From: a virus
Length of the DNA: 64,000 nt
Reading direction: 5' to 3' (one strand)
IMG/VR virus record: IMGVR_UViG_3300036766_000185
Coordinates: 32,182 to 96,181 of that record
Part shown: positions 1 to 64,000 of the stretch, in pieces
Layout: each line of letters begins with the position of its first letter
Numbering within the stretch: the first letter of the stretch is position 1
Program-made: the position numbers and the translations under genes
The notes under the pieces: generated by a model
Database searches by the model: none
What the model saw: the letters and a program-made list of their open reading frames with translations, nothing else
What the model was told of the DNA's origin: nothing

Positions 1-195
1 GTATTCGAGGGCTCCTACTAGCGCGTTGGCTGTGCAGGAACCAAGCTCTCCCTGATTCTCGACTGGCGAGCACCTATCTCTTATATCAACTTTCGTTGGG
101 AGTACGATAAGCTGCTGAGTTCTAATGATATGGCAAAACAGTTGATCTCTGTGATCTGGTAGATCGGGATGCCATCCGTACTTCTGCATACTCAT
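1..195 (-). CDS. Papain-like (C1) cysteine peptidase, N-terminal part
   Basis: The first 65 residues of a gene that runs off the left edge. Residues 43-58 (SPVENQGELGSCTANA) match the papain-family active-site block, with oxyanion Gln48 and nucleophile Cys54; the His and Asn would lie outside the window. The ATG at 195 overlaps the terL stop as ATGA, so it is translationally coupled to terminase. A role in virion maturation or host-protein cleavage is inference from position only. Confidence 0.75.
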   Translation of the reverse strand, partial: MSMQKYGWHPDLPDHRDQLFCHIIRTQQLIVLPTKVDIRDRCSPVENQGELGSCTANALVGALEY

Positions 196-1970
196 TTTTT
201 CTTGTACCAAGGAGGCGGGCTTTCCCCGTATCGAATCAACTTCTCAGCTTCATACTTAACAGGCTGTCTCATTGGATCCGTGGGAGGCTGAAAACTTCCA
301 GACCAGAACTTGAATTCTGACTTTCCATGCTCGATGCAGAGTCTTACGCATCCTGCGACTGCATCAGCAACGTCCTTTGATCCTTTATTGATGTTGTCCT
401 CGTAAAGCGCTCGATCGGGCGATACTACAGGGTGATCAACCTTCTTTCCGTCTATCAACTGTAGTTCACAAAGCTCTCGTACTAACGTCTTATGAAAGTA
501 ACACTCAAAGATTCCTTCGTTAATTGTTCTCTTGAGGGTGTCGTACGCTTTCAGATCCTTATCTACAGACTGCTCCTGCGCGTTAACTCCTGCACGTCTT
601 AACTGTTGAATTGAGTCAATTGACTGCCACCCATCATAGGTGACCATTTGTATTGGGAATTTCTCAATTCTTCTAAGACGCTCGATAAAGGCTCTCACCT
701 CTTCGAACATAATCTCACCGCCAGGAGGAGCTTTTAGCTGCAAAACTAAGTCAATGATTGCGCCGACTTTCTTAATACCCTGCTGCAATCTAATTGCTTC
801 TTCTGTCAACCCTGTTTCTTGAGAAAGAGCTTTAATGAAGTCATCTGGCATCTTCACCATCATGCCGCGCTTGAAGTGCCCTAAGGCGAGTCCACACGCG
901 TCGTTACCCTTACCACCCTTGGCAAGATCTACGTGCATGTAGTATGAAGCTGCTATTTCTGGCTTGAAAAAATCTTTAAATGCGAGTGTTCTAAGATCTA
1001 TAACGTTCGTTTTATCTTCTATAACGGGATTTATCCGATTACTAGAATTAATAACCTGTGAAATTCTTGTTCTATAGGGAAAGTATCCACCCTCGGAGGT
1101 ATCTCCTTTACACTCGTAAATACGTTCAGCGGTCTGCGCGTCTGCTATGTAATCACTTACGAAGTCCTCTTTAGTTCTTCGCGGATTCACATCCCAGGTG
1201 GCGTAGGGTCCGCTTCTGAAAGTAGACGGCTCAAACTCAGCCTGCTTAAACCGCGTTATCATAAAGTCTGTGTCGGCTCTTTTATACGACAACAGAAGGA
1301 TTTTCATATGTTTCGGAAAGCGGGAGCGAGCCGTAGTCTTTAATGCGTCATACAAATCTTTGGCCTTTGTAACTTCAAATCCTGCGATTTCATCGTAAAT
1401 GATTAGCAGAAGATTCAACCCTTCACCTGTGTACTCTTTACTATCTAATGAATAAGCCGTTATGTTCTTGGGGAACTCAATGTCGCGCTTGTGTATGTCT
1501 TTCTTCGAGTTAAGTCCTCTTTCGTAGAACCAATTCTTTTTCGTTTTAGGATTGATCGTTTTCTTGACTAAATTAACAAAGTATTTGAAGAATACTGCCT
1601 TGGCTAGCTTAGCGTTAATACACACGTTGCCCACTTCAATTTTATCACCTGTTCCGCCCAGTCCAAGCATCTTGTAAGGATCTTTCATGCACAGCAGCTT
1701 ATACACTACATACAACATAATCTTTGCTGCTGTCTTATCTTTCCCTGAACCCTTTCCCCAGAGAGCGATTCCCTCCTGAAACTTATCATCCCAGACGAGA
1801 GGATCCTCACCAATACACGCATCGACGAATTCCTGCTGTTTTGGAAACAGCGGCTCATCTATGAACTTGTCAAAGAACTCTCGTGGACTTACTGGAATCT
1901 CTTCCCAGTCGCCCACTGACTCTGGCGAAGCGGAAAGGCTATCACTATAATTAAGCTTTACTAGCTTCAT
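192..1970 (-). CDS. terL: Terminase large subunit (DNA packaging ATPase/nuclease)
   Basis: Motor that pumps phage DNA into the prohead and cuts it. The ATPase half has a Walker A at residues 72-80 (GKGSGKDKT), Walker B at about 187-194 (LLLIIYDE) and a coupling motif LLLSYKR near 226. The C-terminal RNase H-fold nuclease has Asp348 (HVDLAKG), Asp446 (VTYDGW) and Asp533/536 (SKDVADAV). 592 residues is a normal length. It overlaps the upstream 189-residue gene by 20 nt and the downstream peptidase by 4 nt. Confidence 0.93.
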   Translation of the reverse strand: MKLVKLNYSDSLSASPESVGDWEEIPVSPREFFDKFIDEPLFPKQQEFVDACIGEDPLVWDDKFQEGIALWGKGSGKDKTAAKIMLYVVYKLLCMKDPYKMLGLGGTGDKIEVGNVCINAKLAKAVFFKYFVNLVKKTINPKTKKNWFYERGLNSKKDIHKRDIEFPKNITAYSLDSKEYTGEGLNLLLIIYDEIAGFEVTKAKDLYDALKTTARSRFPKHMKILLLSYKRADTDFMITRFKQAEFEPSTFRSGPYATWDVNPRRTKEDFVSDYIADAQTAERIYECKGDTSEGGYFPYRTRISQVINSSNRINPVIEDKTNVIDLRTLAFKDFFKPEIAASYYMHVDLAKGGKGNDACGLALGHFKRGMMVKMPDDFIKALSQETGLTEEAIRLQQGIKKVGAIIDLVLQLKAPPGGEIMFEEVRAFIERLRRIEKFPIQMVTYDGWQSIDSIQQLRRAGVNAQEQSVDKDLKAYDTLKRTINEGIFECYFHKTLVRELCELQLIDGKKVDHPVVSPDRALYEDNINKGSKDVADAVAGCVRLCIEHGKSEFKFWSGSFQPPTDPMRQPVKYEAEKLIRYGESPPPWYKKK

Positions 1971-2520
1971 CTTTTGCGACTAAGGAGTCGAGCCAGTCTG
2001 CGAAGTCATGCTCAACCGCCAGTCGTGCGTTAGCGTCCACCACGTGTTTCTCAAACAACTCTCTCAGCTTTTCCCAGACCATTCCTGTATTTAAAATTTG
2101 ATGAAGCTTGATTTCTATATTTACTCTAGTCAGAATGAGCGAGGCTTTAGTCTCTTTGAGCTTTCTTATATCTTCGACTGCTCCCAAAGGGTCCATCGCT
2201 TCTATCATATCTATTAGAGCGCCCAACTTAATAATTTCGTCATCTAATTCAGTGATATTTCTTCGATTCTTAGCTAGATCTGCTGATCTCTCTTCTAACT
2301 CCCTGGCCATAGCCCATCGAATATCGTCGGGGATCATCGAAGCTTTTCGATAAGCTGCCCTACGTCCTGTGATATCATGAAGCGCACATCTACGCTTCTC
2401 TTCTACTGGCTTGTCGCAGTATTTCTCTTCTTGATTTATCCAGACGCGAGCGTTACACGTCTCAGTCGCTTCTTTGGGAGGACTTATAAACTCTCGATAT
2501 GCTGAGACAGGAAGAGTCAT
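1951..2520 (-). CDS. Zinc-binding coiled-coil protein, possible small terminase
   Basis: 189 residues. The N-terminus has a Cys/His cluster (C22, C35, C45, H48) that could bind zinc; residues ~70-170 look helical and charged, likely coiled coil. It sits directly upstream of terL and overlaps it by 20 nt, the usual place of a small terminase subunit, but no helix-turn-helix is obvious. The start is supported by AGAGGAAG upstream and a TAATG overlap with the preceding small gene. Confidence 0.55.
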   Translation of the reverse strand: MTLPVSAYREFISPPKEATETCNARVWINQEEKYCDKPVEEKRRCALHDITGRRAAYRKASMIPDDIRWAMARELEERSADLAKNRRNITELDDEIIKLGALIDMIEAMDPLGAVEDIRKLKETKASLILTRVNIEIKLHQILNTGMVWEKLRELFEKHVVDANARLAVEHDFADWLDSLVAKDEASKA

Positions 2521-2639
2521 TATCGTTTCGTCTTCCTCTTAATCAGTTTTCTTAACTTTCGAATCTGTTTATCCCACTTATTTATAATACTTGTTAGCGT
2601 TACTTCCCTGCCATTCTTCCACTTAGGTCGGGTGTACAT
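2520..2639 (-). CDS. Small basic protein (39 residues)
   Basis: Short reading frame MYTRPKWKNG...KRKTKR, with about a third Lys/Arg. It fills the space between its neighbours exactly: its ATG is one base from the upstream stop and its stop overlaps the next ATG (TAATG). The charge suggests nucleic-acid binding; no family is recognised. Confidence 0.55.
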   Translation of the reverse strand: MYTRPKWKNGREVTLTSIINKWDKQIRKLRKLIKRKTKR

Positions 2640-2640
2640 T

Positions 2641-2916
2641 TTATATTCTAATCCCTTCAGCATCCGCCGTCTGTCTGACTGTTTCCATCGTGTAACTTAA
2701 CCCAAGTCGAAAGATCACTTCCACCCACTTCTGATCTGAGATTTTATCTCCAGCGAAGATCTTGGAGACTTCATAGTTGATCGCTGGCTGCCCTTGAAGC
2801 TGAAGATCGAGAATGATTTTTACTAATTCCCCGTCTCGACCAAAAGGCGAGGACTGTATTCTATTGACTATTTGGTTTACTTTATTCTGCACTTCAATTC
2901 GATCAGCTTCTTGCAT
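2641..2916 (-). CDS. Hypothetical protein (91 residues)
   Basis: Helical protein without a recognised family. I prefer the ATG at 2916 (MQEADRIEVQ) because AGGTGA lies just upstream at good spacing; an upstream ATG at 2934 has no clear ribosome site. It lies in the terminase-proximal operon. Confidence 0.55.
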   Translation of the reverse strand: MQEADRIEVQNKVNQIVNRIQSSPFGRDGELVKIILDLQLQGQPAINYEVSKIFAGDKISDQKWVEVIFRLGLSYTMETVRQTADAEGIRI

Positions 2917-2954
2917 GATATCACCTAGGAACATTCTCTCACAAATATGCGGGC

Positions 2955-3458
2955 TTACAACTCTTCTGACTGATGCTGCTGAACACTTTCCTTCGCTAGC
3001 TCTGCAACACGCTTTCTGATGTATAGCTTGAGCTTCTTCTTAGCGGATTTCAGATATTTGGCGATCATCTGCTGCGATATTTTATCGCGCTTTCCAACCC
3101 ACTCAGGAACATCTCCAATAGCTTCTTTAGCTATTACCGCTTGTGTTTGAGATTCCGTCCCATACAACCCGTAGTATCTTCGTAGCACAGATTGCTCTAC
3201 TGAGTTGAGAGTTGGTATCGCTTCTGCTAGCGCCTTGAGATATATCTGCATCTTTGGACTAAGCGGCATCTTCATATAATCTTCAGGAAGCCCTATCCAC
3301 GCGGCTACCAACTCTAACTTAGCAGGATTCATTAGAGTTTCCCAGCGTGGACGCTTCCAGGGCTTGCCGCCCATTGTCTCATCGAGGTATTTGTCCCAAG
3401 CTTTTTGTAACTGTTTGGGCGGGAGGCTATCTGAGGGTCTTTTAGGAGGGGTCTTCAT
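2955..3458 (-). CDS. Sigma-70 region 4-like HTH protein
   Basis: 167 residues. The C-terminal half (about 85-155) reads like sigma region 4 or small-terminase HTH domains: LNSVEQSVLRRYYGLYG, then AVIAKEAI and ISQQMIAKYLKSAKKKL as a recognition helix. It could be a late transcription factor or the small terminase. The N-terminus is Pro/Lys-rich and unlike sigma factors. Confidence 0.5.
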   Translation of the reverse strand: MKTPPKRPSDSLPPKQLQKAWDKYLDETMGGKPWKRPRWETLMNPAKLELVAAWIGLPEDYMKMPLSPKMQIYLKALAEAIPTLNSVEQSVLRRYYGLYGTESQTQAVIAKEAIGDVPEWVGKRDKISQQMIAKYLKSAKKKLKLYIRKRVAELAKESVQQHQSEEL

Positions 3459-3499
3459 CGTGCTCTTTCACTAACCAGTAACTATCTACTAGTTTGATT

Positions 3500-4888
3500 T
3501 CACATATCTTCGTCGTCTAGAAAGTCATGGAAACTACGAAGCCCCCGCTTTCCTGCATCGGAAGCTGCGCCGAATCCAGCAGGTGTTATCTTCTTCGCTG
3601 CCACTAGCTCAAGGTTGTTTATAAAATGCTTGCTTTTAAGAATGATCTTGTAGTTCTTATCAAGCGATTTCTCTTCTACTGCGGTCAGCACGGCTGAGTT
3701 CACCAATTCTTTGATATGTGCTCCGGTCATACCATCGGTCTTTTCACCAAGAGTCTTCATAAATTCGGCTTTCTTCTCTCCTGCTAGCCCAGCGAATAAG
3801 AAGTCTTTAGTGTACATATCTAGCATTTTCATTCGGCATTCTGCATCTGGAATCGGAACTTCGAGCACTCGATCGAATCTGCCTGGGCGATTTCTGATGG
3901 CAGTTTCAACCTCTTCAACCCGATTGGTAGTGGCGATTGTTACAACAAACTCGTTGCTAACAATCCCGTCGAGTTGGTTCATCAGTTCTCCTAAAACCTC
4001 GCCACGCGCTCGTTCTCGATGAGCACCATAGAGATCAATGTCCTCTAGAAACAGCACAGTGGGAGCCAATTCTCTGGCCATTTCACAAATTGCCTTCACG
4101 GCTCTAGCGCCCGCCTCAATGTGACCAGGAGTAACCCAAATAAAAGTAACGTCCTTGAGATTACTGCACAAGATCTTTCCAGTAAGAGTTTTTCCAGTCC
4201 CAGGCGGTCCTGCGAGAATTAGCCCCCGTTTAAAGCTTATGTTATTTTTCTCGTAGACCACGACGCTTTCTAACAACAGATTGACATTCTTAACAATTTC
4301 CTGTTTAATGTTGGTCGGTAGAGCGATATCATCCCAGGTGTATGCTCTTTCTAGCTTTATGTGCGTCAGTTCTGGGGTAATTTTCTTCCCTCTGAATATG
4401 TTATGAACTTGAACATACTCTTTGAGATCAGCTTGAAACTTCAAAGCTTTTGCTTTGTCCTCTGACAGATAGTACATTCGATATTTTGACATTTCTGGAG
4501 TCCAATTAGCCCACTCTACGGCAAGCTTCATATCGGGGCTTGATAGAAAGAGAATACCGTCATTTGGACCTTGCACAAAAACTTCTGGATCTGTTTCTAC
4601 CTCTTGATATTCGAAAGGATACTGATAGTCACCTTCTATATTAATAGCTTGCACGATCTTATATTTAGTCTTATTCAGATACTGCATAAATAGGGCTGAT
4701 CGAATTGCGTGTTGAATCGCAGAAAGATTCTCGGTGGTGTTACTAATTTGAGATAAATCTGCCTCAAAGAAGTCAGACAATAACTCAGACTTTAATCCTT
4801 GTTGTCTTTTAAATTTCTTTCCTAGCTTAATAACATCACCGAAGGTGATTTCGGAAATTTTCTTGTCTAGCGGGAGCTTATCTTCCAT
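3500..4888 (-). CDS. AAA+ ATPase, FtsH/Cdc48-type module
   Basis: 462 residues. A unique ~180-residue N-terminal region is followed by a classic AAA module: Walker A GPPGTGKT at 227-234, Walker B VLFLEDID at 278-285, sensor 1 ATTN at ~319-322, arginine finger RPGRFDR at 334-340, then a helical lid (DGMTGAHIKELV). No protease domain or transmembrane segment is visible, so it is probably an unfoldase or remodelling ATPase. It overlaps the upstream mgtC-like gene by 11 nt. Confidence 0.85.
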   Translation of the reverse strand: MEDKLPLDKKISEITFGDVIKLGKKFKRQQGLKSELLSDFFEADLSQISNTTENLSAIQHAIRSALFMQYLNKTKYKIVQAINIEGDYQYPFEYQEVETDPEVFVQGPNDGILFLSSPDMKLAVEWANWTPEMSKYRMYYLSEDKAKALKFQADLKEYVQVHNIFRGKKITPELTHIKLERAYTWDDIALPTNIKQEIVKNVNLLLESVVVYEKNNISFKRGLILAGPPGTGKTLTGKILCSNLKDVTFIWVTPGHIEAGARAVKAICEMARELAPTVLFLEDIDLYGAHRERARGEVLGELMNQLDGIVSNEFVVTIATTNRVEEVETAIRNRPGRFDRVLEVPIPDAECRMKMLDMYTKDFLFAGLAGEKKAEFMKTLGEKTDGMTGAHIKELVNSAVLTAVEEKSLDKNYKIILKSKHFINNLELVAAKKITPAGFGAASDAGKRGLRSFHDFLDDEDM

Positions 4889-5306
4889 GTCTCGATCTCC
4901 ATTTATTTTTCATTTTAGACAGAACTATAAGAGTCCCAAGAATCAATAACACACAAGAAATTGCTGGCATCATCAATCCGTGCCCAACAGTTAGTCCTAC
5001 GATGGCCACTCCCCAGAGGCTCGCCGCGGTTGTTAGCCCTTTCACCGAGGCTCTATTTCGCATAATCGTACCAGCACCAAGGAAGCCTATGCCACTCACC
5101 ACCTGTGCAGAAATTCTGCTAACATCCGCCCCAGAATAAATACTGTGCAAGTGAACATCAACGATAGCAGCCAAACAAGCACCAAGACCAACAAGGATGT
5201 GTGTTCTAAGCCCAGCGCCACGTCGTTGCAATTCTCGCTCATAGCCTATTAGGGCCGACAGAATCAACGACAAACTCAGTTTCTCTATCGGTAGAAGATC
5301 AATCAT
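4878..5306 (-). CDS. mgtC: MgtC/SapB family membrane protein
   Basis: 142 residues, about four hydrophobic segments. It carries the family core: LIGYERELQRRGAGLRTHIL, SAQVVSGIGFLGAGTI, SVKGLTTAASLWGVAIVG. MgtC proteins act in low-Mg2+ or intracellular survival and modulate F-ATP synthase in pathogens. It is the short form without the C-terminal ACT-like domain. A phage copy is unusual; control of host membrane energetics is inference. Confidence 0.85.
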   Translation of the reverse strand: MIDLLPIEKLSLSLILSALIGYERELQRRGAGLRTHILVGLGACLAAIVDVHLHSIYSGADVSRISAQVVSGIGFLGAGTIMRNRASVKGLTTAASLWGVAIVGLTVGHGLMMPAISCVLLILGTLIVLSKMKNKWRSRHGR

Positions 5307-5469
5307 TGGGAATTTCGCCTGTATCCTCGTAATCCTCTAAGGCTTCATCCTGAAGTCTTCTCTTGTTATATTCGTTCAGGTCTGGATCCTTATCGAGCAC
5401 GATCTTCTCTGTGGGTTTTCGAGTCCACGTTTTTCTAATTTTAATTCTATCAGACTTTTTCTTTTCCAT
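5299..5469 (-). CDS. Small charged protein (56 residues)
   Basis: Starts MEKKKSDRIKIRKTWTRKP and ends in an acidic tail (EALEDYEDTGEIPND). The pattern of basic N-terminus, TRKPTEKIVLDK and acidic end resembles short conserved phage proteins of unknown function. Its TGA overlaps the mgtC start by 8 nt. Confidence 0.6.
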   Translation of the reverse strand: MEKKKSDRIKIRKTWTRKPTEKIVLDKDPDLNEYNKRRLQDEALEDYEDTGEIPND

Positions 5470-5474
5470 CAGAC

Positions 5475-5687
5475 TTACTTCTTTTTATCGCCCTTCAAAT
5501 AATCTAGCTGATCCTTAGTTAATTTTTCTGAACCCTCGAAAACTCGATGCAATTCTGCAACAACTCCTTTTAAATTGGAGCAGTAATGTGAGCTTTTTGT
5601 TGCGCGATTTGTATCAGAGAATAACGCGAAGCCATTGTCAAGACGTACAATTTGTACAATCTCATCCTTAGATGTTAATTCAGACAT
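5475..5687 (-). CDS. Hypothetical protein (70 residues)
   Basis: Small protein with the segment IVQIVRLDNGFALFSDTNRA, probably a beta hairpin, and a charged C-terminus. ATG is preceded by GGGAG at 9 nt. No family recognised. Confidence 0.5.
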   Translation of the reverse strand: MSELTSKDEIVQIVRLDNGFALFSDTNRATKSSHYCSNLKGVVAELHRVFEGSEKLTKDQLDYLKGDKKK

Positions 5688-5693
5688 TTGTGT

Positions 5694-5897
5694 TTACTCC
5701 CATTTTCCATGAGTGAGCAGATTTCTTAGTCTCAACATTGGAAGCGCAGCATATAAATACACCGCCTGAAGCCAGTGTCTACGTTTAATGTTGAGAGCCT
5801 TGTCAAGTAAAAAGTCCCCAGCCCAACCTATTCTAAATCCCAGCTTCTGTCGATAAGTCAAGCTAGTCCAGACTTGACTTCCTACTAGATTTCTCAT
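5694..5897 (-). CDS. Hypothetical protein (67 residues)
   Basis: Basic, aromatic-rich protein (SQVWTSLTYRQKLGFRIGW) with a mildly hydrophobic stretch around 46-57. It starts with an ATGA overlap to the upstream gene. Function unknown. Confidence 0.5.
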   Translation of the reverse strand: MRNLVGSQVWTSLTYRQKLGFRIGWAGDFLLDKALNIKRRHWLQAVYLYAALPMLRLRNLLTHGKWE

Positions 5898-6106
5898 TTT
5901 TCAAAGCTTCGTTCGAGAGACTTCTTGCTACCAGGGCGAATCTGATCTATTACTTGTACCCATCGTCTAACAATGTCTTCGATGTATTTTAGACGTACTC
6001 TGTTACCTCCTTCGAAGTCTGCATTCAAAGCACCATACAATTCCAACATATAGAAGAAACTAACCGACTCGATTCGCTCTTTCTGAAGCTTGGAAACTTT
6101 ATTCAT
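5894..6106 (-). CDS. Hypothetical protein (70 residues)
   Basis: Helical, charged protein (VSFFYMLELYGALNADFEGG). It is coupled on both sides: TAATG with the HtrA-like gene and ATGA with the next. No family recognised. Confidence 0.5.
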   Translation of the reverse strand: MNKVSKLQKERIESVSFFYMLELYGALNADFEGGNRVRLKYIEDIVRRWVQVIDQIRPGSKKSLERSFEK

Positions 6107-7023
6107 TATTTCTCCTTTTCTTCTACCGAAAGTGCTTCGGTCGTTATTGTATATCGACTTGTCATCGTCCCCAGAATCGTAGACGCTTCACTAATCGGCA
6201 CAGCGAAATTGATACCTGCGTTGCTCCCTGAGGACGATACCATTGAATTAATAACGGCAATCAGTCTACCGTTCATATCGACAACTGCACCGCCGCTGGA
6301 CCCAGGATTCGCCATCGCGTCAAACTGCACCATGTGCTCTACGTATGCTTTCTGAGGACCGCCAAACAGAAGTTCTAACGCCCCTCCTGCATGAACGATT
6401 TCAAAGGCCTTAATAGACTTATCTTCTTTATCTTCTTCACTTTTTTCTTTCTTACCGCCTGGCTCCTCAATAACACGCTCTACTGCACTTACAATTCCCT
6501 GCGCTACAGACGCGGTAAACCCGTTCACGACATGATGCGCAGGAAAACCAAACGTCATGATCTTTTGTCCAACCTCTACTGCCGACCCCAATTCTAGAGC
6601 AACCAAGTCATGCTGCACCAGAACGAGAGCGGCATCTGGCTGAACACGTTCCAGTTGCTCAGTTGTAACTTTGAGCAGCGCTAGATCTCGTTGTGCATCT
6701 GCAACGTAGTATCCAGCTGCAAAAACTCGTCCATCTATCGTCTTTATAAATACATGAGCCGCATCTGCGACATTATGCTTCGCGGTAAGGACATACCCAT
6801 CAGATCTAACAACAACACCCGTTCCAACTGTTTCAACCTTTGAATCTCCTGGCAGCGCAATTCCTATCTGCACGATAGCTGGAAGAACTTTCTTTGCTAC
6901 CACCTCTGACTCATCAGAGTTTCGACTGGACAACCCGATGACTAGAAAGGAGAAAGCTCCAAGCAGAACTGTTAGAGTCATACCCCACTTTATAAGAGTT
7001 GAAACACCAGCTTTGAACGTCAT
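6106..7023 (-). CDS. Membrane-anchored trypsin-like (HtrA/DegP-type) serine protease
   Basis: 305 residues from the ATG at 7023, chosen because GGGAGG precedes it; an extended frame to 7077 overlaps the neighbour. A hydrophobic segment at ~14-31 should act as a membrane anchor or signal. The triad is His83 (LTAKHNV), Asp113 (QRDLALL) and Ser243 (NPGSSGGAV), with the S1 fold in typical order. No PDZ domain follows. A Lys/Glu-rich insert (188-204) is odd. Likely acts outside the membrane in infected cells. Confidence 0.85.
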   Translation of the reverse strand: MTFKAGVSTLIKWGMTLTVLLGAFSFLVIGLSSRNSDESEVVAKKVLPAIVQIGIALPGDSKVETVGTGVVVRSDGYVLTAKHNVADAAHVFIKTIDGRVFAAGYYVADAQRDLALLKVTTEQLERVQPDAALVLVQHDLVALELGSAVEVGQKIMTFGFPAHHVVNGFTASVAQGIVSAVERVIEEPGGKKEKSEEDKEDKSIKAFEIVHAGGALELLFGGPQKAYVEHMVQFDAMANPGSSGGAVVDMNGRLIAVINSMVSSSGSNAGINFAVPISEASTILGTMTSRYTITTEALSVEEKEK

Positions 7024-7024
7024 A

Positions 7025-7669
7025 TCAGTTAATCCTCCCGATTTCAAGCATCTTAGTTGTATCCCAGGAATACACACAATAAAACAGCATATTAGAATAG
7101 CAGCGATGTATCATTTGTCTAATAGATGCAGTGGAAAAAGCGTCGTCTGACATTTCCCATTGTCCATTAACATCAATCAAATAGGTCATCTTCTTCTCAG
7201 GATTGTAATAGATAGAAACGGCATGACCGTTTTTCTTATCTGTACCCGCCATCGTAACAAAATAAGCTTGCTTATATCCTTTTATGTGCATCATATAGGC
7301 AGCGAGTCGAGCATAGTCATCGCAGTCTCCGCTCATATTGGCAAAAGCTACTACGGGAAGATCGGCTACGTCCCACAAGTATGAGTCTGATCTATAAATC
7401 CAATTTTCAAAGGTGAATGCGATAAGAAAGTCAAGATCGTACGTCTCAATAGCTTGATTGAACTGTTTTTGAAGAGGTCTATCGAGCGCTGTTAGAAGGT
7501 TTATTGGGAGGTGATCGTTGATGAAGTATTGAATCTTGTGAACGATCTCTGAGGCGTGAAAAACAGAAAGCGTAGACTTTTTAGCCCAGAAATAGACGAA
7601 TATATCGAACGACAAGCTAATAGCGAGGGAAACTAAAATCACCTTTAGATATCTTGATCGTCTTTGCAT
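7025..7669 (-). CDS. Transglutaminase-like cysteine protease, membrane anchored
   Basis: 214 residues: an N-terminal hydrophobic anchor (~9-29), then a transglutaminase-like domain with catalytic Cys116 (MSGDCDDYA), His149 (KNGHAVSIYY) and Asp166 (LIDVNGQW). The GDCDDYA block is typical of bacterial transglutaminase-like peptidases. It precedes the HtrA-like gene by one base, so both probably work at the envelope. Confidence 0.8.
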   Translation of the reverse strand: MQRRSRYLKVILVSLAISLSFDIFVYFWAKKSTLSVFHASEIVHKIQYFINDHLPINLLTALDRPLQKQFNQAIETYDLDFLIAFTFENWIYRSDSYLWDVADLPVVAFANMSGDCDDYARLAAYMMHIKGYKQAYFVTMAGTDKKNGHAVSIYYNPEKKMTYLIDVNGQWEMSDDAFSTASIRQMIHRCYSNMLFYCVYSWDTTKMLEIGRIN

Positions 7670-7940
7670 AATGTCTACTCTTTCGTTTATCTTTAGATAG
7701 GTGAACAGAGATCCAGGACCCCATCCCTGACCCTACAGCGTAGAAAAGTGCCACCCAGATATTATTGAGATTCTCTACAAGACTGCGCAACACGACGTAC
7801 CACACTAAAACGTAGATTGTTCCTGCTAGAAACGCCATCAATCCTCTGCCATGGGCTAGAGAGCGAGTATGCCAGCCATTAATGAAGTTTTCAGCTAGCC
7901 CAGCAACGAACAGCAGCGAAGCTACTCCCAAGAACGTCAT
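7617..7940 (-). CDS. Small multi-pass membrane protein
   Basis: 107 residues with three hydrophobic segments (about 3-18, 36-52, 62-80) and a basic C-terminus. It overlaps the transglutaminase-like gene by 53 nt, a larger overlap than is usual here. Family not recognised; holin-like or transporter-like roles cannot be separated. Confidence 0.6.
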   Translation of the reverse strand: MTFLGVASLLFVAGLAENFINGWHTRSLAHGRGLMAFLAGTIYVLVWYVVLRSLVENLNNIWVALFYAVGSGMGSWISVHLSKDKRKSRHYAKTIKISKGDFSFPRY

Positions 7941-8488
7941 TGTACTTCTTGTCCTTCTACAGTCTTGTTTTCCTCAATCTTTACTTCGCGCTCTCCGTAC
8001 GTCTTTCCAAGAAAGTCAACTAGCTCTGTCCAGGAGCTAAAAATGCGCCCATGACGACGAATCACTCGCAGCAGCCAATAGCTCCATTCCTTCAACGGAG
8101 AGTAGCTTACAACGTACACAGGAATCCCTGTAACAATAACGGCGTGCCAAATCTCTGATATAGTCCCTGCTGACTGCTTACTGGGTTCATAATAAGCTAC
8201 TACCATATTGGCCTCTTCTACAAGCCTCTTGTCTCTGTCTATAAGTAAATCGACTAGATGATCGAAACGTTCCCAATTCTCTGCAGCTACGCACTCACTG
8301 ATCGTCTCTTTTACTGACTCCGGATTGCCTAACTCCTTAGCCTCATAGATTGTAGGATCAAGAGCAACTATGCCTAGCTTCTCTAGCAGCGGAGTTATTG
8401 TACGCCTCCAAGCTACCCCACCATCAGAGCTAGCCTGAATGCTGCCCGCTAGATAAGCTTTCATAGATGGAAGAGGCTCAGGAGCCAT
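7937..8488 (-). CDS. Nucleoside 2-deoxyribosyltransferase-like protein
   Basis: 183 residues. YLAGSI at 12-17 opens a Rossmann-like domain; EEANMVVAYY followed by SAGTISEIWHA puts Glu112 where the family has its nucleophile. Known members exchange bases on deoxynucleosides. MKAYLAG at residue 9 is an alternative start. Given the purine genes elsewhere it could process nucleosides, but exact substrates cannot be read from sequence. Confidence 0.7.
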   Translation of the reverse strand: MAPEPLPSMKAYLAGSIQASSDGGVAWRRTITPLLEKLGIVALDPTIYEAKELGNPESVKETISECVAAENWERFDHLVDLLIDRDKRLVEEANMVVAYYEPSKQSAGTISEIWHAVIVTGIPVYVVSYSPLKEWSYWLLRVIRRHGRIFSSWTELVDFLGKTYGEREVKIEENKTVEGQEVQ

Positions 8489-8701
8489 TTACTTATCACT
8501 CTCCCTCGTAGTAGGTTGCGCTGACTGCCCTGGTTGATCATGATGCCCGTACCATCTAGACCTAGCCCTAACAGCGATACCAAAGAGAATCAGACAACCC
8601 GATAGATACTGTGCAAGTATGAAATCAGGTGTATCAGAACCATTCTCCTGACTATACTTGTTGATTAGGGCTTCTAGTTCTTTCGCAAAGGTAGCAGTCA
8701 T
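8489..8701 (-). CDS. Small conserved-type phage protein (70 residues)
   Basis: TFAKELEALINKYSQENG and SDTPDFILAQYLSGCLILF form an amphipathic helical protein of a type seen often in phage genomes, function unknown. Only 0-4 nt separate or overlap its neighbours. Confidence 0.6.
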   Translation of the reverse strand: MTATFAKELEALINKYSQENGSDTPDFILAQYLSGCLILFGIAVRARSRWYGHHDQPGQSAQPTTRESDK

Positions 8702-8919
8702 TTGCCAGCAAACCTCTCGAACAAACTCTTACTAACCCCAGCCGCGTTTATCCAAGAAATGTTACTCTCGCTATACACATCAACAATAAACGCGCCCTGC
8801 CCATCCTCATGGCTCAATGATAATCCATGCTGTTTACAAAGCGAAGTTAGCTCAGTCATAAATAGCTCAACTGCCCCGATTTGAGCATCTATACTTAGTT
8901 CATGTACCCATCGTTTCAT
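8698..8919 (-). CDS. Hypothetical protein (73 residues)
   Basis: Alternating helix and strand pattern with Trp and several acidic residues; no family recognised. ATGA overlaps at both ends place it firmly in the operon. Confidence 0.5.
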   Translation of the reverse strand: MKRWVHELSIDAQIGAVELFMTELTSLCKQHGLSLSHEDGQGAFIVDVYSESNISWINAAGVSKSLFERFAGK

Positions 8920-9431
8920 TCAAATATGTCTCCATTTGCGTCTGCAGCATCTTGCTCATAAGGCGCTATACGACGCCTGTAATACTCAAATGCGACACAA
9001 CGAATCATACCGTAAGCGTCATATCTACGATTCTCATCAATAGACGTTTCGCGCAGCGCAGTCTCTAGCACCCCAATAGCATTGTTGTAGTCGCTATATT
9101 TGCTATTTTCTTTAGAATACAAAGCATTAATAATCGTACAAATCGTATAATTCAGAGTGCCATTCAGCTTCTCTTGTAAAGCGGGATTCTGCTTAATCGT
9201 CTCAATAAGAGGAAACAATTTTTTATCTACCATTTGACGCTTCTCATCATCTACTGGAGGATAGACCTCGTTCTCTCTCTTACTATAAAACGCAGACAGA
9301 AGACGACGCACCACATGATAAAATGTGTCATCCCTGGTACTCATAAGGTGAAAATTCCACCCCAACCACTCCACCAGATCGGTTAGTGGTGTCTCAAGCC
9401 AGGCTCTGTGAGTACCCGAAATGTACGGCAT
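8916..9431 (-). CDS. Hypothetical protein (171 residues)
   Basis: Helical protein, rich in Tyr and Arg, with a repeated pattern of charged helices (DNAIGVLETALRETSIDENR). Much of it resembles other phage helical proteins of unknown function. Coupled to both neighbours. Confidence 0.55.
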   Translation of the reverse strand: MPYISGTHRAWLETPLTDLVEWLGWNFHLMSTRDDTFYHVVRRLLSAFYSKRENEVYPPVDDEKRQMVDKKLFPLIETIKQNPALQEKLNGTLNYTICTIINALYSKENSKYSDYNNAIGVLETALRETSIDENRRYDAYGMIRCVAFEYYRRRIAPYEQDAADANGDIFE

Positions 9432-9628
9432 TAAAGATTCTCAACTCCCTCAATCTTACCACCTTCTTCATTCTCTCGCTCTTGTTTGTCTCGACAATCA
9501 TCACATACATCGTCCTCACTAGTAATGTCTTTATATTCCTCTAGCAGATCGTCCAAGCTAGACTCGAACAATCGCCAGATATGAAAGTCTAAGATCTGCT
9601 TGATCATTTCATCGCGAGATTCCATCAA
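9431..9628 (-). CDS. Small acidic CxxC protein (65 residues)
   Basis: Contains a single VCDDCRDKQ motif, so at most half of a zinc site; otherwise acidic and helical. Overlaps both neighbours by 1-4 nt. Confidence 0.5.
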   Translation of the reverse strand: MMESRDEMIKQILDFHIWRLFESSLDDLLEEYKDITSEDDVCDDCRDKQERENEEGGKIEGVENL

Positions 9629-9912
9629 TTCCTCTCCTGCTTCATAAATGCGATTTCACCTTTTAGATTCTTCTGCTCATTTAGCGTATACATAGCGACT
9701 CGCTCTAAAGTCTGAACTCGATCTAAGAGACCTAGCTTTTCTGCTTCTGAGATTGCTGCGCTATGCATAAGACTCTTGATCTGCACAAGCTCTTCTCTCA
9801 CTATACGTCTCGTAAGAATGCCATTAAGACCAATTGATAGACCGACCGATGAAAGAATAGCAAATATCGCGCTAACACTAATCGTCAAATTTGCAGTAGT
9901 TCGCGCTTCCAT
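9625..9912 (-). CDS. Single-pass membrane protein with coiled coil
   Basis: 95 residues: one hydrophobic segment (~8-31) and a heptad-like C-terminal half (KLGLLDRVQTLERVAMYTL). Size and topology would suit a holin or inner-membrane spanin partner, but no endolysin lies next to it, so lysis is only a possibility. Confidence 0.55.
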   Translation of the reverse strand: MEARTTANLTISVSAIFAILSSVGLSIGLNGILTRRIVREELVQIKSLMHSAAISEAEKLGLLDRVQTLERVAMYTLNEQKNLKGEIAFMKQERN

Positions 9913-9925
9913 TTTTGGCTTTCTC

Positions 9926-10072
9926 TTATTTTATCAAAACGATGGCCTCACAGTTGGTTCCTAATGCCTTCATGCGCTCTTCGTGTTGTCTGGTCAGATC
10001 TCTGTCCATCGCGATGATGAGAAGTACCACACCAATTAGAACGCTCACAGTTACACAGTATTCGGTTTTCAT
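9926..10072 (-). CDS. Small membrane protein (48 residues)
   Basis: Start at 10072 (MKTEYCVTVSVLIGVVLLII) chosen because it overlaps the upstream stop as ATGA and is preceded by GAGGAGAGG. One N-terminal transmembrane helix, then a charged tail with a single Cys. Function unknown. Confidence 0.55.
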   Translation of the reverse strand: MKTEYCVTVSVLIGVVLLIIAMDRDLTRQHEERMKALGTNCEAIVLIK

Positions 10073-10284
10073 CACCCTCTCCTCAGCAGCGCTTTTATCA
10101 GTCGCTTCTGTCGCTCGCTTTTCTGCGTTCGCCGGAGAGCATCCCAAAGCGCTACATTACACACGAGTCTTTCGCTTGCTACACCTTTTGCATTCTCGCG
10201 CTGAAAGCGCACCATCCCATATCCTTCATCTACGCCGTAGTCGTTACGGTGAACTTCCTGAGGGATAAGCACTAACTTGTTCAT
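10072..10284 (-). CDS. Hypothetical protein (70 residues)
   Basis: Basic protein with ALWDALRRTQKSERQKRLIK, possibly nucleic-acid binding. Coupled to the exonuclease gene upstream by an ATGA overlap. Confidence 0.5.
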   Translation of the reverse strand: MNKLVLIPQEVHRNDYGVDEGYGMVRFQRENAKGVASERLVCNVALWDALRRTQKSERQKRLIKALLRRG

Positions 10285-11054
10285 AGCGCCATTCTTTCAT
10301 TTTTTTCAGGACTAGGGATGGTAACTCGACCTGCATAGCCTCCGTGGCCTTTGCAGAAGAAGGTTTGGTAACAAGTCTTACCTTGATATCGAATCCCATC
10401 CTTTCGCAGATCTTGACTGCCACAGTTAGCGCATCGAAAATCGCCGTAAAATGCTGATAAGTTCAGCTTCGGCTTAATGTGTGGCTGGAACTTATTCCAC
10501 AAAGCTCGCGTGTCCTCAACGTCCTTGCGATTGTAAGCACACATTTTATCAAAACTCTTTTTGTTCTTGCACTCTAAGATATCAATCCAGTCTTGCATTT
10601 CCATCTTCACTTTTCCGCCTAGCCCGAACTGTTTAGAAATGTAGTCTAAACTAGCAGACGGGAAGGCGAAATGCTTTCGAATCTGTTTCTCTAAGTCATC
10701 AGTATACTTCGCCCACTCAGGCAGAGGAGGCAGATTATTGAGCACTCGCTGAGTATTTATGTACTTAATATCAAACTTGTCTGAGTTTTTACCAATAGCT
10801 ACGTCAGCCATTTTGACAATTTTATCAAATTCACGAATCACTTTTCCCGAATCCTGCTCTTTAAAGCCCCAATCAATTGTCCTAGCCGATTTGCCGTCGT
10901 TAAACGCATAGCTTATGCAAATAATCCCATATCTACTGCTCTGCTCGGCTAGCTGATGCTGTCGTACATATTGCTTGCCGAGTCTCCAAACATAGACGAG
11001 AAGGGGCGTAGTCTCAATATCGAAGAACATCACCAAAGGCTTTTTATTCAACAT
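10281..11054 (-). CDS. 3'-5' exonuclease (DEDD/PolB-type) with zinc finger
   Basis: 257 residues. RNase H-fold exonuclease motifs: DIETTP at 12-17 (Asp12, Glu14), NSDKFDIKYI (Asp96), YNRKDVEDT (Tyr175, Asp179/182). A C-terminal Cys cluster (C209, C212, C229, C235) forms a probable zinc ribbon. A stand-alone proofreading or recombination exonuclease. AAGGAG precedes its ATG; it is the first gene after promoter 11088-11116. Confidence 0.8.
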   Translation of the reverse strand: MLNKKPLVMFFDIETTPLLVYVWRLGKQYVRQHQLAEQSSRYGIICISYAFNDGKSARTIDWGFKEQDSGKVIREFDKIVKMADVAIGKNSDKFDIKYINTQRVLNNLPPLPEWAKYTDDLEKQIRKHFAFPSASLDYISKQFGLGGKVKMEMQDWIDILECKNKKSFDKMCAYNRKDVEDTRALWNKFQPHIKPKLNLSAFYGDFRCANCGSQDLRKDGIRYQGKTCYQTFFCKGHGGYAGRVTIPSPEKNERMAL

Positions 11055-11087
11055 TCTTTCTCCTTGTTTTCTTCTTCTCTAGTATAG

Positions 11088-11116
11088 AGTATATCACACC
11101 ACATACAACCAGTAAA
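11088..11116 (-). promoter_or_regulatory. Promoter, early family
   Basis: Minus-strand -35 TTTACT and -10 TATACT with a 17-bp spacer and an extended -10 (TGTGA before the hexamer). The downstream leader TACTAGAG matches the other promoters. It stands between the SbcC-like and exonuclease genes and should drive the exonuclease operon. Confidence 0.65.
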
Positions 11117-12808
11117 TTATTCCTTTAGAACGCGTGATTCCCCGTCAATCTTCTTGACTACTATCACGTTTTCTGCAGCGTACATATCTCTAATATCGGT
11201 GTGAGTCACCACGATCACTCGTTCGAACTGAGGGCGAAGCTGTTGCGACAGTTCTACAAATTTGATCTTTCCAAGCTCATCAAGAGAACCAAACCCTTCG
11301 TCTATAATTAGGGTAGAGATCTTGAAGTTATTTCTTCGCGCTAGAACGCTGGACAGCGCAATTCTAATAGCCAAATCAATTCTAAACTTCTCGCCCCCAC
11401 TCAAAGAGTCATACAATCTCCGATTCAAATCAGATAGCACAGCGATATCAAGAGTCTCTCCTATCCCACCGCTCTTGAGAGTCTTTTGTGTTGAGATCTC
11501 TAGTCTCAATTTTCTATCCGACAACACCTCTAGCAGCTTGTTAGATTCTAGTTCAATCTCCGGGATTACACTTTCAATGATACGAGTGGGAATTCCGTTC
11601 TTGTCGAAAGCTCCCTCCAGGGCGCTTAAAACTGCATGGTCATCGTCAATTAAAATTAGAGCGGCTTCAAGCTCTCTAACTCGTTGTTCCAATTTCAATT
11701 TTTCCGTTTCTTTGGCTTGAAGAAATCCAAGAGCAGATTCTAACGCTCGAATCGACGCATCGATGATCTCCGCCTGCTCGAAAATCGCTCTGATTCGAAG
11801 CTCGAATGCATTTATAGTTTGCTGCTGATGTGTTGTCCGTTCTAGCATTTGAAGAATCTTAGAACTAACACCAGAGCGCTCCTCTGCGTATCGAGATAAT
11901 CTTGTTTTAAGAGTTTTTATCAAGTCTACTTTTCTTTGCTCGTCAAGTTTAGACAAACAGAGCGGGCATTCTCCATTCATCTTGGCTAGCGTCTCAACTC
12001 TAGCGGCTACCTTGCTCATAGCATCGTCTAGCTGAACACCATACATAGACAATTTTGATCGTTCTACGACATTAGAAGCTAGTTTGGCTTTTTCTTCGGC
12101 TAGCGGCATATCGATAGACGAACGCTCGTCTGATAAGGTCTTTTCTAGGGTGATTTGCTCTCTTAGTTTATCTCTCTGCTCTTCTAGTGAAGATTCCTCA
12201 ACCGCATCAGCTAGCTGCATCTGTACAGCAGACAAGCTTAGATCTGTAGCGAAAGATTCCTTCTCTTTATTCTTCAAACGCAGTCTAACTTCCTCTAGAT
12301 ACTTATCGTATTCATCTAGACGCAGAATCTTCATTATGATGTGCTTTGCCTCTTTGGGAGCTAGAACACTAAAACTGTCTGATTTTCCCTGCTCGACGCA
12401 AGCACTCATAATAAAAAGATCGTACGTCATACCCAGCAGATTTTCAATTTTCTGTTGAGTCTCTGCAATCGTAGCACCATTATCGGGATGCCCCTTCCCA
12501 TCAATGTAGCTAACATCTAGATTAAGAGTAGTTTTCTTTTCGCGCTCTCTCACTCTTCGTACACGATACGCATTCTGACCTAGTGAAAACTCTACTTCGA
12601 CCTCGCAGCTTTTCTCGCCCTCGGTGATTAGCTCGTCTCCGTTAGCTCTAGCACGTCCAAATAAGCACCAGGTAACTGCATCTTTAACTAGAGAGGATTT
12701 TCCTGCACCATTCTCCCCTACTACTATAACTGGATTCATGCTAGTTATATCTAGCTCTGTATGCTTATGAGAGAGAAAATTATGAACAGAAATCTTGTCG
12801 ATTCTCAT
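11117..12808 (-). CDS. SbcC/Rad50-like (T4 gp46-type) recombination ATPase
   Basis: 563 residues, about the size of T4 gp46 and half of E. coli SbcC. Walker A GENGAGKSS at 31-39; long coiled-coil centre with a zinc-hook CPLC; C-terminal LSGGEKFRIDLAIR signature and LIIDEGFGSLDE Walker B. Partners the SbcD-like nuclease (15611-16639) to process DNA ends during replication and packaging-linked recombination. Confidence 0.88.
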   Translation of the reverse strand: MRIDKISVHNFLSHKHTELDITSMNPVIVVGENGAGKSSLVKDAVTWCLFGRARANGDELITEGEKSCEVEVEFSLGQNAYRVRRVREREKKTTLNLDVSYIDGKGHPDNGATIAETQQKIENLLGMTYDLFIMSACVEQGKSDSFSVLAPKEAKHIIMKILRLDEYDKYLEEVRLRLKNKEKESFATDLSLSAVQMQLADAVEESSLEEQRDKLREQITLEKTLSDERSSIDMPLAEEKAKLASNVVERSKLSMYGVQLDDAMSKVAARVETLAKMNGECPLCLSKLDEQRKVDLIKTLKTRLSRYAEERSGVSSKILQMLERTTHQQQTINAFELRIRAIFEQAEIIDASIRALESALGFLQAKETEKLKLEQRVRELEAALILIDDDHAVLSALEGAFDKNGIPTRIIESVIPEIELESNKLLEVLSDRKLRLEISTQKTLKSGGIGETLDIAVLSDLNRRLYDSLSGGEKFRIDLAIRIALSSVLARRNNFKISTLIIDEGFGSLDELGKIKFVELSQQLRPQFERVIVVTHTDIRDMYAAENVIVVKKIDGESRVLKE

Positions 12809-12969
12809 TCAGAAGTTACGTCCTCTAAATCCACATCAAAGTTCTCTACGTCTACTGTTGACACCGCCTGACAGACCATACAGCGAATGTCAATGGCCTC
12901 TTTAGTCTCATGAGAGGATACAACGGTAACTTCCTCAGAGAAACAGAAGGAGCACTTGACACTATTCAT
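12805..12969 (-). CDS. Zinc-ribbon protein (54 residues)
   Basis: Two CxxC pairs (CSFC and CMVC) with an acidic C-terminus. The ATG at 12969 is preferred over a GTG at 12993 because GAGG lies upstream. Coupled to the SbcC-like gene by a 4-nt overlap. Confidence 0.6.
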   Translation of the reverse strand: MNSVKCSFCFSEEVTVVSSHETKEAIDIRCMVCQAVSTVDVENFDVDLEDVTSE

Positions 12970-13930
12970 TCTTTGCCTCGATAGCTCGCTCACTCATCAT
13001 CTTGTCCACGACTAGTAAACAAAGCTTGGGAGCTTGCTTTTTTATTAAGTTGAATTGTAATGTGTTAAAATCCTTTACAAGAAGCCAACACTCTTCCTTC
13101 ATAATATCTTCTATCACAGCACGGGGTAGCACGTGCATGATTGTTCTGTCGATTGGCAATCCCTGCTCATCTTTAAGTCTCAAAATTGCTTTCCTAATTC
13201 GTGCTTCGGTATAGAATGCGGTGAGAAATCTAGAGGTATCATCTTGGAGATCTTTCACTCCACCACCAAAAGCTGCCATATTAGCCTCTTTGAAGGATTG
13301 AGTTACTAATTTGGCGAACATTTGTCTCCCGTACACATTTCTGCGAAAGTAATTCTTTATAACGATTCCTTCCATTCTGCCTTCATAGTAAGCGCTGTTA
13401 CCAATGAAGTTTTCTAATCTCGCCACATCAATTTCTGCTACTGTAGTCTTCAAAATGAGTGGAACAATCGAAAGTCCCAGTCTTTCATATTCAGCTTTAA
13501 CAGCCTCATAAGGAAGATAGATATGAGTCAGCGTATTATAGATATCGAACCCCATAAACTGAGGAGTTCGCGCCCAGTCGTAGTTGATAGTATGCTTTTT
13601 GCACCACTCGCCATAGTAGATGTAGTCGGGATGCAAGACTTCAGCCCAAGTTTTACCCGCCACGAAATTTTCACTCATTTTATCAACCAACCAGTTGGCG
13701 TTTTTCCCAAACTGCTTGAGTTGCGGACTATTGGCATCAGTGAGTTTGAACTGATTGTTTCTGGATCCAAAAAGAAGTTCACCTTCCCACACTCTAAATT
13801 GGGCATTGCCCCCATCTATTTTTTCTTGAATAACAATAACGTCTGTAGGCTCAGAAAAGAGACCATAATTTTCCTCATGACCAAGACGCTCTATATCCAA
13901 ATACTTGTGAAATGTCGGGAGATCGCTCAT
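12962..13930 (-). CDS. RNA ligase, T4 Rnl2-like
   Basis: 322 residues. Nucleotidyltransferase motif I EKIDG at 36-40 gives the adenylated Lys37; downstream FGSRNN, and MEGIVIKNYF as motif IV. ATP-dependent RNA ligases seal nicks, for phages often in tRNAs cut by host defences; this genome has two tRNAs, which fits that role. Coupled on both sides. Confidence 0.85.
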   Translation of the reverse strand: MSDLPTFHKYLDIERLGHEENYGLFSEPTDVIVIQEKIDGGNAQFRVWEGELLFGSRNNQFKLTDANSPQLKQFGKNANWLVDKMSENFVAGKTWAEVLHPDYIYYGEWCKKHTINYDWARTPQFMGFDIYNTLTHIYLPYEAVKAEYERLGLSIVPLILKTTVAEIDVARLENFIGNSAYYEGRMEGIVIKNYFRRNVYGRQMFAKLVTQSFKEANMAAFGGGVKDLQDDTSRFLTAFYTEARIRKAILRLKDEQGLPIDRTIMHVLPRAVIEDIMKEECWLLVKDFNTLQFNLIKKQAPKLCLLVVDKMMSERAIEAKNE

Positions 13931-14139
13931 TTCTTAGCCCTGCACTTTCCACATTTTCCTTTGATGGTATAAGTCATACAATGACATGAATCACACAGAG
14001 AGATTTCATTTCGAAAAGCTTCGAACTTCTCTGGAGTCCAATCTTGTCGCTCGATCCACCCGCCTCCCATCGAGCACGTAGAAAGGTGCACCTCTTCTCC
14101 TGGTCTACTATGGGCCCCGCACTCTTTACACTTACTCAT
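13927..14139 (-). CDS. Zinc-finger protein (70 residues)
   Basis: MSKCKECGAH start at 14139 chosen because it overlaps the upstream stop. CxxC at the N-terminus (CKEC) plus C-x2-C pairs near the end (CDSC, CGKC) suggest two zinc sites. Function unknown. Confidence 0.55.
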   Translation of the reverse strand: MSKCKECGAHSRPGEEVHLSTCSMGGGWIERQDWTPEKFEAFRNEISLCDSCHCMTYTIKGKCGKCRAKK

Positions 14140-14278
14140 TCTCTTCTGCGCTCTGTTCTTCATCAAGCTCACTTATCTCTCCGCACTCTAGACACTCGAT
14201 TATGGTGATCAATTCAATCGAAGTCTGAACCTTTTCGATCTCTCTCACCAACTCAGATTGACATGAAGAGCAGTTCAT
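14132..14278 (-). CDS. Small zinc-ribbon protein (48 residues)
   Basis: Reads MNCSSCQSELVREIEK...IIECLECGEI followed by an acidic tail. Two CxxC pairs 24 residues apart make a plausible zinc ribbon. Its TAA overlaps the start of the next gene. Confidence 0.6.
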   Translation of the reverse strand: MNCSSCQSELVREIEKVQTSIELITIIECLECGEISELDEEQSAEENE

Positions 14279-14290
14279 TTTATTTGTCCC

Positions 14291-14770
14291 TTAGTATCTG
14301 TAATCATAGATTCTCTCTAGGCCGTAACGCTTCAATATCGAGCTATCAGTCAGATCATCTTCCATCAATTTTCTAAAGTCTACATACACTCCCGCACCAG
14401 CATATACACTCTGAGCAAAATCGTCGCATAAGATCTTTCCTGACCTGTATCCCACAGGAAGCTGCAGACATTTCAAAACGAAGCCAACCCAGTCAAAGTC
14501 TAAGATTTCATAGTTATACAGAGCAGCCCGCATCCAGGATTCATCAAGATAGGCGGCGTCAACTCGTCGCAAAATCACGATCTGTTTCTGTCTGTATTCG
14601 TTCATGTCGCCAACTCTGACGCCCTGCTTCAATGTCAATTCAAGAATTTCGTTGTCGTCTCGACACAGGAGGACGTGGTTCCAATAGAAGTGCAGAAGCT
14701 TGCGACTAAGCCAATGTCGCCACTTCGTACCTCTGGCTAACACTATATCTCCTGCTTTAACTTCAATCAT
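14291..14770 (-). CDS. Permuted NlpC/P60-like peptidase (YiiX-type)
   Basis: 159 residues. The order GDIVLARG, WNHVLLC (His) then KILCDDFAQSVY (Cys) matches circularly permuted NlpC/P60 papain-like enzymes, where His precedes Cys. Family members hydrolyse peptides or lipids; a cell-wall role is possible, no signal peptide is seen. Confidence 0.65.
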   Translation of the reverse strand: MIEVKAGDIVLARGTKWRHWLSRKLLHFYWNHVLLCRDDNEILELTLKQGVRVGDMNEYRQKQIVILRRVDAAYLDESWMRAALYNYEILDFDWVGFVLKCLQLPVGYRSGKILCDDFAQSVYAGAGVYVDFRKLMEDDLTDSSILKRYGLERIYDYRY

Positions 14771-14952
14771 TAGATTCTCTCTGTCGCTATAACTAATCTT
14801 CCTGTTCCTCGATCATATGCCCTAGCAATAGCCTTTAACTCGTGCAGCAGCTTGTTACACAACTTCTCCATCTCCACGTCATATTCTGGTTTGGTTGCAT
14901 CGTCTACAGTTACAGAGATAGACAACTTGTAGCTTCTAGTTTTCTGAGTCAT
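14770..14952 (-). CDS. Hypothetical protein (60 residues)
   Basis: Beta strand then helix (YKLSISVTVDDATKPEYD, then charged helix). No family recognised. One-base overlap with the NlpC/P60-like gene. Confidence 0.5.
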   Translation of the reverse strand: MTQKTRSYKLSISVTVDDATKPEYDVEMEKLCNKLLHELKAIARAYDRGTGRLVIATERI

Positions 14953-14954
14953 TT

Positions 14955-15035
14955 TTATTTCCCGCGTCGAACAAGCAGCGTGAAAACAACAATAGCCACA
15001 ACTCCAACCAAAAGAGTAAGCGCGTTTCCTGACAT
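14955..15035 (-). CDS. Tiny membrane protein (26 residues)
   Basis: MSGNALTLLVGVVAIVVFTLLVRRGK: one transmembrane helix with a basic end. An AAAGGAG site precedes the ATG and it fits exactly between its neighbours. Function unknown; could be a peptide that modulates membrane or host protease. Confidence 0.55.
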   Translation of the reverse strand: MSGNALTLLVGVVAIVVFTLLVRRGK

Positions 15036-15036
15036 T

Positions 15037-15630
15037 TTATTCTCCTTTCAGTTTACCCCTGTTTACGATATCCCACTTTACAGCAGAAAGCTGCGCATCT
15101 TCTCTCTTACGATTCTGCGACCGCGCATCAAGTTTAGCTACCATTTCTATCGCGGCTCTCGTAGCCTTATTATTAAAATCACGAACTACATTATCAACAG
15201 TTCTATCGCTAACATCAAAAAGGTTCTGATCTCGAATGTCTCTGGTCGACTGAGAAGTTTGATCGTTTAATTGAGCCGTTGCATAGGCTCTGAAATCAAA
15301 GTGCAGACGCTCGCCGAATTTGCTCGTCCAATACGCGATCTCAGAATCAGATAATTCGCTCTTAAACGGTTGAGTCTCTAGCGATACAAACAAGTCCAAC
15401 CCTCCCGTATACAAGTCTGGTCTTTTTACTTGACAGTCTGAAACTGCATGAAGATATAGTTTAGATTGTACTAAACTCGTAGCGATGATAAAGGCAATCT
15501 CTCTCAATCTCTCAGCCAGAAGATATCTAATAGAAGTTTTCGACTGATTCATCTGCTGATATCTAGTGATGAGGGTTCCATACCAGCCGTACAGACTCTG
15601 ATCTTGTCGATTACCCTCTAGTAGTGGCAT
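15037..15630 (-). CDS. Hypothetical protein (197 residues)
   Basis: Helical, charged protein without recognised motifs. It overlaps the SbcD-like gene by 20 nt and is part of the same operon. Confidence 0.5.
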   Translation of the reverse strand: MPLLEGNRQDQSLYGWYGTLITRYQQMNQSKTSIRYLLAERLREIAFIIATSLVQSKLYLHAVSDCQVKRPDLYTGGLDLFVSLETQPFKSELSDSEIAYWTSKFGERLHFDFRAYATAQLNDQTSQSTRDIRDQNLFDVSDRTVDNVVRDFNNKATRAAIEMVAKLDARSQNRKREDAQLSAVKWDIVNRGKLKGE

Positions 15631-16639
15631 CGATCACTTCCTTTCCTACTGTCATCACTTTCGTTTTTTCTAGCTCAGATAACGAGGACTCTTTTAAATA
15701 GTCTGATAGCGCGTCAATCGCCGAAATCTGCTCAGACATAATTCTTTGAGAGGTGGGAACACTCTCTCTAACAACGTCATACTGTATTGTAAGCTCTTTA
15801 GCTCTGGAAGTCATTTGACGCACTACATCTTCCTTGACATTTCTTGCAATCTCATTCGCCGTACCGTGAAAAATTATCTTGACAATAGCATCTTCAATTT
15901 CATTCACATGTAGCACAGTAGCACCAACATTAGATGCGTCAATGTCGTATTGAATCATCGAGCGGGTCTTAAGAGGAATAAACTCTGCTGTAATATGATG
16001 GTCGTCAATTGTTCCCTCCGGCTTAAGAGCGACAAACTGTACATCAAGTATTGTTACACCCTTTATATCGTCGCGCTCTCCAAAATCGACATGTTCAATA
16101 CTACCCGAATACATGATCAAAGGATTCTCCCTCAAAATCTGATGCTTGTGTACATCGCCTAAAACATATGCTTTACAGTTTGGGTACTTAGCTAGGAGTT
16201 CGTCTGTGCTCATGGCTTCCATTAGTTGATAATCGGTGGGACCAATCTTCGCTTCTCTGAGCAGCAGGTGTCCCATAAATATAGTATCCTCGATGTAGGG
16301 ATTAGTTACAATCTTTACATCCTTAATCTGCAACTCTTCAAACGAATGGTAGCTGTGAACACCGTTCGGATATTCGTCGTGATTCCCACGCAGAATAACA
16401 AATTTCACACCAGAACCCGTAGCGCTCGGTGGAGCTACAATAGATCGCACCCATCGTTCGAACATTGCAAGCTCTTGACTATGAGGACGACGACTGGTAA
16501 AAGTGTCCCCTAGAATCAACACCTTATCGACTTTCTCTTTGAAGATAAGCTGCTTAATCTGCTCCAGAGCCGACACTGTATCGTCGAAGCGACGATTGAT
16601 GTTCAAGTGAATATCGGAACAGATCAAGTAGCGGCTCAT
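15611..16639 (-). CDS. SbcD/Mre11-like (T4 gp47-type) nuclease
   Basis: 342 residues. Metallophosphatase motifs in order: CSDIHLN, ILGDTFTSRR, LRGNHDEYPNG, and GDVHKHQ. Partner of the SbcC-like ATPase 3 kb downstream; together they trim double-strand ends. The Mre11 capping domain appears reduced. Confidence 0.87.
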   Translation of the reverse strand: MSRYLICSDIHLNINRRFDDTVSALEQIKQLIFKEKVDKVLILGDTFTSRRPHSQELAMFERWVRSIVAPPSATGSGVKFVILRGNHDEYPNGVHSYHSFEELQIKDVKIVTNPYIEDTIFMGHLLLREAKIGPTDYQLMEAMSTDELLAKYPNCKAYVLGDVHKHQILRENPLIMYSGSIEHVDFGERDDIKGVTILDVQFVALKPEGTIDDHHITAEFIPLKTRSMIQYDIDASNVGATVLHVNEIEDAIVKIIFHGTANEIARNVKEDVVRQMTSRAKELTIQYDVVRESVPTSQRIMSEQISAIDALSDYLKESSLSELEKTKVMTVGKEVIDATTRG

Positions 16640-17502
16640 TTCTTGTCCTTGTTCTTCTTATTCGCATCATCGATAGCTTTATCGATACGTTCTTTTTCTT
16701 CTGTCTCTTTGACCATCTGCTGTAATTCTGTCTCTTTAATTCTAGTCATTTGATCTATGCGAATAGATAGATAGTCCTTTACGCGCATTCTAAGCTCAAT
16801 GTCGCTTTCTTCAACTTTTCGTTTAATACCTACCAATCCGACAATCTCATCAAGATCAGCACCCTCTTTCTCAAAAAACTCTTCTCTCTTCCCCGCAATA
16901 AAAACATCGAAGAAGTCTGATTCTGAGATTTGCGCTTTTAGCAGATCAACAATTGGGAATACTCGCTCAATTTTGACTAACAATGTTGGTTTCGCTTTTT
17001 TCTCACTACCCTTAACAGGGTCCGCCATATTATAGTCAACTTTTACTAAGTTAGTTCTAACGTAGACTGGAATGTTCTGTACGCGCAGCAAGAGCAAAAT
17101 CTCCTGAGAGGCTGCGAGAGCATCAAACATCTGTGCAACAATCTCAAGTCGTAGAGTGAAAGAAGGCATTTTCGCCATTGGGTCCTTCTTTTTCTTCTTA
17201 GAAGATCCTACCTCTTCTTCCATCTCCTGAAAGTCTGGAGACTCAAATGGTACATCATCTTCTGGGTAATATTCTCTACCGCCTCCATCGGAATATGTAC
17301 TCCCTCCGCCAGATGAAACGTTCTCTATATTGATAATATCAATTTGAAATTTCTTACTATCGCAAATAAGCAACACTGGGCTAACTATCTTAAACGGAAC
17401 CGATCTAGTGTCTATCTTTTTATAGCGGATAAGATTAACCAGTTCCTCAGGGGTTAAGTCTAGAGTATGCTGAACCGTTTTGTCTACTATTTTGATTCTC
17501 AT
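16636..17502 (-). CDS. Hypothetical protein (288 residues)
   Basis: Mixed beta N-terminus, a Gly/Ser-rich linker near 72-85, an acidic/Lys patch (SSKKKKKDPM) and a charged helical C-terminus (ETEEKERIDKAIDDANK). No family recognised. ATGA overlap with the SbcD-like gene suggests a DNA-repair neighbour. Confidence 0.5.
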   Translation of the reverse strand: MRIKIVDKTVQHTLDLTPEELVNLIRYKKIDTRSVPFKIVSPVLLICDSKKFQIDIINIENVSSGGGSTYSDGGGREYYPEDDVPFESPDFQEMEEEVGSSKKKKKDPMAKMPSFTLRLEIVAQMFDALAASQEILLLLRVQNIPVYVRTNLVKVDYNMADPVKGSEKKAKPTLLVKIERVFPIVDLLKAQISESDFFDVFIAGKREEFFEKEGADLDEIVGLVGIKRKVEESDIELRMRVKDYLSIRIDQMTRIKETELQQMVKETEEKERIDKAIDDANKKNKDKK

Positions 17503-17744
17503 TTCTTGAGTTTAGTTACTTCCCATGGGTGTCGAAGTCCTTGCAAATACTCACCGCCATCGGGTCCTTCTTTTCTACCTTCATTCAAAGTCTTAATCAA
17601 CACCATCAGACATCCAACATTATTGACCTTAGACGATAGACTCGCTATGCCCTGTTGAAAAGTTAACCCTACAATGGAACATTCATTCCCTGTCAGATCA
17701 TCTAACACACGCTCCCCTATATCGAATCCCAGATCAACTTTCAT
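17499..17744 (-). CDS. Hypothetical protein (81 residues)
   Basis: Small mixed protein (VDLGFDIGERVLDDLTGNEC) that looks like a short SH3-like beta barrel start, but no family is secured. Overlaps on both sides by 4 nt. Confidence 0.5.
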   Translation of the reverse strand: MKVDLGFDIGERVLDDLTGNECSIVGLTFQQGIASLSSKVNNVGCLMVLIKTLNEGRKEGPDGGEYLQGLRHPWEVTKLKK

Positions 17745-18112
17745 TTTTCACTTTCTTGTTGATCATCTGTCTTAGTTGGAACAGAAATTGTTCTCCTCTC
17801 AATATCTCTCATGAAGTCAATTAGCTCTTGCATTGAGTTATGCATTCCCTCAAGCTCACCTTCTAGCTCTGCGATTTCTTTCTCCAACTGTTCTTTCTCC
17901 CACGCGCTAGTTGCTTCTTTCAATTTTCTCTTTAAGCGGTCTAGCTCCTTCGAATGGGAGTCATATTTCTCCTTTAGTTTGGCATAGAGATCCTCGATGG
18001 CTCTCTGCTTTTCTTGCTGCTTCTCGTAGGGAATCTCCCCAGACTTACGCATTTCAGAGATTTCTTCCTTAAGTATTTGAAACTGGCGTTTAGTGCGAGC
18101 GTAGCATGGCAT
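17741..18112 (-). CDS. Coiled-coil protein (123 residues)
   Basis: Almost wholly charged heptads (EKQQEKQRAIEDLYAKLKEK and onward), so a long coiled coil. Start at 18112 chosen because AGGTGA precedes it and it overlaps the upstream TAA as TAATG. Function unknown. Confidence 0.55.
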   Translation of the reverse strand: MPCYARTKRQFQILKEEISEMRKSGEIPYEKQQEKQRAIEDLYAKLKEKYDSHSKELDRLKRKLKEATSAWEKEQLEKEIAELEGELEGMHNSMQELIDFMRDIERRTISVPTKTDDQQESEK

Positions 18113-18396
18113 TAGCGTATCACCTCGATTTTGGGAGAGCAGCACCCGTCGCAGCCATGAATCCCCTCATCAATCTGTAATTCAAACTTTTTCTGTCGTC
18201 CCTGAAGCCACACTAGAGAGTCGGGGTCAGGATGCCCGATTCCATGAGGACAGATACGCTCAGTTAAAGCTCCTCTGTCCAGACGAATATTCAACTGCCA
18301 GTCTATCATATGGTGCTTACTCGGATTGTGAAAGCAGCATATAGTCCCCTCACACTGTTTCTTAGGGTGATAACACCCTTCTTTATTCGTTTTCAT
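18112..18396 (-). CDS. Cys/His-rich metal-binding protein (94 residues)
   Basis: Many Cys and His, notably EGTICCFHNPSKHH and GCDGCCSP, suggest one or two metal sites. No exact family recognised. Confidence 0.5.
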   Translation of the reverse strand: MKTNKEGCYHPKKQCEGTICCFHNPSKHHMIDWQLNIRLDRGALTERICPHGIGHPDPDSLVWLQGRQKKFELQIDEGIHGCDGCCSPKIEVIR

Positions 18397-18398
18397 TA

Positions 18399-18719
18399 TT
18401 ACTTCCCTCCAAAAATCCCCTTCGACTTTTTGGCTTCGATGATCTTAACAACTAGCTCACCGACGGTACGACTATACGCTGTAAGCTCTATTTGCTTCTG
18501 AGCCGCTGTGAGTAGAGCGTCTAGTTGCCAAGATTTTCGTACGTTTGCATTAGGCTGGATAGCGAATTCGCCTGTCTCTGGGTCTAGAATTAGAGTTGCC
18601 AGCCACAATCGCTTCTGTTGATCTGCCTGTGCTTTCTGCTGATCAGTCTCCACCTGCTTGACTTCTGTCGCTTCCTGCTTAAGTTCTGTTTCCTTCTTCT
18701 CGGCCATTTCGTCGGACAT
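18399..18719 (-). CDS. Hypothetical protein (106 residues)
   Basis: Acidic, Gln-rich N-terminus followed by IQPNANVRKSWQLDALLTAA, helical. GGAG-type ribosome site sits inside the end of the preceding small frame. Function unknown. Confidence 0.5.
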   Translation of the reverse strand: MSDEMAEKKETELKQEATEVKQVETDQQKAQADQQKRLWLATLILDPETGEFAIQPNANVRKSWQLDALLTAAQKQIELTAYSRTVGELVVKIIEAKKSKGIFGGK

Positions 18720-18722
18720 TGT

Positions 18723-18875
18723 TTATTTCTCCTCTAGTTTCAGTATTTCGTTTAACAGATAACTACCTCCCAATCCGCCCATGTTTCTCATTAAGATACT
18801 AAGTACGTCGTTAACCGCTCGATTGTACGCCTGTTGGCGAAGTCTCCGCTGCTGGAGCTTGCGTCTCTTTTTCAT
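18723..18875 (-). CDS. Small basic helical protein, overlaps peptidase gene
   Basis: A 50-residue frame (MKKRRKLQQRRLRQQ then AVNDVLSILMRNMGG). It overlaps the disordered tail of the M14 peptidase gene by 65 nt in another frame and ends just before the next start. Ribosome site is weak and a shorter start at 18790 exists, so this call is tentative. Confidence 0.45.
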   Translation of the reverse strand: MKKRRKLQQRRLRQQAYNRAVNDVLSILMRNMGGLGGSYLLNEILKLEEK

Positions 18876-19665
18876 GAGCGACACTCGTTTCTTTCTCTTT
18901 CGGCTTTAATCCCTCTCCTTTGGAACGATCAAAATTATTGAGAGCCGACACTATCATACGCGACCCTCCTGCAATCTGATTAACACCAGTCCCAGCGATT
19001 CTTCCTGGGACTTCGAACGTCAGAGAGTATAGCGCTCCTCTTTTCTCAAAATAGAACTCCTCAAGTGTTCCCTCTTTATAGCTAGTAACCACTCCACTTT
19101 TACAGGTCTCCTTATAAACGGTCTTGGTTTTTCTAATGTCAAAATAGGCCGCTACGTCATTCAACACCAATCGCGCTAGAGAGTTGGACGTTGGAATTTT
19201 TCTCTCGTATATGTACGCAGAGCTTTCATCTGCATCTCCGTGTACGTCGAGAAATAACGATAATTTTGTAGGAGTGTTATCAAAGATCAATCGCAATTCT
19301 CTGGTATCTCGCTCCCCAACCTTTAAATTACTTCCCTTGCGATCTCCTGTCAATCTTGATGAGTGGCTCCATCCCCATGGATTCGCGCACGGAAAGATGT
19401 ACAGATTCCAGCGATCTTTATCTAATTCTCCCAGAGAGTGCAACAGACAATCAACACTCCAGTATTCGTTCCCATGTTGTCCCGCTACTATCACCACTGA
19501 ATCTTTGGCTCGTCGAGAGACTGATCTAATAGTTGGAAACGCAAAAGCTTCTTGTCCATACACAAGATGATCTAGAAATTTTACCTCTAGATCGGCCTTG
19601 GCTGCCTCTTCTATAATAGTGGTAAGCAGCCTATTATAGTCTTTGGGCCGCGACTGCTTCTCCAT
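18811..19665 (-). CDS. M14-type zinc carboxypeptidase-like protein
   Basis: 284 residues. HGNE (in VIVAGQHGNEYW) gives His/Glu zinc ligands, DVHGD the third His, and a later TFEVPGR the candidate catalytic Glu, all as in M14 carboxypeptidases. The last ~35 residues are low complexity. No signal peptide; likely intracellular or released on lysis. Confidence 0.75.
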   Translation of the reverse strand: MEKQSRPKDYNRLLTTIIEEAAKADLEVKFLDHLVYGQEAFAFPTIRSVSRRAKDSVVIVAGQHGNEYWSVDCLLHSLGELDKDRWNLYIFPCANPWGWSHSSRLTGDRKGSNLKVGERDTRELRLIFDNTPTKLSLFLDVHGDADESSAYIYERKIPTSNSLARLVLNDVAAYFDIRKTKTVYKETCKSGVVTSYKEGTLEEFYFEKRGALYSLTFEVPGRIAGTGVNQIAGGSRMIVSALNNFDRSKGEGLKPKEKETSVAHEKETQAPAAETSPTGVQSSG

Positions 19666-19682
19666 CGTCTCTGACCCTCTTA

Positions 19683-19811
19683 TTAATTAGCTCGTCGTCC
19701 TAGCTCGCCAAGAACACATCCTGCCACAACAGCCCACCATAGATTGTGAGTAATCTGATACACAGCAAAAGCTCCGATCAGCGGAGCAAAATTAAAATCG
19801 ATGTTCCACAT
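19683..19811 (-). CDS. Small hydrophobic protein (42 residues)
   Basis: MWNIDFNFAPLIGAFAVYQI followed by WWAVVAGCVLGELGRR: one or two membrane-associated helices. The ATG overlaps the upstream stop (TAATG). Function unknown. Confidence 0.5.
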   Translation of the reverse strand: MWNIDFNFAPLIGAFAVYQITHNLWWAVVAGCVLGELGRRAN

Positions 19812-20113
19812 TATAGAATTCCCTCTCTTATATTGTATCGTCGTCCGCCCATTTCAAGAACAAAGAGCGGAACTTTCCCTATCAGCGCTGCATTTTTTCT
19901 GAGAGTCTCCAGATCCTTAAAATTCAATTTAAAGCTCTTAGCGGTAGTAAACTTAGCTTGCACTAGATAGTCGAGCGTTGTGATATCCTCGCGCATTCCT
20001 GGAAACGCTCCAGATCCAGGCTGCACTCGTCCGCCGATCTTTTTAGCAAGCTTCTTTTCAAACTCTCGCCCTGCCACCTGCGGAGTCTTGGCTTTGAGCC
20101 AGCGTGGAATCAT
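19811..20113 (-). CDS. PD-(D/E)XK nuclease, Holliday-junction-resolvase-like
   Basis: 100 residues. GREFEKKLAKKIGG, then GSGAFPGMREDITT and YLVQAKFT reproduce the Hjc/VRR-type order: Glu, Asp, then E/Q-x-K. The usual Glu of ExK is Gln here (QAK), seen in some active members. Probably cuts branched DNA; complements the RuvC-like enzyme. Confidence 0.65.
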   Translation of the reverse strand: MIPRWLKAKTPQVAGREFEKKLAKKIGGRVQPGSGAFPGMREDITTLDYLVQAKFTTAKSFKLNFKDLETLRKNAALIGKVPLFVLEMGGRRYNIREGIL

Positions 20114-20346
20114 CTTCGATTTTTCCTATCTCTTCCAGTTGTGTCGTAGGAATAATCGTTTTGACCAGTGTCATGAACATAATAAATTGGGTCTTCCTTC
20201 AAATGCACGGCTAGCTCGCTTTTAGGCGTACAGTGCTTGATTCGATAGCCTTTGCGATAGTGCGCATGACAGTCCATTTCCTCAGACGCAGAGACCGCAC
20301 TACATAGATTTAGAATTGAAACCATTACGAGAACCCAAACACGCAT
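20110..20346 (-). CDS. Small secreted protein (78 residues)
   Basis: Signal peptide (MRVWVLVMVSILNLCSAVSA) then a His/Tyr-rich, basic mature part with paired Cys (DCHAH, KHCTP). Probably exported to the periplasm; function unknown. Confidence 0.55.
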   Translation of the reverse strand: MRVWVLVMVSILNLCSAVSASEEMDCHAHYRKGYRIKHCTPKSELAVHLKEDPIYYVHDTGQNDYSYDTTGRDRKNRR

Positions 20347-20389
20347 CTTATCCCTCTAAAGTGTAATTAAGAAACTCTTTCAACGTCTC

Positions 20390-20683
20390 TCATTTGCTCT
20401 CCAAGATTTGTTTCCACATTGGAACGTAGGGCTTCTGTCGCGCTCTAAGATGTTCAATTTCTGCATCAGTGGGAGCGACCATAGATTCTTGTATGATTTG
20501 CGCCCACAGATCTTTACGATTGTCTACACGAAACATGAGTCTACGCCCACCGCCCTGATAAATAGTAACAAGATACGCGACAGTTTTATTAATCGTCGAT
20601 ATCTCGTCTACTGTCTGCTCGACCAGACGCTTAATGTCGATACGACAGTCTGGATAGACTTTATCTTTAAGGCGTCTGCTCAT
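20390..20683 (-). CDS. Hypothetical protein (97 residues)
   Basis: Start at 20683 (MSRRLKDK) chosen because GGGAGG precedes it and it overlaps the upstream stop. Mixed helix/strand protein, FRVDNRKDLWAQIIQ near the centre. No family recognised. Confidence 0.5.
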   Translation of the reverse strand: MSRRLKDKVYPDCRIDIKRLVEQTVDEISTINKTVAYLVTIYQGGGRRLMFRVDNRKDLWAQIIQESMVAPTDAEIEHLRARQKPYVPMWKQILESK

Positions 20684-20889
20684 TTTGCTTCCTCCCAAGG
20701 GGCTTGTCCCATTTTCTCTAGTGCATCAGCTAGGTACACGGCCTGTTCAACAGATTCCTGCGCAGAGAGTAGCGGAGTATAAGAATAAATAATGCCGTAG
20801 TTATCTCGATGAGAACCCAAATGAGAATACAATCGAAGGGCAGCCTCTGCTATAAACGTTGCTCTATTTGAGATATTTATACCTTGCAT
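20680..20889 (-). CDS. Hypothetical protein (69 residues)
   Basis: Helical protein (MQGINISNRATFIAEAALRL). TGATG overlap with the preceding gene. Function unknown. Confidence 0.5.
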   Translation of the reverse strand: MQGINISNRATFIAEAALRLYSHLGSHRDNYGIIYSYTPLLSAQESVEQAVYLADALEKMGQAPWEEAK

Positions 20890-21068
20890 CAGTGCCCTTC
20901 GTAAAGTTCCTCTTTTTCTCGATCTATATCTCTTTGAACATCCTTGATCAACGCATCCAGATAGCCTTTGACAAAGTAAATGGATAACTTTCCCGTATCG
21001 TTAGCTATCGCCTTCTCTACTTCCTCTATCACGTTCTTTAAATGCGCAAGCATACCGTGATTGGTCAT
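20889..21068 (-). CDS. Hypothetical helical protein (59 residues)
   Basis: MTNHGMLAHLKNVIEEVEKA followed by IYFVKGYLDALIKDVQRDI. Charged amphipathic helices; coupled on both sides (TGATG, TAATG). Confidence 0.55.
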   Translation of the reverse strand: MTNHGMLAHLKNVIEEVEKAIANDTGKLSIYFVKGYLDALIKDVQRDIDREKEELYEGH

Positions 21069-21166
21069 TAGTCGTATCTCCCGAACACAATGGCTTTTAG
21101 CAACCCTAGTGTGTTAGGTATCAGTCTCAACAGGAACAGAAACGGTTGCAACAGTGGCGCATTCAT
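21068..21166 (-). CDS. Tiny hydrophobic protein (32 residues)
   Basis: MNAPLLQPFLFLLRLIPNTL with a basic end, starting 1 nt after the upstream TGA and ending on a TAATG overlap. Longer frame to 21250 lies in the upstream gene and is not used. Function unknown. Confidence 0.5.
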   Translation of the reverse strand: MNAPLLQPFLFLLRLIPNTLGLLKAIVFGRYD

Positions 21167-21167
21167 T

Positions 21168-21698
21168 TCAATCTGAGTTTTCTCCAACAATGAACAAATT
21201 CCAGCGACCGATGCATCCCAAAAATCTATCCATGTCCGACTTCCAATCAATCAGATCGTCCAGTTTAGTGGGAAGCTTATTCTCTGCAATTCGCACTAGC
21301 GTATCGTCTTCAATATCAATAGGATAAAGCCCTTCTTCTAAGTATTTATAGCTTCGATTGCAACTGAGACTAAAATCGCTCAAATCGTAATCGTAAGCTG
21401 CAAGTTCGTCTAATGTTGCTCCGAAAGCTCCACAGTTGCTCTCGTACCATTTGTCAGAGAGCCATTTCATGTATCGCTTCATGTACTTCGTTGGCGTCAA
21501 GATAGTCCCAAGAAATTTCGGATGATGACAAGCTATCCCTGCTGTTTGATGGACAATCTTAATCCACTTTCTAGTATCTTTAAAGGGAAGACCATCAAAT
21601 GGAGAATAAACAGCGAGCACCAGTTGAGGTAGAGTTAGTTTCAAATCAAGATCAAGAAACTTGTACTCGTCGTCTGGGGTGAACTCTAGCTCTTTCAT
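21168..21698 (-). CDS. Hypothetical protein (176 residues)
   Basis: Acidic, aromatic-rich protein without recognised motifs. An 86-nt intergenic space before it holds a 6-bp AAGCCG/CGGCTT inverted repeat and a T run, no secure promoter. Confidence 0.5.
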   Translation of the reverse strand: MKELEFTPDDEYKFLDLDLKLTLPQLVLAVYSPFDGLPFKDTRKWIKIVHQTAGIACHHPKFLGTILTPTKYMKRYMKWLSDKWYESNCGAFGATLDELAAYDYDLSDFSLSCNRSYKYLEEGLYPIDIEDDTLVRIAENKLPTKLDDLIDWKSDMDRFLGCIGRWNLFIVGENSD

Positions 21699-21784
21699 TC
21701 TGCTCTCCTCGTATCATACTGAAAAAAGGCCGTCTCTCCGCGCTGTCAAGCCGTAAATTCGCAGGTCGGCTTTCCCCGTAGATC

Positions 21785-22372
21785 TTAGTAGAAAATCCCA
21801 AAAAGATCACCAAACAGTGTTCGGTCGTTCTTCTTGCTCTGCTTCTCTAAACGCTTTAGAGCAGCCGCGTACTTCGGTGTGAACTCTTCTTTAGTCATTA
21901 CACCAGCTTTGTACGCCTCAATCAGACGATTCAAGTACACGTCTGTCTTCGCGAAAACTGATGTACGAGAGAACCCAACACCACCCAAGAACGTACCGAT
22001 ATTGATCGAGTCCGTCCCAGCCGCCGCACTCGTCCCTGCAGAGCCGAACGAGTACACGCGGGTCTTGATACTGTTGCCACCGTTACTGGCCGTCGAGCTT
22101 CCACCATTTGCGGTGTTCGTGTTGTGAACACTCGCATTTCCGCCCGTCGCGGAATTGCCGTTCACGTTCTGATTCGTGTTCGTAACGGCATTGTTGGAGT
22201 TGCCGCCGTTCCCACCGTTGCCCCCGTTTCCACCATTACCGCCGTTGCCGCCATCGCCACCACAGCCAGCAGCCTGACCACCACTTGACTCACATCCCTG
22301 ATCGCTAGCAGCCGCAAAAGCAAGCTGCGAGCCAATCAACACTAGAGCCACCACCAAAATCAACTTCTTCAT
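21785..22372 (-). CDS. Secreted Gly/Asn-rich repeat protein
   Basis: 195 residues. Signal peptide (MKKLILVVALVLIGSQLAFA), then GGNGGNGGN repeats from about 38 to 58, an Asn/Thr-rich region to ~105, and a charged C-terminal domain with KAGVMTKEEFTPKYAAALKR. Low-complexity Gly-rich secreted proteins are rare in phages. It may form a surface layer or bind envelope material; function is not known. GGGAGG precedes the start. Confidence 0.65.
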   Translation of the reverse strand: MKKLILVVALVLIGSQLAFAAASDQGCESSGGQAAGCGGDGGNGGNGGNGGNGGNGGNSNNAVTNTNQNVNGNSATGGNASVHNTNTANGGSSTASNGGNSIKTRVYSFGSAGTSAAAGTDSINIGTFLGGVGFSRTSVFAKTDVYLNRLIEAYKAGVMTKEEFTPKYAAALKRLEKQSKKNDRTLFGDLFGIFY

Positions 22373-22442
22373 TCTTCAACCCTCCCGATTTTCGGCCCGC
22401 ACCACACGAGCCTGCGCTACACGTTACTCAGATCATCCAACT

Positions 22443-22961
22443 CTAGCCTCTAAAGTCTGCTTCATTTTCTTTTCCTAAGCAACATTTTTTAAATTTCTTC
22501 TTGCTTCCGCACGGACAGAGAGTATTCCTCCCTATCTTTACTGATCGATATTCTTTATCAGCAATCGTAATCCCGTACAGATGATCAAGTTCATGCTGTA
22601 CTACAATCGCCTCTAGCCCTGACAGCGCGTACTCTTTGTCGTCTCCGTTCTTCACAACGACCTCGGTCGCCCGCTGCACACTTTTCGTTAATCCTGGAAG
22701 ACTCAAGCATCCTTCTGAGTGCACGACGAAATCAGACGCTTTGATGATCTCAGGATTCCAGAGATTTAGTTTAGTGTCTTTTACTCTCACGATCGCCGCT
22801 CGCTTTAGTACGCCGATCTGTACGGCAGCCAATCCAACTCCTGGAGTCTCTGAGTTTGTTAATTCAGTCTCCAATCTGTCAAAGAGCAGAGCTAGATTGT
22901 CTGCCTTTTCCACTGGGTCCGATATTCGATTTAAGAGCACTTTTGATAGTTCAATCATCAA
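22443..22961 (-). CDS. def: Peptide deformylase fused to SEC-C zinc motif
   Basis: 172 residues. All three deformylase motifs: GVGLAAVQIG (41-50), EGCLS (83-87, metal ligand Cys85) and QHELDH (122-127, His123/127, Glu124). Removes the formyl group from nascent proteins. The C-terminal ~30 residues carry a SEC-C site (C149, C151, C160, C161). The fusion is unusual, as is the shortened deformylase N-terminus. Confidence 0.87.
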   Translation of the reverse strand: MMIELSKVLLNRISDPVEKADNLALLFDRLETELTNSETPGVGLAAVQIGVLKRAAIVRVKDTKLNLWNPEIIKASDFVVHSEGCLSLPGLTKSVQRATEVVVKNGDDKEYALSGLEAIVVQHELDHLYGITIADKEYRSVKIGRNTLCPCGSKKKFKKCCLGKENEADFRG

Positions 22962-23164
22962 ACTTTCGCGACTGGTTTCTTAAACCGAGCACGAGCTACA
23001 GCTTGAATCTCTAATAGTCTAGCCTCATCCTCAGTTGTGCGTCCTTGTTTAACCGCTAACGCCAAAGCTTCTACTAACTCCTCGCGCTTCATCAGATTAA
23101 AACAGCGCAGACCATATCCCTTTGCTGCTTTCTTCATCGCGTTAAAACTCATTTCTTCGGCCAT
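22958..23164 (-). CDS. Rho-N/SAP-like helical protein (68 residues)
   Basis: MKKAAKGYGLRCFNLMKREE with ELVEAL resembles the Rho N-terminal/SAP helix-extension-helix (K-x-G-Y-x-x-M-K-K-x-E-L). Such domains bind nucleic acid. GGAGG and promoter 23191-23220 lie upstream. Confidence 0.55.
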   Translation of the reverse strand: MAEEMSFNAMKKAAKGYGLRCFNLMKREELVEALALAVKQGRTTEDEARLLEIQAVARARFKKPVAKV

Positions 23165-23190
23165 CTGATCCTCCTTTGTCCTCTACTACA

Positions 23191-23220
23191 AGTATACACT
23201 ATCCGATATATCGGTGTCAA
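23191..23220 (-). promoter_or_regulatory. Promoter, early family, with palindrome in spacer
   Basis: Minus strand: TTGACA, 18-bp spacer, TATACT. The spacer starts with the perfect palindrome CCGATATATCGG, a plausible operator. Downstream leader reads TTGTAGTAGA. Drives the 68-residue gene and deformylase. Confidence 0.85.
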
Positions 23221-23226
23221 GTATTC

Positions 23227-24249
23227 CTATTGCTGCCGAGCGAACGTCGAAATCTCTGTTGTCAACTTAGAAACTAACTTCTGATCTGGACGCACAACGG
23301 CTAAAAAGTTCTTTATCCCATTCGCTTTAATATCGCCATACGTATAGACGCTCCCACTTCTATGAATCAAGTCGTACAAAGTACCATATCTTATGATCTC
23401 TTCTAGCGTATCGACCTGCCCCTGCAACGGGCCTTGAAAGTACAACGTAAACTGTCCCTCCCTATATGGACTATAGGTCTTGTTCTTTTTAGTCAGGAAC
23501 TTGATCACGTGCCCAATTTTTACCTTATCACCCGCAGCGTTGTCCTCTTCGATCCACTCACCGTGCTTAAAGCGCACACGAATAGACGCTGCAAATCTAA
23601 TACCCATACCCCCTGGAGTAGTCTCAGGGTCACCATAAACTATACCGATTTTTAGTCGAATCTGATTTATCAATAGCACTATGCAGTTATTCCAATCGTT
23701 GTTCTCATTCAGCGAATTTAGCGCTGCAGACAGTCTACGAATAGCGCGATTCATAAGTAGCGCTCGCTCTCCAATCTTCTCTACATCATCAACAACTGAC
23801 TTGTCAAGCTCGCTCTGTGGACTCATGGCAGCCACGCTGTCTAGAACAACTATTCCGCAATCACCCGATCGAACAAACGCTTCCAAGACTTCAACCGCCT
23901 GTTCAGAAGTTTCAGGACGTGAGTAGATAAGACTTGCTACATCAACGCCCATCAACTCCGCCCATTTAGAGTCCCAGGTATTCTCAACGTCAATATAAAC
24001 TGCGGTCTTTCCCGACTTCTGCACATTTGCTATAAGTTTTAACGCCATCGTGGTTTTCCCAGAGCTTTCCGCTCCGTACCACTCGATGATTCGTCCAAGA
24101 GGCATCCCTCCGCCACATTCAATATCGAGAGAAAGTGAGCCAGTTGAGACACGCTCTAGATCAACAGTTTTAATCCCAGATCCTTTCATCGCCAGACCTG
24201 TCCCGTATTTCTTTTGGAGACGACTCATGATCTCCTCGGCGTTACTCAT
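23227..24249 (-). CDS. recA: RecA-like recombinase
   Basis: 340 residues. Walker A GAESSGKTT at 59-67, Walker B IVVLDSVAAM, and NQIRLKIGIVYGDPETTPGG as the L2-adjacent region are all present. Promotes strand exchange. Start at 24249 (MSNAEEIM) overlaps the upstream stop by 8 nt; an ATG at 24273 lies inside the LAGLIDADG gene and looks less good. Confidence 0.92.
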   Translation of the reverse strand: MSNAEEIMSRLQKKYGTGLAMKGSGIKTVDLERVSTGSLSLDIECGGGMPLGRIIEWYGAESSGKTTMALKLIANVQKSGKTAVYIDVENTWDSKWAELMGVDVASLIYSRPETSEQAVEVLEAFVRSGDCGIVVLDSVAAMSPQSELDKSVVDDVEKIGERALLMNRAIRRLSAALNSLNENNDWNNCIVLLINQIRLKIGIVYGDPETTPGGMGIRFAASIRVRFKHGEWIEEDNAAGDKVKIGHVIKFLTKKNKTYSPYREGQFTLYFQGPLQGQVDTLEEIIRYGTLYDLIHRSGSVYTYGDIKANGIKNFLAVVRPDQKLVSKLTTEISTFARQQ

Positions 24250-24694
24250 CGCTGATACGCTCTCCGATTTCATTGATGTGCTTCATCAACTCTTTAGCTG
24301 CTCCTAGCGACTCCTGACTGTGAATATCGCGGGCATGCCCTGGAACTCGGCTTTTTCGCATTTCGAATTGAAATCCTCGTCCAAGTTTTACTCGATCTCG
24401 CTTTACTATGACGTACGGATGAATCATTTTCAGAAATCGATCCGCCATGTTGGCTGTTAAAATCCAATCACCAACGGGCTTGTGCATCCCATGACGCTTG
24501 TAAACTCGAAGATATCCACCGAATTTTCTGTGAATTGATTTCATAAGATCCAGATGAGTATTTACAATTCCGATTCTAAGCGAATAGACCGTAGTCTTTG
24601 TTAGAGGCTTCAAGCTTCGTAGAATTGTTAGATATCCTTCTCCGTCGAACAGACCAGCTAGATATTTCGGAGTTAGTCTATCTTCGATTTCCAT
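24242..24694 (-). CDS. LAGLIDADG homing endonuclease
   Basis: 150 residues. LAGLFDGEGYL at ~14-24 is the catalytic motif helix; the rest fits one LAGLIDADG domain (GYLRVYKRHG, then WILTANMADRFLK). Such single-motif enzymes act as dimers. It sits between ruvC and recA as a free-standing gene, with one-base overlap to ruvC. Phages usually carry HNH or GIY-YIG types, so this is notable. Confidence 0.8.
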   Translation of the reverse strand: MEIEDRLTPKYLAGLFDGEGYLTILRSLKPLTKTTVYSLRIGIVNTHLDLMKSIHRKFGGYLRVYKRHGMHKPVGDWILTANMADRFLKMIHPYVIVKRDRVKLGRGFQFEMRKSRVPGHARDIHSQESLGAAKELMKHINEIGERISDE

Positions 24695-25227
24695 TACCGT
24701 TTCCCTCTTCGTGCTTTTGCTGTCGGAGCTTCTAATGTACTCTCGTATCCATACATCGCAAGGACGAATGCATCGGCTATGTCGTCTTGATCTATGTCAA
24801 TTTTATATTTGTAGTTAATAAAAGCTCGTACTTCTGGCTTTTTTACGTTTCCCTTACACCCTAATCTGCTTCTAGCTGAGGATGCATAGATCAAAATTGG
24901 TTTTGCTTCTTTTCGAGCAAGCCAGTCCCACAAAACTGCTCCCGACAATCTAGCTAGCAACTGAACTGTTCGATAGTTGTTTTTGAGAAAAACGTCCTCA
25001 ACGACCATCAAATCTACATCAGAGCGCGAGATAACAACGCTCAAATCACCAGCGATAACACGCATAACATCAAACTGATCAATACTTGCTTTAGTCTTGG
25101 CCTTCGTACCATACTTCTCTTTCAATCGCTCTACTGGGTTGATCACTCCCGACGCGAATATTTTTCCATCGTCGAGAATGCACCAACCCGTGCTTACGCT
25201 GCTGATATCAACCCCAAGAACTCTCAT
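24694..25227 (-). CDS. ruvC: RuvC-like Holliday junction resolvase
   Basis: 177 residues. RNase H fold with Asp7 (GVDISSVSTGW), Glu77 (VVEDVF) and Asp148/149/152 (DQDDIADAF). Cuts recombination or replication branches before packaging. Confidence 0.8.
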   Translation of the reverse strand: MRVLGVDISSVSTGWCILDDGKIFASGVINPVERLKEKYGTKAKTKASIDQFDVMRVIAGDLSVVISRSDVDLMVVEDVFLKNNYRTVQLLARLSGAVLWDWLARKEAKPILIYASSARSRLGCKGNVKKPEVRAFINYKYKIDIDQDDIADAFVLAMYGYESTLEAPTAKARRGKR

Positions 25228-25418
25228 TCTGCAGCCTGCAAAGTGTTGTCTGTTACAGCCTCATTAAGCGCTGATATGTCATCTTCATCTAACCAGAGAT
25301 CCAATTGCATCGCTCCCTCACAGTACACACGAATATGTTTCATCGGACGATTCGTTGTGGCTGCTAGGTAATTCTCCACGTCAAATTTAAAGCGTTTAGA
25401 TTCGTAGCGCGTGTTCAT
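25224..25418 (-). CDS. Hypothetical protein (64 residues)
   Basis: Acidic protein with CEGAMQLDLWLDEDD. No SD is seen; the start lies just after a long hairpin (25434-25496), so its translation may depend on the hairpin. ATGA overlap with ruvC. Confidence 0.5.
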   Translation of the reverse strand: MNTRYESKRFKFDVENYLAATTNRPMKHIRVYCEGAMQLDLWLDEDDISALNEAVTDNTLQAAE

Positions 25419-25420
25419 TT

Positions 25421-25498
25421 TTATTGAAGAGAAGAGACTAGAGGACTACAGGCAGCAGCACCGTCTATTGGGTGGCCCATCGTAGCCTCTAGTCTCAT
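25421..25498 (-). CDS. Possible tiny peptide (25 residues)
   Basis: MRLEATMGHPIDGAAACSPL and five more residues, starting 18 nt after the upstream stop, with GGAGG 12 nt before the ATG. It spans the long inverted repeat, so the peptide and the RNA structure may be linked or one may be a by-product. Tentative. Confidence 0.3.
   Translation of the reverse strand: MRLEATMGHPIDGAAACSPLVSSLQ
25434..25496 (-). other. Long RNA hairpin (inverted repeat)
   Basis: Arms 25434-25449 and 25482-25496 (GAGACTAGAGG plus CTAC) pair over ~15 bp with one extra base, enclosing 32 nt that contain a CACC/GGTG inner stem. It lies in the leader of the 64-residue gene. No T run follows on either strand, so it is not a simple terminator. 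Confidence 0.55.
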
Positions 25499-25516
25499 CT
25501 ATGCACCAGCCTCCGA

Positions 25517-25741
25517 TTACGCCAAACGCTCGATCACGACGTGCAGCAAACCCGCCGTAAGAGGGAGAGTAACAAGCCCCGGAACGATCGGGAGAACTGC
25601 ATGAATCAGCGGGGTTACTAAACCCGCAACGAACACCAGCGTCCCAACCGACAAAACTCGGTCAAGATCACTTGAATCATCATCCGTTCGCATCACTGAC
25701 GCGACTTTCTTCAAGATCTCCGGAAGAGTAACGTTCGCCAT
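25517..25741 (-). CDS. Small membrane protein (74 residues)
   Basis: Start at 25741 (MANVTLPEILKK) because GGTGA lies 8 nt upstream. Two hydrophobic segments (about 33-48 and 51-70) follow an acidic stretch. Function unknown. First gene behind promoter 25774-25803. Confidence 0.55.
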   Translation of the reverse strand: MANVTLPEILKKVASVMRTDDDSSDLDRVLSVGTLVFVAGLVTPLIHAVLPIVPGLVTLPLTAGLLHVVIERLA

Positions 25742-25773
25742 ATCTATGCTCACCCCCTCTCGTTTCTATTTTA

Positions 25774-25803
25774 AGTATACACTACCTGATGTATCGGTGT
25801 CAA
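25774..25803 (-). promoter_or_regulatory. Promoter, early family
   Basis: Minus strand TTGACA, 18-bp spacer starting CCGATACATC, TATACT, leader with ATAGAAAC. The -35 overlaps the end of the DUF5664 gene. Drives the membrane protein and probably ruvC and recA. Confidence 0.82.
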
Positions 25804-26153
25804 GTATTTGACTTCCAACGAATATCGTCAGTTCCAATGACGCGCTTCTCGAACATTATTAGCGTGAGACAGTGCCAGGCCGCGTGTGCTAGATGATGCT
25901 TTCCACTTTCGGGGTCATACGATTCTCCGTTTAGCCATAGCATTAAATGTCGATACAGCGCATTTACCGAAAGCGACCATTTATAGCCCTTACGATAATT
26001 TGTGGGGTCATATTTCTGTGCCCCATACCCATAGACGCTGCCTAGCTCACTCAGCGCTTCGGGCGGTGCCCATCCCAACTGAGATTCTTTGCTACCCTTA
26101 GCTCCGCCAGTCTTAGGGTCAACAACAATCGTCTCTACTACTCGACTTGTCAT
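25800..26153 (-). CDS. DUF5664 dATP/dGTP diphosphohydrolase-like protein
   Basis: 117 residues from the ATG at 26153. YGYGAQKYDPTNYRKGYKW, then NALYRHLMLWLNGE and HLAHAAWHCLTLI match the phage family named dATP/dGTP diphosphohydrolase (DUF5664). Members hydrolyse (d)NTPs to monophosphates; the S-2L MazZ enzyme produces dGMP for PurZ. That this protein is MazZ is inference, strengthened by the PurZ-like gene ~10 kb away. It overlaps the next promoter. Confidence 0.75.
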   Translation of the reverse strand: MTSRVVETIVVDPKTGGAKGSKESQLGWAPPEALSELGSVYGYGAQKYDPTNYRKGYKWSLSVNALYRHLMLWLNGESYDPESGKHHLAHAAWHCLTLIMFEKRVIGTDDIRWKSNT

Positions 26154-26170
26154 TAGGCGCTCGCTAGATT

Positions 26171-26809
26171 TCAAAGAACGTCCGCACCGTCGTCTAATGG
26201 ATTTAGCGTAGTCGCTGTCGTTGATTCATCTGACTCGGTTTCTGCTTCTTTCTCTGTCTCTTCCTTCTTGGGAGGAACTTGACCCTTGAGTAATGCATTC
26301 AGACGTTCAGGATTTATTTTGTAATATTCATCTAGGTCTACCTTCGCCAGAGTAAGCTCACCCTCGGACAACGGCTTCATATTCGGAGTAATTGTAACAG
26401 AGTAGCGCGTGTCCAGTTTCTCGCCCTTACGAGTAACGGCGATATCAAACTGCGTGGGATGCTTTTCCCACTCAACACTGGTCGCGTGAATCTGCCCCTT
26501 CTTCTCTTCGCTAAACTCCCAAATCTTAACTTTGCCGTCGCGACGATCTAGTACATTAACAATGTTCACTTTACGAATCACGTTTCCTGCAGCTTTGACG
26601 CGCTCATTATCTTCTCGCGCAACAGTAACGGGGTATCGCTTTCCGCCAACCTCAATTCTCGTCATGAAAACTTGCTTCGGCTCCATGTCTAGAATGCGCA
26701 CGGCAGCCGTCTCACCGTCCTTTAAGTTAAAGTACAAAACCTTACTGTACTCTGTCTGTCGTGCATCTGGTTCCCATGCCTTCATCGTTTCGTTTGTCTG
26801 TGCGCTCAT
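26171..26809 (-). CDS. ssDNA-binding-like protein, copy 2
   Basis: 212 residues. It shares the layout of the 216-residue protein at 27891-28541: LKDGETAAVRILDMEP, VNVLDRRDGKVKIWEF, and DIAVTRKGEKLDTRYSV. An acidic tail (ETEKEAETESDES) is typical of phage SSBs. It lacks the zinc Cys of copy 1. Binds single-stranded DNA by inference. Confidence 0.62.
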   Translation of the reverse strand: MSAQTNETMKAWEPDARQTEYSKVLYFNLKDGETAAVRILDMEPKQVFMTRIEVGGKRYPVTVAREDNERVKAAGNVIRKVNIVNVLDRRDGKVKIWEFSEEKKGQIHATSVEWEKHPTQFDIAVTRKGEKLDTRYSVTITPNMKPLSEGELTLAKVDLDEYYKINPERLNALLKGQVPPKKEETEKEAETESDESTTATTLNPLDDGADVL

Positions 26810-26818
26810 TCGACCCTC

Positions 26819-27259
26819 CTAAGCTACTATCTGTTCCGTCACTAATGTATCTAGAAGCTTCTTGACACTATTAATGTATTCCACCGTTCTGGCTAGCTGT
26901 CCCTGATAGAAATTAACAAGGCTTGTAAGTGATCTAACTGCATACGACGCTTCCCTCTCAGCCGATGCTGAGACAAACTTTTCTCCACTAGCTAATGTAG
27001 TTGACTTTGCGGTTAGATAACTCTCGGCCTCCTGATTATCAAGAATCGACTTCCACTTGTAAAACTGCGATGCAAAATAGCTATGTAGCGCGGTTGTTTC
27101 AGCCAATAGCTGTTGTAACTTAACTCTGGGAAAGAATCGATCGGCCAGCGCTCCTACCATCGTCTCTTTATCAATATCAGATAGTCGTTGCGCTAGCTTC
27201 GACGCCTCAGCGGGAATCAGAGCTTCATATTCAGACGACAAAGTTTCTAGACTGTTCAT
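26819..27259 (-). CDS. Helical protein (146 residues)
   Basis: Largely helical with heptads (KTIVG-like pattern not conserved); no family recognised. Sits between SSB-like and exonuclease genes, so a DNA-metabolism accessory is plausible. Confidence 0.5.
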   Translation of the reverse strand: MNSLETLSSEYEALIPAEASKLAQRLSDIDKETMVGALADRFFPRVKLQQLLAETTALHSYFASQFYKWKSILDNQEAESYLTAKSTTLASGEKFVSASAEREASYAVRSLTSLVNFYQGQLARTVEYINSVKKLLDTLVTEQIVA

Positions 27260-27891
27260 ACTTGCTCTCCCACCAGATGCCCGCCCTCCCAGGCGACCTC
27301 TCCAATAGAAAACTTGCTTCCAACTAGATCTCCCATCACGTATTCTAAGATGCCAAGATTCATATAGGCATCGTGTAAGGCATGATGAGGGAGAAGCGTC
27401 GGAGCGTATCCAAGAGCGAAGCTATGCCCAATCGTTTTCGCTGCGTGTTTAGTAGACTGAAACGATGTTTGATGCCTCACAGCGTCCATAAATATCAACG
27501 CATTTAGATCAATGCTTCTACGCCCAAACAGCGCCGCAGACTTTGGCAGCCATTTTCGTACAAATGGCATATCAAAGGCTCCCACGTTCAAACCGACAGG
27601 AATCAAATTGTATCTCTTCCCTTCTTTATAAAGAGGGGAATGCTTCGCCCAAGCATACAGTCTTTCATCCACTTGCTGAGCAGTCTCCAACTCAACTCGA
27701 TCTACTTTGGTAATATTCAGACCGTTTACTCTCATAGCTTCCGGACTAACCATCAGATTCTCATGTCTTACCTCAGCATAGAATGAACTCATATCAGACG
27801 CCATAACACATCCAATAGACAACAGAGAATGGATGGCGACTTCGCTGCCGCTGCTCTCAATATCTAAGGAAATCAAATCGAAGTCTAACAT
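27256..27891 (-). CDS. DEDDh 3'-5' exonuclease (DnaQ-like)
   Basis: 211 residues. SLDIESSG (Asp/Glu), LNVGAFDMPFV (Asp) and HHALHDAYMN (His, Asp) are the DEDDh motifs. A separate exonuclease from the one in the polymerase. Coupled to the SSB-like gene. Confidence 0.75.
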   Translation of the reverse strand: MLDFDLISLDIESSGSEVAIHSLLSIGCVMASDMSSFYAEVRHENLMVSPEAMRVNGLNITKVDRVELETAQQVDERLYAWAKHSPLYKEGKRYNLIPVGLNVGAFDMPFVRKWLPKSAALFGRRSIDLNALIFMDAVRHQTSFQSTKHAAKTIGHSFALGYAPTLLPHHALHDAYMNLGILEYVMGDLVGSKFSIGEVAWEGGHLVGEQV

Positions 27892-28541
27892 TAGATTGGT
27901 GCCTCCCCGTCTGAGATAGGAATTGCGTCTTCCTTCAGGCTACTAACCACGTCTTCATTAGGAGTAAATTCGCGAATCTTTCGACTAACTGCCTGGGATT
28001 TCTCTCGTAGATGCGTCATCTGCTCAGTTGCTGGCATAGGCTTCAACAATTCGTCTAGATCATATGTTGTAATCTTCTCTGTCAAAGCTCCGATTTCACC
28101 CGTTTTAGCCACTTGATATCGCGTGTCGTCCTTCGATTTGCCCGTGCGCACAATCGTTATATCGTATAAACGAGCATCTCCTGCAATCTTCATCAACGCC
28201 GCCAGGCCATCCTTGGCGTTTCCGTCTCTGTCTATGTATCCGACCAGCGCTCTTGAATAAACCATCACTTTGACTTTATTGTCCGAGCGATCTAAGACGT
28301 TGGTGTAGATTCGGAGAGTTTTGCTATCTCCACGATTGCAGAATAGACAATCATTCCCAGGACAGATAACCGGTTTCTTTCCCATACTTTCGAAGTGCAC
28401 GTAACGACACACCGGAGACTCGTCTAAAATACGCACTTTGTACGAACCCTCGTTAAGGCGCAGCAGAGGGAATCCAGCGCTGTCGCTCGTCGAGTCGGGC
28501 ATCCATTTCTCTAAGGCAGCCAAGTATTTATTTTCGTTCAT
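27891..28541 (-). CDS. ssDNA-binding-like protein, copy 1 (zinc-containing)
   Basis: 216 residues. GSYKVRILDESP, then CPGNDCLFC (three Cys, with C in PVC nearby as possible fourth ligand), NVLDRSDNKVKVMVY and YDITIVRTGKSKDDTRYQV. The layout recalls T4 gp32-type phage SSBs. AGGAGG and promoter 28564-28592 precede it. Confidence 0.65.
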   Translation of the reverse strand: MNENKYLAALEKWMPDSTSDSAGFPLLRLNEGSYKVRILDESPVCRYVHFESMGKKPVICPGNDCLFCNRGDSKTLRIYTNVLDRSDNKVKVMVYSRALVGYIDRDGNAKDGLAALMKIAGDARLYDITIVRTGKSKDDTRYQVAKTGEIGALTEKITTYDLDELLKPMPATEQMTHLREKSQAVSRKIREFTPNEDVVSSLKEDAIPISDGEAPI

Positions 28542-28563
28542 GCTTTCCTCCTCTTCTACAATT

Positions 28564-28592
28564 AGTATATCACACCGTGTTAGTGCTGTTAA
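28564..28592 (-). promoter_or_regulatory. Promoter, early family
   Basis: Minus strand TTAACA, 17 bp, TATACT with TGTGA extended -10; leader TTGTAGAAG. The -35 overlaps the last codons of the polymerase gene. Drives the SSB-like operon. Confidence 0.75.
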
Positions 28593-31096
28593 TTATTCTC
28601 TTTGGCATACTTGAGATTTCCAAGAGATTTCCCATACTTTACTTCCACCGCAAGAGGCACAATAATTCCAGGCATAGCTCTGGTCATTTCTCGTTCCATA
28701 ATCTCCGCAGCTTTCTTCCAATCGCTCTCGCGTACCTCAGTAACCAGTGAATCATGAACAGGCAATACGAGCCGCGCTGTTGGACACTCTGCTTTGAAGG
28801 CCATAGCAATACGATTCATTGCCGCATAAAGTATGTGTGCTTCAAGATTTTGTATCGGGAAATTCACTGCCGATCGCTCTGCATGACCTCTCATCTTCTG
28901 ATCAGGAGACGTAATTTCTGGCAATCGACGACGCGCTCCAAAGAGACTTATTACAAATCCGCGCTGTCTAGCCTCTTGAATCTTTCCTTGTGCATACTGT
29001 CTCGCTTTTGGACAGTTGGCAAAAAAGCGGGTGATATACACCTGTGCTTTCTCTTCACTAATTTTGAAGTGAGAGGCGATTTTCCACGCCGACGCTCCCA
29101 TAATAGTCGCGTACGTGAACGCCTTAGCATTTTGTCTCTCTTCTTTTGTAATTTGATCTTCTGGCTTATTAAAGATCATTGATGCTATAACCTTGTGCAC
29201 GTCGCGCTTTTGTCTAAGATCTTCAATCATTTTCTGATCGTTCATGTAGTTTACCCAAATCCTGAATTGAATTTGCGCATAGTCTGCAGCCACCAAGACA
29301 CAACCCTCGTCAGCCACAAAAATATCTCTCGCTCGACTAGCTATGGTTGCTTTGCCACTTTCATCTTTTTCATCACGCGCAATATTCTGCAGATTGGGAT
29401 TACGAGAGGCTAAGCGGTGAATCTCAGTTCCATACAGTAGAAACTTGCTGTGAATACGTCCATCTTTTCGAATAAACGCTTCGAAATTCTCACCGTAGGC
29501 CGACACCAGATGCTCATATGACCTCTTCTCTGTGATCATTCTTGGAATTTCGTGCACACCAGCAAGCTCTTTAAGCGTGATTTCATCTGTCGATGCATTC
29601 CCCGTTTTAGTCTTTTTAACCGGCCTGAGCTTGAGAATATTGAACAGAATCTTTCGCAATTGTACTGGAGAACTGTAATTAATCTCATCTAGTTCCAGCA
29701 TAACTTTGGCTTGCGCGGTAACAGGATGCGCCTGCAGTTGCTTGTCAATATCCTCGGCGTACGATTGATACTCTTGACGAGTGGCATGAAGTCTCTCAAT
29801 ATCAATCTTCACCCCTGCCCATTCTACGTCGATCAGCGTATTCTGCACCGGCATCATGATACGTCTGAACACGGGCATTAGATTTTGTGTGTCTAGCTCT
29901 TTTAAGAACAATCTACGCAATCGTCCGGTAGCGTCCACGTCAGCAGCCGCATAGGGCCATAGCACGTCGAAAGGAATCTTAGCAAAATCGACGGTCTTCT
30001 TGGCGTATGTCTTGTCTCCCTCAATTACGAGCTTAGTCTTCCATTCCTCGATTTCTGCATTGTACATACCCAAGTCTGTGAACTCTAGCGCCAACTCTTT
30101 AAGGCCATGACTTCTTGCATTCTCATTTAGGAGATGGTGCATGATAATCGTATCGTATGCGAAGTTCTTCACTTGAATCCCAATTGCTCGTAGAAAGGGA
30201 ATATCAAACGCTCCTAGATGTGCAGATTTTGACACGTCAGACTCAAAGAACGTCTTAATCTCTTGCATCACGTCTGCTTGACGCTCACTCCACCATTCTT
30301 TTCCGTCTACGAAAATCGGCACTACATACGCCACGCGCTCGGCAGGGGAGAACCCAATCGAAATAATGCGATGCTTATCTACATCAAGCCCTGTCGTTTC
30401 AAGGTCGAAGTCTACCGTCTCTGCCGCTCGTAGCTCTGCAAGAGCCGCATCCAGATCCTCAAGCGTTTTGACAAGTTGATAGTCCGTAGGCAGTCTCTTA
30501 GTCTCCAGCGATTTTCCTTCAAGCATCAACTTAATCATTCGCAAGTCCTTGACAAATTGATCTTTCAGTCGTGTATCTCCAGGATTGCGAAGAATATACG
30601 ATGGATGATAGGTCGGTACCAGTTTACAATTAAAATCCTCACTAGAGAAGATAGATCCTCGCAAGCGTGTAATACCCGCTTTATCAAGAAAGACCTTTAG
30701 CGCTGTCGCTCCAAGTAATACTATGATCTTAGGTTGCACTTCTCGAATTTCTCTGATTAGATACGACGCATCACCAACGATCTCACTCATGGTTGGGACA
30801 CGATTCTCAGGAGGGCGCACATGATACACATTTGTAATATAGACCTGCTCACGGTCAAATCCGGCCTCAATAAGACATTTCGTAAGCACCTGCCCAGCAG
30901 GACCAACAAATGGTTTTCCTTGCGCATCTTCCTCAGCGCCAGGAGCTTCACCAATAAACATGAGTTCAGCAGGCGTAGGACCCGCGCCACAGACATATCG
31001 TGCATTTGGGATAGGGAGCGCACCTTCTGGGCACTCCTTGAATACTACGCTAATTATAGGTTCTGCTATCTTTTTAGTGTTCATTCTCGTAGTCAT
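28589..31096 (-). CDS. DNA polymerase family A with N-terminal UDG family 4 domain
   Basis: 835 residues in three parts. Residues ~35-190: family 4 uracil-DNA glycosylase (GEAPG 49-53, Asp57, HPSY 164-167), but the usual CxxC Fe-S pair is incomplete. ~225-400: 3'-5' exonuclease (Asp231/Glu233, Asp298, Tyr382/Asp386). ~410-830: polymerase; motif A DYAQIQFR (605-612), motif B R654, K658, Y662, M666, G667, motif C HDS (781-783). Compared with E. coli Pol I these put Gln at E710, Tyr at F762 and Met at Y766. UDG-polymerase fusions occur in some phages. Replicates phage DNA; ATGA-coupled to the primase gene. Confidence 0.9.
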
Positions 31097-33402
31097 GATA
31101 CCGTCACAGCATCCTTTATGGGATGTGCTATGCTGTGATACATTTGCATCTTCTCTTTGCTACATTCTACGAGCGTGTGAAACGAATCGTAAAAATCGTA
31201 ATACAGTCGTCCTCTAAAGGACGACGTACGATTTTTAGCACCAAAGTTAATCTCAACAATGGGCATCCACTCTCCGCTAGCTTGATTTATAACTTTCAGC
31301 TTAGCGGTTTCTACGCCTCTCGTATTCAGTTCATTGTACATCACACCGACCACATCCGCGTCGTATCCAAAGTCCGAACTTTCTTTAATGTCATCGATTG
31401 TGGGAAGTTTGTTGCTGTCGCGCTCAGGTCGACGCAATTCTACAGTAGCTAGAATCGGCACGTTATATATGTTTCTCCAGCGTTTGATAGCGTCAGAGAT
31501 CTGTATAGAGTCCTCTCGTCTGTTGTTGCTAAATTTCTGCGGCACTCGAATACGATGCAAACTGTCGATGATCACTACCAGTTGTTTCTCTCCAGCTATT
31601 TGCTTATACATACTGATGTATCGTTCAACATCAGTAATATCTCTGATACTAGTCTCATCCTTAATAGCGAATGAATTGGAAAGACTGTGTAAATATTTCA
31701 GAGCATCGTCGTACTTTGCTTTTAGACGTGCTCGTTCCTCCTCAGTGTAGGCCTCGTTTAGCTCAATGCGATACTTGGGATTTAGCATTGAGTTGATCTC
31801 TAGCCCACAACGCATGGCTAGCAGCCGAGCGATTACCCCATCTTCCGATTCATCAAGAGACAAGCATAGAATTGACGCCTTTTCAGGATTTGATTCGAGA
31901 ATATTCATCGCGAGATTTCGCACAAACGCACTCTTGCCCGTTCCCTGATAACCAGCAAAAAGATATACTTGATTCTGTAATCCGTCCATAACGTCTGTAA
32001 AAATTGGGTAACCGCAGGACAGTCCCAGTCGTAATCCGCGCATTTTAGCTTGCTGCTCAAAGCGCAGCAGCGACTGTCCTAACAGCGACTTCTCTTTAAT
32101 CATATCTGCTTCGACGATGAGAGTCGTATCACCTTCTCTAGCGATAATGTCGTCGAACGCCTCTGTAATCACCTCCAAGCGAACATCGAGTTCCTTAGCC
32201 ATACGCTTGCACATCTGCTCTTGATCGATTCTATCTCTCTCTAGCAAGATGGCACGGAGCGCTCGGTCACGATGTGCTTTGTCCTTTGATTCCTTAAACT
32301 TCTCCAAATAATGCTCAAACATCGACCGGCGGCCTGATGTTAGCAAGAAGTCGTGTTTATTTAAGCACTCATCAGCATCCTTACAGTCGTCGCGCACTTT
32401 CAAATATAATGATATGCCGTCGGACGACTTGACGCGCCGCATAATAACCTCTTCGCCAGCTTGCCCACTTGCGTCGTTGTCAAGACATAATTCAATGTCC
32501 TTCACGCCCTTTCGCAGAAGCGCCTTTATATGCTCGTCGGTGAAGTTTACCCCGCATAGGCCCACCACATTTTTAATTCCCTTTTTCCATAGAGTAACAA
32601 CGTCTGCAAATCCCTCCACTAAAATTACACTATTCTCGTTATTCTTGATCTGATTGAGATTATACAATACGTCTGACTTTTTATACACAGGAGTGTACGA
32701 GGAGTTAATATAAGATTCTACTCCCTGCTTTTCGGCCTCCACTCGATTCAATAGAGTACGACTAGCAAATCCAACCACGCGTCCATACACATCCTTAATT
32801 GGAAACAGCAATCGTCGATTAAGCAACTTTTCAGAGACTAGTCCTGCATCAACGAGCAATTCACTTTCATAGCCTCTTTTGGATAGCGCCTCGATAAGTT
32901 TCTCATACGAGCAATAACCCAATAAAAATTCGCCAGCAACACTATCCCAGCCACGCGCCCTAACGTACTCCATAGTCGTCTCTGATTTGCGCAGCCCCAG
33001 ATGAGCAAGTTCGGCTGCTGCTTTCAGAACTTCGTAGATTTTATTACGTCGCGCTTCTTCTGGACTTAAATCTTCATATTCGATCTGCACTTTAAGAAGC
33101 TCAGCCAGATACAGTAGCGTGTCTTGCACCCAGGTGGGACCGTCCTTTGGCTTGTCCTCTAAAAGTCGCGCTGCGTCGAAGATATCACCTTTTTCAAGAC
33201 AGGCATGACACTTAAATCGCGTATCGTCCGGGAAGAATCCGCAGCTAAAATTGATATCGTTGTTCGAGTGAAATACTCGATTGGGACACTGAAACATCTG
33301 TCCATTTGACGAGAACTGAGTCTGTTTAAGCTCTAGATATCGACCCAAGCCTTGTCTAACAACAGATTTCAGACCGTTCATGTCTTTTACTTTGCGCAGC
33401 AT
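31093..33402 (-). CDS. Primase-helicase fusion (T7 gp4-like)
   Basis: 769 residues: CHC2 zinc site (C39, H45, C65, C68), TOPRIM primase ([10 protein letters not shown] and [10 protein letters not shown]), then a RecA-fold DnaB-type helicase with Walker [11 protein letters not shown] and Walker [10 protein letters not shown]. Unwinds and primes at the fork. AGGAG precedes its ATG; the first gene behind promoter 33419-33448. Confidence 0.9.
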
Positions 33403-33418
33403 TTTTTCTCCTATCTCT

Positions 33419-33448
33419 AGTATACACTACCTAAGATATCGGTGTCAA
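33419..33448 (-). promoter_or_regulatory. Promoter, early family
   Basis: Minus strand TTGACA, 18-bp spacer starting CCGATATC, TATACT, short leader AGATAGGAG. Drives primase-helicase and polymerase. Confidence 0.85.
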
Positions 33449-33453
33449 GATCT

Positions 33454-34248
33454 CTAGACCTTAGGCAAGAACCAGCCCATCGAAACTCCACTCGATTTCG
33501 AAGCATCCTCAGCAGCACATCGATCTTGAAAGCTACACAAATGACACTTCACATAAGTTGGGTCAAAGTTTTTGGCTTGAATCTTCATCCAATCCGCATC
33601 GATAGCCTCTATCAATTTTTTGTGATCAAGCTCAGTTCTCGAAGCCCACTCTACCATTTTGTGTCTAGGGTATAAAAATCCAATTTTGCTAGCTCTCAGA
33701 TTGAGCACTCTGAGTACCGCTAAATCGTATATTGTCACCTGATCGTTGGCGAGCAGTTCGGCTTCGGTGAGTTTGTACACTCCCGTTTTGAAGTCTATAA
33801 TCCAAATTTCTCCACCAACTTCAACGATTAGATCAACGATCCCTATCAAATCGTACGTTCTTCCTGATGCTGCTACTACAGAGACTGAAAATTTCCACTC
33901 AGTCTTAATTGGCGCTTTTAAGATGCCAACTTCACCAGCAAGCACGTGAAATTTTGACAGGATAGTTCTGCCCATGCTTACCCATCTTCTTTCTGATTCA
34001 GCGCTGGGAAATTGATATTTCTCTCGTTTTAAATACTCAGAGAAGCTAGCAGGCCAAAGATCAAGAATGAACGGAAGATCAAAGTTTTTTGCCAGATACA
34101 TCTTGTTTATTACTTTATGACAGGCTGACCCAACAATAGTAGAGATCATCTGTGGTCTATCAGGAGCAACACGATCCACATACTTATATCGATACTGACG
34201 AGGACACCATTCAAACGTAGACTTGCTTGAATAGCTGACTCTTTCCAT
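33454..34248 (-). CDS. Cas4/RecB-like PD-(D/E)XK nuclease with Fe-S cysteines
   Basis: 264 residues. Cys15 (WCPRQYR), His (GSACHKV), Asp (LIGIVDLI), IIDFKTG, and a C-terminal Cys triplet (CHLCSFQDRC) reproduce the Cas4-type order with a four-Cys cluster. Such enzymes resect DNA ends. No CRISPR array is present in the window. Confidence 0.78.
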   Translation of the reverse strand: MERVSYSSKSTFEWCPRQYRYKYVDRVAPDRPQMISTIVGSACHKVINKMYLAKNFDLPFILDLWPASFSEYLKREKYQFPSAESERRWVSMGRTILSKFHVLAGEVGILKAPIKTEWKFSVSVVAASGRTYDLIGIVDLIVEVGGEIWIIDFKTGVYKLTEAELLANDQVTIYDLAVLRVLNLRASKIGFLYPRHKMVEWASRTELDHKKLIEAIDADWMKIQAKNFDPTYVKCHLCSFQDRCAAEDASKSSGVSMGWFLPKV

Positions 34249-34787
34249 TATATGTCCGAGGCTAGCACTCTAAGACGACTATACAAAGTTCTCAGAATCG
34301 GATATCTGCGTAATTTCTCAACCAGCACCGATACTCTAGTTTTACTGATGTGCAGCCTCTTAGCGATTTCTGTAAGAGAAGTCCCACAGCACAGTTGATC
34401 AAAAATCACGATGTATTTGCTAGCGATATGCTCATCATTGAGAGACGCAACAATTTGCTTTCTAAGAATCGCTCTAATCTTTAACAGCATCTTCTTGTAA
34501 TCGTCTTTCTCGGTATTTAATTCTCTAAAGTTCATTGAACAAATCAACTGAGGAGCCATGAAAATCTTTTTATTTTGCTGCTCGTCTTCTATCATATTAG
34601 CGTCTAGACTCACACACCCAGACATGGCCCTCTGAACGGCTGCTTTATTGATATTAGTAAGTTGAGGAACGTGTACAGACGCTCCAGATTGCGATATGCC
34701 ACGACCCCAACTTCTCCCGTCGCGAGACTGAGCATCCTCGCGCAATTTTCGCAGCAATCTATCGTATCCGTCAGGATGTATGGTCAT
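34248..34787 (-). CDS. HTH protein, sigma region 4-like
   Basis: 179 residues. C-terminal part CGTSLTEIAKRLHISKTRVS forms an HTH like sigma-70 region 4 or terminase small subunits. N-terminus is unusual for a sigma factor. Start at 34787 or a TTG at 34793. May direct phage transcription. Confidence 0.5.
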   Translation of the reverse strand: MTIHPDGYDRLLRKLREDAQSRDGRSWGRGISQSGASVHVPQLTNINKAAVQRAMSGCVSLDANMIEDEQQNKKIFMAPQLICSMNFRELNTEKDDYKKMLLKIRAILRKQIVASLNDEHIASKYIVIFDQLCCGTSLTEIAKRLHISKTRVSVLVEKLRRYPILRTLYSRLRVLASDI

Positions 34788-34789
34788 TT

Positions 34790-35041
34790 TCAAAACGGGA
34801 TTTGTACTCTTACTCCGCCCTCCTGCTCTCGCTGATTAGCATAGCCATAGAACAAGATTCGCCTTCTTGGAGAAGCATGAGCGTATTTTTCCTTCATCTG
34901 TCTATTAAGAATGTCAATATATCGCTCATTTAACACTATGAGATTGCTCCTTGAGGTGGTTTCGTAAGATTTTCCAATAGATAAAGCCGCACAGGAGCTT
35001 GCACTCAGACTAAGAGCAATTAGCAAACAGAGTCTATTCAT
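34790..35041 (-). CDS. Putative lipoprotein (83 residues)
   Basis: Start at 35041 (MNRLCLLIALSLSASSC) from GGAG spacing. The hydrophobic leader ends in a lipobox-like SASSC, then a basic domain. Size would suit an outer-membrane spanin, though no partner is clear. Confidence 0.5.
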   Translation of the reverse strand: MNRLCLLIALSLSASSCAALSIGKSYETTSRSNLIVLNERYIDILNRQMKEKYAHASPRRRILFYGYANQREQEGGVRVQIPF

Positions 35042-35309
35042 TTTTATCTCCGAGAGCCAGATCAATTAAAACATCGTTTATATCATTTCTATCGATTGAC
35101 TGACGATTCTTATCCATAGTGTGCACGATAGACTCTTCTAGCTCTGCACAGTTAGCAACTTCTTCAACTCTATAGCATTCGCTCAGTTTCCCGCTATATT
35201 CTTTTGCTCTTAAGGGAGTCAGCCATTCCATAGCAGTCTTCCCTTGTAACGGGCCTCTCGCTACAGTAACTCTATATAATCTCTGATGTGATACCGTCTT
35301 TGTTTTCAT
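35034..35309 (-). CDS. Hypothetical protein (91 residues)
   Basis: Start at 35309 (MKTKTVSHQRL), which overlaps the stop of the tiny Cys-rich gene (ATGA); upstream starts have no SD. Helical, acidic C-terminus. Confidence 0.5.
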   Translation of the reverse strand: MKTKTVSHQRLYRVTVARGPLQGKTAMEWLTPLRAKEYSGKLSECYRVEEVANCAELEESIVHTMDKNRQSIDRNDINDVLIDLALGDKNE

Positions 35310-35383
35310 CTGCATCGCCAATCACATGGTGGAAAGCACTTTTTCCCGCAGTAGACACATGAGCAAGAGATTATGTCCGACAT
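35306..35383 (-). CDS. Tiny Cys-rich peptide (25 residues)
   Basis: MSDIISCSCVYCGKKCFPPC followed by DWRCR: six Cys in 25 residues, likely binds metal. It overlaps the upstream gene by 13 nt and the next start by 4 nt. No SD, so tentative. Confidence 0.4.
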   Translation of the reverse strand: MSDIISCSCVYCGKKCFPPCDWRCR

Positions 35384-35526
35384 TTCGTTTTAGTCTGTCG
35401 TCTAAATAGTCGATCACATCTAAGACACACCGATATCTTCCAGCCACACAGCGTCATAGGACCGCACATAAGCTCATTGTGCTTGCAAAATGTCTTTCTG
35501 AACCAGTTAACAATTTTTCGTCTCAT
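35371..35526 (-). CDS. Zinc-binding protein (51 residues)
   Basis: Start at 35526 (MRRKIVNWFRKTFCKHN), GGAAC upstream. Cys at FCKH, MCG, LCG and VCLRC form possible metal sites. A longer frame to 35646 lies in the upstream gene and is rejected. Confidence 0.5.
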   Translation of the reverse strand: MRRKIVNWFRKTFCKHNELMCGPMTLCGWKISVCLRCDRLFRRQTKTKCRT

Positions 35527-35839
35527 CTTCAAAGTTCCTGCTAAACAAGCGTCTAGCTTCCAGCCAGTCCTTAACTCGTGAATCGTCCATTTCGAAATCT
35601 TCACCATGTTTAAGAGTCGCAATAATTTCTCGCTTAAACTCGTCATACCATGCTAGGGCTTCGTCTACAGATGCTCCAAAATGTAGCAGTAGAGCAAGAG
35701 CAAGCTGCGACGGTCCACTTCCCAAATAGCCCCATTGAAAACCCGTGGGAGAATGATCTACCACTTTGCGACTAGCCTCCAAATCTAAGGGCTTGCCGTC
35801 TACGTAAACCATGTTTTCTTGGGTGATTCCCGTAATCAT
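35507..35839 (-). CDS. Conserved-type phage protein (110 residues)
   Basis: VDHSPTGFQWGYLGSGPSQL and LALALLLHF resemble the DUF6166-like phage family (HSPxGFxWGYxGSGPxQLALA). Role unknown. ATGA overlap with the PurZ-like gene upstream. Confidence 0.6.
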   Translation of the reverse strand: MITGITQENMVYVDGKPLDLEASRKVVDHSPTGFQWGYLGSGPSQLALALLLHFGASVDEALAWYDEFKREIIATLKHGEDFEMDDSRVKDWLEARRLFSRNFEDETKNC

Positions 35840-36912
35840 TCTATTCTCCTCACCCAGTTCTGAAAGCCTGTTGATACGTACACGATTGGAGTTGCTACGT
35901 CCTTTTCCAACTTAGCGATCTGCTCTTCTGCTGCGGCGTCCAAAATCTGACTATTATGCAAGTCAGGTCTTAAGTAATCAAAGAAACTGAGAGCGATAGC
36001 ATCTGGCTCGCAGGCCTCGACCATCGCCTCTACTAGTTCTGGATTCCACTTTGCGATTCTGCGAATACGCTTGGTCACCGTAGTTCTCTCTGGCTGTATG
36101 TACCCGCCAGTTTGCGCAGCCAATTCGTCCCAAGTAACTTCTTCTCCCATGTACCCTGAGGGGCCAGCAACGCGAATTGGAAATGTTCGCATCACAGCTA
36201 TAGTAACGTAGTTCACATTGTTTGTCAATCCAACATCGTTCAACACCTGAGGAGGAGTAATATCTCTACTTGTGGCCGTTGGGTAAAATGGCCCATTGAG
36301 GCTTAGACCCCAGCCCTGTGTACTCTCCACGACAATTGCCGTGTTTCTATCTCGATATTGCTTTCGAAGCTCTTTGCCTACATCTCCGATGTACGACTGC
36401 AAAATCTCAACATTCTTAGCAACCGTAGCGCGGCGCATAACTTTGTCAGCTTGAGCCGCTCCAACTCCTTCTCCGGTGCTACCAATGCCTTTAACTAGAT
36501 CGTGCTCTGCTTCTCGGTGTTTTTCTTCGACTATTGTAACATGACGATCAATCATCAGGTGCTCTTGACAATAGTTAGCGCCCATGTGTGCGTCTACTAG
36601 ATCTATCTCTCTGTGTAGAACTTCAAGATCAATCAGCGCACCAGGTCCGATGTAAAGCTTAGCTTTGTCGTTGAACCACCCACACGGAATCTGACGCATA
36701 GCATAGACTCGTCCATCAACTATAATCGAATGTCCAGCTTGCGGCCCGCCAGACCGTACAACGGATAGATTCTGAAGCCCCGTTGCAGCGTTAATGTTCA
36801 CTCTGTTCTTAGGGTCTACGAGCCAAGCGATATAAGCCCCCTTACCTTCGCTTCCGAAGGCTCCGCCAATCACTATCCACACCGAACTCTCATAGAGCGA
36901 TGCACGTCTCAT
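35836..36912 (-). CDS. purZ: PurZ-like (adenylosuccinate synthetase family) enzyme
   Basis: 358 residues, short like PurZ and archaeal enzymes (bacterial PurA is ~430). The P-loop region reads GGAFGSEGKGAY at 16-27; S21 replaces the Asp13 of E. coli PurA, which is the reported feature of PurZ. GGPQAGH (His61) matches the PurA His41 site; later STGEGVG and ESTQGWGLSL follow the family order. PurZ ligates Asp to dGMP toward dZMP (2-aminoadenine). GGAGG precedes the start. It could instead be a divergent PurA; the Ser and length favour PurZ. Confidence 0.75.
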   Translation of the reverse strand: MRRASLYESSVWIVIGGAFGSEGKGAYIAWLVDPKNRVNINAATGLQNLSVVRSGGPQAGHSIIVDGRVYAMRQIPCGWFNDKAKLYIGPGALIDLEVLHREIDLVDAHMGANYCQEHLMIDRHVTIVEEKHREAEHDLVKGIGSTGEGVGAAQADKVMRRATVAKNVEILQSYIGDVGKELRKQYRDRNTAIVVESTQGWGLSLNGPFYPTATSRDITPPQVLNDVGLTNNVNYVTIAVMRTFPIRVAGPSGYMGEEVTWDELAAQTGGYIQPERTTVTKRIRRIAKWNPELVEAMVEACEPDAIALSFFDYLRPDLHNSQILDAAAEEQIAKLEKDVATPIVYVSTGFQNWVRRIE

Positions 36913-38411
36913 TTTTCCTCCTGTTTTGCTTCCACTGTCTGTTTTGATTCTTCTATCTGTCTAAGAATGTTTATGTCATTAAAATATATGTAATACGCTA
37001 AGTCAGAGCGCTTGATCTTCTTAATCGTTTCTGCCAGGAACTGCAAGTCAGACTTCGAATAAGTTTCAAGTTGCAGCACAGTCTGAATCAGTTCTTTTGT
37101 TGCTTGTCTACCCTTGGCATCGCCCGTGCTATGCAGGGCTGAGACTCGACTATACTCTCGCATTAAGAGATTCACCAGCGGAGATAGCTGCGCTGCAGTT
37201 AGAATTTCTAGCTTCGTCAGATTATAGCGCGTAGACGTGATCAACTCTACATCGAAATGTAGCGCTCGCAATAGCTCCATAATTGCCCGATAGCGAGCAG
37301 CAGTATACGTCTTACGCATGATCATGACTCTTTGCATTCCCGCTCTCTCAAAGAAAGGATTGTATCGTGCCATCACGGCCATGGTCTCAACAACCGACTT
37401 TGCGTAGGGAGAGTTTAGATAGTTACGCACGATTTCTGCTCCTAATCCTATCCCCCTAAACTTTGGCGTAATAACCACGCGAGAGATCACCTCTACCTCC
37501 TCGTTTAGCTGTTTATAATTTCTCACATATCGCTTGTTGGTAATAAAGTTGCGCTCCTGACTTTCAAGCATCGGATAACGAGTAATCAGCGCTCCGATTA
37601 CAATCCCGTTTAGCTTAGCTGAGTACACACTTCGTAAAGCGACGGGAGCTTTCTCATTTTTATAGTGAAACGCAGCCAACCCTGACTGTTCATAGTCGTT
37701 GTACGTCCCTAGCTCATACTTAATGTCGTCTAGCATTGAAAACTTGCGTGAAGTTATTGTTCTGTGCTCGACGGTTCCGCTTGCTCCGTAGCTTTTCTGC
37801 ACCAGTACATCGGGATTCAAATCTGCTTCTAAGTCAGTATGCGTCGTCGCTACGATTAATGTTACTCCAAGTTTTCTAGCTAGTTTCTGTATACTGTAGG
37901 CGATCACTTTCGCCGTTTCACGATCAAGAGTAGCACAGAACTCATCTATCATCCATACCTTTAAATTTGTGTCGATCATTCTTGCTATTCTGTAGCGATA
38001 GGCTTGTCCATCACTAAGCTGCGAATATTGTCGTAACATCAAGAAAGCGTCTCCAAGACCGGCACGTGCTAGAATTTCTAATGCTTCTTCAACAGTCCTT
38101 CCCACGCTGTCTATTAGGACGTCGCTACCATCTATCATGAGCGTATTTAGAGATATAACTCCGTAATCTTGACTGATTTTCTTATACAAGTGTCTCAGCA
38201 ACGCAGATTTACCTCCGCCGCTATCACCAGTAATATACACCACATCTCCAGTATTGATTGTTAAAGGCTGACGATCGTACACCACGAATTCCTTCTCTTC
38301 ATCAATTCCTAAGCCAAATGCCTCTGCAACGACCACCGTACGATCAGTAATCGCAGCACTCGTCTTGAAAGAGACGCTAATCAGACCATCGAACAGTGGC
38401 ATTTTGTCCAT
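36909..38411 (-). CDS. ABC-type ATPase fused to GNAT acetyltransferase
   Basis: About 500 residues from the ATG at 38411. ABC part: Walker A GDSGGGKS, signature-like LSDGQAYRYRIAR, Walker B VWMIDEFCATLD, H-loop ATTHTDL. Then a GNAT domain with VISRVVITPKFRGIGLGAEI. The ABC part is soluble with no membrane partner. It overlaps the PurZ-like gene by 4 nt. Acetyltransferase folds (such as Mom) modify DNA bases in phages, so base modification is a reasonable, unproven role. Confidence 0.75.
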   Translation of the reverse strand: MDKMPLFDGLISVSFKTSAAITDRTVVVAEAFGLGIDEEKEFVVYDRQPLTINTGDVVYITGDSGGGKSALLRHLYKKISQDYGVISLNTLMIDGSDVLIDSVGRTVEEALEILARAGLGDAFLMLRQYSQLSDGQAYRYRIARMIDTNLKVWMIDEFCATLDRETAKVIAYSIQKLARKLGVTLIVATTHTDLEADLNPDVLVQKSYGASGTVEHRTITSRKFSMLDDIKYELGTYNDYEQSGLAAFHYKNEKAPVALRSVYSAKLNGIVIGALITRYPMLESQERNFITNKRYVRNYKQLNEEVEVISRVVITPKFRGIGLGAEIVRNYLNSPYAKSVVETMAVMARYNPFFERAGMQRVMIMRKTYTAARYRAIMELLRALHFDVELITSTRYNLTKLEILTAAQLSPLVNLLMREYSRVSALHSTGDAKGRQATKELIQTVLQLETYSKSDLQFLAETIKKIKRSDLAYYIYFNDINILRQIEESKQTVEAKQEEK

Positions 38412-38412
38412 T

Positions 38413-38640
38413 TTACCAGTTTGCGGGCGCGTGTCCCCACAGTTCAAAGGGAGCGTACGCTTTGTACCCTGTTTTTGTCTTTTTCAGCGCGACATACGCT
38501 TCGTTCATCAAGTCTTCGTGCTTAATGTCGGCGTTGAAGAGTAGTTCAGCCGCTTTCTCAGAGGGCACAAGATAGTAGAAATTCCCTCTCTTGAGAACAT
38601 CAACGTCGCCCTTAAACACTCCTACAATCTCAGTTTTCAT
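38413..38640 (-). CDS. Hypothetical protein (75 residues)
   Basis: Mixed protein (VDVLKRGNFYYLVPSEKAAE). No family recognised. 1-nt gap to the ABC-GNAT gene. Confidence 0.5.
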   Translation of the reverse strand: MKTEIVGVFKGDVDVLKRGNFYYLVPSEKAAELLFNADIKHEDLMNEAYVALKKTKTGYKAYAPFELWGHAPANW

Positions 38641-38812
38641 CTATCTCCTTGATCACTACTTTATGGGTTCGATTCTCCAGCGGGCTAGCCCCATCTTCAT
38701 CGATACCCAAAGACTTCGCCAGTTGATAGGCTTCTCTAAAAGCTTGAGACTGACCCTCGCAGGTCGTAACTGAGTGCACGTCTCCCAATTCGAATCCTAT
38801 GACAGCATACAT
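38630..38812 (-). CDS. Hypothetical protein (60 residues)
   Basis: VIGFELGDVHSVTTCEGQSQ start, then helical and charged. Overlaps both neighbours. Confidence 0.5.
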   Translation of the reverse strand: MYAVIGFELGDVHSVTTCEGQSQAFREAYQLAKSLGIDEDGASPLENRTHKVVIKEIDEN

Positions 38813-38967
38813 TATTTCTTAGCCTCCAGCTTCTTTTTCAGACACGCATGACACAGCATTCGATCCTGTAGTTCCTTTTGTTCTTTATCTGTCAAAGGGC
38901 GTTCACTAGTAAGTACAACTACTAATTCGCAGTCGTTGCATCTAAGATCGCACGTGTGATTGTACAT
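38812..38967 (-). CDS. Zinc-finger protein (51 residues)
   Basis: MYNHTCDLRCNDCELVVVLT and CHACLKKK give two Cys groups; a zinc ribbon is likely. AGAGG 8 nt upstream of the ATG. First gene behind promoter 38986-39014. Confidence 0.6.
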   Translation of the reverse strand: MYNHTCDLRCNDCELVVVLTSERPLTDKEQKELQDRMLCHACLKKKLEAKK

Positions 38968-38985
38968 TTTTTTGCCTCTAGTACA

Positions 38986-39014
38986 AGTATATCACACCGT
39001 TGTCTTTTTGTCAA
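38986..39014 (-). promoter_or_regulatory. Promoter, early family, inside gene end
   Basis: Minus strand TTGACA, 17 bp, TATACT with TGTGA before it. The -35 encodes the last Leu-Asp of the 148-residue gene and its TGA stop lies in the spacer. Drives the zinc-finger, ABC-GNAT and PurZ-like operon. Confidence 0.82.
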
Positions 39015-39438
39015 GTCTCTTCTTGTTTTTGAACTTTGCAAGCTTGTCTTTAACTCGACTTTTAGCTAACTCCTGCAACTCGTTCAGTCGTTCTACTTTA
39101 ACAGCGTACATAGTCTCGACGACTTCATTTTTAGGAACGTTAGATGCAATATCAGTTGCTAGATTGATCGCTTCATCTAATTCAGATGCTTTCAAAGCGT
39201 TAAATCCTCGTATTCCTAGCTCTTTCGCTGCTTGCTTTCGCGCCTTTGCAAGTCCAACGGTACTCACGCTATCGCCCAGCTTTCGTATGGCCTCAGAACG
39301 ACTTCCCACATAAAACTCTTCGTGAAGTTTATGAATAGATGCGTTAGCGGCTGACTTATGACCCTGACAATCTTTGACCTTACATTGTGCAGGGCCGATG
39401 AAATGCCCGAACTTGGGGTCTTTCTGTGTTTCGCTCAT
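38992..39438 (-). CDS. Rho-N/SAP-like protein (148 residues)
   Basis: Start at 39438 from AAGGAG. ARKQAAKELGIRGFNALKAS resembles Rho N-terminal or SAP helices; N-terminal CKVKDCQGH may bind zinc; the C-terminus is strongly basic. Its 3' end carries the next promoter. Confidence 0.55.
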   Translation of the reverse strand: MSETQKDPKFGHFIGPAQCKVKDCQGHKSAANASIHKLHEEFYVGSRSEAIRKLGDSVSTVGLAKARKQAAKELGIRGFNALKASELDEAINLATDIASNVPKNEVVETMYAVKVERLNELQELAKSRVKDKLAKFKNKKRLDKKTTV

Positions 39439-39698
39439 TTCACGCTCCTTTCGAGCACGATGAACGACGCGATGTGCTTGCATATTCTCCGAGTCAATAC
39501 GTTCTGATCACATCCGCAGCGATACGAGTATCGTCCTTTCCCTGTCTGATACTTAGCGATTCTGTAGATTCGTCCGTCTTTGCTCGACAGAGCAGCACCA
39601 TGCGCGACTACCCCATAGAGGATCTTTGCTGGCTTCTTGATTGCAACTTGCACCCCAAGCACATCAGCCACTCGATCCCAATCTTTTCCAGCGATCAT
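39435..39698 (-). CDS. SWIM-type zinc-finger protein (87 residues)
   Basis: YSYRCGCDQNVLTRRICKHI matches SWIM fingers (CxCx~9CxH). Such domains bind DNA or protein. Coupled by ATGA to its neighbours. Confidence 0.6.
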   Translation of the reverse strand: MIAGKDWDRVADVLGVQVAIKKPAKILYGVVAHGAALSSKDGRIYRIAKYQTGKGRYSYRCGCDQNVLTRRICKHIASFIVLERSVK

Positions 39699-39880
39699 AT
39701 CTGCCTCCTGACTTCTTTCATGACACGCTCGTAGAGTTTTTCTGTGCCTGCCTCGGTCAAAGTCAATTCTAGCTCCGTAGCGATCTCAGGCAGCACATCA
39801 GAAAGTTCATCGTGCAACCTATCAAGCAACGCTCCTGCAATCTCTTTGATGTACGCTCGACTAGACTGTACGGTTGTCAT
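39695..39880 (-). CDS. Hypothetical helical protein (61 residues)
   Basis: Start at 39880 (MTTVQSSRAYIKEIAG) from AGGAG at good spacing. Acidic amphipathic helices. First gene behind promoter 39902-39931. Confidence 0.5.
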   Translation of the reverse strand: MTTVQSSRAYIKEIAGALLDRLHDELSDVLPEIATELELTLTEAGTEKLYERVMKEVRRQI

Positions 39881-39901
39881 GACGCTCTCCTTTCTACTAC
39901 A

Positions 39902-39931
39902 AGTATACACTACCTAAGATATCGACGTCTA
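39902..39931 (-). promoter_or_regulatory. Promoter, early family, altered -35
   Basis: Minus strand TATACT with GATATCTTAGGTAGTG in the spacer as in 33419-33448, but the -35 is TAGACG in place of TTGACA, which is also a half-site of the TAGAC-N4-GTCTA dyad next to it. Possibly activator dependent. Confidence 0.6.
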
Positions 39932-39933
39932 GA

Positions 39934-39947
39934 TAGACGTACGTCTA
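39934..39947. promoter_or_regulatory. Dyad TAGACGTACGTCTA (operator candidate)
   Basis: Perfect 14-bp palindrome upstream of the altered promoter, with another half-site just beside it (CGTCTAGATAGACG across 39926-39939). The same TAGAC-N4-GTCTA form recurs at 42158-42171 and 45439-45452. Confidence 0.6.
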
Positions 39948-40955
39948 CTATTTCACTCTCCAGCATCTGAGTTGCAGGTTCGCATTGACTCCTAAACCCT
40001 CGATAGCTTTCATATAATCAGCGTTATGCTGCACGGTTGCGCTTCCCTGTACTACCGCTGCATTTGCCCAAACTCCCCCTGTTACGATAAGAGAGTTTCC
40101 TCCACCATTAATCTTAAACGTTCCGGTCGTGTAGATTGCTCCATTAATTATCCCATTCCCGTTGACTGTTGTGTCCATTGTGTTGGCGTCTGCTGTCTCT
40201 ACATTTCCCACTACGACAATGAACCCTGCGATCGTTCCTATGTTTCCGTTCAAAATCAAGTCTCCATCAATATACACAACGTTGGGTACGCCCGTTGCTG
40301 AGTTACTAGGGTCTGTCGGAGAGGTGTACCAAAAAGACGATGGGAATCCAATTGATTGCACGTTGCCACCCAAGTGCACGTTGTTTTGAGACTGAGCTAT
40401 TTCGTATAGTCTGTTGTAGTCAAGTCCTGGGAGAGGATTGGCATCCGGGCTAGAAATCACGTTTCCACTTACATTTTGCGTATTTGAGACTCTCTGCTCT
40501 GCCGTAAATACATCACCAGTTACTGCGTACGAATTCCCGGTCAGATCGACGTTGTTCGCTCCCCAAATCGCGTAGTTATAAAACCCGTTTTGAGGAGTGC
40601 GAACTAGCGTTACCTCTAACTTTTTAACAATGCTGTTCACTGTGCCAATAGTTGAGATTGTTCTAACAGACGATGTTGGACAATCAATCGAATACTGATA
40701 AGATGATGTGATCGCTATGTTCTTTGTGGTAGAGGTCCCGCACAGCGACCAGTATTTGCTCTTGTCTTTTAGCGCTAAGATTGCTTCGTCTACTCCTGCC
40801 TCAGCCAACTGAAAAGACTTAACGCTAGAAATGTGTATCAACGCTATAGTGTTTTCGTTCGCGCTACGCACCAGCCCAGCAGCGATAAGAGTGCTGGCCA
40901 TCGCAACCACAAAAAGCGCTGTTATAAGCACAATTCCCTGTTGATTCTTACGCAT
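39948..40955 (-). CDS. PilX/type IV pilus-assembly-like protein
   Basis: 335 residues. N-terminus MRKNQQGIVLITALFVVAMA is a PilX-N-type prepilin-like helix, followed by QLAEAGVDEAI as in PilX family proteins, then a beta-rich domain (GNVISSP, VYIDGDLILNGNIGT) like polymer-forming repeats. Such proteins belong to bacterial type IV pili, so a phage copy is unusual. GGGAGGAG precedes the ATG. Surface exposure and role are inference. Confidence 0.7.
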   Translation of the reverse strand: MRKNQQGIVLITALFVVAMASTLIAAGLVRSANENTIALIHISSVKSFQLAEAGVDEAILALKDKSKYWSLCGTSTTKNIAITSSYQYSIDCPTSSVRTISTIGTVNSIVKKLEVTLVRTPQNGFYNYAIWGANNVDLTGNSYAVTGDVFTAEQRVSNTQNVSGNVISSPDANPLPGLDYNRLYEIAQSQNNVHLGGNVQSIGFPSSFWYTSPTDPSNSATGVPNVVYIDGDLILNGNIGTIAGFIVVVGNVETADANTMDTTVNGNGIINGAIYTTGTFKINGGGNSLIVTGGVWANAAVVQGSATVQHNADYMKAIEGLGVNANLQLRCWRVK

Positions 40956-41154
40956 TTTCTCCTCCCTCTCGTATCTCTGCTAAAATCTGGGAATATGCCT
41001 TCTCCAGAACTGACACGATAGAGATATTGCGCTTGTAGAGTTCTTTCCCGCGCTCTAACGCTCCTTCGATTCCGTAATCTGGAATTAAGCTTCGCAACCC
41101 TTCTTTTGCCATCTCGACTATCATTTGATCAGACTCTACGATTTGCTCAGCCAT
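40948..41154 (-). CDS. Hypothetical protein (68 residues)
   Basis: Helical, charged protein (MAEQIVESDQMIVEMAKEGL). GGAGG precedes the start; overlaps PilX-like gene by 8 nt. Confidence 0.5.
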   Translation of the reverse strand: MAEQIVESDQMIVEMAKEGLRSLIPDYGIEGALERGKELYKRNISIVSVLEKAYSQILAEIREGGENA

Positions 41155-41534
41155 TTCTTTGCCTCCTTCTTAGCCCATCTGTCTGCATCACGTTCGATCC
41201 AACTTTTGTCATGAGATTTTTCGTCTCCATCCTGAATCTTTAGCAGAGCCTTCTTCAATTTCTCTGGTTCGACGTTATTGTTTTGATGAACGTGATAGAT
41301 CTCATGTAACAGAATCGTTACCGTGAAGTCATACAGACTTTTGATCTTACCCAATCGTTTTGTGAAGCGTGGGGTCTCAAACAGGTCTTTCGCGTGATCA
41401 GTGCTTAAAATGATTGAGTTTTGTGCAGCATCAAAATGCGTTGTTCCATAGTCAACCACGTCAATCGTTATCCCTTCTAGGAACGGATAGCTCGTCTTGA
41501 TCTTCTTGATTAGAGCTTTCAGTTCTTTTTTCAT
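41136..41534 (-). CDS. Zincin-like metalloprotease
   Basis: 132 residues. LLHEIYHVHQ is an HExxH zinc site; a later ERDADRWAKKEA provides the third ligand (Asp or Glu). No signal peptide, so cytoplasmic. Overlaps its downstream neighbour by 19 nt. Confidence 0.7.
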   Translation of the reverse strand: MKKELKALIKKIKTSYPFLEGITIDVVDYGTTHFDAAQNSIILSTDHAKDLFETPRFTKRLGKIKSLYDFTVTILLHEIYHVHQNNNVEPEKLKKALLKIQDGDEKSHDKSWIERDADRWAKKEAKKWLSKS

Positions 41535-41537
41535 TGA

Positions 41538-42017
41538 TCAGACTCCTGCTGTTGCTTGCCGATTCCAAAGCTCTAGCTCTGTGTTTCGCACCTGCAATCG
41601 CGTACGAGCGCTCTGATCTTGCGGGTGCTCGTGAACTGAAATGTGCTCTGTAGAACCATACTCTACTGGCTTGGCTACTCTAGCTGGGCGCTGATCGCTC
41701 GCTAGTTGCACTCGCAGATTGCACTTGCGAAGATCGAGCGTGTTTCCATTTAAATAAACGACAATCTCTTCCTCAGCAGTCATTCCCTGATGCCCTGGGT
41801 CTAAATCAACGATCTCTCTCGCAATATTAAACCCGTACTTAGTGCCATCGTGCTTTTTCACGTAGTCTTTCGTCTCCTGCTTAAAAATGAAGAGTGGAGC
41901 ACGGTCGTATTGCGCTGCATCTTCAACGTGAAACTTTACAGGACGAACATCGAGCCGATCTTTTCTATACCCGATCGCAACAACTGTCTGTTCTTTCCCG
42001 CATTCGCAATTCTGCAT
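41538..42017 (-). CDS. HNH-like protein (partly degenerate)
   Basis: 159 residues. NGNTLDLRKCNLRV near the middle is the C-terminal half of phage HNH endonucleases, but the preceding strand lacks the canonical first His/zinc Cys (VVYLNGN). N-terminal CECG may bind metal. Catalysis uncertain. GGAGG precedes its start. Confidence 0.5.
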   Translation of the reverse strand: MQNCECGKEQTVVAIGYRKDRLDVRPVKFHVEDAAQYDRAPLFIFKQETKDYVKKHDGTKYGFNIAREIVDLDPGHQGMTAEEEIVVYLNGNTLDLRKCNLRVQLASDQRPARVAKPVEYGSTEHISVHEHPQDQSARTRLQVRNTELELWNRQATAGV

Positions 42018-42058
42018 CTGACCCTCCTCCGCTTGGCGTTCGCTTCGTTTCTACTACA

Positions 42059-42088
42059 ATTATATCACACCGAGCATATCGGTGTCAA
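42059..42088 (-). promoter_or_regulatory. Promoter, early family, consensus -10
   Basis: Minus strand TTGACA, 18-bp spacer starting CCGATATGCTCGG, TATAAT with TGTGA before it, leader TTGTAGTAGAAACG. The strongest match of the set. Drives the HNH-like, zincin and PilX-like genes. Confidence 0.87.
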
Positions 42089-42100
42089 GATCTCGGAAAA

Positions 42101-42177
42101 GGGCTTACAAAAAGCTTACACGCCGTCTAGTATGATAGTAGACAAGCATCCCATTAGTAGACGCGTGTCTACTAGAC
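42101..42177. promoter_or_regulatory. Control region: 7-bp direct repeat and TAGAC dyads
   Basis: 42101-42120 (GGGCTTACAAAAAGCTTACA) has GCTTACA twice, 11 bp apart. Five TAGAC/GTCTA half-sites follow (42125-42129, 42139-42143, 42158-42171 as a dyad, 42173-42177). The same 20-mer lies inverted at 45410-45429. On the minus strand TAGTAGAC-ACGC-GTCTACTA also forms an 8-bp hairpin just after the tRNAs. Operator or origin-like role is inference. Confidence 0.6.
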
Positions 42178-42188
42178 CAGTGCTCTCA

Positions 42189-42265
42189 TGGTGGGCTAGG
42201 CGGGATTTGAACCCGCAGCCTAGAGATTAGAAGTCTCTCGCTCTATCCATTTGAGCTACTAGCCC
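42189..42265 (-). tRNA. tRNA-Arg (TCT)
   Basis: 77 nt with encoded CCA. Acceptor GGGCTAG/CTAGCCC, D arm GCTC/GAGC, anticodon stem AGAGA/TCTCT with loop CTTCTAA (anticodon TCT), T arm GCGGG-TTCAAAT-CCCGC. Reads AGA codons, which are common in these genes. Confidence 0.93.
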
Positions 42266-42267
42266 AT

Positions 42268-42341
42268 TGGTAGGCTGTCCTAGTGCTGCCCTAGGTTCTG
42301 CCCCTTATAAGGAGGCTGCTCTACTGTTGAGCTAACAGCCT
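42268..42341 (-). tRNA. tRNA-Ile (TAT)-like, atypical T loop
   Basis: 74 nt with encoded CCA. Acceptor AGGCTGT/ACAGCCT, D arm GCTC/GAGC, anticodon stem GCCTC/GGGGC, loop CTTATAA (anticodon TAT). T stem CCTAG/CTAGG closes GGCAGCA, not the normal TTCRANY. Reads ATA if functional; the T loop raises doubt. Its 5' base overlaps the HNH stop. Confidence 0.7.
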
Positions 42342-42648
42342 AAATCTTCGTTTGATGAGGACAGACGTGTCCATATCTAATTCCAAACTGGCAATTCATA
42401 CACAAAATCTGAAAACTCGACGGGTATTTGTTTCTCTTAAGCCAATAGTAAAACTTGGTGCCACTACCTACCTTCTCTCGATGTTTATTTCCATCACCAT
42501 TGATGTGATCAACACTAAGAAATACTATTTCTCGCTCTTCGCAACAGACACAGCATCCTCCATAAGCCTGTACTACGTCTCGCTTTAATTTCTGTTGTTG
42601 CTTTTTGATATATGCTCTAAAGTCTTTTGAAGTCTTAAATAACTTCAT
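42340..42648 (-). CDS. HNH homing endonuclease
   Basis: 102 residues. CCVCCE and CMNC zinc pairs flank FLSVDHINGDGNKHR, the HNH core (DH..N..N.H). The gene stop touches the tRNA-like Ile gene, so it may act in tRNA-cluster mobility. Confidence 0.78.
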   Translation of the reverse strand: MKLFKTSKDFRAYIKKQQQKLKRDVVQAYGGCCVCCEEREIVFLSVDHINGDGNKHREKVGSGTKFYYWLKRNKYPSSFQILCMNCQFGIRYGHVCPHQTKI

Positions 42649-43607
42649 CAGTTCGTCTCAACCTCGGCACTACATGTGCGGCAGTGCCCATCATACTTCT
42701 GAATGCTGTCTCCGATAGCCAGCGCCTTGTAACGCAGGTCGCCCAATGTAGAGTTAGCTGCATTCGTTAAATCGTTGACCACATCGAACCACGTCAACTT
42801 CTCTAGCTCTACAGCCTCTGACCACTTTTTCCAGAACTTGCTCACAAACGCCTTGGGAAACATATCTAGCACGACGGATAACTCGCGCACGTGCTTGACT
42901 TGCTGTGTCGTAGTGCTCTTGAACCAGTTCATTAGTAGCTGCGCGTGTTTGAAGTACGAGTCGTCAAAATCAAACTCGTCGCGCTGCCACACATTCATTG
43001 TTCGTGTCAACCCGTTTGTGCAGACTAGACGATTGAGTCCTGCAGCAACTTGCACCTTTCCGTTCAATGAAACGAACAGCCCGCAGTCAACGAAATCGTC
43101 CTTCTGCACTTCCTGACGCAATCGCTTCGCTAAAAATTGAAGCTCGACGTGATCGCCGTGAGACCCAACAACTACACGATCAACGCCAAGATTCTGCTTC
43201 TGCACTCCCTCAACGATGCGTGGCAAGCGCGTGTCTGCTTGTTGCCCAGGTGTCACCAGCTTTGTTCGGAGAGGCACATTCACAATCTCTTTCGTTTCTG
43301 AGTCCTCGGAAACTCCGCTCACAATGTCGATCAGCACACGCGGAGTTCCAGCATAGCCCCAGTATCGCTGCAGAGCGTCGCGCAGCGTTGAATAGTCGCC
43401 CTTTTTGTAGAGCGCGTCCCAATACTTCCCAAAAGGAGCGCTGATCTCTTGTAGTTTCAGCGTAAGCGGATACTCAACGCGCCCTTTGGGAGTGAAGCGC
43501 ACCGTTTCATCTTCGCGCCATTCACCATCCAAAATCTCTTTCGCCTCACAGACGAACGTAATTGCGTCCGTCAACTGCCCGTCGAACTTTGACCAATGAG
43601 CACTCAT
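42648..43607 (-). CDS. DUF932-like phage/plasmid protein
   Basis: 319 residues from the ATG at 43607 (GGAGG upstream). LNRLVCTNGLTR is the hallmark of DUF932 proteins; C-terminal CRTC may bind zinc. Role unknown; often near replication genes in phages. Confidence 0.68.
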   Translation of the reverse strand: MSAHWSKFDGQLTDAITFVCEAKEILDGEWREDETVRFTPKGRVEYPLTLKLQEISAPFGKYWDALYKKGDYSTLRDALQRYWGYAGTPRVLIDIVSGVSEDSETKEIVNVPLRTKLVTPGQQADTRLPRIVEGVQKQNLGVDRVVVGSHGDHVELQFLAKRLRQEVQKDDFVDCGLFVSLNGKVQVAAGLNRLVCTNGLTRTMNVWQRDEFDFDDSYFKHAQLLMNWFKSTTTQQVKHVRELSVVLDMFPKAFVSKFWKKWSEAVELEKLTWFDVVNDLTNAANSTLGDLRYKALAIGDSIQKYDGHCRTCSAEVETN

Positions 43608-43909
43608 TTCTTCCCTCCTCGCTCTTGTTCTTCTAGCCTCCAAAGCTTCAACACTGAACTCGTTATAGACCGAGCGACCTTGTGAAGTTCTCGGACTTGC
43701 TCTAAGTTTGCGGTCACCTGTTTCGCTTCCTCAGAAAACCCCAGTTCCCTCAAAGCCAACTCCAGCCTAGGCAATAATTGCACCCCGCCAAGCATTTCAT
43801 TTTCAAAAGTTAGCACAGACCCGTGTATGTGCCCCAAGCGCTTTTCACGATCTTTACAGTCCAACCACCCCGCATCTTCCCACCCGAAAATCTGACTCAA
43901 CTTCGCCAT
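43604..43909 (-). CDS. Hypothetical protein (101 residues)
   Basis: Helical protein (LPRLELALRELGFSEEAKQV), basic C-terminus. AGGAGGG precedes the ATG. First gene behind promoter 43959-43988. Confidence 0.5.
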   Translation of the reverse strand: MAKLSQIFGWEDAGWLDCKDREKRLGHIHGSVLTFENEMLGGVQLLPRLELALRELGFSEEAKQVTANLEQVRELHKVARSITSSVLKLWRLEEQERGGKK

Positions 43910-43958
43910 TCCACCCTCCTGTGTTTGACTCCGCTCCGTTCGTCCTGTCTCTACTGTA

Positions 43959-43988
43959 AGTATATCACACCTGACATATCGGTGTCAA
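43959..43988 (-). promoter_or_regulatory. Promoter, early family
   Basis: Minus strand TTGACA, 18-bp spacer CCGATATGTCAGGTGTGA, TATACT, leader TACAGTAGAGAC. Drives the 101-residue gene, DUF932-like gene, HNH and the two tRNAs. Confidence 0.85.
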
Positions 43989-43995
43989 GTCGGCA

Positions 43996-44877
43996 TTAAG
44001 ATATATCTCTCTTGTCTCGAAAAGCTAAGAATACAGGGAATCTGGGTACATCTTTGACTCCATAGGGCTGAAACTTGAAGGTGACGATCTTCCCTTTTAA
44101 CGTGTCGCGTGTCTTCCAAAGCTCGTCTCGCTGTGCGTCATTGAAACCCGTCCCGATGTTGAACTCGTTCGTAAAGTCTTTGCTCTTGACGATGAGTGCT
44201 CCCAGCGTTCCAACAGGGACCAAGTTTTCTTTGTGGCTGCTTCGTTCTGTTCGTCCAAAGGCGTCCTTCTTAGCCTCGTTGGCGTTGTGCATCTTTTCTT
44301 CGTAGCCAACGACAACGGCTTCGGCATCACTGAATCGCTTCAACTTGAGTAGATAGCCTTCTTTTGATGTAGAACGACCACATTTATATGGCCCGTCAGG
44401 AGAGCGGAGCATAACTCCCTCATAACCTTCTGCTAAACAGCGCTCCTCGTACGCAAGCAGGCACTCTTTATTTTTAATCTCAATGGGAAGCACTAGACTG
44501 CACCCTTTTGGAGCGTGAAGCTTTTCGAGTCGCTTCATTCTCAAGCGGTACGGCTCTTGCAGATGACCCTCAACCGCGTAATCAAAAATGAAGTACGTAA
44601 CGTCGGGAGTACCATCAACGCTCATAACTGCGTGAGTCGCCTCTTGAAAAGTACCACCCTCGATCATCAATTCGCCATCTACACCATCAGGAAAGTTCTT
44701 CTCGACAAAATCTCGAACATGGTCGTTGGGAATGGGCTTAAATGAACGGCTGAGCAGTCGCCCGCCGATCTTAAGAGCGCGAATGCCGTCTAGCTTGGGA
44801 GTGCAGAGCACGGGGTACACGATATCTGACAAAGATTCAAGCTTAGCCGCCAGCATTGGTTTAGTCAATCTCGACAT
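43996..44877 (-). CDS. ATP-dependent DNA ligase
   Basis: 293 residues from the ATG at 44877 (AAGGAGG upstream). Adenylated Lys in PKLDGIR (motif I), DGELMIEGGTF (motif III), EGVMLRSPDGPYK (motif IV), YLLKLKRF (motif V), and C-terminal OB fold. A minimal phage-type ligase. Confidence 0.9.
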   Translation of the reverse strand: MSRLTKPMLAAKLESLSDIVYPVLCTPKLDGIRALKIGGRLLSRSFKPIPNDHVRDFVEKNFPDGVDGELMIEGGTFQEATHAVMSVDGTPDVTYFIFDYAVEGHLQEPYRLRMKRLEKLHAPKGCSLVLPIEIKNKECLLAYEERCLAEGYEGVMLRSPDGPYKCGRSTSKEGYLLKLKRFSDAEAVVVGYEEKMHNANEAKKDAFGRTERSSHKENLVPVGTLGALIVKSKDFTNEFNIGTGFNDAQRDELWKTRDTLKGKIVTFKFQPYGVKDVPRFPVFLAFRDKRDIS

Positions 44878-44909
44878 TGTACCTCCTTTCCTCTCGTTTC
44901 TGCTTCTAT

Positions 44910-45074
44910 CTATAGTATAGCACACCCCGAACTCGGTGTCAAGATCTCCTGCTGCTTGGCTTCGTCCGGTCGATGAGTCTCACAGTGATAACAGAGCTTC
45001 CAGAAAGCCCTATTCCAAAATGAACACATGGTGCATTGCCAATACTCTATCCCATTCAGAGATCGTGTCCTCAT
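44910..45074 (-). CDS. RanBP2-type zinc finger protein (54 residues)
   Basis: Start at 45074 (MRTRSLNGIEYWQ). WQCTMCSFWNRAFWKLCYHC matches the W-x-C-x2-C-x~10-C-x2-C finger of RanBP2 type, which in other proteins binds ssRNA or ubiquitin. The longer frame to 45209 crosses a promoter and is not used. Its 3' end contains promoter 44914-44942. Confidence 0.6.
   Translation of the reverse strand: MRTRSLNGIEYWQCTMCSFWNRAFWKLCYHCETHRPDEAKQQEILTPSSGCAIL
44914..44942 (-). promoter_or_regulatory. Promoter, early family, inside gene end
   Basis: Minus strand TTGACA, 17 bp, TATACT within the last codons of the RanBP2-like gene; leader ATAGATAGAAGC. Drives the DNA ligase. Confidence 0.83.
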
Positions 45075-45119
45075 TGTCTCTCGCCCCGCTGCTCGTCTGT
45101 CGCTTTCGTTTCTATCTAT

Positions 45120-45148
45120 AGTATACACTACCTCGAACTTAGTGTCAA
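45120..45148 (-). promoter_or_regulatory. Promoter, early family
   Basis: Minus strand TTGACA, 17-bp spacer (CTAAGTTCGAGGTAGTG), TATACT, leader ATAGATAGAAACG. Drives the RanBP2-like gene. Confidence 0.82.
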
Positions 45149-45157
45149 GATTTCTGT

Positions 45158-45325
45158 TCACTCCCACTTCGTAACTTTCCCAATCAAAGCTACAAGTCGC
45201 TGTCTCCACTCTTCCTTCTGCTTTTTGCTAAACACGTCTGAACCCTCGTAACCACCCGCAAGGTACAGCGTCAGATCGGTTAGCTGCTTGCTGGTCAAGC
45301 GCAGCACCGCGATGTTCTCTGGCAT
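45158..45325 (-). CDS. Hypothetical protein (55 residues)
   Basis: Start at 45325 (MPENIAVLRLTSKQLTDL) with GGGAGGTGA upstream. Charged helix, KKQKEEWRQRLVALIGKV at the C-terminus. First gene behind promoter 45373-45378. Confidence 0.6.
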   Translation of the reverse strand: MPENIAVLRLTSKQLTDLTLYLAGGYEGSDVFSKKQKEEWRQRLVALIGKVTKWE

Positions 45326-45372
45326 CAACGTCTCACCTCCCTTCGTTTTTGTTCGCCCTCGTTTCTACTACT

Positions 45373-45378
45373 AGTATA
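45373..45378 (-). promoter_or_regulatory. Early-family -10 element
   Basis: TATACT with GTAGTG before it and leader AGTAGTAGAAACGA, as in the family, but the -35 region has no good TTGACA at 17-18 bp. It sits next to the 45410-45452 control region, so may need an activator. Confidence 0.6.
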
Positions 45379-45409
45379 CACTACCTGTGTAAGGACCGTG
45401 TTAGCTCCT

Positions 45410-45452
45410 TGTAAGCTTTTTGTAAGCCCTTTAGGCAGTAGACGCACGTCTA
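45410..45452. promoter_or_regulatory. Control region: inverted 20-mer and TAGAC dyad
   Basis: 45410-45429 is the reverse complement of the 42101-42120 20-mer, and 45439-45452 is TAGACGCACGTCTA. About 275 nt (45326-45600) around it hold no convincing gene, only this region and two promoter-like elements. A further 150 nt to 45752 hold the terminator. Confidence 0.6.
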
Positions 45453-45587
45453 TTTTAAACAGTTTGAGCGACTTGAAAGTGTCAGTCGCTCTTCTTTTCT
45501 TTCTTTTCGTCTTAAATGGCACGTTTTTGTTCTTTCTTTTGCTTTTTCTTCTTTTGTTTTATATGCTCCTCATCGCTTCCTATCTTA

Positions 45588-45593
45588 AGTATA
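45588..45593 (-). promoter_or_regulatory. Possible -10 element at head of early region
   Basis: TATACT on the minus strand with no good -35 at 17 bp (TTTTCT). It stands just downstream of the virion-module terminator and would start the early region. Weak. Confidence 0.35.
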
Positions 45594-45630
45594 GCAGATG
45601 AAGGCGTGATAGAAAACTATTCGTTTAGAT

Positions 45631-45669
45631 ACAGAAAAGCCCCGCTCTCCGAACTATAAAGAACGAGGC
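45631..45669 (-). terminator. Rho-independent terminator of the virion operon
   Basis: Minus strand: GCCTCGTTC pairs with GAGCGGGGC over 9 bp (two G-T), 13-nt loop, followed by TTTTCTGT. It lies downstream of the last virion gene and before the early promoters. Confidence 0.75.
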
Positions 45670-45752
45670 CAAAAGATGTATGAAGCTAGTTTGATACTCT
45701 CTAAACGTCTTGAATGCAACCGCAATACTGAAGGACGCGAGCGCGATACTGT

Positions 45753-45932
45753 CTATCTCGACTGAGGATAGTTCCCTTGATGAAGCTTCGTTAGAGCCTT
45801 GAGCACGTCGCCCTTGGTTTCTCTGAGAGCTTGATTGAATTTCTTCTCCCATTCCTGATAACCACGAGGATAGTGAATGGGAATCTTTTTCTCTTTTATT
45901 ACTTTTAGAAGCTGACTTTCCATTGTGTACAT
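45753..45932 (-). CDS. Hypothetical protein (59 residues)
   Basis: Start at 45932 (MYTMESQLLKVIKEKK) with AGGA at 7 nt. Helical, ends HQGNYPQSR. Last gene of the virion operon before its terminator. Confidence 0.6.
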   Translation of the reverse strand: MYTMESQLLKVIKEKKIPIHYPRGYQEWEKKFNQALRETKGDVLKALTKLHQGNYPQSR

Positions 45933-45935
45933 AGT

Positions 45936-46526
45936 TTATCCTGAATCGTCTTTCTCTAATAGCAGCGGTGAGACTGAAAACTCTGAGGGAGTCTGTCCTG
46001 TTTTATAAATTACAGACGCACCGGAGTGTGTTACTGTCCATTCCTCTCCAGCATTCTGTTCGGTTAGCAAATCGCTAGTGGCTCTGAGCATTTTGTTATC
46101 ACCATTATTTGTTATGTCGGGATTGACAATCGTTATGCTACTGGCAATATGATAGGTTATGGGACCTGGTAGGATACCAATGTCGTGTCCAGCTTCTATA
46201 AGCGGAACAATCTCCTGATTCAGCGTGTAGAGAACAATTTTATTATTCTCGATTGTCAAAACGCAGGGCTTAGTTCCAATTCTTCGTGCTGATGAATCTG
46301 TAATACTGTAAAGGTATTCATCTCCTCCTACAGTATCTCCTAATGGACCAAGAGGAGGAGCAGTCTCTACTCTCCCTCCTGAGTCATACGGAGTCAATTT
46401 TGTCTTCATTAGATTGACAAAAAAGGTGTCTGTAATTGCAACATCTGAATCTATAATCTCTGTCTCAGGATCGACGATTGTTCTAACAAACGGAATTAGA
46501 GACGTAATGTTCCAAAAGACTATCAT
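45936..46526 (-). CDS. Virion-associated protein (196 residues)
   Basis: Beta-rich protein with no recognised domain. Last large gene of the tail module, coupled by 4 nt to the 631-residue tail protein. Probable fibre or distal tail part. Confidence 0.55.
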   Translation of the reverse strand: MIVFWNITSLIPFVRTIVDPETEIIDSDVAITDTFFVNLMKTKLTPYDSGGRVETAPPLGPLGDTVGGDEYLYSITDSSARRIGTKPCVLTIENNKIVLYTLNQEIVPLIEAGHDIGILPGPITYHIASSITIVNPDITNNGDNKMLRATSDLLTEQNAGEEWTVTHSGASVIYKTGQTPSEFSVSPLLLEKDDSG

Positions 46527-48418
46527 GGAACCACCCCGAAAGAATTAAGCGGAGTTATATCTGTATACGGAGAATGAAAGTGAACTCCAAATATTGTATC
46601 GTGAACAGGATTTGTACCCGTGCCAACAGATTTTTCTGAAGCAGTCCAAGTACAAGTGGAACCAGGAAGTTCAGCCCCAGTGATATGGATCACGTACTGT
46701 TTGTTAGATTCGAGTCCCTCGTGAGTTTCCCATTTAACTATCTTCGAGTACGGGGTGCCGCTGTTTCCGACTACTCTAATTGCCCAACCATCAGCAATAC
46801 TGTCAACCAGGTCTCCTTCATCAAATATAGTAATCCCGCTCGCGTGTCCTACTCGTACTGGGAAGGCGTAGGTTCCTGTTCGATCAAACACTTGAAGCAT
46901 TCTCGAATCGAACCGTTCCTGAAACACCTCTGGGAAGAATAATTCAGGAATCCCTGGAGAAATTGGAACACCTCCGGTACTTGGCTCCGTGCTAGGGCTG
47001 ATGTGACCAGTTGCTCCGTCTATTACAGGAACGAAACCGAACGCAGGGTTTGCGTGATGTATCAGTAGAAAGTACCCAGGAGCACTAAGAAATGTATGAT
47101 CGGACGCTTTAGTTACTCCGTAACGAATCCATTCCTCTATAAATACAATCGGTTGAAATGAGAGTCTATCATCATAGACTTTCGGTGTAGTTTTAACTCC
47201 CGCTGTCCCACTAACTTCTGTTACGCGGCCTCCATTTCCCTCTTCTCCAAAGGTATCAACGCCATAAATGGGGGATGTTGCGTCAGCGGCGGCAGCATTA
47301 AAAAGAAATAAGTCGCCATCTGTCAAAGCTATGTCGGATGAAACACTCGCCCAGGGAGAAAACTCCCAGGTTCTACTCGTGGCTAGCGTAGCTCCATTAG
47401 AATCAGAAATCCAATCTGTTTCTGTTACGGTCAAATTAGAATTGATAGCAGCTAGAGTATAGTTAACAATTGCAATTTCTGCTGCTGAATAGAACACTTT
47501 ATTCTTTACGGATTTAACTACGCCAATGTTTTTCCCATCTTTAGGATCGACAGTTATCCCTTGATACTGCCAGGTTCCCCCGCCGTTCCTAATGGTAATC
47601 TTTAATACAATCTCACTGGAAGTGAGAGGAATTAGCCCATGCCCACTTATCCCATCTCCATTGCCAAATGTTACAGTTCCAGTAGTTGCACTATAAGAAA
47701 AAAACTGTGCAGTTGAGGCAGCAACTAAAAGCTCGGCAGAAGTTACTCGCGTCCACTTTGTTCCCGCCACGGTTACAATTGCATTCCCTCTTGTCGGAAC
47801 TAAAATTGCAGAGCCAGAAACAGTAAATGCTTGGTTGGGAGATCCGTTGCTAGTCCCAAGAGACTCGACATTTACAAAATCATAACGAGTGATGAAGCTG
47901 GTAACTATATTTGTCCTTTGAGTCAAAGATGGAGTATTAAAGAAATTATCACTATCAATCTCGGCTATAGCTTTGACGATCTCAGTAGATTGTTCAATTC
48001 TAGATGGTGTGAATTCCTCTAGAAACAACGAGATTCTATCTGAAAATCTAGAAAAACTGCCACTATTAAAAGTCATGTCAGCGGGTAGCAACTCACTTGT
48101 CGTGAGCCAACTGTTAGGAAGATCTCCAAATGTTGATACTCCGCTTGGTGCTGCAGGGAATGGTGCAGGAACACTTGGTTCGCTATGTGTCTGTCCAGCC
48201 AATACTCCCTCTGGATCCGCGGTTGTAAACTCATCACAACTAGATGCTGTTACATTTTGTCTAAACCACAAACGTGGATATGGAAATAAAACACCTGGCA
48301 TATCTGCAACTTCTTGATAGGAAAAGCGCCCTACATTTATAAAGGTCCCATCATCCTGATCAAAAAACCAGGCTGAATTTGCTCCAGCTTTTCCAAACTT
48401 AGCATCAATTTGTGGCAT
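46523..48418 (-). CDS. Tail/baseplate protein (631 residues)
   Basis: Beta-rich, with the phage-tail motif NGSPNQAFTVSGSAIL, then TKWTRVTSAE and FFSYSATTGTVTFGNGDG, the same pattern as in the 363-residue protein at 55507-56598. Probable distal tail or adhesion component. Confidence 0.6.
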   Translation of the reverse strand: MPQIDAKFGKAGANSAWFFDQDDGTFINVGRFSYQEVADMPGVLFPYPRLWFRQNVTASSCDEFTTADPEGVLAGQTHSEPSVPAPFPAAPSGVSTFGDLPNSWLTTSELLPADMTFNSGSFSRFSDRISLFLEEFTPSRIEQSTEIVKAIAEIDSDNFFNTPSLTQRTNIVTSFITRYDFVNVESLGTSNGSPNQAFTVSGSAILVPTRGNAIVTVAGTKWTRVTSAELLVAASTAQFFSYSATTGTVTFGNGDGISGHGLIPLTSSEIVLKITIRNGGGTWQYQGITVDPKDGKNIGVVKSVKNKVFYSAAEIAIVNYTLAAINSNLTVTETDWISDSNGATLATSRTWEFSPWASVSSDIALTDGDLFLFNAAAADATSPIYGVDTFGEEGNGGRVTEVSGTAGVKTTPKVYDDRLSFQPIVFIEEWIRYGVTKASDHTFLSAPGYFLLIHHANPAFGFVPVIDGATGHISPSTEPSTGGVPISPGIPELFFPEVFQERFDSRMLQVFDRTGTYAFPVRVGHASGITIFDEGDLVDSIADGWAIRVVGNSGTPYSKIVKWETHEGLESNKQYVIHITGAELPGSTCTWTASEKSVGTGTNPVHDTIFGVHFHSPYTDITPLNSFGVVP

Positions 48419-48419
48419 A

Positions 48420-49211
48420 TTACGTCTTGCAAGCTTCTACTTTTAGCACAGTAGCCCCGCCAGCCTTTCGTCCGTGATACACTTTGCTAGTCCCTTGCGA
48501 TTTATCTAAAAATAGAGAGGTTTGTGGCCCGAAGAAAATATTGTCGTTTGACTCGTTGTGAACGATCTCATTCATCAATATAGCCGCTCCGACGGAGAGC
48601 GGATGACGCAGATCTTCTATATGTACCGCTCTGATATGAGTTCTTCTAGGCAGAGTTGGAGAGTCCACTATACTATTGTTGGGGAGAGTAACAGTGGTCT
48701 TTGCAACTCCTGTTCGATCAATGTAAGCCTCTCCGCGGTTTACGTCGATCCATTCATTCTGAGGGTTTGAAGCTCCTCTAACTAGCAGATTAGGATTTTG
48801 TACTACGGGATTTCCGTCGTCATCAAGACTAAAGTATTCTTCTAAGTCGAGTCCCAAGACATTTAGCACCTTCTCAGTCGATTCTCTGAGTTCTACAATA
48901 TGTCTTCTAGAAATGTGTTTATCAGTGCTAATCGTGCTGAACGTAGTCTTTTGCTCGACGGTTAGTCCAGCGTCCTCTTCCTGTTGTTGTCGAGCCGTTT
49001 GTAGTTCCTCAATCTGAACAAATCGTCCGCGATCTGCATTTCCCGCGTAAGTTGCACCACTTAAACCTTTTTTCGTTATTATAGGATCATCTGTCCATCT
49101 GGGGATAGGATTCAAGTTATCGTCTGTTCCTTCTACTCCCTGAATACGACCCGCTGCAGTAGTGCTTGCAGTTCCGATCTGGCTATGACAGGTAGGGCAC
49201 AAAGTAGACAT
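48420..49211 (-). CDS. Tail protein with N-terminal CxxC (263 residues)
   Basis: Start at 49211 (MSTLCPTCHSQIG) 1 nt after the upstream stop; the longer frame to 49250 is inside the hub gene. Mostly beta and linker. Function unknown, tail module. Confidence 0.55.
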   Translation of the reverse strand: MSTLCPTCHSQIGTASTTAAGRIQGVEGTDDNLNPIPRWTDDPIITKKGLSGATYAGNADRGRFVQIEELQTARQQQEEDAGLTVEQKTTFSTISTDKHISRRHIVELRESTEKVLNVLGLDLEEYFSLDDDGNPVVQNPNLLVRGASNPQNEWIDVNRGEAYIDRTGVAKTTVTLPNNSIVDSPTLPRRTHIRAVHIEDLRHPLSVGAAILMNEIVHNESNDNIFFGPQTSLFLDKSQGTSKVYHGRKAGGATVLKVEACKT

Positions 49212-49212
49212 T

Positions 49213-50970
49213 TTAGTCTTGATAAGCAGCAAACGAGGTTCCTGCTGCATTAATTCGCTTCTGAAACTCTTGCTGTCTTAGAGCCGTAACATTCTTATCA
49301 ATCTCTGCCTCTTGAAAGAACACCGTGGTTCGAAGAGCGGTTGAACGTTCGGTCTGTCTGCGTCTTTCCTCGGTTGGGACGGTGGCAACGATAGTAGCCA
49401 CAAACGGTTCGTTTGTTAGAGCAACTTGTGTAGTAAACCCATTGGTTAGATTGTGGACAACTCTCACCACATCGAGTTTTTGATCATTCACTATAACGGT
49501 GCTTTTTAGGTCTATAGTTTCATCTCCAATAACAATGATAGATCCACTAATATTCGGACGATTAAGTTTCGCAAATTCAGCATCTGCTCTTTGCTGCATC
49601 AATGCTAGCACCGCGGATTCATTGTTGAACGCTTCGCTTGGAATCTGATTTATTGAGATCTGATATTGAGTATCCGTAATAGTTCTCTTAACCGTTCCGC
49701 TCCCCTCGACAATAGTTGGTCTTGCTCCATCGTAGGTGTATTTTACTCTAACCGATCCTGGTGTCCAGTAGATATTTGTCAAAACCTCAACATGAATAAG
49801 CTCATCAGGCGCTGCGCCTACGACTCCGATTTTCTTCTTCAAAACGTCTCCTACTATTGTTCTTCTAGCATAAACTTTAGGCACTTCTGCTATAAACACT
49901 TTTGCTGTGTTCTTATTCTCGTATACAATGCTGCAACTCACCGGAGCTTGCACAGGGAACGAATCAGTCAATGTTCGTAGTGCTTTTTTGAATCCAACGT
50001 CATCTCCTGTCTGTGCGATTTCTTCGCTTGTGAAGAAAGTCTGAGGCCATACGGGAGGATGCCCACCAAATCCTATGATACCCATATCCTCCGGAAGAAC
50101 TTGAATATCTCCATTTTCGTCGTAGGTGGGGCGATCTCTATGAGTTCCCTCAACCTGCACATCGCGAACGTTCTCGGCATTAATAGTAAAGAACTTTCTC
50201 AATAGCCCCGTGCTGGCGTCTACTTCTTCATTAAGAAACTGTGGAAGACCAATTTCCTGTTGAACTCTGATTGCTCGTGGGGGCCCAACTAGTGTAAGTT
50301 GATCGACTACATCTTCTCTGTTCTCGGTTATATCTAGTTCTATGACGTTTGCACCCTTAACAAATTTTCTGGTTGTATCCCCACCCTGCCCAAAGATGTA
50401 CAACTCTAACAGATTTGTAGACTGATTAAAATACACCTTAAAGTTTCCCAGTTTTCCGACGATGGTTTCAGTTGCACTCAATAGAGTTTGATCGGTTAAG
50501 TAGACCGACCCAGGAAATTGCACAGGAGTTCCACTGGGAATGAATCCGAGAAGAGTCTGCAATAGAGCATCGGCATTAACTTTTGGAGAGATCTCGCCGT
50601 CTTTGTCTCTGTCCACGTTCCAGATATCTTTGTCGATTGGAACCACGCTTTCTCGGAATTGCGTGATATTCGATATCACAGTAAAAGTTTTTGTCAGCCC
50701 CGCTTGACTGATTCTAGAAGTAATTCCCTTAATTTTGCCTAACAACACGCTTCGTCCGTTAATTTTGATCTCTACGTTATCGTTGTAGACAGGAAAATCA
50801 AGCGAGTCGGGATCTCTTTGAATTACAAAAATAGCATTAGAAACTTCGGACCCGTATCCCAATTCTACGGTAGCCAGAATGGCCGTAGCGTCTGATGATC
50901 CATTGATTTTCACCTCCCAAGTGGGAGTGGTAAATTTCGATTGCGTTGTATCTATTGTGGGAGTTGGCAT
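49213..50970 (-). CDS. Tail hub/baseplate protein (585 residues)
   Basis: Starts with WEVKINGSSDATAILATVEL, IKINGRSVLLGKIKGI, and later VVDQLTLVGPP, the pattern of phage hub proteins (T4 gp27/Tal/phage late D family). C-terminal coiled region. It would form the tail tip to which fibres attach. Confidence 0.6.
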   Translation of the reverse strand: MPTPTIDTTQSKFTTPTWEVKINGSSDATAILATVELGYGSEVSNAIFVIQRDPDSLDFPVYNDNVEIKINGRSVLLGKIKGITSRISQAGLTKTFTVISNITQFRESVVPIDKDIWNVDRDKDGEISPKVNADALLQTLLGFIPSGTPVQFPGSVYLTDQTLLSATETIVGKLGNFKVYFNQSTNLLELYIFGQGGDTTRKFVKGANVIELDITENREDVVDQLTLVGPPRAIRVQQEIGLPQFLNEEVDASTGLLRKFFTINAENVRDVQVEGTHRDRPTYDENGDIQVLPEDMGIIGFGGHPPVWPQTFFTSEEIAQTGDDVGFKKALRTLTDSFPVQAPVSCSIVYENKNTAKVFIAEVPKVYARRTIVGDVLKKKIGVVGAAPDELIHVEVLTNIYWTPGSVRVKYTYDGARPTIVEGSGTVKRTITDTQYQISINQIPSEAFNNESAVLALMQQRADAEFAKLNRPNISGSIIVIGDETIDLKSTVIVNDQKLDVVRVVHNLTNGFTTQVALTNEPFVATIVATVPTEERRRQTERSTALRTTVFFQEAEIDKNVTALRQQEFQKRINAAGTSFAAYQD

Positions 50971-50971
50971 A

Positions 50972-51340
50972 TTAAATTATCTCGGTATCAGCAGCGACAG
51001 TTTGTGTAGTCGTAGCCGCGATATTTGAATTTGCGCTCTCGTCTCCCTGACCATTGACACCGCGCAGTAAGAAATCATAGGCAATATATATGTCTAATCC
51101 GCCAAGATCATATTGCGTTGACGAATTTGGAAGCGGGTCGGGATTAGCGAGGATAAACGTTATGTCGCTGGACTTTTTGAAATAAGCATTATAGAAGGGA
51201 CCTCCACCGCTCCAAGTTAGTCTAATAACATCACCCAGCGTTAAGTCGATAGCAGACAATAGTACGGGCGCGGTTGGAACGGCTTGCTCTACCACGTCAG
51301 TTGAGATTTTATCAGAAGTTCCTGATTTTATCACTATCAT
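50972..51340 (-). CDS. Fibronectin III-like tail protein (122 residues)
   Basis: A short beta-sandwich (PTAPVLLSAIDLTLGDVIRL and YIAYDFLLRGVNGQGDES) resembling a FnIII domain. Accessory fibre or decoration protein. Confidence 0.5.
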   Translation of the reverse strand: MIVIKSGTSDKISTDVVEQAVPTAPVLLSAIDLTLGDVIRLTWSGGGPFYNAYFKKSSDITFILANPDPLPNSSTQYDLGGLDIYIAYDFLLRGVNGQGDESANSNIAATTTQTVAADTEII

Positions 51341-53910
51341 TTCACAACAATATCCTTAGTTCTTCTAGTAGAGACTATTTCGATCTCAGAGTCTAGAGTC
51401 TCCGTGTGCACCAGCGAGATTACGGTATCAGAAAATAAAAACTTCAGCGGGTTCTCTCCTATAACTGTATCGGAGTCAATAGTCTGTGTGGTCTCAGTAG
51501 CGATCAGTTCGGTGATGGGATAGAATAACACAGTCTTGTGATCGTCACCGGACGTAGCTGTTCGACTCTCAACTACGTATAGATTTCCCGTAATCGGAGC
51601 GAACTCTTGCACATCGTTGTTCTGCGTAATGCTTTCTCTAGCGAAAGGGGATAGTCCTTGCCAGATCGAATCTCCTAGTGTCAGTTTTATTACGCTTCCA
51701 AAGAGTCCAATAAGCGAATTTGGAGAAACCCACGCTATTGCGGAGTAGAGATGCCCATTAAGATCTCGTCCTAGGCCGATAGGGTTTGGTCTAACAGTAG
51801 TGCTCACCGAATCATCATAGATAACGAGTTCAGTCATTGACGGGATGCCACTATCGATGATTCCGTGCCACAGAGTTGTAACATCTTCACCACTTGCAGA
51901 TTTATAGGTATACCAAAGCAGATCGATGCGATGATCGGGATCGTTATGATCTACTGAAATTGTATTGGGTGTAAAGGCTACTTGATCTAAGTCCGGATGA
52001 AGAAATGAGGAAAAATCTGGGGATGCCCATGTCCAAGTGCTCGGCCCACTGAATGCTGCTGTTATATATACGGGAACATCTGTTGTCTCAACATTATGCG
52101 GAGCATTTACAACAACGTGCAGATTATTATCGAAGTCGTAATCCGCACAAATAACTTCCTCTCCGTCATAGAAGTCTATTGAGACCTCGACTGCAGCAAC
52201 TGTCCAACTAACTCCCTTGTCTAGGCTATACGCATGATAGAGCGCCAGGTCTGTCTCATTCTTGGCAAATACATGAAGATTCTCGTCTCGATCTAGCATA
52301 ATCGTAGGGTAACGAAGATTTTTCCCTATAACCGATAGCGACGCGCTATCTACTGACTGCCACGTACCGGATATTTTGCGTCTGAAATACAAAGCTGAAG
52401 TTCCAGTGTTGGCTGACCAGACGGTGTACACGTCATCGTCGGAGTCTACCGCCACAGAAGAACAGAATCTACGAGACGCGGGAGCTTCAAGAGTAAAATA
52501 GCTGTTCGATGCTCCACCGTCTCCATCTGTCCATGTCAAGCCTCTATCTGTAGAAGTATGATAACGAACTTCAAACGGCGATGCAGTTTGACGTGTAATC
52601 AAATGAAAGGTATCTATATCGGTCCGTAATAAAGGCCGCTGCGCGAAAAGAGGGACCCCTCCAGCTACTACGGTCGAGTTTCTATGCACAATGTTGAATG
52701 TTGGCTTAAATTTTGTGAACTTTAAAGTACCCTCATCGTTTCCTGTGTCAGTATCGTCTATGAAGACCGCAGGGATATAACCATCAGCAACATCAGAAAA
52801 TCTGGCCACACTTGGAAAGCTGGTTCCTAGGTTTTCGTTTTCTCCATATAAGTCGTAAAGATCAACGTTGGCGACATTTACAGAAGTCTGTGTAGAATGA
52901 AAAGCTTCGACGTTGGCTGAATCGTCTTCTACTATAAAACCACCACCAAAAATAGCTGCAGAGTTTCTATAAATATCGAAAGCAACAACAAAATTTCCTT
53001 CTGACGTATATCCCAACTGGGGATGTGTAAATGCTGTACTAGTAGTGGCTGTAAATAGAGCATTCTTCTGACTTGACCAGCTTCCAGTCGCCCCAGGGCG
53101 CTTTGCCCAGCGTAGCCGTCTCCCGCTAGTACCACTAAACACAACTTCCCAAATGGCTACTACGTCATCGTCGTTGCGATCTACAAGAATATCTGGTTCT
53201 CTCTGAGCGAACCCATCACTTAGACTGGTCGTATCTTCTGATCCCCAGGTCCAAGTTCCCATACTTAGAGTTGCTTTTGCGTAGCTTGCTCTATTGGTAG
53301 AGTTTTTGATCCATATAAGATGAAGATTGTTACTTGAATCTGCGTCTATCCCTACCCGCCAGGGATTTGTACTGACTCCTGTAAATAGACTTCCATTCAC
53401 GGTCCACGTAGAGCCGCCGTCCGTAGAGTACGCCCAATAAACTGCGTTGTCTGTTGTATTTAACCCTGCGATATGCAGCGAATCATCTGGAGCGACTATA
53501 ATATTGGGAATATGAATGTTTTTACTTGCTACAACTAGAGACGTAGTATCAATTGAACTCCATGTTCCATTTGATGCACGAGTTCGATAGTAGAGACTGT
53601 TTGGCGATGAGGAAATGTCTTTCCAAACGACATGAACCGTATCACTAGAATCAATAGCGATAGCGGGAGTCAGACTATCTCGCCCCGCGTCTGAGACTGT
53701 ATGATATGTCCCTGATCCGCCGCCGTCGCCATCTGTCCACGTGGCCCCATCATCGGTTGATTGTGCATAACGTACAACATAATTTGGATCATTATTCGTT
53801 CTCCAAATAACATGAATAATGCTACTCTGTTTCACAATCACCCGCCCACCGTAGGCACGGCTTGAGTCAGAAACTAAGTTATTATCAGATATAGTTACGT
53901 GTGTGGGCAT
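51337..53910 (-). CDS. Large tail protein with BNR/Asp-box repeats (857 residues)
   Basis: At least four Asp boxes (S-x-D-x-G-x-x-W): STDDGATW, STDGGSTW, STDRGLTW, SLDKGVSW. Their spacing and beta content indicate two beta-propeller-like halves, as in sialidases and other glycan-binding enzymes. Likely the receptor-binding or depolymerase protein; no catalytic residues can be named. Confidence 0.68.
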   Translation of the reverse strand: MPTHVTISDNNLVSDSSRAYGGRVIVKQSSIIHVIWRTNNDPNYVVRYAQSTDDGATWTDGDGGGSGTYHTVSDAGRDSLTPAIAIDSSDTVHVVWKDISSSPNSLYYRTRASNGTWSSIDTTSLVVASKNIHIPNIIVAPDDSLHIAGLNTTDNAVYWAYSTDGGSTWTVNGSLFTGVSTNPWRVGIDADSSNNLHLIWIKNSTNRASYAKATLSMGTWTWGSEDTTSLSDGFAQREPDILVDRNDDDVVAIWEVVFSGTSGRRLRWAKRPGATGSWSSQKNALFTATTSTAFTHPQLGYTSEGNFVVAFDIYRNSAAIFGGGFIVEDDSANVEAFHSTQTSVNVANVDLYDLYGENENLGTSFPSVARFSDVADGYIPAVFIDDTDTGNDEGTLKFTKFKPTFNIVHRNSTVVAGGVPLFAQRPLLRTDIDTFHLITRQTASPFEVRYHTSTDRGLTWTDGDGGASNSYFTLEAPASRRFCSSVAVDSDDDVYTVWSANTGTSALYFRRKISGTWQSVDSASLSVIGKNLRYPTIMLDRDENLHVFAKNETDLALYHAYSLDKGVSWTVAAVEVSIDFYDGEEVICADYDFDNNLHVVVNAPHNVETTDVPVYITAAFSGPSTWTWASPDFSSFLHPDLDQVAFTPNTISVDHNDPDHRIDLLWYTYKSASGEDVTTLWHGIIDSGIPSMTELVIYDDSVSTTVRPNPIGLGRDLNGHLYSAIAWVSPNSLIGLFGSVIKLTLGDSIWQGLSPFARESITQNNDVQEFAPITGNLYVVESRTATSGDDHKTVLFYPITELIATETTQTIDSDTVIGENPLKFLFSDTVISLVHTETLDSEIEIVSTRRTKDIVVK

Positions 53911-54350
53911 TAAACTAGATAGACCTCATCGTTGTCGGTAATTTGAATCATTCTCTTAACATTCTTTTCATTTTTGTCTGTATACTGGTATCCCAGAAAA
54001 TATTTGATATCAGTATCATTCATTTCAAAGCTACTTCCAGCCCAGGTCATGTTCTGCGTTACTCGTCTAAAATAGATAAGCCGGAATCGCTGAGTGTTGT
54101 CTCCAACGACCTCGCTCTCCGGCTGTACAATAAACCCAGGATTGAAAATATGAATGCGTCCACTTTCCAAATTGACTTGATAAACACGATCGGTCTTTGT
54201 GTTGACCAGACTGAAAACAATCAAATCGTCTTTTCTATCTAGCACCTCTTTAAAAAGATGCTCTTGTGTCTGTTGTTCATCATCAAACTGACGAACTATA
54301 TTAACAGAGTCTTTGTTCTTAAAGTAAGCGATCCAGATTAAGGATAACAT
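53910..54350 (-). CDS. Virion-associated protein (146 residues)
   Basis: Beta-rich, ends with a helical tail (TDKNEKNVKRMIQI). An 85-nt spacer before it holds a short inverted repeat only. Probable structural protein. Confidence 0.5.
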   Translation of the reverse strand: MLSLIWIAYFKNKDSVNIVRQFDDEQQTQEHLFKEVLDRKDDLIVFSLVNTKTDRVYQVNLESGRIHIFNPGFIVQPESEVVGDNTQRFRLIYFRRVTQNMTWAGSSFEMNDTDIKYFLGYQYTDKNEKNVKRMIQITDNDEVYLV

Positions 54351-54435
54351 TGTATTGTTCCTTTATGTGTGCCAAAGGGATTGTATTCCCCTCGGCAATC
54401 CGTGTCCTAGTTCTTAAACGAGCATTGAATTGCCC

Positions 54436-54900
54436 TTACACCTCGTCATATTTTAGTGTAAACGTCTGTGTTGCAACCGCCCCTGGAGATGCTGCGACTG
54501 TCGTTTGAAGCTGCATCGTAATGTAGCCAGAAAAGGCTGGAGATGCACCTGGACTAGTAGGTACCAATGAAGTTCCTTCCGTAGTTGGAACATTAGCAGT
54601 AGCCACAATTGAAGCATCATCCGTGGGTTCTGCAAACGCCGTATTCACTTCTGCCTTGATGGTCACATTAGCAGGGAGAGATCCAGCTGACTTCCAGAAC
54701 TTGAGATTGTCGATGGTTGTGTATGTTCCACTGAAACGACCGCGATTCCACTTTTCAAAACTGTTATTTCCAGCAATCACGCGATTGTTCGGGGACGACA
54801 GATTCGGAGAATCCAAGTTCCCAAAGTTCACGTTTGAAATACCGTTCGTTACGGTTTCTGCTACACTATTTGACTCGGACCACTGAAACGTAGCTGCCAT
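54436..54900 (-). CDS. Virion-associated protein (154 residues)
   Basis: Beta-rich, Asn/Thr/Ser and Val-rich (FGNLDSPNLSSPNNRVIAGN). No family recognised; tail module position suggests a decoration or fibre component. Confidence 0.5.
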   Translation of the reverse strand: MAATFQWSESNSVAETVTNGISNVNFGNLDSPNLSSPNNRVIAGNNSFEKWNRGRFSGTYTTIDNLKFWKSAGSLPANVTIKAEVNTAFAEPTDDASIVATANVPTTEGTSLVPTSPGASPAFSGYITMQLQTTVAASPGAVATQTFTLKYDEV

Positions 54901-54917
54901 TCTCTTTCACCTCCTCT

Positions 54918-55346
54918 TTATTTTGACGTCGCATAACGGCGTCTATTACTAACATTTTTTAAAAACAGGTACAACTTCTCTTGCGATTCTTTGTCTAGAA
55001 TGACTTCCTCGTAACACCCTTTACGAACTCTAGTGAACATCTTCCACGCCTCTTTTAGCGCGGATAGAAATCCTCTAGCTTTGACTTCAACATCAAGATA
55101 GAGTTCATCGATCTCGTTGTCGTACCACACCTCTAGATGATGAGCGGAACACGAACATTCAATACAGAGTTTATCTAATGAATCGGTCTTTCCATAAATA
55201 GATTCTTCAATCTGTTTCATCTTTCCTCCACAATCTGGACATTTCTCTAACGGAGACGCGAGTAGCGTCATTCCCACAATTCCGAATGCGGTAGTGGCAG
55301 TCTTATGACAATCTTCACATTCGACTGAGTACGTGAAAAAGCTCAT
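54918..55346 (-). CDS. Zinc-ribbon protein in tail module (142 residues)
   Basis: Four Cys pairs: CEDC, CPDC, CIEC and CSC. Residues from 75 form a helical arm. A soluble zinc protein in the late operon, function unknown. Confidence 0.55.
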   Translation of the reverse strand: MSFFTYSVECEDCHKTATTAFGIVGMTLLASPLEKCPDCGGKMKQIEESIYGKTDSLDKLCIECSCSAHHLEVWYDNEIDELYLDVEVKARGFLSALKEAWKMFTRVRKGCYEEVILDKESQEKLYLFLKNVSNRRRYATSK

Positions 55347-55348
55347 AT

Positions 55349-55507
55349 TTATTCCTCCGCGCCAGGTTCTTCAGTCTTAATTTTTTGGATCCCGCAATTG
55401 CATACAGCACATTTAGTCTTAGAGACCATGATCTCTATAGACTCTCTAGTTACGTCAGTCGTTGTGTTACAATGATCACACTTTATTTTGTAGAGTACGT
55501 TGTCCAT
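55349..55507 (-). CDS. Small zinc-ribbon protein (52 residues)
   Basis: MDNVLYKIKCDHCNTTTDVT and CAVCNC give CxxC pairs. Acidic end. TAATG overlap with the upstream tail gene. Confidence 0.6.
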   Translation of the reverse strand: MDNVLYKIKCDHCNTTTDVTRESIEIMVSKTKCAVCNCGIQKIKTEEPGAEE

Positions 55508-56598
55508 TATTGTATGTAGGTGAATCTAAGTATGCATTTAACATCCTGCATCCCAGATGGTGAAGCGCTAGACGGGATTACTAAGCGAAAGTTTAATCGT
55601 TTCGCATTGTTACTGGGAAGAGAATTGTCAAACGTATGCGTAGTTAGCCCGCCAATTTGTGAATAGCCACCCTCTACGTCATCTTCTATGGTGTATGTGT
55701 AGTCTATCAGAACATCTCCCGTATCGGGAAGCGGGGTTCCTAGAGTTAAGACCCCAGACTGTGCGTTAATAGCTCCGCCGGTGAAATAATTTGTTCCCAC
55801 CTTATGAGGATCTGTAATTAGAAACACCCCATCGACAGAGGAGACACTGGGAGCGTGTCGAGCTTGAACATGGGTTGTATCTGTTGGCGTATCCTGCTCA
55901 GATACAACATCAACACCGTTAGAGATCGTTCCGTTAGACTGCACTCCAAACCACAACTGCTCAGCGATCTGCTTCCCAAACAACAGAATGTCGGGAGTAT
56001 AAGAAGCTTTTATTGTTTCACCATTTGAGGGAATCTTGCCCTGCAAATCGTCTCCAAAGATGATTTCTCCCGTTGTGGCATTGATTGTGTATACTTCTGC
56101 TGTGGGATCCTGACCAACAAAGGTGGAGACTCTACTCCATGGTGCATCGTTAACTTTTACGATAATTAGAGTGTCATCATCTATAATAGGAAAGAAGGCT
56201 ACTACAAAACTCTGACCCGCGCTACCATCGCTTGTTCCAACCTGATCATCGACGATATTAAACTTTTCTACGCTGACAGTAAGCTCTGTAGCATCGACAG
56301 ACTGTAAGGTCCCGTCTTTGTCATTAAAGAGAACAAACGGGTTGTCTGAATGGGTTACTGTAGTACCGGCTTCCACTGTGCCAAAACTAAGAGGATTTGA
56401 CTCTGTGCCAATCTCGGTTGACAAGTCTGATTCAGCAAATAGCTTAAGTTCCACCTCGCGAGCCAGAATATCACAGTCAGAGTCAATGGTCGGAGATGGA
56501 TTAAGTACCACAGTAGAGTTGGTTCCTATATTCTGAACCCCGCCCAGAGCTTTGATTGACGTGTTCGCAAGAATAGTCTTGGTCTGTGTAGTAGGCAT
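55507..56598 (-). CDS. Tail protein (363 residues)
   Basis: Contains VGTSDGSAGQSFVVAFFPII, VNDAPWSRVSTF and VYTINATTGEIIFGDDLQGK, a repeated pattern in phage distal tail proteins and shared with 46523-48418. TAATG coupling downstream. Confidence 0.58.
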   Translation of the reverse strand: MPTTQTKTILANTSIKALGGVQNIGTNSTVVLNPSPTIDSDCDILAREVELKLFAESDLSTEIGTESNPLSFGTVEAGTTVTHSDNPFVLFNDKDGTLQSVDATELTVSVEKFNIVDDQVGTSDGSAGQSFVVAFFPIIDDDTLIIVKVNDAPWSRVSTFVGQDPTAEVYTINATTGEIIFGDDLQGKIPSNGETIKASYTPDILLFGKQIAEQLWFGVQSNGTISNGVDVVSEQDTPTDTTHVQARHAPSVSSVDGVFLITDPHKVGTNYFTGGAINAQSGVLTLGTPLPDTGDVLIDYTYTIEDDVEGGYSQIGGLTTHTFDNSLPSNNAKRLNFRLVIPSSASPSGMQDVKCILRFTYIQ

Positions 56599-56599
56599 T

Positions 56600-57034
56600 T
56601 TAAGCCACGTTTTCGGTCGCGTTGCTAATCAAAATTTCAATCGAGTAATCTATAATCTGGCTATTCGTTTGATCGGCAAATACAATTGATCTGGGAACTC
56701 CAATGTAAAAAAGATGCTGACTTTCATCGGTTCCCAGATTAGATTCGATATGTAATTGACCTACTTCGGTTCCAATGCCTGCTATAAGAGCAATTCGTTT
56801 GGTGTCAAGAAAATCATAGCGTCCTGGGTCTGGTTCTACTAAGACTCCTCTAAGCACAATCGTGTTAGAATCTTTGCCCAACAATTGAACAAGGCTTCCC
56901 ATTGCAAGCGGAATTTTAAACTCCACGAGCTTCTGACCTGTTACGGGGCGCTCGATAGATGGGAGTGGGCTAAAAGAATACTCGGCCCCATCGCCAGCGA
57001 TTCCTTTTTTCCACGAGATATCGATGTTGCCCAT
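56600..57034 (-). CDS. Tail protein (144 residues)
   Basis: Beta-rich, directly after the tape measure gene, the place of a distal tail (Dit-like) or baseplate spike component. DISWKKGIAGDGAEYSFSPL at the N-terminus. Family not secured. Confidence 0.5.
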   Translation of the reverse strand: MGNIDISWKKGIAGDGAEYSFSPLPSIERPVTGQKLVEFKIPLAMGSLVQLLGKDSNTIVLRGVLVEPDPGRYDFLDTKRIALIAGIGTEVGQLHIESNLGTDESQHLFYIGVPRSIVFADQTNSQIIDYSIEILISNATENVA

Positions 57035-57037
57035 CTA

Positions 57038-59002
57038 TTATGATCCTTCAGCGGCCCCAGTTTGAATGGTGTTAGTAACGGCCTCGCGTATGCTAAATCC
57101 AAATCTCCTCAAAGTAGTCTCTGTATCTTTTTGGATCTTAACTAAACTATCGTCATCCACCTTCAATATAAAGGTGGTCTGTAGGCGTAGCTTTCTCTGT
57201 AACTCGTCTGCTTGGCGAGCTAACTGATCTGATACGGTGGCAACTCCCACACCCAGCGTAGGTAGACGTTGTTCAATTGGGGCCAATGCTGTTGCAGCCG
57301 ATTTTTTAGCAGTTGCGATTCTGGCTTCGGCCTCTAGCTCTGCACGAACTCGTGCTTCAGCAGCCTCTTTAGAACTAATCTCGTTAGCAGACTGTTGTTT
57401 TTGAATTTCATCGAGTCTAGCAGTTAATGTGGCGTCGGCAGCGTCTTGCTCTAGTTTAACCTCTTGAAGAATTGCAGCGCGTCTCACAAGTAGCTCTTTT
57501 GAAGTGGCTTGATCAATATTAGCTACTCCTGGGACTGCAGATTTAAAAATGCTAAGTAGTTCCTCGGCTGCTTGCTGGCGACGCTTAGAATTGGCAATAT
57601 CAGCATCTGCCGCTGTCGTACTCAGTTGTAGATCGATATTCTCTCGCTCTAACAAAAGATCCTTCTCTTGGTCAGATCCTTTCTTCACAATAACCAATTC
57701 GGCATCAACCAATTGACGACGCTTAGCTAGAAATAGTAGCTCTGCGTTTAGCTTTCCTAGAGTTAACTGTTCGTGTTGCTTAATCAACTTTTCAGTATCA
57801 AGCTCCCCTAGCTTAACTTCTGCACTTCTGGCTTCTTGAAAATTACGAAGCTGTTCCCTTAGAATCGCACGATCAGCCAATAGTTGTTGTTTAAGACTAC
57901 TAGGAGCATTTGCAATTTCATGATTAAGCGCAGCTATCTCTTGTCTAAGTTTTTGAACTCCTTCTGAGGCATTTACGAAATTAGAATCTAGTTCTCCTCT
58001 AGCTCGTTTAATTGCATCTGCGAAATTCTTAGTAGATGCAGCAGCATCTGACTCTATTTCCTTAGTTATCTCTAATGCCTTTTGATAATCAAGATAGGCC
58101 TTTGTAGCTCCAGCAATACCAATTGAAACAATTCCAATAATGGGAGCTTGCGCAAGCAGCGCAGCACCAATCGCTGCCAATTGAGGACCTAATAGTGCTG
58201 CTGCGCCTGCCGCTCCTAACAGAGCGGTTGCAACGGTTCCAAAGGCTAGAGAACTAGCAACGGTAGTAGAATCAACAACTTTGAGACTATTAGCAACAGC
58301 CGTCAAGGCTGGGACGAACAGTTGTCCTAGGGTTTGCCCAGCGTTTGCTGATTTGTTGGCGATAATATCAAACGCTCCACCTAAGGTCTGTGCATCTCGC
58401 TGAGCGAAGCCTCTAAACTTCTCTCCCAGCTTATCTATAAGATTTCCTTGTTTTTCGAATTCTTTGATCTGTTCTCGCGTAAGGCCCGTAATTAACGAAA
58501 GCTGACGCACTGTTCCTTGTTGTGCACGACCAATTGCAAACGATGCCTGAGCAAGACTAACACCACTAGCAGCTGCAACGTCCTGCGCCACGGCTAGAAC
58601 ACGTGCTGCATCAGAAGAGCTTTTTGCCGTTCGCAAAATGGTGTTTACGGCTTGAAGCTGTTCGGTCTGAGAAAATCTGGTTGATTCTGATAGGGCTGTA
58701 GTTAAAGTTCTAAATCCCTCGGCGGTTTGTTTTCCGGCCTCTCCTAAAAGAGCAAATCGATTTCCTAGAGTCGTAAGGATACGCTCTTCTTCAATGGCTG
58801 CATCTGTGAACTGTTGAATCTGTCTAACTGCAAAGATACCAATCAAAGTCTGCCCTAGACTGGTGAGTGATGATCGTAAATCAATTGATTTGGTGTTTAT
58901 GTCTCTTAGCCCAGTAGAGAAGTCGCGGATTTGACTTCTAGCTGCGTCAAATCCACTTTTATCGAATTGAGAGGTTATTCTAAGAGATAGTTGGGAAGGC
59001 AT
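57038..59002 (-). CDS. Tail tape measure protein
   Basis: 654 residues. Helical N-terminus with FDKSGFDAARSQIRDFS and QTAEGFRTLTTALSE, a hydrophobic stretch at ~260-300 (ALLGAAGAAALLGPQ), then coiled coil. At about 0.15 nm per residue it suggests a tail near 100 nm. ATG follows the GT stop by one base. Confidence 0.85.
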   Translation of the reverse strand: MPSQLSLRITSQFDKSGFDAARSQIRDFSTGLRDINTKSIDLRSSLTSLGQTLIGIFAVRQIQQFTDAAIEEERILTTLGNRFALLGEAGKQTAEGFRTLTTALSESTRFSQTEQLQAVNTILRTAKSSSDAARVLAVAQDVAAASGVSLAQASFAIGRAQQGTVRQLSLITGLTREQIKEFEKQGNLIDKLGEKFRGFAQRDAQTLGGAFDIIANKSANAGQTLGQLFVPALTAVANSLKVVDSTTVASSLAFGTVATALLGAAGAAALLGPQLAAIGAALLAQAPIIGIVSIGIAGATKAYLDYQKALEITKEIESDAAASTKNFADAIKRARGELDSNFVNASEGVQKLRQEIAALNHEIANAPSSLKQQLLADRAILREQLRNFQEARSAEVKLGELDTEKLIKQHEQLTLGKLNAELLFLAKRRQLVDAELVIVKKGSDQEKDLLLERENIDLQLSTTAADADIANSKRRQQAAEELLSIFKSAVPGVANIDQATSKELLVRRAAILQEVKLEQDAADATLTARLDEIQKQQSANEISSKEAAEARVRAELEAEARIATAKKSAATALAPIEQRLPTLGVGVATVSDQLARQADELQRKLRLQTTFILKVDDDSLVKIQKDTETTLRRFGFSIREAVTNTIQTGAAEGS

Positions 59003-59003
59003 T

Positions 59004-59740
59004 TTAGCGTATAGTTCTCACAGAGACGGTTCGACTAGGTTCTGATTGTTCCTTTATTGCATAATTTGCAGACTCGATCAGCGTGTAATACTGTTCCACC
59101 GTGAGATCTGATAATGATTCGGCTTCAAAAAGATTCATTCCGTAGGAGCGGGCCACATGAAGCCGAGTTAGGAACGTGGGGCTCCGTACGAGTTTTTTCT
59201 TTCTTCCTCGGTTAGCACAAAGCTATCAGAATAGACTCTCGCTATCTCAAGCAAAACTCGATCATCAAGCAGAGCTACTTCCTCTTGTGTCTGAAAATAT
59301 CGCTCGCTTTGGCGGTCCTGTTTGCGAAGAGCAACATAGGCTGTTGCACAACGCTCAGCTTTAGCCATTAAAAAAAGCTGAACATCAAGGTCTAATTCCA
59401 TATCTCTAGCCTTAATACTCGTTTCCGCAACGACTCCCTGAACGATTAGAAGATCAGAGGTCTTAAGAGGCAAGAGAACTCCTCTTATTCGGTCTTGCTT
59501 AAGGCTAGCTACCTGTTGTTCAGCTTCAAGTAATGCGTTCTTAGTCTCTTCAGTTTGATCAGAGCTAGCTTTTTTAGTAGCTATCATCATTTCAATGCTC
59601 TCAATCATATTAAGATTTCTAGGAACGTCTACGAGAGCTAATTTTCTATTTAGTTTCTCTAATGCTCGATTGATGATCTCATTTCGCGAGACAGAGGCTA
59701 CTGCTTCACGCTTCTGCACTTCTGTTAATTCAGTCGCCAT
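59004..59740 (-). CDS. Tail assembly chaperone GT, -1 frameshift product
   Basis: Fusion of the 190-residue G protein with a downstream frame, reached by slippage at AAAAAAC (59192-59198). After the shift the frame reads LVRSPTFLTRLHVARSYG, then MNLFEAESLSDLTVEQYY, and ends at TAA just before the tape measure ATG. About 245 residues in total. This G/GT layout between tube and tape measure genes is standard for siphoviruses. Confidence 0.85.
59168..59740 (-). CDS. Tail assembly chaperone G
   Basis: 190 residues, mostly helical, with the usual place between major tail protein and tape measure. Binds the tape measure and tube subunits during assembly. Ends shortly after the slippery site. Confidence 0.8.
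   Translation of the reverse strand: MATELTEVQKREAVASVSRNEIINRALEKLNRKLALVDVPRNLNMIESIEMMIATKKASSDQTEETKNALLEAEQQVASLKQDRIRGVLLPLKTSDLLIVQGVVAETSIKARDMELDLDVQLFLMAKAERCATAYVALRKQDRQSERYFQTQEEVALLDDRVLLEIARVYSDSFVLTEEERKNSYGAPRS
59192..59198 (-). other. -1 frameshift slippery site AAAAAAC
   Basis: Zero frame reads AGA AAA AAC TCG; -1 slippage gives AAA AAA. The frame after it stays open for 62 codons to the tape measure gene. No strong downstream pseudoknot was confirmed by eye. Confidence 0.85.
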
Positions 59741-59799
59741 GTTCTTCTCGATGTTGTCTTATCCCATTATACTACACGTTGCCCAAATCCACTTACGCG

Positions 59800-59886
59800 G
59801 TGTAAAGAAAGAGTGGGCAGTCCAGAGTTTATCGTCGGGATGGCAAAAAACTCTGACTACGTGGGCATCGTTTTGACCGCCCACTC
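59800..59886 (-). terminator. Stem-loop terminator after the major tail gene
   Basis: Arms 59875-59886 and 59811-59822 pair over 12 bp (one G-T); an inner 7-bp stem (59824-59830 with 59848-59854) lies in the loop. TTTCTTTACACC follows. Probably attenuates rather than stops transcription, as tail genes continue below. Confidence 0.6.
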
Positions 59887-59905
59887 TCAAACTTTGACTA
59901 GCCTA

Positions 59906-60646
59906 TTACGACGGAATATACACGCCGAAGACTTCCAGCACACTAGCGTCATCGAGAGCGGTATCTAGTGTAATGGTCGTCGATGTTATTGTAACTGAGT
60001 CAGGATCGGCTTCTTCACCATCAATTAGAACTAGAAGCGTGATTGGATTACTTTCAGCATCTACTGCTAATGCGATGCTGAACGTCCCAACGGTATCCGT
60101 CATAGTCAACTCAATATCCTCTTGGGAGTTGGGCGGATTGGCCTGTTCGTACGCCGTTGTAGCAGCAGTTACAAATCGATTGTACAAAATCGCTCCGCCT
60201 TTGACTCTGCGGACGTTCTGACCAGATCCATCCACCGTAATACGTGCTTCTTCTGCCACCGGCTCAGCCGATGCCATACCCTTAACACGCACCCCGTGGG
60301 CTAAAATCCCCTCAAAAATCACGCCAGCTTCGTTCGTAATATTCAGCATGGCATGAAACTTTTTGAGATTAGATGGATCATGCACCACAATAGTTGAAGC
60401 CGGATCAACGTCTTGAATAGTAGAATCCAACAGCTTACTGTCAGAGTCCAAAATGTCAAATCGAATGTCAGCCCCATTAAACGTGGAAATGGTCAACACG
60501 GCTTCGGTTCGACCCAACTCGTTAATCTTTCGCTCAGCGTACTGTGGTGTGTAGTCAAACGACTGCGCTAGCGGAATTCTCACAATACCATGTGAGTTGC
60601 TAATCAACTCTAATGTAGTTTTTGTTCCTTGCACAATATCTGGCAT
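59906..60646 (-). CDS. Major tail (tube) protein
   Basis: 246 residues. N-terminal tube domain with DYTPQYAERKINELGRTEA, and a C-terminal Ig-like part (ITLLVLIDGEEADPDS). Position right before the chaperone G/GT genes is characteristic. No sheath gene is seen, pointing to a non-contractile tail. Confidence 0.75.
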   Translation of the reverse strand: MPDIVQGTKTTLELISNSHGIVRIPLAQSFDYTPQYAERKINELGRTEAVLTISTFNGADIRFDILDSDSKLLDSTIQDVDPASTIVVHDPSNLKKFHAMLNITNEAGVIFEGILAHGVRVKGMASAEPVAEEARITVDGSGQNVRRVKGGAILYNRFVTAATTAYEQANPPNSQEDIELTMTDTVGTFSIALAVDAESNPITLLVLIDGEEADPDSVTITSTTITLDTALDDASVLEVFGVYIPS

Positions 60647-60664
60647 CTTCTTTTATTCTCCTTT

Positions 60665-61303
60665 TTAGACTAATTCATCCCAGAACACTCTAACGAGCAT
60701 TCTGTACCTTTTGATGTTCTGATCTACCTGATCAACGATAAATCTCTCTGTGATAGAGTTTGGTGATCTATCGATTTTAATATACCCAATCAGCGGCGGA
60801 CTGTTCTGACTGTAATCTCTAAGTTCTATGGGACGAACAACTAGCTCGTGAATTGCCACATCGAACTCTCCCGCATTCATTAAAACGTACATTACTTGAT
60901 CTCGTAATTCTCGTACAACCTTCTCAGCATCTGACTTAGCTGCCGTATCTTTCGCCCAGCAATCTAGTTCTATTAGTGTCTGATTTCTAGACCCTTTAAT
61001 AGGAAGCCCTGTCGTTGAATCTATAGCTAGCACTCTTCCCAGTCCTCGTTCTCCTGGGGTAAATAACCCAACCTCGGATATTGAAATCGATGGAAACATT
61101 AGAGTAGTAATAGGGTATCCGAAGAAAAACCAGAAATCTTTTCCGCTTGGAAGAGTCTTTGAAATCCCGTCGTGTACCACCCCCTTGGGAAGTGTAACTA
61201 CGATATGGTGATTAAAGCTCGACATAAGAGCTTGCTTCCCAGAAGAACTAAGCATACTCTGAACAATATTGGTTTTGGAGTCGAGCGTATGAGAGGTGGC
61301 CAT
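60665..61303 (-). CDS. Tail terminator/completion-like protein
   Basis: 212 residues of mixed alpha/beta, with REL-rich helices and YRMLVRVFWDE at the C-terminus. It lies upstream of the tube gene where the tail terminator is expected. Family by position. Confidence 0.55.
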   Translation of the reverse strand: MATSHTLDSKTNIVQSMLSSSGKQALMSSFNHHIVVTLPKGVVHDGISKTLPSGKDFWFFFGYPITTLMFPSISISEVGLFTPGERGLGRVLAIDSTTGLPIKGSRNQTLIELDCWAKDTAAKSDAEKVVRELRDQVMYVLMNAGEFDVAIHELVVRPIELRDYSQNSPPLIGYIKIDRSPNSITERFIVDQVDQNIKRYRMLVRVFWDELV

Positions 61304-61308
61304 TAGCT

Positions 61309-61890
61309 TTATGCCGTTGTATCAGTAATATCCTGAGACGGAACGATATCGTTAGCCTCTTGCATATCCTTGAACCATTTGTCAAATTCCGTCGCGAAGA
61401 TCGTTTCTGCTTTGTATCTGGCCAACTCAAGAAAGTTTCTGGGATGCATATGCGAAGTTCCCTCTTCTAGATAAAGCCCATGTGGAACTGCATTGTGAAT
61501 CGTAACATCGGTAGAAGTCGGAGCGTCATAAAAAGACATTCCTCGACCTTCTTGAACTCCTGCGTCTGTCAGATGATATTCTCTTCCTACAGCTTTTTCA
61601 GCTAGAGACGTATCGAATATCTGTCGTGAATAGTCAATTCGATGCGCATCCAGATAAGAGGTCCAACCGCCACGTAACTGACCCGTATCAATAGGAGTTA
61701 CACGAATCAGATACTTATGAGTCTCGAAGATAAATTTCGAAAAGAGATTCTTGTACTCGTCATCAAATTTCTTATCTAAATTAAGCCATTCGTTTAGCAC
61801 TTCAGGGTTTTCAATTTTCACGGAGATGCTTAGCGATTTAGAAGGCCCTGACGGCTCCTGAACTGCATCGAGACGAATCGTTTCTGGCAT
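61309..61890 (-). CDS. HK97 gp10-like head-tail protein
   Basis: 193 residues. RVTPIDTGQLRGGWTSYL and ghLYLEEGTSHMHPRN-like end (LEEGTSHMHPRNFLE) are the hallmarks of HK97 gp10/minor tail proteins. Connects tail to head. Confidence 0.72.
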   Translation of the reverse strand: MPETIRLDAVQEPSGPSKSLSISVKIENPEVLNEWLNLDKKFDDEYKNLFSKFIFETHKYLIRVTPIDTGQLRGGWTSYLDAHRIDYSRQIFDTSLAEKAVGREYHLTDAGVQEGRGMSFYDAPTSTDVTIHNAVPHGLYLEEGTSHMHPRNFLELARYKAETIFATEFDKWFKDMQEANDIVPSQDITDTTA

Positions 61891-62297
61891 TATTCGTCAG
61901 CCTTTCTCACCACGTAGCTGTAGAAATACGTATCTCCAACTAACACAGCAGGAGCACGTTTGCCGACAACTCTATATTCACTCTCTCTCCAGATCACTCG
62001 ATCTCCACCTGTCCCTGTGGTTGAAACGATCTCAGAAAGCTTCTCGGTTAACTGAATGGAAAGATCGCCTACTTGATAGAGACCCCCGCTATTCATGATA
62101 TCTTCTTGCTGTACATTCTCAATGATAGCCCTGGAAGGAGTCGTAGCATACGAGTAGGTAACTCCAATTCCCTGAGTTGGATCTCCTGCGGAAACGCCCG
62201 AAATTCGCTTGATTAACACGCTGTCGCCAGTCTCTAGACTGGACTCTGCACTCATGCGCTTTACCTGAGCGCGATCGGCATTTCTACCTCTAGGCAT
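61890..62297 (-). CDS. Head closure-like protein (135 residues)
   Basis: Beta-rich (DSVLIKRISGVSAGDPTQGI) with RVIWRESEYRVVGK near the C-terminus, as in stopper/head closure proteins. Position fits. One-base overlap with the gp10-like gene. Confidence 0.55.
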   Translation of the reverse strand: MPRGRNADRAQVKRMSAESSLETGDSVLIKRISGVSAGDPTQGIGVTYSYATTPSRAIIENVQQEDIMNSGGLYQVGDLSIQLTEKLSEIVSTTGTGGDRVIWRESEYRVVGKRAPAVLVGDTYFYSYVVRKADE

Positions 62298-62299
62298 TT

Positions 62300-62956
62300 T
62301 TACTCAAGACGATTGGTTGTATTGAAATTTCGAAGACTGTTAATCTCTTGCATTAACTGTGCTTCATTATCTTTTATAAGTAGGTCGAAGTGGCTTGGCA
62401 CTTGATCTTTCGAAATACTTCGACCTGCCACAGCAACGGCAAAATAGTCTTTCGTTTCGATCATGAGATTCTTCAAAACGTTCGAATATAGCCTCTTACA
62501 AATGACTGCCGTGTATTCTCCGGGAATGTTTTGTAGATCAATTCGACGATAGATTAGAGTCGCAATTTCCGCAACAGATTTTTCTAGGAGATTAGTAAGC
62601 ACAGTATCGTCTAAGGGATGATAAAAATAGTCTGCACGAATTACTCCTGACGGAGCAGAACCGAAGGTAATCTCTCCTTCTGTATGATTGATCGAGTAAT
62701 CGGTTCCCTCAATTAACAATGTCTCAATCCCTGTAGATGCGTCAATCTTTCTAATTCTAGGATAGGGAAACGTAAAGAGATTCTTAGCCTTTGCAGCATA
62801 TACTGTTGTTGAACTACCCTTGCGGTCTAAATCTTCGTCAATGATCTCTACAGAGAGACTAGATAAATAACTCTGCGTACAATCGGGAAGAAGATCGGAG
62901 ACCGCTTTAGCGATGGATGTATTTGAAGTTGTCTGTTTTGATTTAGTCGTTGCCAT
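62300..62956 (-). CDS. Head-tail adaptor-like protein (218 residues)
   Basis: Helical with a beta-hairpin insert (GTDYSINHTEGEITFGSAPS), the pattern of phage adaptor proteins. Follows the LamG protein. Confidence 0.5.
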   Translation of the reverse strand: MATTKSKQTTSNTSIAKAVSDLLPDCTQSYLSSLSVEIIDEDLDRKGSSTTVYAAKAKNLFTFPYPRIRKIDASTGIETLLIEGTDYSINHTEGEITFGSAPSGVIRADYFYHPLDDTVLTNLLEKSVAEIATLIYRRIDLQNIPGEYTAVICKRLYSNVLKNLMIETKDYFAVAVAGRSISKDQVPSHFDLLIKDNEAQLMQEINSLRNFNTTNRLE

Positions 62957-62964
62957 TTTGCCTC

Positions 62965-64000
62965 TTAATCAAACAATGCAAACATTTTATATTTCAGAGT
63001 CGCGTCAACATCTGAAGTCAACTGTGCAACTTCCATCCCTACAGTATCGGCACTAGCCCCATTGTACAGATCGGTTCTTTCCTGAGAGGTTAGCACTCGT
63101 TTCCAGAAACCTACTTCATCAATGCGTCCGTCCCAAAAGCGGCTTATTCCACCAAAAGTTAATGCTCCAATTAAAAATGCTGTTGTCGAATCATCCGAGC
63201 CTACCGTCACACTAGAAACCGTATAAACTGTTCCGTTGTCTACTTGTAGATTAATGGTATCAGCAGTTGCATCGCGCCAAACTACGACAAAATACCACGT
63301 TCCTGTCGCGGTAGTTAATGCTTGGTCGATACTATACGACCCACCGCCACTCTTTTTCTGTAGAAAGTTCCAAACATACGTTCCGCTAGATTCATACACT
63401 CCAAGAAACCACTCTTGGTCTGCGGTAGCGTCTCCGTATTTACCTGCGATAGTTTGGAGAGCGCCCCCCGTTGGTAGACTGTCGAAATATACCCATGCAC
63501 AAAAGGCAAAATCTATGTCTCCTGTGCTTAAATCGGCATCATCGGCTCGGCTAAGATATTCAGAATTTGCCGCTGTAAATTGTCCAGCGTTGTCGATCTT
63601 TCCTGCTGCCTGCGTTACAGTATTGTTATCAGTGAGATTCTCCGCGCTAATTGAATCAATTCTAGTTCCTGATGCTTCGTTTAGATTCCATTGAGCGATC
63701 AAGCGATCACCTAGATTGCCGCTAGTGTCTTGGTTAAATCTTGATTTGATGGTTGTTCCGTTTCCACTGTTGTAGAGGTCTGTTCGCTCTTGTGCTGTAA
63801 GCACTCGTTTCCAGAAACCTACTTCGTCAATACGACCATCAAAATATAAGAAGGCTGTGCCATTTCTACGACCAATCTCAAAGGGAACTGTGCTAGTTGC
63901 CACTCCCACACTATGAGCGGCTGTGTCTGTAGCACCGTTGTTGACTGAAATCCCAATCAGATCGTTTACGGAATCGTGATAGACAGCAATAAAGTACCAA
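62965..64000 (-). CDS. LamG/concanavalin-like repeat protein (5' end outside window)
   Basis: The frame stays open to 64000, so the start is outside. Two tandem LamG-type domains share RIDEVGFWKRVLT and QERTDLYN, each preceded by a WYF strand. Such domains bind sugars; position upstream of connectors suggests a head decoration or neck protein. Confidence 0.7.
   Translation of the reverse strand, partial: WYFIAVYHDSVNDLIGISVNNGATDTAAHSVGVATSTVPFEIGRRNGTAFLYFDGRIDEVGFWKRVLTAQERTDLYNSGNGTTIKSRFNQDTSGNLGDRLIAQWNLNEASGTRIDSISAENLTDNNTVTQAAGKIDNAGQFTAANSEYLSRADDADLSTGDIDFAFCAWVYFDSLPTGGALQTIAGKYGDATADQEWFLGVYESSGTYVWNFLQKKSGGGSYSIDQALTTATGTWYFVVVWRDATADTINLQVDNGTVYTVSSVTVGSDDSTTAFLIGALTFGGISRFWDGRIDEVGFWKRVLTSQERTDLYNGASADTVGMEVAQLTSDVDATLKYKMFALFD

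Follow-up and report, generated by a model that had tools for sequence, protein, structure and literature searches.

A divergent PurZ-type synthetase in two colinear phages suggests a reduced route to 2-aminoadenine DNA

Results

Genes at the locus

The window analyzed here is a 64,000-nucleotide stretch (positions 32,182 to 96,181) of the 96,181-bp record IMGVR_UViG_3300036766_000185, which comes from an uncultured phage. A first-pass annotation had proposed that positions 25800-36912 encode a 2-aminoadenine (Z) genome pathway composed of a PurZ-like synthetase, a DUF5664 protein and an atypical PolA. All three genes lie where that annotation placed them, with matches far beyond chance. The features discussed below are as follows.

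7937..8488, minus strand: nucleoside-deoxyribosyltransferase (NDT)-fold protein of 183 aa, possibly with a DmtZ-like role
25800..26174, minus strand: DUF5664 (dATP/dGTP diphosphohydrolase-like) protein, a lone domain of 124 aa (PF18909, E=3e-29)
28589..31096, minus strand: UDG-exonuclease-PolA fusion polymerase, 835 aa (PF03167, PF01612, PF00476)
30539..30988, minus strand: N-terminal family-4 uracil-DNA-glycosylase (UDG) domain, polymerase residues 37-186 (PF03167, TIGR00758)
31093..33402, minus strand: primase-helicase (DNAG_N, Toprim and DnaB_C by Pfam), a replication-module partner
35507..35839, minus strand: DUF6166 protein overlapping the end of purZ (PF19663, 1e-22)
35836..36912, minus strand: PurZ-type (2-amino)adenylosuccinate synthetase, 358 aa (PF00709, PHROG 1211, tree, residues, predicted structure)
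36850-36852, minus strand: Ser21 codon of the synthetase gene
36909..38447, minus strand: ABC-type ATPase protein, its gene end overlapping the purZ start (PF00005, 6e-12; PHROG 293/886)

A colinear 93.9-kb sister genome also carries purZ, conserved at 62%, above most shared genes; the primase-helicase stands at 57%. Neither the 96,181-bp record nor the sister yielded DatZ (HD phosphohydrolase, PF12917; S-2L and phiVC8 positive), MazZ (DUF550/PF04447, MazG-like; S-2L and SH-Ab positive) or DutZ (dUTPase, PF00692; Ghobes and Wayne positive). The earlier remark that no DatZ could be recognized thus extends to the whole record, and no dATP-removing enzyme is common to both genomes. A phage-encoded PurB was likewise ruled out, none being found in either record.

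The synthetase

The synthetase matches Pfam PF00709 (E=5.5e-33) and PHROG 1211, '2-aminooxy adenylosuccinate synthetase' (E=6e-64), in profile searches. Asp13 is the catalytic base of PurA. At the position aligned with E. coli D13 the synthetase instead carries serine, Ser21 within GAFGSEGKG, as the first-pass annotation had read it, and so lacks the Asp of canonical PurA. Its aspartate loop is also of the PurZ type, with TTVT in the segment ERTTVTKRIRR, whereas the PurA loop has Gly first and TGR after. The pairing of Ser13 with Thr298 (TTVT) is common to PurZ, PurZ0 and the window synthetase, in contrast to the Asp13 and Gly298 of PurA. Like PurA and PurZ0, the synthetase has Asp at the E. 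coli D333 position (its own D312), while the ATP-using PurZ enzymes of phiVC8 and S-2L have Asn or Gln there rather than Asp; the ligand contacts used for reading this position were taken from PMC8342488. The synthetase also retains Arg303, the PurA residue that touches the 2'-oxygen of IMP, and Lys occupies this position in Ghobes, Wayne, FireCastle, Hiyaa and phiVC8.

On the NCBIfam PurZ model NF038379 the synthetase scores 235.9 bits, below the curated cut-off of 300 bits (known PurZ and PurZ0 proteins score 346-397), and the archaeal PurA model gives a score on par with this, 240 bits under a cut-off of 368. An AlphaFold model (pLDDT 92) retrieves PurA, PurZ0 and PurZ structures in Foldseek, with archaeal PurA as the top match and PurZ0 narrowly behind; because these two score nearly equally, the structural comparison is indecisive for separating PurA from PurZ. 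The enzyme is indeed short, as had been pointed out in support of PurZ, but length is not diagnostic, since the archaeal PurA of P. horikoshii, which has the Asp, is shorter still (339 aa).

In a PurA/PurZ/PurZ0 tree computed with IQ-TREE, the synthetase groups with viral PurZ0-type enzymes and not with cellular PurA. Its own clade (support 100/95) joins PurZ0 at 98/94 within an all-viral clade of 29 rows (100/95) that includes PurZ0, and canonical PurA is separated at 100/100. Judged by sequence, the synthetase is a genuine but divergent PurZ relative and, together with its sister homologue among others, is placed as a new viral subclade adjoining PurZ0. PurA-like paralogues with the same Ser number in the hundreds across bacteria and archaea; 35 of them were placed in the tree, and most of the genomes checked also have a canonical PurA. 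Because such Ser-type paralogues are carried by many bacteria and archaea, Ser13 was rejected as proof of PurZ, and this signature alone is unusable for calling Z-DNA.

The polymerase

The polymerase joins three domains (PF03167, 2e-37; PF01612, 3e-19; PF00476, 3e-96), the first of which scores 156 bits on TIGR00758 UDG_fam4 against a cut-off of 125.3. The three unusual active-site residues reported in the first pass are real: by motif alignment, Q610, Y662 and M666 occupy the positions of E. coli PolA E710, F762 and Y766. Among the UDG-PolA enzymes compared, only those of the two purZ+ genomes combine Q710, Y762 and M766, and the sharing of these residues by phage and sister is a single evolutionary event. 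Position 766 is also the DpoZ signature position, at which Tyr of helix O becomes Phe; this Phe was not found in the window polymerase, which has Met. The polymerase falls below both curated NCBIfam models, DpoZ_1 (123 vs 500 bits) and DpoZ_2 (45 vs 350), and these scores, with its full-length similarity to UDG-PolA enzymes, rule out DpoZ membership. The polymerase of Hiyaa (PurZ0+) keeps Tyr at 766 and is also under the DpoZ_2 cut-off, and many purZ+ viruses have polymerases with canonical E710/Y766. Since the odd residues are common to the purZ+ sister, their pattern makes an adaptation of the polymerase to Z possible.

DUF5664, the NDT-fold protein and other neighbors

The PF18909 domain of the DUF5664 protein scores 101 bits vs a cut-off of 27, in line with its dATP/dGTP diphosphohydrolase-like assignment. 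The protein is 42% identical over 96 aa to the DUF5664 enzyme of Wayne, which hydrolyses dATP and dGTP (PMC12884076), and is a lone domain homologous to the one fused to MazZ in SH-Ab 15497. The gene was not found in the 93.9-kb sister, however, and DUF5664 appears in 768 phage records vs 209 with purZ, most DUF5664 phages being without purZ. Its nearest relatives come from Cutibacterium phages, which are not among the purZ matches listed, and DUF5664 also lies close to UDG-PolA on contigs that yielded no purZ. Given its absence from the sister and its spread among purZ-less phages, DUF5664 was rejected as a core pathway gene; it is accessory, and its membership of the pathway is doubtful.

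The NDT-fold gene stands outside the 25800-36912 region of the first-pass annotation. It is kept in both genomes (59%). Its matches to PF15891 (2e-4) and PF05014 (5e-4) are below cut-off, an HMM built from DmtZ gives 26 bits, and no significant match was found among PDB sequences; the assignment comes from these HMMs and from fold comparison, in which the top Foldseek matches of a predicted model (pLDDT 61) all belong to the NDT/DNPH1 family (E=1.2e-4).

The DUF6166 gene is not conserved in the sister and has no match in 80 viral purZ loci. The ABC-type ATPase gene occurs in other phages, with no match at other purZ loci. As neither has a purZ link in the 80 viral loci, both neighbors were ruled out as pathway genes.

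Discussion

The results above establish the family, the active-site residues and the phylogenetic place of the synthetase, the gene content and the conservation in the sister genome. The reading that we prefer, with a probability of roughly 0.6, is that the PurZ-type synthetase would lead, with host help, to dZTP and to partial or complete Z-DNA. It most likely condenses dGMP and aspartate, probably with GTP, to N6-succino-2-amino-dAMP (dSMP), which host PurB and kinases would convert to dZTP for the phage UDG-PolA polymerase to place opposite T. Because no DatZ, MazZ, DutZ or PurB is encoded, dGMP supply and adenine removal would fall to host enzymes, to DUF5664 in the one phage of the pair that has it and possibly to the NDT-fold protein, with dAMP as its substrate. 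The substrate, each of these steps and the presence of Z in virion DNA are what we infer from the genes, and the pathway is best read as a stripped-down variant of the known one. Speaking for this reading are the place of the synthetase in the tree, its Ser13-Thr298 pair and retained D333, the conservation of purZ and of the NDT-fold gene in the sister, the polymerase residues combined only in the two purZ+ genomes among the UDG-PolA enzymes compared, and the activity of Wayne DUF5664 on dATP and dGTP. Against it stand the sub-threshold score on the curated PurZ model (236 < 300), equaled on the archaeal PurA model (240 < 368), the single evolutionary event behind the shared polymerase residues, the retained Arg303, the presence of Ser13 in cellular paralogues of unassigned function, the absence of a dATP-removing enzyme common to both genomes and the best structural match to archaeal PurA.

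Several of these points would also suit an auxiliary PurA-like synthetase, based on IMP or GMP, that boosts purine nucleotides or makes another succino-purine in a phage with ordinary DNA, the DUF5664, NDT-fold and polymerase genes being unrelated nucleotide and replication genes. Arg303, the equal scores on the PurZ and archaeal PurA models, the fold match and the Ser-type paralogues that accompany a canonical PurA in bacteria without known Z-DNA all fit such an enzyme. We nevertheless consider it unlikely: the catalytic Asp13 of PurA is lost, the loop is PurZ-type, the tree joins the synthetase to PurZ0 and not PurA, and the dGMP-using PurZ of phiVC8 has Ser as well. Far less probable still is an exact counterpart of the known pathway, with PurZ, MazZ and DpoZ as a homologous trio, which was the outline first proposed. 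In its favor, DUF5664 is a homologue both of the Wayne enzyme, which is active, and of the MazZ-fused domain in SH-Ab 15497, but DUF5664 comes without the MazZ part (PF04447) and is missing from the sister and common in purZ-less phages, and the polymerase fails both DpoZ models by a wide margin and clusters with UDG-fused phage polymerases.

Within the PurZ reading, we give somewhat less than even odds to a case in which dZTP is made and adenine is only partly replaced, Z then partly shielding the DNA from adenine-site nucleases. Replacement would be partial for want of polymerase discrimination and dATP removal. Klenow makes no distinction between A and Z (PMC8342488), DatZ, MazZ and DutZ are in neither genome, and many purZ+ viruses have canonical E710/Y766 polymerases; the specific polymerase changes shared by the two phages, one of them at the position that differs in DpoZ, and a possible lowering of dATP by DUF5664 in this phage argue the other way. 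It would be surprising, in our estimate, if the pair encoded a third, independent route to Z-DNA, in which the new PurZ subclade acts with a UDG-PolA made Z-selective by E710Q/F762Y/Y766M and an NDT-fold enzyme replaces DatZ, MazZ and DutZ.

Two near-genome-length colinear phages carry a well-placed PurZ-type enzyme and none of its usual partners, and the pair could therefore show a minimum or a different gene set for Z-DNA. As one polymerase change falls on the position that marks DpoZ, it yields a specific, testable prediction on Z selectivity.

Comparison with known systems

Known Z-phages combine PurZ with dATP-removing enzymes, usually together with a DpoZ polymerase. The window synthetase resembles PurZ0 of Arthrobacter, Gordonia and Microbacterium phages (PDB 7vf6; 33-37% identity) in Ser13, the TTVT loop, D333 and its viral clade. 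It differs in having GSEGKG (GSEAKG in PurZ0), Gln38 and Arg303 and in scoring below the curated PurZ cut-off, which PurZ0 proteins pass (346-374). PurZ0 genomes also carry dutZ (98/98; PMC12884076), unlike the window record. With the PurZ of phiVC8, S-2L and SH-Ab it shares Ser13, Thr298 and the fold, but these enzymes form a separate tree branch, have GSTGKG and Asn or Gln at 333 where the window synthetase has Asp, and are partnered by DatZ and MazZ, neither of which is in the window record. The short archaeal PurA (P. horikoshii, PDB 5k7x/2d7u) is alike in length, fold, D333, R303 and profile score, yet has Asp13 and a TVTGR loop and branches outside all Ser-type proteins.

DmtZ of Ghobes and Wayne is defined by an NDT fold with Tyr, Asn77, Glu103 and Asp12. 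The NDT-fold protein appears to have the superfamily fold and the Tyr and Glu of this catalytic set, with Gln and Asp in place of Asp12 and Asn77; the similarity is at profile level only, and the modeled fold suggests a remote resemblance. The polymerase has the UDG-exo-PolA order of the SPO1, KimJongPhill and Manatee Spring phage enzymes (26-32% full-length identity), which carry E710, F762 and Y766 in contrast to its Q, Y and M. The DpoZ polymerases compared (phiVC8-like and Wayne-like) are without the UDG domain and keep E710, which is Gln in the UDG-fused window enzyme; they share with it the PolA family and the replacement of Y766, by Phe in DpoZ and by Met here.

Source genome and sister record

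Portal and head-maturation-protease genes in the left part of the 96,181-bp source record, left of the window (bases 32182-96181), identify the source as a tailed phage. It is most closely related to a second IMG/VR record, L004 (93,921 bp), with which it has about 100 ORFs in common in largely conserved order. The end of one record matches the start of the other, suggesting two near-complete genomes opened at different points; for this reason, absences from both carry weight. The window encodes:

7937-8488 (-), NDT-fold candidate, 183 aa, weak NDT-family Pfam matches
22443-22961, peptide deformylase with SEC-C motif
28589-31096 (-), UDG-exonuclease-PolA polymerase (N-terminal family-4 UDG, 3'-5' exonuclease, PolA)
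35836-36912 (-), synthetase matching PF00709 and the PHROG for 2-aminoadenylosuccinate synthetase
42189-42265, single tRNA-Arg(TCT)

A cluster at 6106-8488 (trypsin-like protease, transglutaminase-like protein, small ORF, NDT-fold gene) keeps its order in L004.

A PurZ-type synthetase

The first-pass annotation described the synthetase, DUF5664 and PolA genes correctly, and its PurZ call is supported on a corrected basis, namely phylogeny rather than the active-site Ser alone. In an IQ-TREE analysis of 65 proteins, canonical PurA splits to one side (100/100), followed by P. horikoshii PurA and then every Ser-type protein. The window synthetase groups with that of L004 (100/99), then with those of viral contigs L098 and L099 (100/95) and L100-L102 (100/95), within an all-viral clade (100/95) that also holds the Ghobes, Wayne, FireCastle and Hiyaa PurZ0; the window clade joins PurZ0 at 98/94 and again lies beside it in a quick tree of 99 rows. 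phiVC8-type PurZ falls elsewhere in the IQ-TREE, close to DPANN archaeal proteins of the Ser type (100/98). Identity to the window synthetase reaches 62% in L004, 48% in L098 and 46% in L099, with further relatives in the viral-contig scans; 209 phage records match it, at 25-37% identity among the matches listed.

Aligned on E. coli PurA, the window synthetase has Asp13 replaced by Ser and Gly298 by Thr (loop TTVT), as do PurZ and PurZ0, and keeps His41, Lys16, Arg143, Gln224 and Thr239. Two residues are odd: Gln replaces Asn38, and Arg303 is retained. PurZ0 is reported to use GTP. Asp312 of the window synthetase, at the base-recognition position, is shared with PurA and PurZ0 and suggests that this enzyme would use GTP too, whereas the ATP-using phiVC8 and S-2L PurZ have Asn/Gln there (N297, Q308; PMC8342488). 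One paper words the PurZ0 preference the opposite way (PMC12884076).

Ser in place of Asp13 is not diagnostic of PurZ. A scan of bacterial and archaeal genomes returned at least 378 loci encoding synthetase relatives, and all 80 fetched loci encode Ser at this site except one, its start not recovered; because the scan patterns favoured Ser, these counts establish that Ser-type proteins are widespread but do not measure their frequency. Of 10 genomes checked, 8 encode a canonical PurA as well as the Ser protein. Genome-contig loci L018-L097 hold this wide PurA-like paralogue family (GSEGKG), usually beside canonical PurA. One form (L056:4422-6041, L039, L045, L064, L097) is 530-600 aa long with about 190 extra N-terminal residues, which in L056 weakly match P-loop (kinase- or AAA-like) models. 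Flavobacterium phage MaF61 (168 kb) encodes a Ser-type synthetase of 447 aa with the motif GSSGKG, as well as an adenylosuccinate lyase (L013:13052-14395, 24736-26091); the synthetase forms a long branch close to phiVC8-type PurZ in the quick tree.

Against the curated NCBIfam PurZ model (cut-off 300), the window synthetase scores 236, and those of L004, L098 and L101 score 225-241, whereas the Ghobes, Wayne, Hiyaa, phiVC8 and S-2L proteins all exceed the cut-off. Judged by its sequence, the window synthetase should work like PurZ, though outside the curated family.

Pathway partners

Profile searches with positive controls found no PF12917 (DatZ), PF04447 (MazZ), PF00692 (DutZ) or PF00206 (PurB) in either the window record or L004, in line with the earlier observation that no HD-type DatZ was recognised. 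In many viral purZ loci (L118, L119, L120, L122, L124, L125, L131, L169 and others among the viral contigs), some outside the PurZ0 clade, the gene immediately after purZ is dUTPase-like (DutZ-type); the purZ-dutZ pairing is therefore broader than PurZ0 phages.

The proposed PurZ, MazZ and DpoZ trio is unsupported. The window DUF5664 domain, which lacks a PF04447 match, is intact and 42% identical over 96 aa to the Wayne protein, which hydrolyses dATP, dGTP and dUTP (PMC12884076). Its closest relatives (about 50% identity) are in Cutibacterium/Propionibacterium phages of 29-34 kb; neither genus is among the purZ matches listed. DUF5664 is absent from L004, occurs in 768 phage records vs 209 with purZ, and lies near UDG-PolA in four contigs where no purZ was found (L226, L230, L268, L270). 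We therefore reject it as a core pathway part; it is nonetheless a neighbour of purZ in about 10 of the 80 viral loci, and may help the pathway in this phage. In purZ-positive contigs L146 (5985-8929) and L164 (6778-9464), DUF5664 adjoins a PolA with Asn or Thr at position 766.

An HMM built from DmtZ proteins picked out the 7937-8488 protein alone among the ORFs of the record (26 bits); its NDT-family Pfam matches are about as weak as the one that the proven Ghobes DmtZ receives. The protein has a counterpart in L004 (59% identity) and, in purZ-positive contig L117, a relative with 32% identity encoded about 3.5 kb away from purZ. The best 36 matches of its low-confidence predicted model (pLDDT 61) are NDT, DNPH1, MilB and related structures. 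DmtZ has Asp12 and Asn77, where the window protein has Gln and Asp. Phages in which no purZ was found (G025) can likewise encode NDT-like genes, so that a link of this protein to the Z pathway is only a hypothesis.

Most likely, the gene content reflects a variant Z pathway that depends on the host to a greater degree and in which the substitution may be partial or full; Z in virion DNA is putative.

The polymerase compared with DpoZ

The polymerase finds its full-length matches in SPO1-like, Manatee Spring and KimJongPhill enzymes, not in DpoZ, and we reject its identification as DpoZ. Viral locus L123 (9959-13484) holds purZ and then directly a PolA matching the window polymerase at 300 bits, with canonical E710, F762 and Y766. 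Among the UDG-PolA polymerases compared, E710Q together with Y766M is confined to the window and L004, which both also carry F762Y. Glu710 is present in nearly all of about 45 other UDG-PolA polymerases with readable motifs (the exceptions being one Asp and one misaligned row); Met766 is in none of these, and one distant group has Leu. Within the purZ-positive set, L146 has Asn and L164 has Thr at position 766, but Tyr is kept in many viruses and in Hiyaa. A purZ link is suggested by this pattern, which comprises few independent events. Position 766 is the single change common to both DpoZ clades, as Phe (PMC8599892), and appears to have been changed repeatedly in purZ-positive viruses: to Asn or Thr, to Phe in DpoZ, and to Met in the window.

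Follow-up and report, generated by a model that had tools for sequence, protein, structure and literature searches.

Conserved dyads and tandem repeats as candidate regulatory sites at early promoters of a PurZ-encoding phage

Two kinds of short repeats, a TAGAC-N4-GTCTA dyad and a tandemly repeated GCTTACA box, accompany three promoters in a 64,000-bp stretch of viral DNA (bases 32182-96181 of one 96,181-bp IMG/VR virus record, hereafter the window), and most likely these represent a real, conserved and conventional promoter-regulatory feature, protein-binding switches of an ordinary kind. Our preferred reading, put forward tentatively and at somewhat less than an even chance, is that the repeats may be cis-acting sites of a few early/replication-module promoters, the box being of the OmpR/PhoB type and served by a host-supplied protein, and the dyad being an operator of a dimeric regulator. 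We infer that proteins bind these repeats, and we infer more weakly the family and the origin of these proteins, as well as the sign of their effect. The dyad and the GCTTACA box are separate motifs, which probably implies two different proteins.

The genes of the record, all in the minus-strand orientation, include those for a portal, a family A DNA polymerase, a primase-helicase, an adenylosuccinate-synthetase-like PurZ and an ATP-dependent ligase, while a search of the record for a tyrosine integrase found none. The record most plausibly represents a lytic phage, and its Z-DNA genes, PurZ among them, predict a genome with 2-aminoadenine in place of adenine. Four relatives were retrieved with the major capsid and PurZ as queries: G001 (95,342 bp, capsid 87%), G002 (93,921 bp, capsid 79%, PurZ 62% identical) and two further related records, G003 and G004; queries with the ligase, the DNA polymerase and a 331-aa protein returned distant relatives or none. 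A family of 12 minus-strand promoters, gathered by pattern and profile, shares one layout, in which TTGACA is followed by a spacer (e.g., CCGATAT-N4-GGTAGTG or GGTGTGA), by TATACT, and then by a TAGAAACGA-like start; when the spacer pattern was searched in IMG/VR, the 18 contigs returned were unrelated or chance matches. Three promoters are of interest here. P1 (39902-39931, minus strand) possesses an 18-bp family-type spacer, CGATATCTTAGGTAGTG, and a -10 TATACT (39907), with TAGACG in place of the -35. P2 (42059-42088, minus strand) is a perfect TTGACA-18-TATAAT (-10 at 42064), in which a palindrome, ACACCGA-N5-TCGGTGT (42067-42085), covers the -35 and the spacer, and a tRNA-Arg(tct) gene (42189-42265, minus strand) lies directly upstream of its control region. 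P3 (45373-45378, minus strand), the first family promoter past the structural operon and the intrinsic terminator-like hairpin that closes it (45638-45670, minus strand), has the family -10 TATACT (45378) and no -35. The original prediction of altered or missing -35 elements at these sites is thus borne out by P1 and P3, both of which look activator-dependent, and not by P2.

The three dyads recognized originally are exact, and they are the only exact copies in the entire record. These are TAGAC-GTAC-GTCTA (39934-39947), adjoining the stop of a pilin-like gene upstream of P1, TAGAC-GCGT-GTCTA (42158-42171), upstream of P2, and TAGAC-GCAC-GTCTA (45439-45452), upstream of P3, all three centered on a pyrimidine-purine step. 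They are positioned 33.5 (P1, from the dyad center to the first base of the -10), 100.5 (P2) and 67.5 bp (P3) upstream of the respective -10 boxes. An additional TAGACG half-site (39926-39931) occupies the -35 position of P1. The P2 dyad can be extended to 42155-42174, with perfect 8-bp arms, TAGTAGAC/GTCTACTA, and it lies within a cluster (42125-42177) of five TAGAC half-sites, at 42125, 42139, 42158, 42167 and 42173, a density (five within 60 bp) with P = 0.0055 in this record. Together, the dyad and the extra half-sites resemble the operator of a dimeric regulator. A comparable arrangement is the AgrR box, an OmpR-family 6-N4-6 inverted repeat with extra direct half-sites (PMC7380067), which shares with the TAGAC cluster the 4-bp gap and the extra half-sites upstream of the -10; its half-site, however, is ATTACA rather than TAGAC, and the dyad described here is a putative operator. 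Terminators were also considered as a role for the dyads and were ruled out, because the corresponding RNA hairpins are of low to moderate stability (-4 to -12 kcal/mol) and are not followed by U-tracts.

Could such repeats recur by chance? Markov models of the record predict 0.10-0.13 exact dyads, and in every shuffled genome some dyad with 5-bp arms (gaps of 0-12) is found three or four times, so the count of dyads alone proves nothing. It is their placement, along with the data from a relative described below, that gives meaning to this unremarkable count: all three dyads lie less than 130 bp upstream of one of the 12 family promoters, in stretches that amount to 1.76% of the record, with a simple probability of 5e-6 before allowing for selection. 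Similar dyads are not spread at random over the genome either, as a profile scan of the record gives 25-26 bits to these three, against 17.0 for the next-best dyad. With the dyads present at promoters only, a 23-bp repeat that is exact, and a block that is conserved in G002, chance recurrence of short dyads and repeats appears highly improbable.

As to the second motif, the reported 20-mer is found exactly at 42101 (plus strand) and, as its reverse complement, at 45410 (minus strand), and both copies belong to a longer, 23-bp exact inverted repeat (42098-42120 and 45410-45432), whose arms are 3289 bp apart. The left arm (plus strand) contains a CTTACA-N5-CTTACA box at 42104-42120, which, if read along P2, is TGTAAG-N5-TGTAAG, two units lying upstream of the promoter, at 15 bp from its -35 and 39 bp from its -10, in the orientation opposite to that at P3. 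Most of the right arm is covered by an array (45388-45427, minus strand) of four 7-bp units, GCTTACA, GCTTACA, GCTAACA and CCTTACA, separated by the 4-bp spacers AAAA, AGGA and CGGT, with the units ending 42, 31, 20 and 9 bp upstream of the P3 -10. The 11-bp period that was originally noted for GCTTACA is real, and it extends over all four of these units, which match at 26 of 28 positions; the next best score in the record is 18 (overlapping registers of the same sites left out), and this periodicity was reached by none of 20,000 shuffles. In a profile scan of the record, the four box sites score 17.7-19.2 bits, followed by a site of 13.3 bits. An exact inverted repeat with arms this far apart might also suggest a substrate for recombination or transposition bounding a 3.3-kb segment, but this is barely credible, given that the record lacks a tyrosine integrase, that the genes inside the segment share the strand with the genes outside, and that the box is present in a single copy in G002. 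Outside of the record, the exact 20-mer has no match in IMG/VR. A search for CTTACA arrays in GTDB genomes and IMG/VR recovered numerous arrays between genes, many being simple tandem repeats, without a neighbor gene in common, and three-unit arrays are common in intergenic DNA of many bacteria and phages. As such arrays are widespread and share no neighbor, the CTTACA motif cannot name one regulator or pathway.

An indication of function comes from G002, which contains CTTACAAAAGCCTTACA in a control region that aligns to that of P2 (BLAST E = 1.4e-11, a block of 80-84 bp that includes the promoter). Upstream of the -35, 34 of 41 bp are identical, with a chance expectation of 7e-9 in the G002 record, while the flanks have diverged to chance identity (25% over the next 40 bases upstream and 28% over 60 bases downstream). 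The G002 region possesses TGTAAG-N5-TGTAAG, at spacings to the -35 and the -10 equal to those in P2, three exact TAGAC half-sites and, upstream, TACAC-GTCT-GTCTA, one mismatch from the dyad; the letters conserved between the two phages include TGTAAG, TAGACG and GAGATC. A conserved block, constant spacing and diverged flanks are what is expected of a phylogenetic footprint, seen here in one relative, and because G002 maintains both the block and the spacing amid flanks of chance-level identity, the P2-type sites, and the repeats in general, are probably functional. For P2, chance is very unlikely in view of this footprint. A gene downstream in the G002 region is an orthologue (52%) of a gene behind P1, and a tRNA-Ile(tat) gene is found upstream, so this single region unites features of P1 and P2. 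The other relatives offer less: the box is absent from G001, G003 and G004 (nothing within one mismatch), the dyad is absent from the records of G001 and G003, G004 contains a dyad (at 29749) away from any recognized promoter, and the P3 array is missing from the equivalent promoter in G002.

The same comparison bears on two further explanations. One is that the box is a UP element, or a set of phased A/T tracts, aiding RNA polymerase directly, without a dedicated protein. T-tracts are indeed spaced by approximately 11-12 bp upstream of the -35 in both P2 and G002, and weak 10-bp TTAAG-like repeats are present at two other promoters in G001 and G002. However, these period-10 repeats are not significant once corrected for 21 promoters, the conservation extends to the TGTAAG, TAGACG and GAGATC letters, beyond the tracts alone, and P3 has a single A-tract plus the specific units. 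While UP-element or bending effects are possible, such an explanation of the box appears quite unlikely. The other would make the sites part of a phage replication origin, whose iterons and dyads an initiator recognizes. Short direct repeats and dyads do occur in the early/replication half of the genome, and P3 is located at a GC-skew step (approximately 45.3 kb of the window). We consider such an origin very unlikely, nevertheless, as the sites are spread over three loci and are associated with promoters, at a fixed distance from the -35, and a skew change at the site, common to the relatives, was not found: the skew steps follow the boundary of the structural and replication modules in three phages (G000, G001 and G002), and the conserved block of G002 is approximately 6 kb away from its step. 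Of the activator or replication-related protein originally proposed, the former thus agrees with regulator sites at promoters and with the activator-dependent look of P1 and P3, and the latter is unsupported.

In terms of the preferred reading, a winged-helix activator of the OmpR/PhoB type would bind in tandem to the directly repeated GCTTACA (7 + 4 bp, a unit every 11 bp), with two units at P2 and in G002 and four at P3. At P3, where the last of the four units ends 9 bp short of the -10, the bound protein would substitute for contacts at the -35 (class II activation), whereas at P2 the reversed two-unit box would act upon a complete promoter; the TAGAC dyad with its half-sites would serve as the operator of the dimeric regulator near the -35 at P1 and farther upstream at P2 and P3. 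Multiple precedents exist for such tandem sites. A PHO box consists of directly repeated 7-nt units separated by 4 variable nt (PMC4415409), PhoP of M. tuberculosis depends on spacers of 4 bp and has a higher affinity for arrays of three and four units (PMC4832192), and 6-N5-6 repeats are bound by HP1043 of H. pylori and by PmrA (PMC5253667, PMC3973317). With these, the phage sites share 7-nt units with 4-nt spacers (or 6-N5-6) in series of two to four, which at P3 reach the neighborhood of the -10 of a promoter that lacks a -35; they differ in that GCTTACA fits no compared consensus unit, resembling but not equaling the PHO box units CTGTCAT, GTTCACC and PyTTAAPyPyT/A, and in that the phage lacks such a regulator. 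In the Salmonella PhoP regulon, a direct box is active if whole turns separate it from the -10 (12, 23 bp), and a reversed box if the distance corresponds to half turns (27, 37, 48 bp; PMC3335776); the direct units of P3 (9 and 31 bp) and the reversed box of P2 (39 bp) roughly fit this rule, although 39 bp is absent from the spacings reported as active (PMC3335776). No phosphate genes were seen downstream of the promoters. From these analogies, we tentatively propose for the box the mode of action of an OmpR/PhoB-type site, without classing it as a PHO box, and it would most simply be read by a host protein. The OmpR-type DNA-binding domain PF00486 was not detected in the phage record at E <= 1, while the same search was positive in 12 of 14 control genomes, and it is because the phage encodes no OmpR/PhoB-type protein that a host-supplied regulator is suggested, one that would tie these phage genes to a host signal. 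A parallel is presented by the cyanophages S-PM2d and P-SSM2, whose promoters possess direct-repeat sites proposed for a host response regulator; binding of host PhoB to the S-PM2d promoters was demonstrated by EMSA, whereas here it is deduced from sequence, and the same study warns that sequence-only prediction of Pho boxes in phages is unreliable (PMC10976474). The fullest version of this proposal, that a lytic Z-DNA (2-aminoadenine) phage subjects its early replication-module promoters, via multi-unit boxes, to control by a host two-component response regulator, we hold to be unlikely. If true, infection would read a host physiological signal through modified DNA, and an uncultured phage group akin to the PurZ-bearing phages would join the few in which early transcription may answer host signaling, with the short conserved DNA block available as bait.

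A phage-encoded regulator, for instance the sigma-region-4-like protein at 34248-34793 (minus strand) or an unrecognized early protein, might instead switch on these promoters or set their timing, as lambda CII does at direct repeats on either side of the -35; we regard this as possible but doubtful. The lambda CII repeats are TTGC-N6-TTGC. Direct repeats covering an absent or poor -35, as found here, would also fit a CII-like activator, though the lambda repeats are of a different sequence and no CII homologue was identified in this phage, nor is an OmpR-type domain present in it. For the C-terminal helix-turn-helix (HTH) of the 34248-34793 protein, the best fold matches are to sigma region 4, and these are non-significant. 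The second candidate (2955-3458, minus strand), encoded beside the terminase genes, has an HTH judged by eye and no Pfam match, and the fold models of the two proteins are poor (mean pLDDT of 45 and 57). Both have orthologues in G002, which in the case of the 34248-34793 protein speaks for this candidate, as G002 possesses the box. Both are also represented by orthologues in G001, where the 95-kb record contains neither the dyad nor the box; the two proteins thus show no specific link with the sites, and the case for them, as candidates originally named for footprinting, is weakened. In favor of a phage-encoded regulator, numerous small early proteins of no known function are also encoded.

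Several early promoters of the phage carry, across the -35 element and spacer, the palindrome ACACCGA-N4/5-TCGGTGT, with copies, some of them imperfect, at 42067-42085, 43967-43985, 44922-44939 and at other promoters of the family. The palindrome is reminiscent of a repressor operator, and it is not conserved in the promoter spacers of the related virus records G001 and G002. The CTTACA-N5 arrays of 11-bp period are common in intergenic DNA of many phyla (genome loci L064-L180), where integrase domains are encoded by 4 of the 77 genes neighbouring them. Upstream of module-leading promoters in the relatives, weak TTAAG-like direct repeats of 10-bp period were found in two cases, one in G001 (locus L294, about 1170-1220) and one in G002 (locus L290, about 4093-4150). 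Downstream of the conserved control region of G002 lies a gene for a long pentapeptide-repeat-like protein (ANLREADLR...; locus L289, 17334-18314).

A second tRNA is found at 42271-42341 (-), scoring 43.7 bits with Rfam and having no match with ARAGORN; its T-loop is odd, and its anticodon, read by eye, is TAT, as in the tRNA-Ile(tat) of G002 and of a further relative, G003. The pilin-like protein encoded at 39948-40955 (-), with a PilX-like N-terminus (KNQQGIVLITALF...), has no Pfam match.

Four genes in the window likely constitute a 2-aminoadenine (Z-DNA) gene set (PMC12884076): a PurZ-like protein possessing the GSEGKG motif (35836-36912), a DUF5664/dGTP_diPhyd_N enzyme (25800-26174), a family A polymerase (28589-31096), and a nucleoside-deoxyribosyltransferase-like protein (7937-8488), which scores under the Pfam cut-off and is possibly DmtZ. 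A LAGLIDADG-like homing endonuclease frame, recognized by eye, is present at 24242-24694 (-), with RuvC-like and RecA-like genes on either side. Adjoining purZ is a gene with an ABC-type ATPase match (36909-38447, -), whose product appears, as judged by eye, acetyltransferase-like at its C-terminus.
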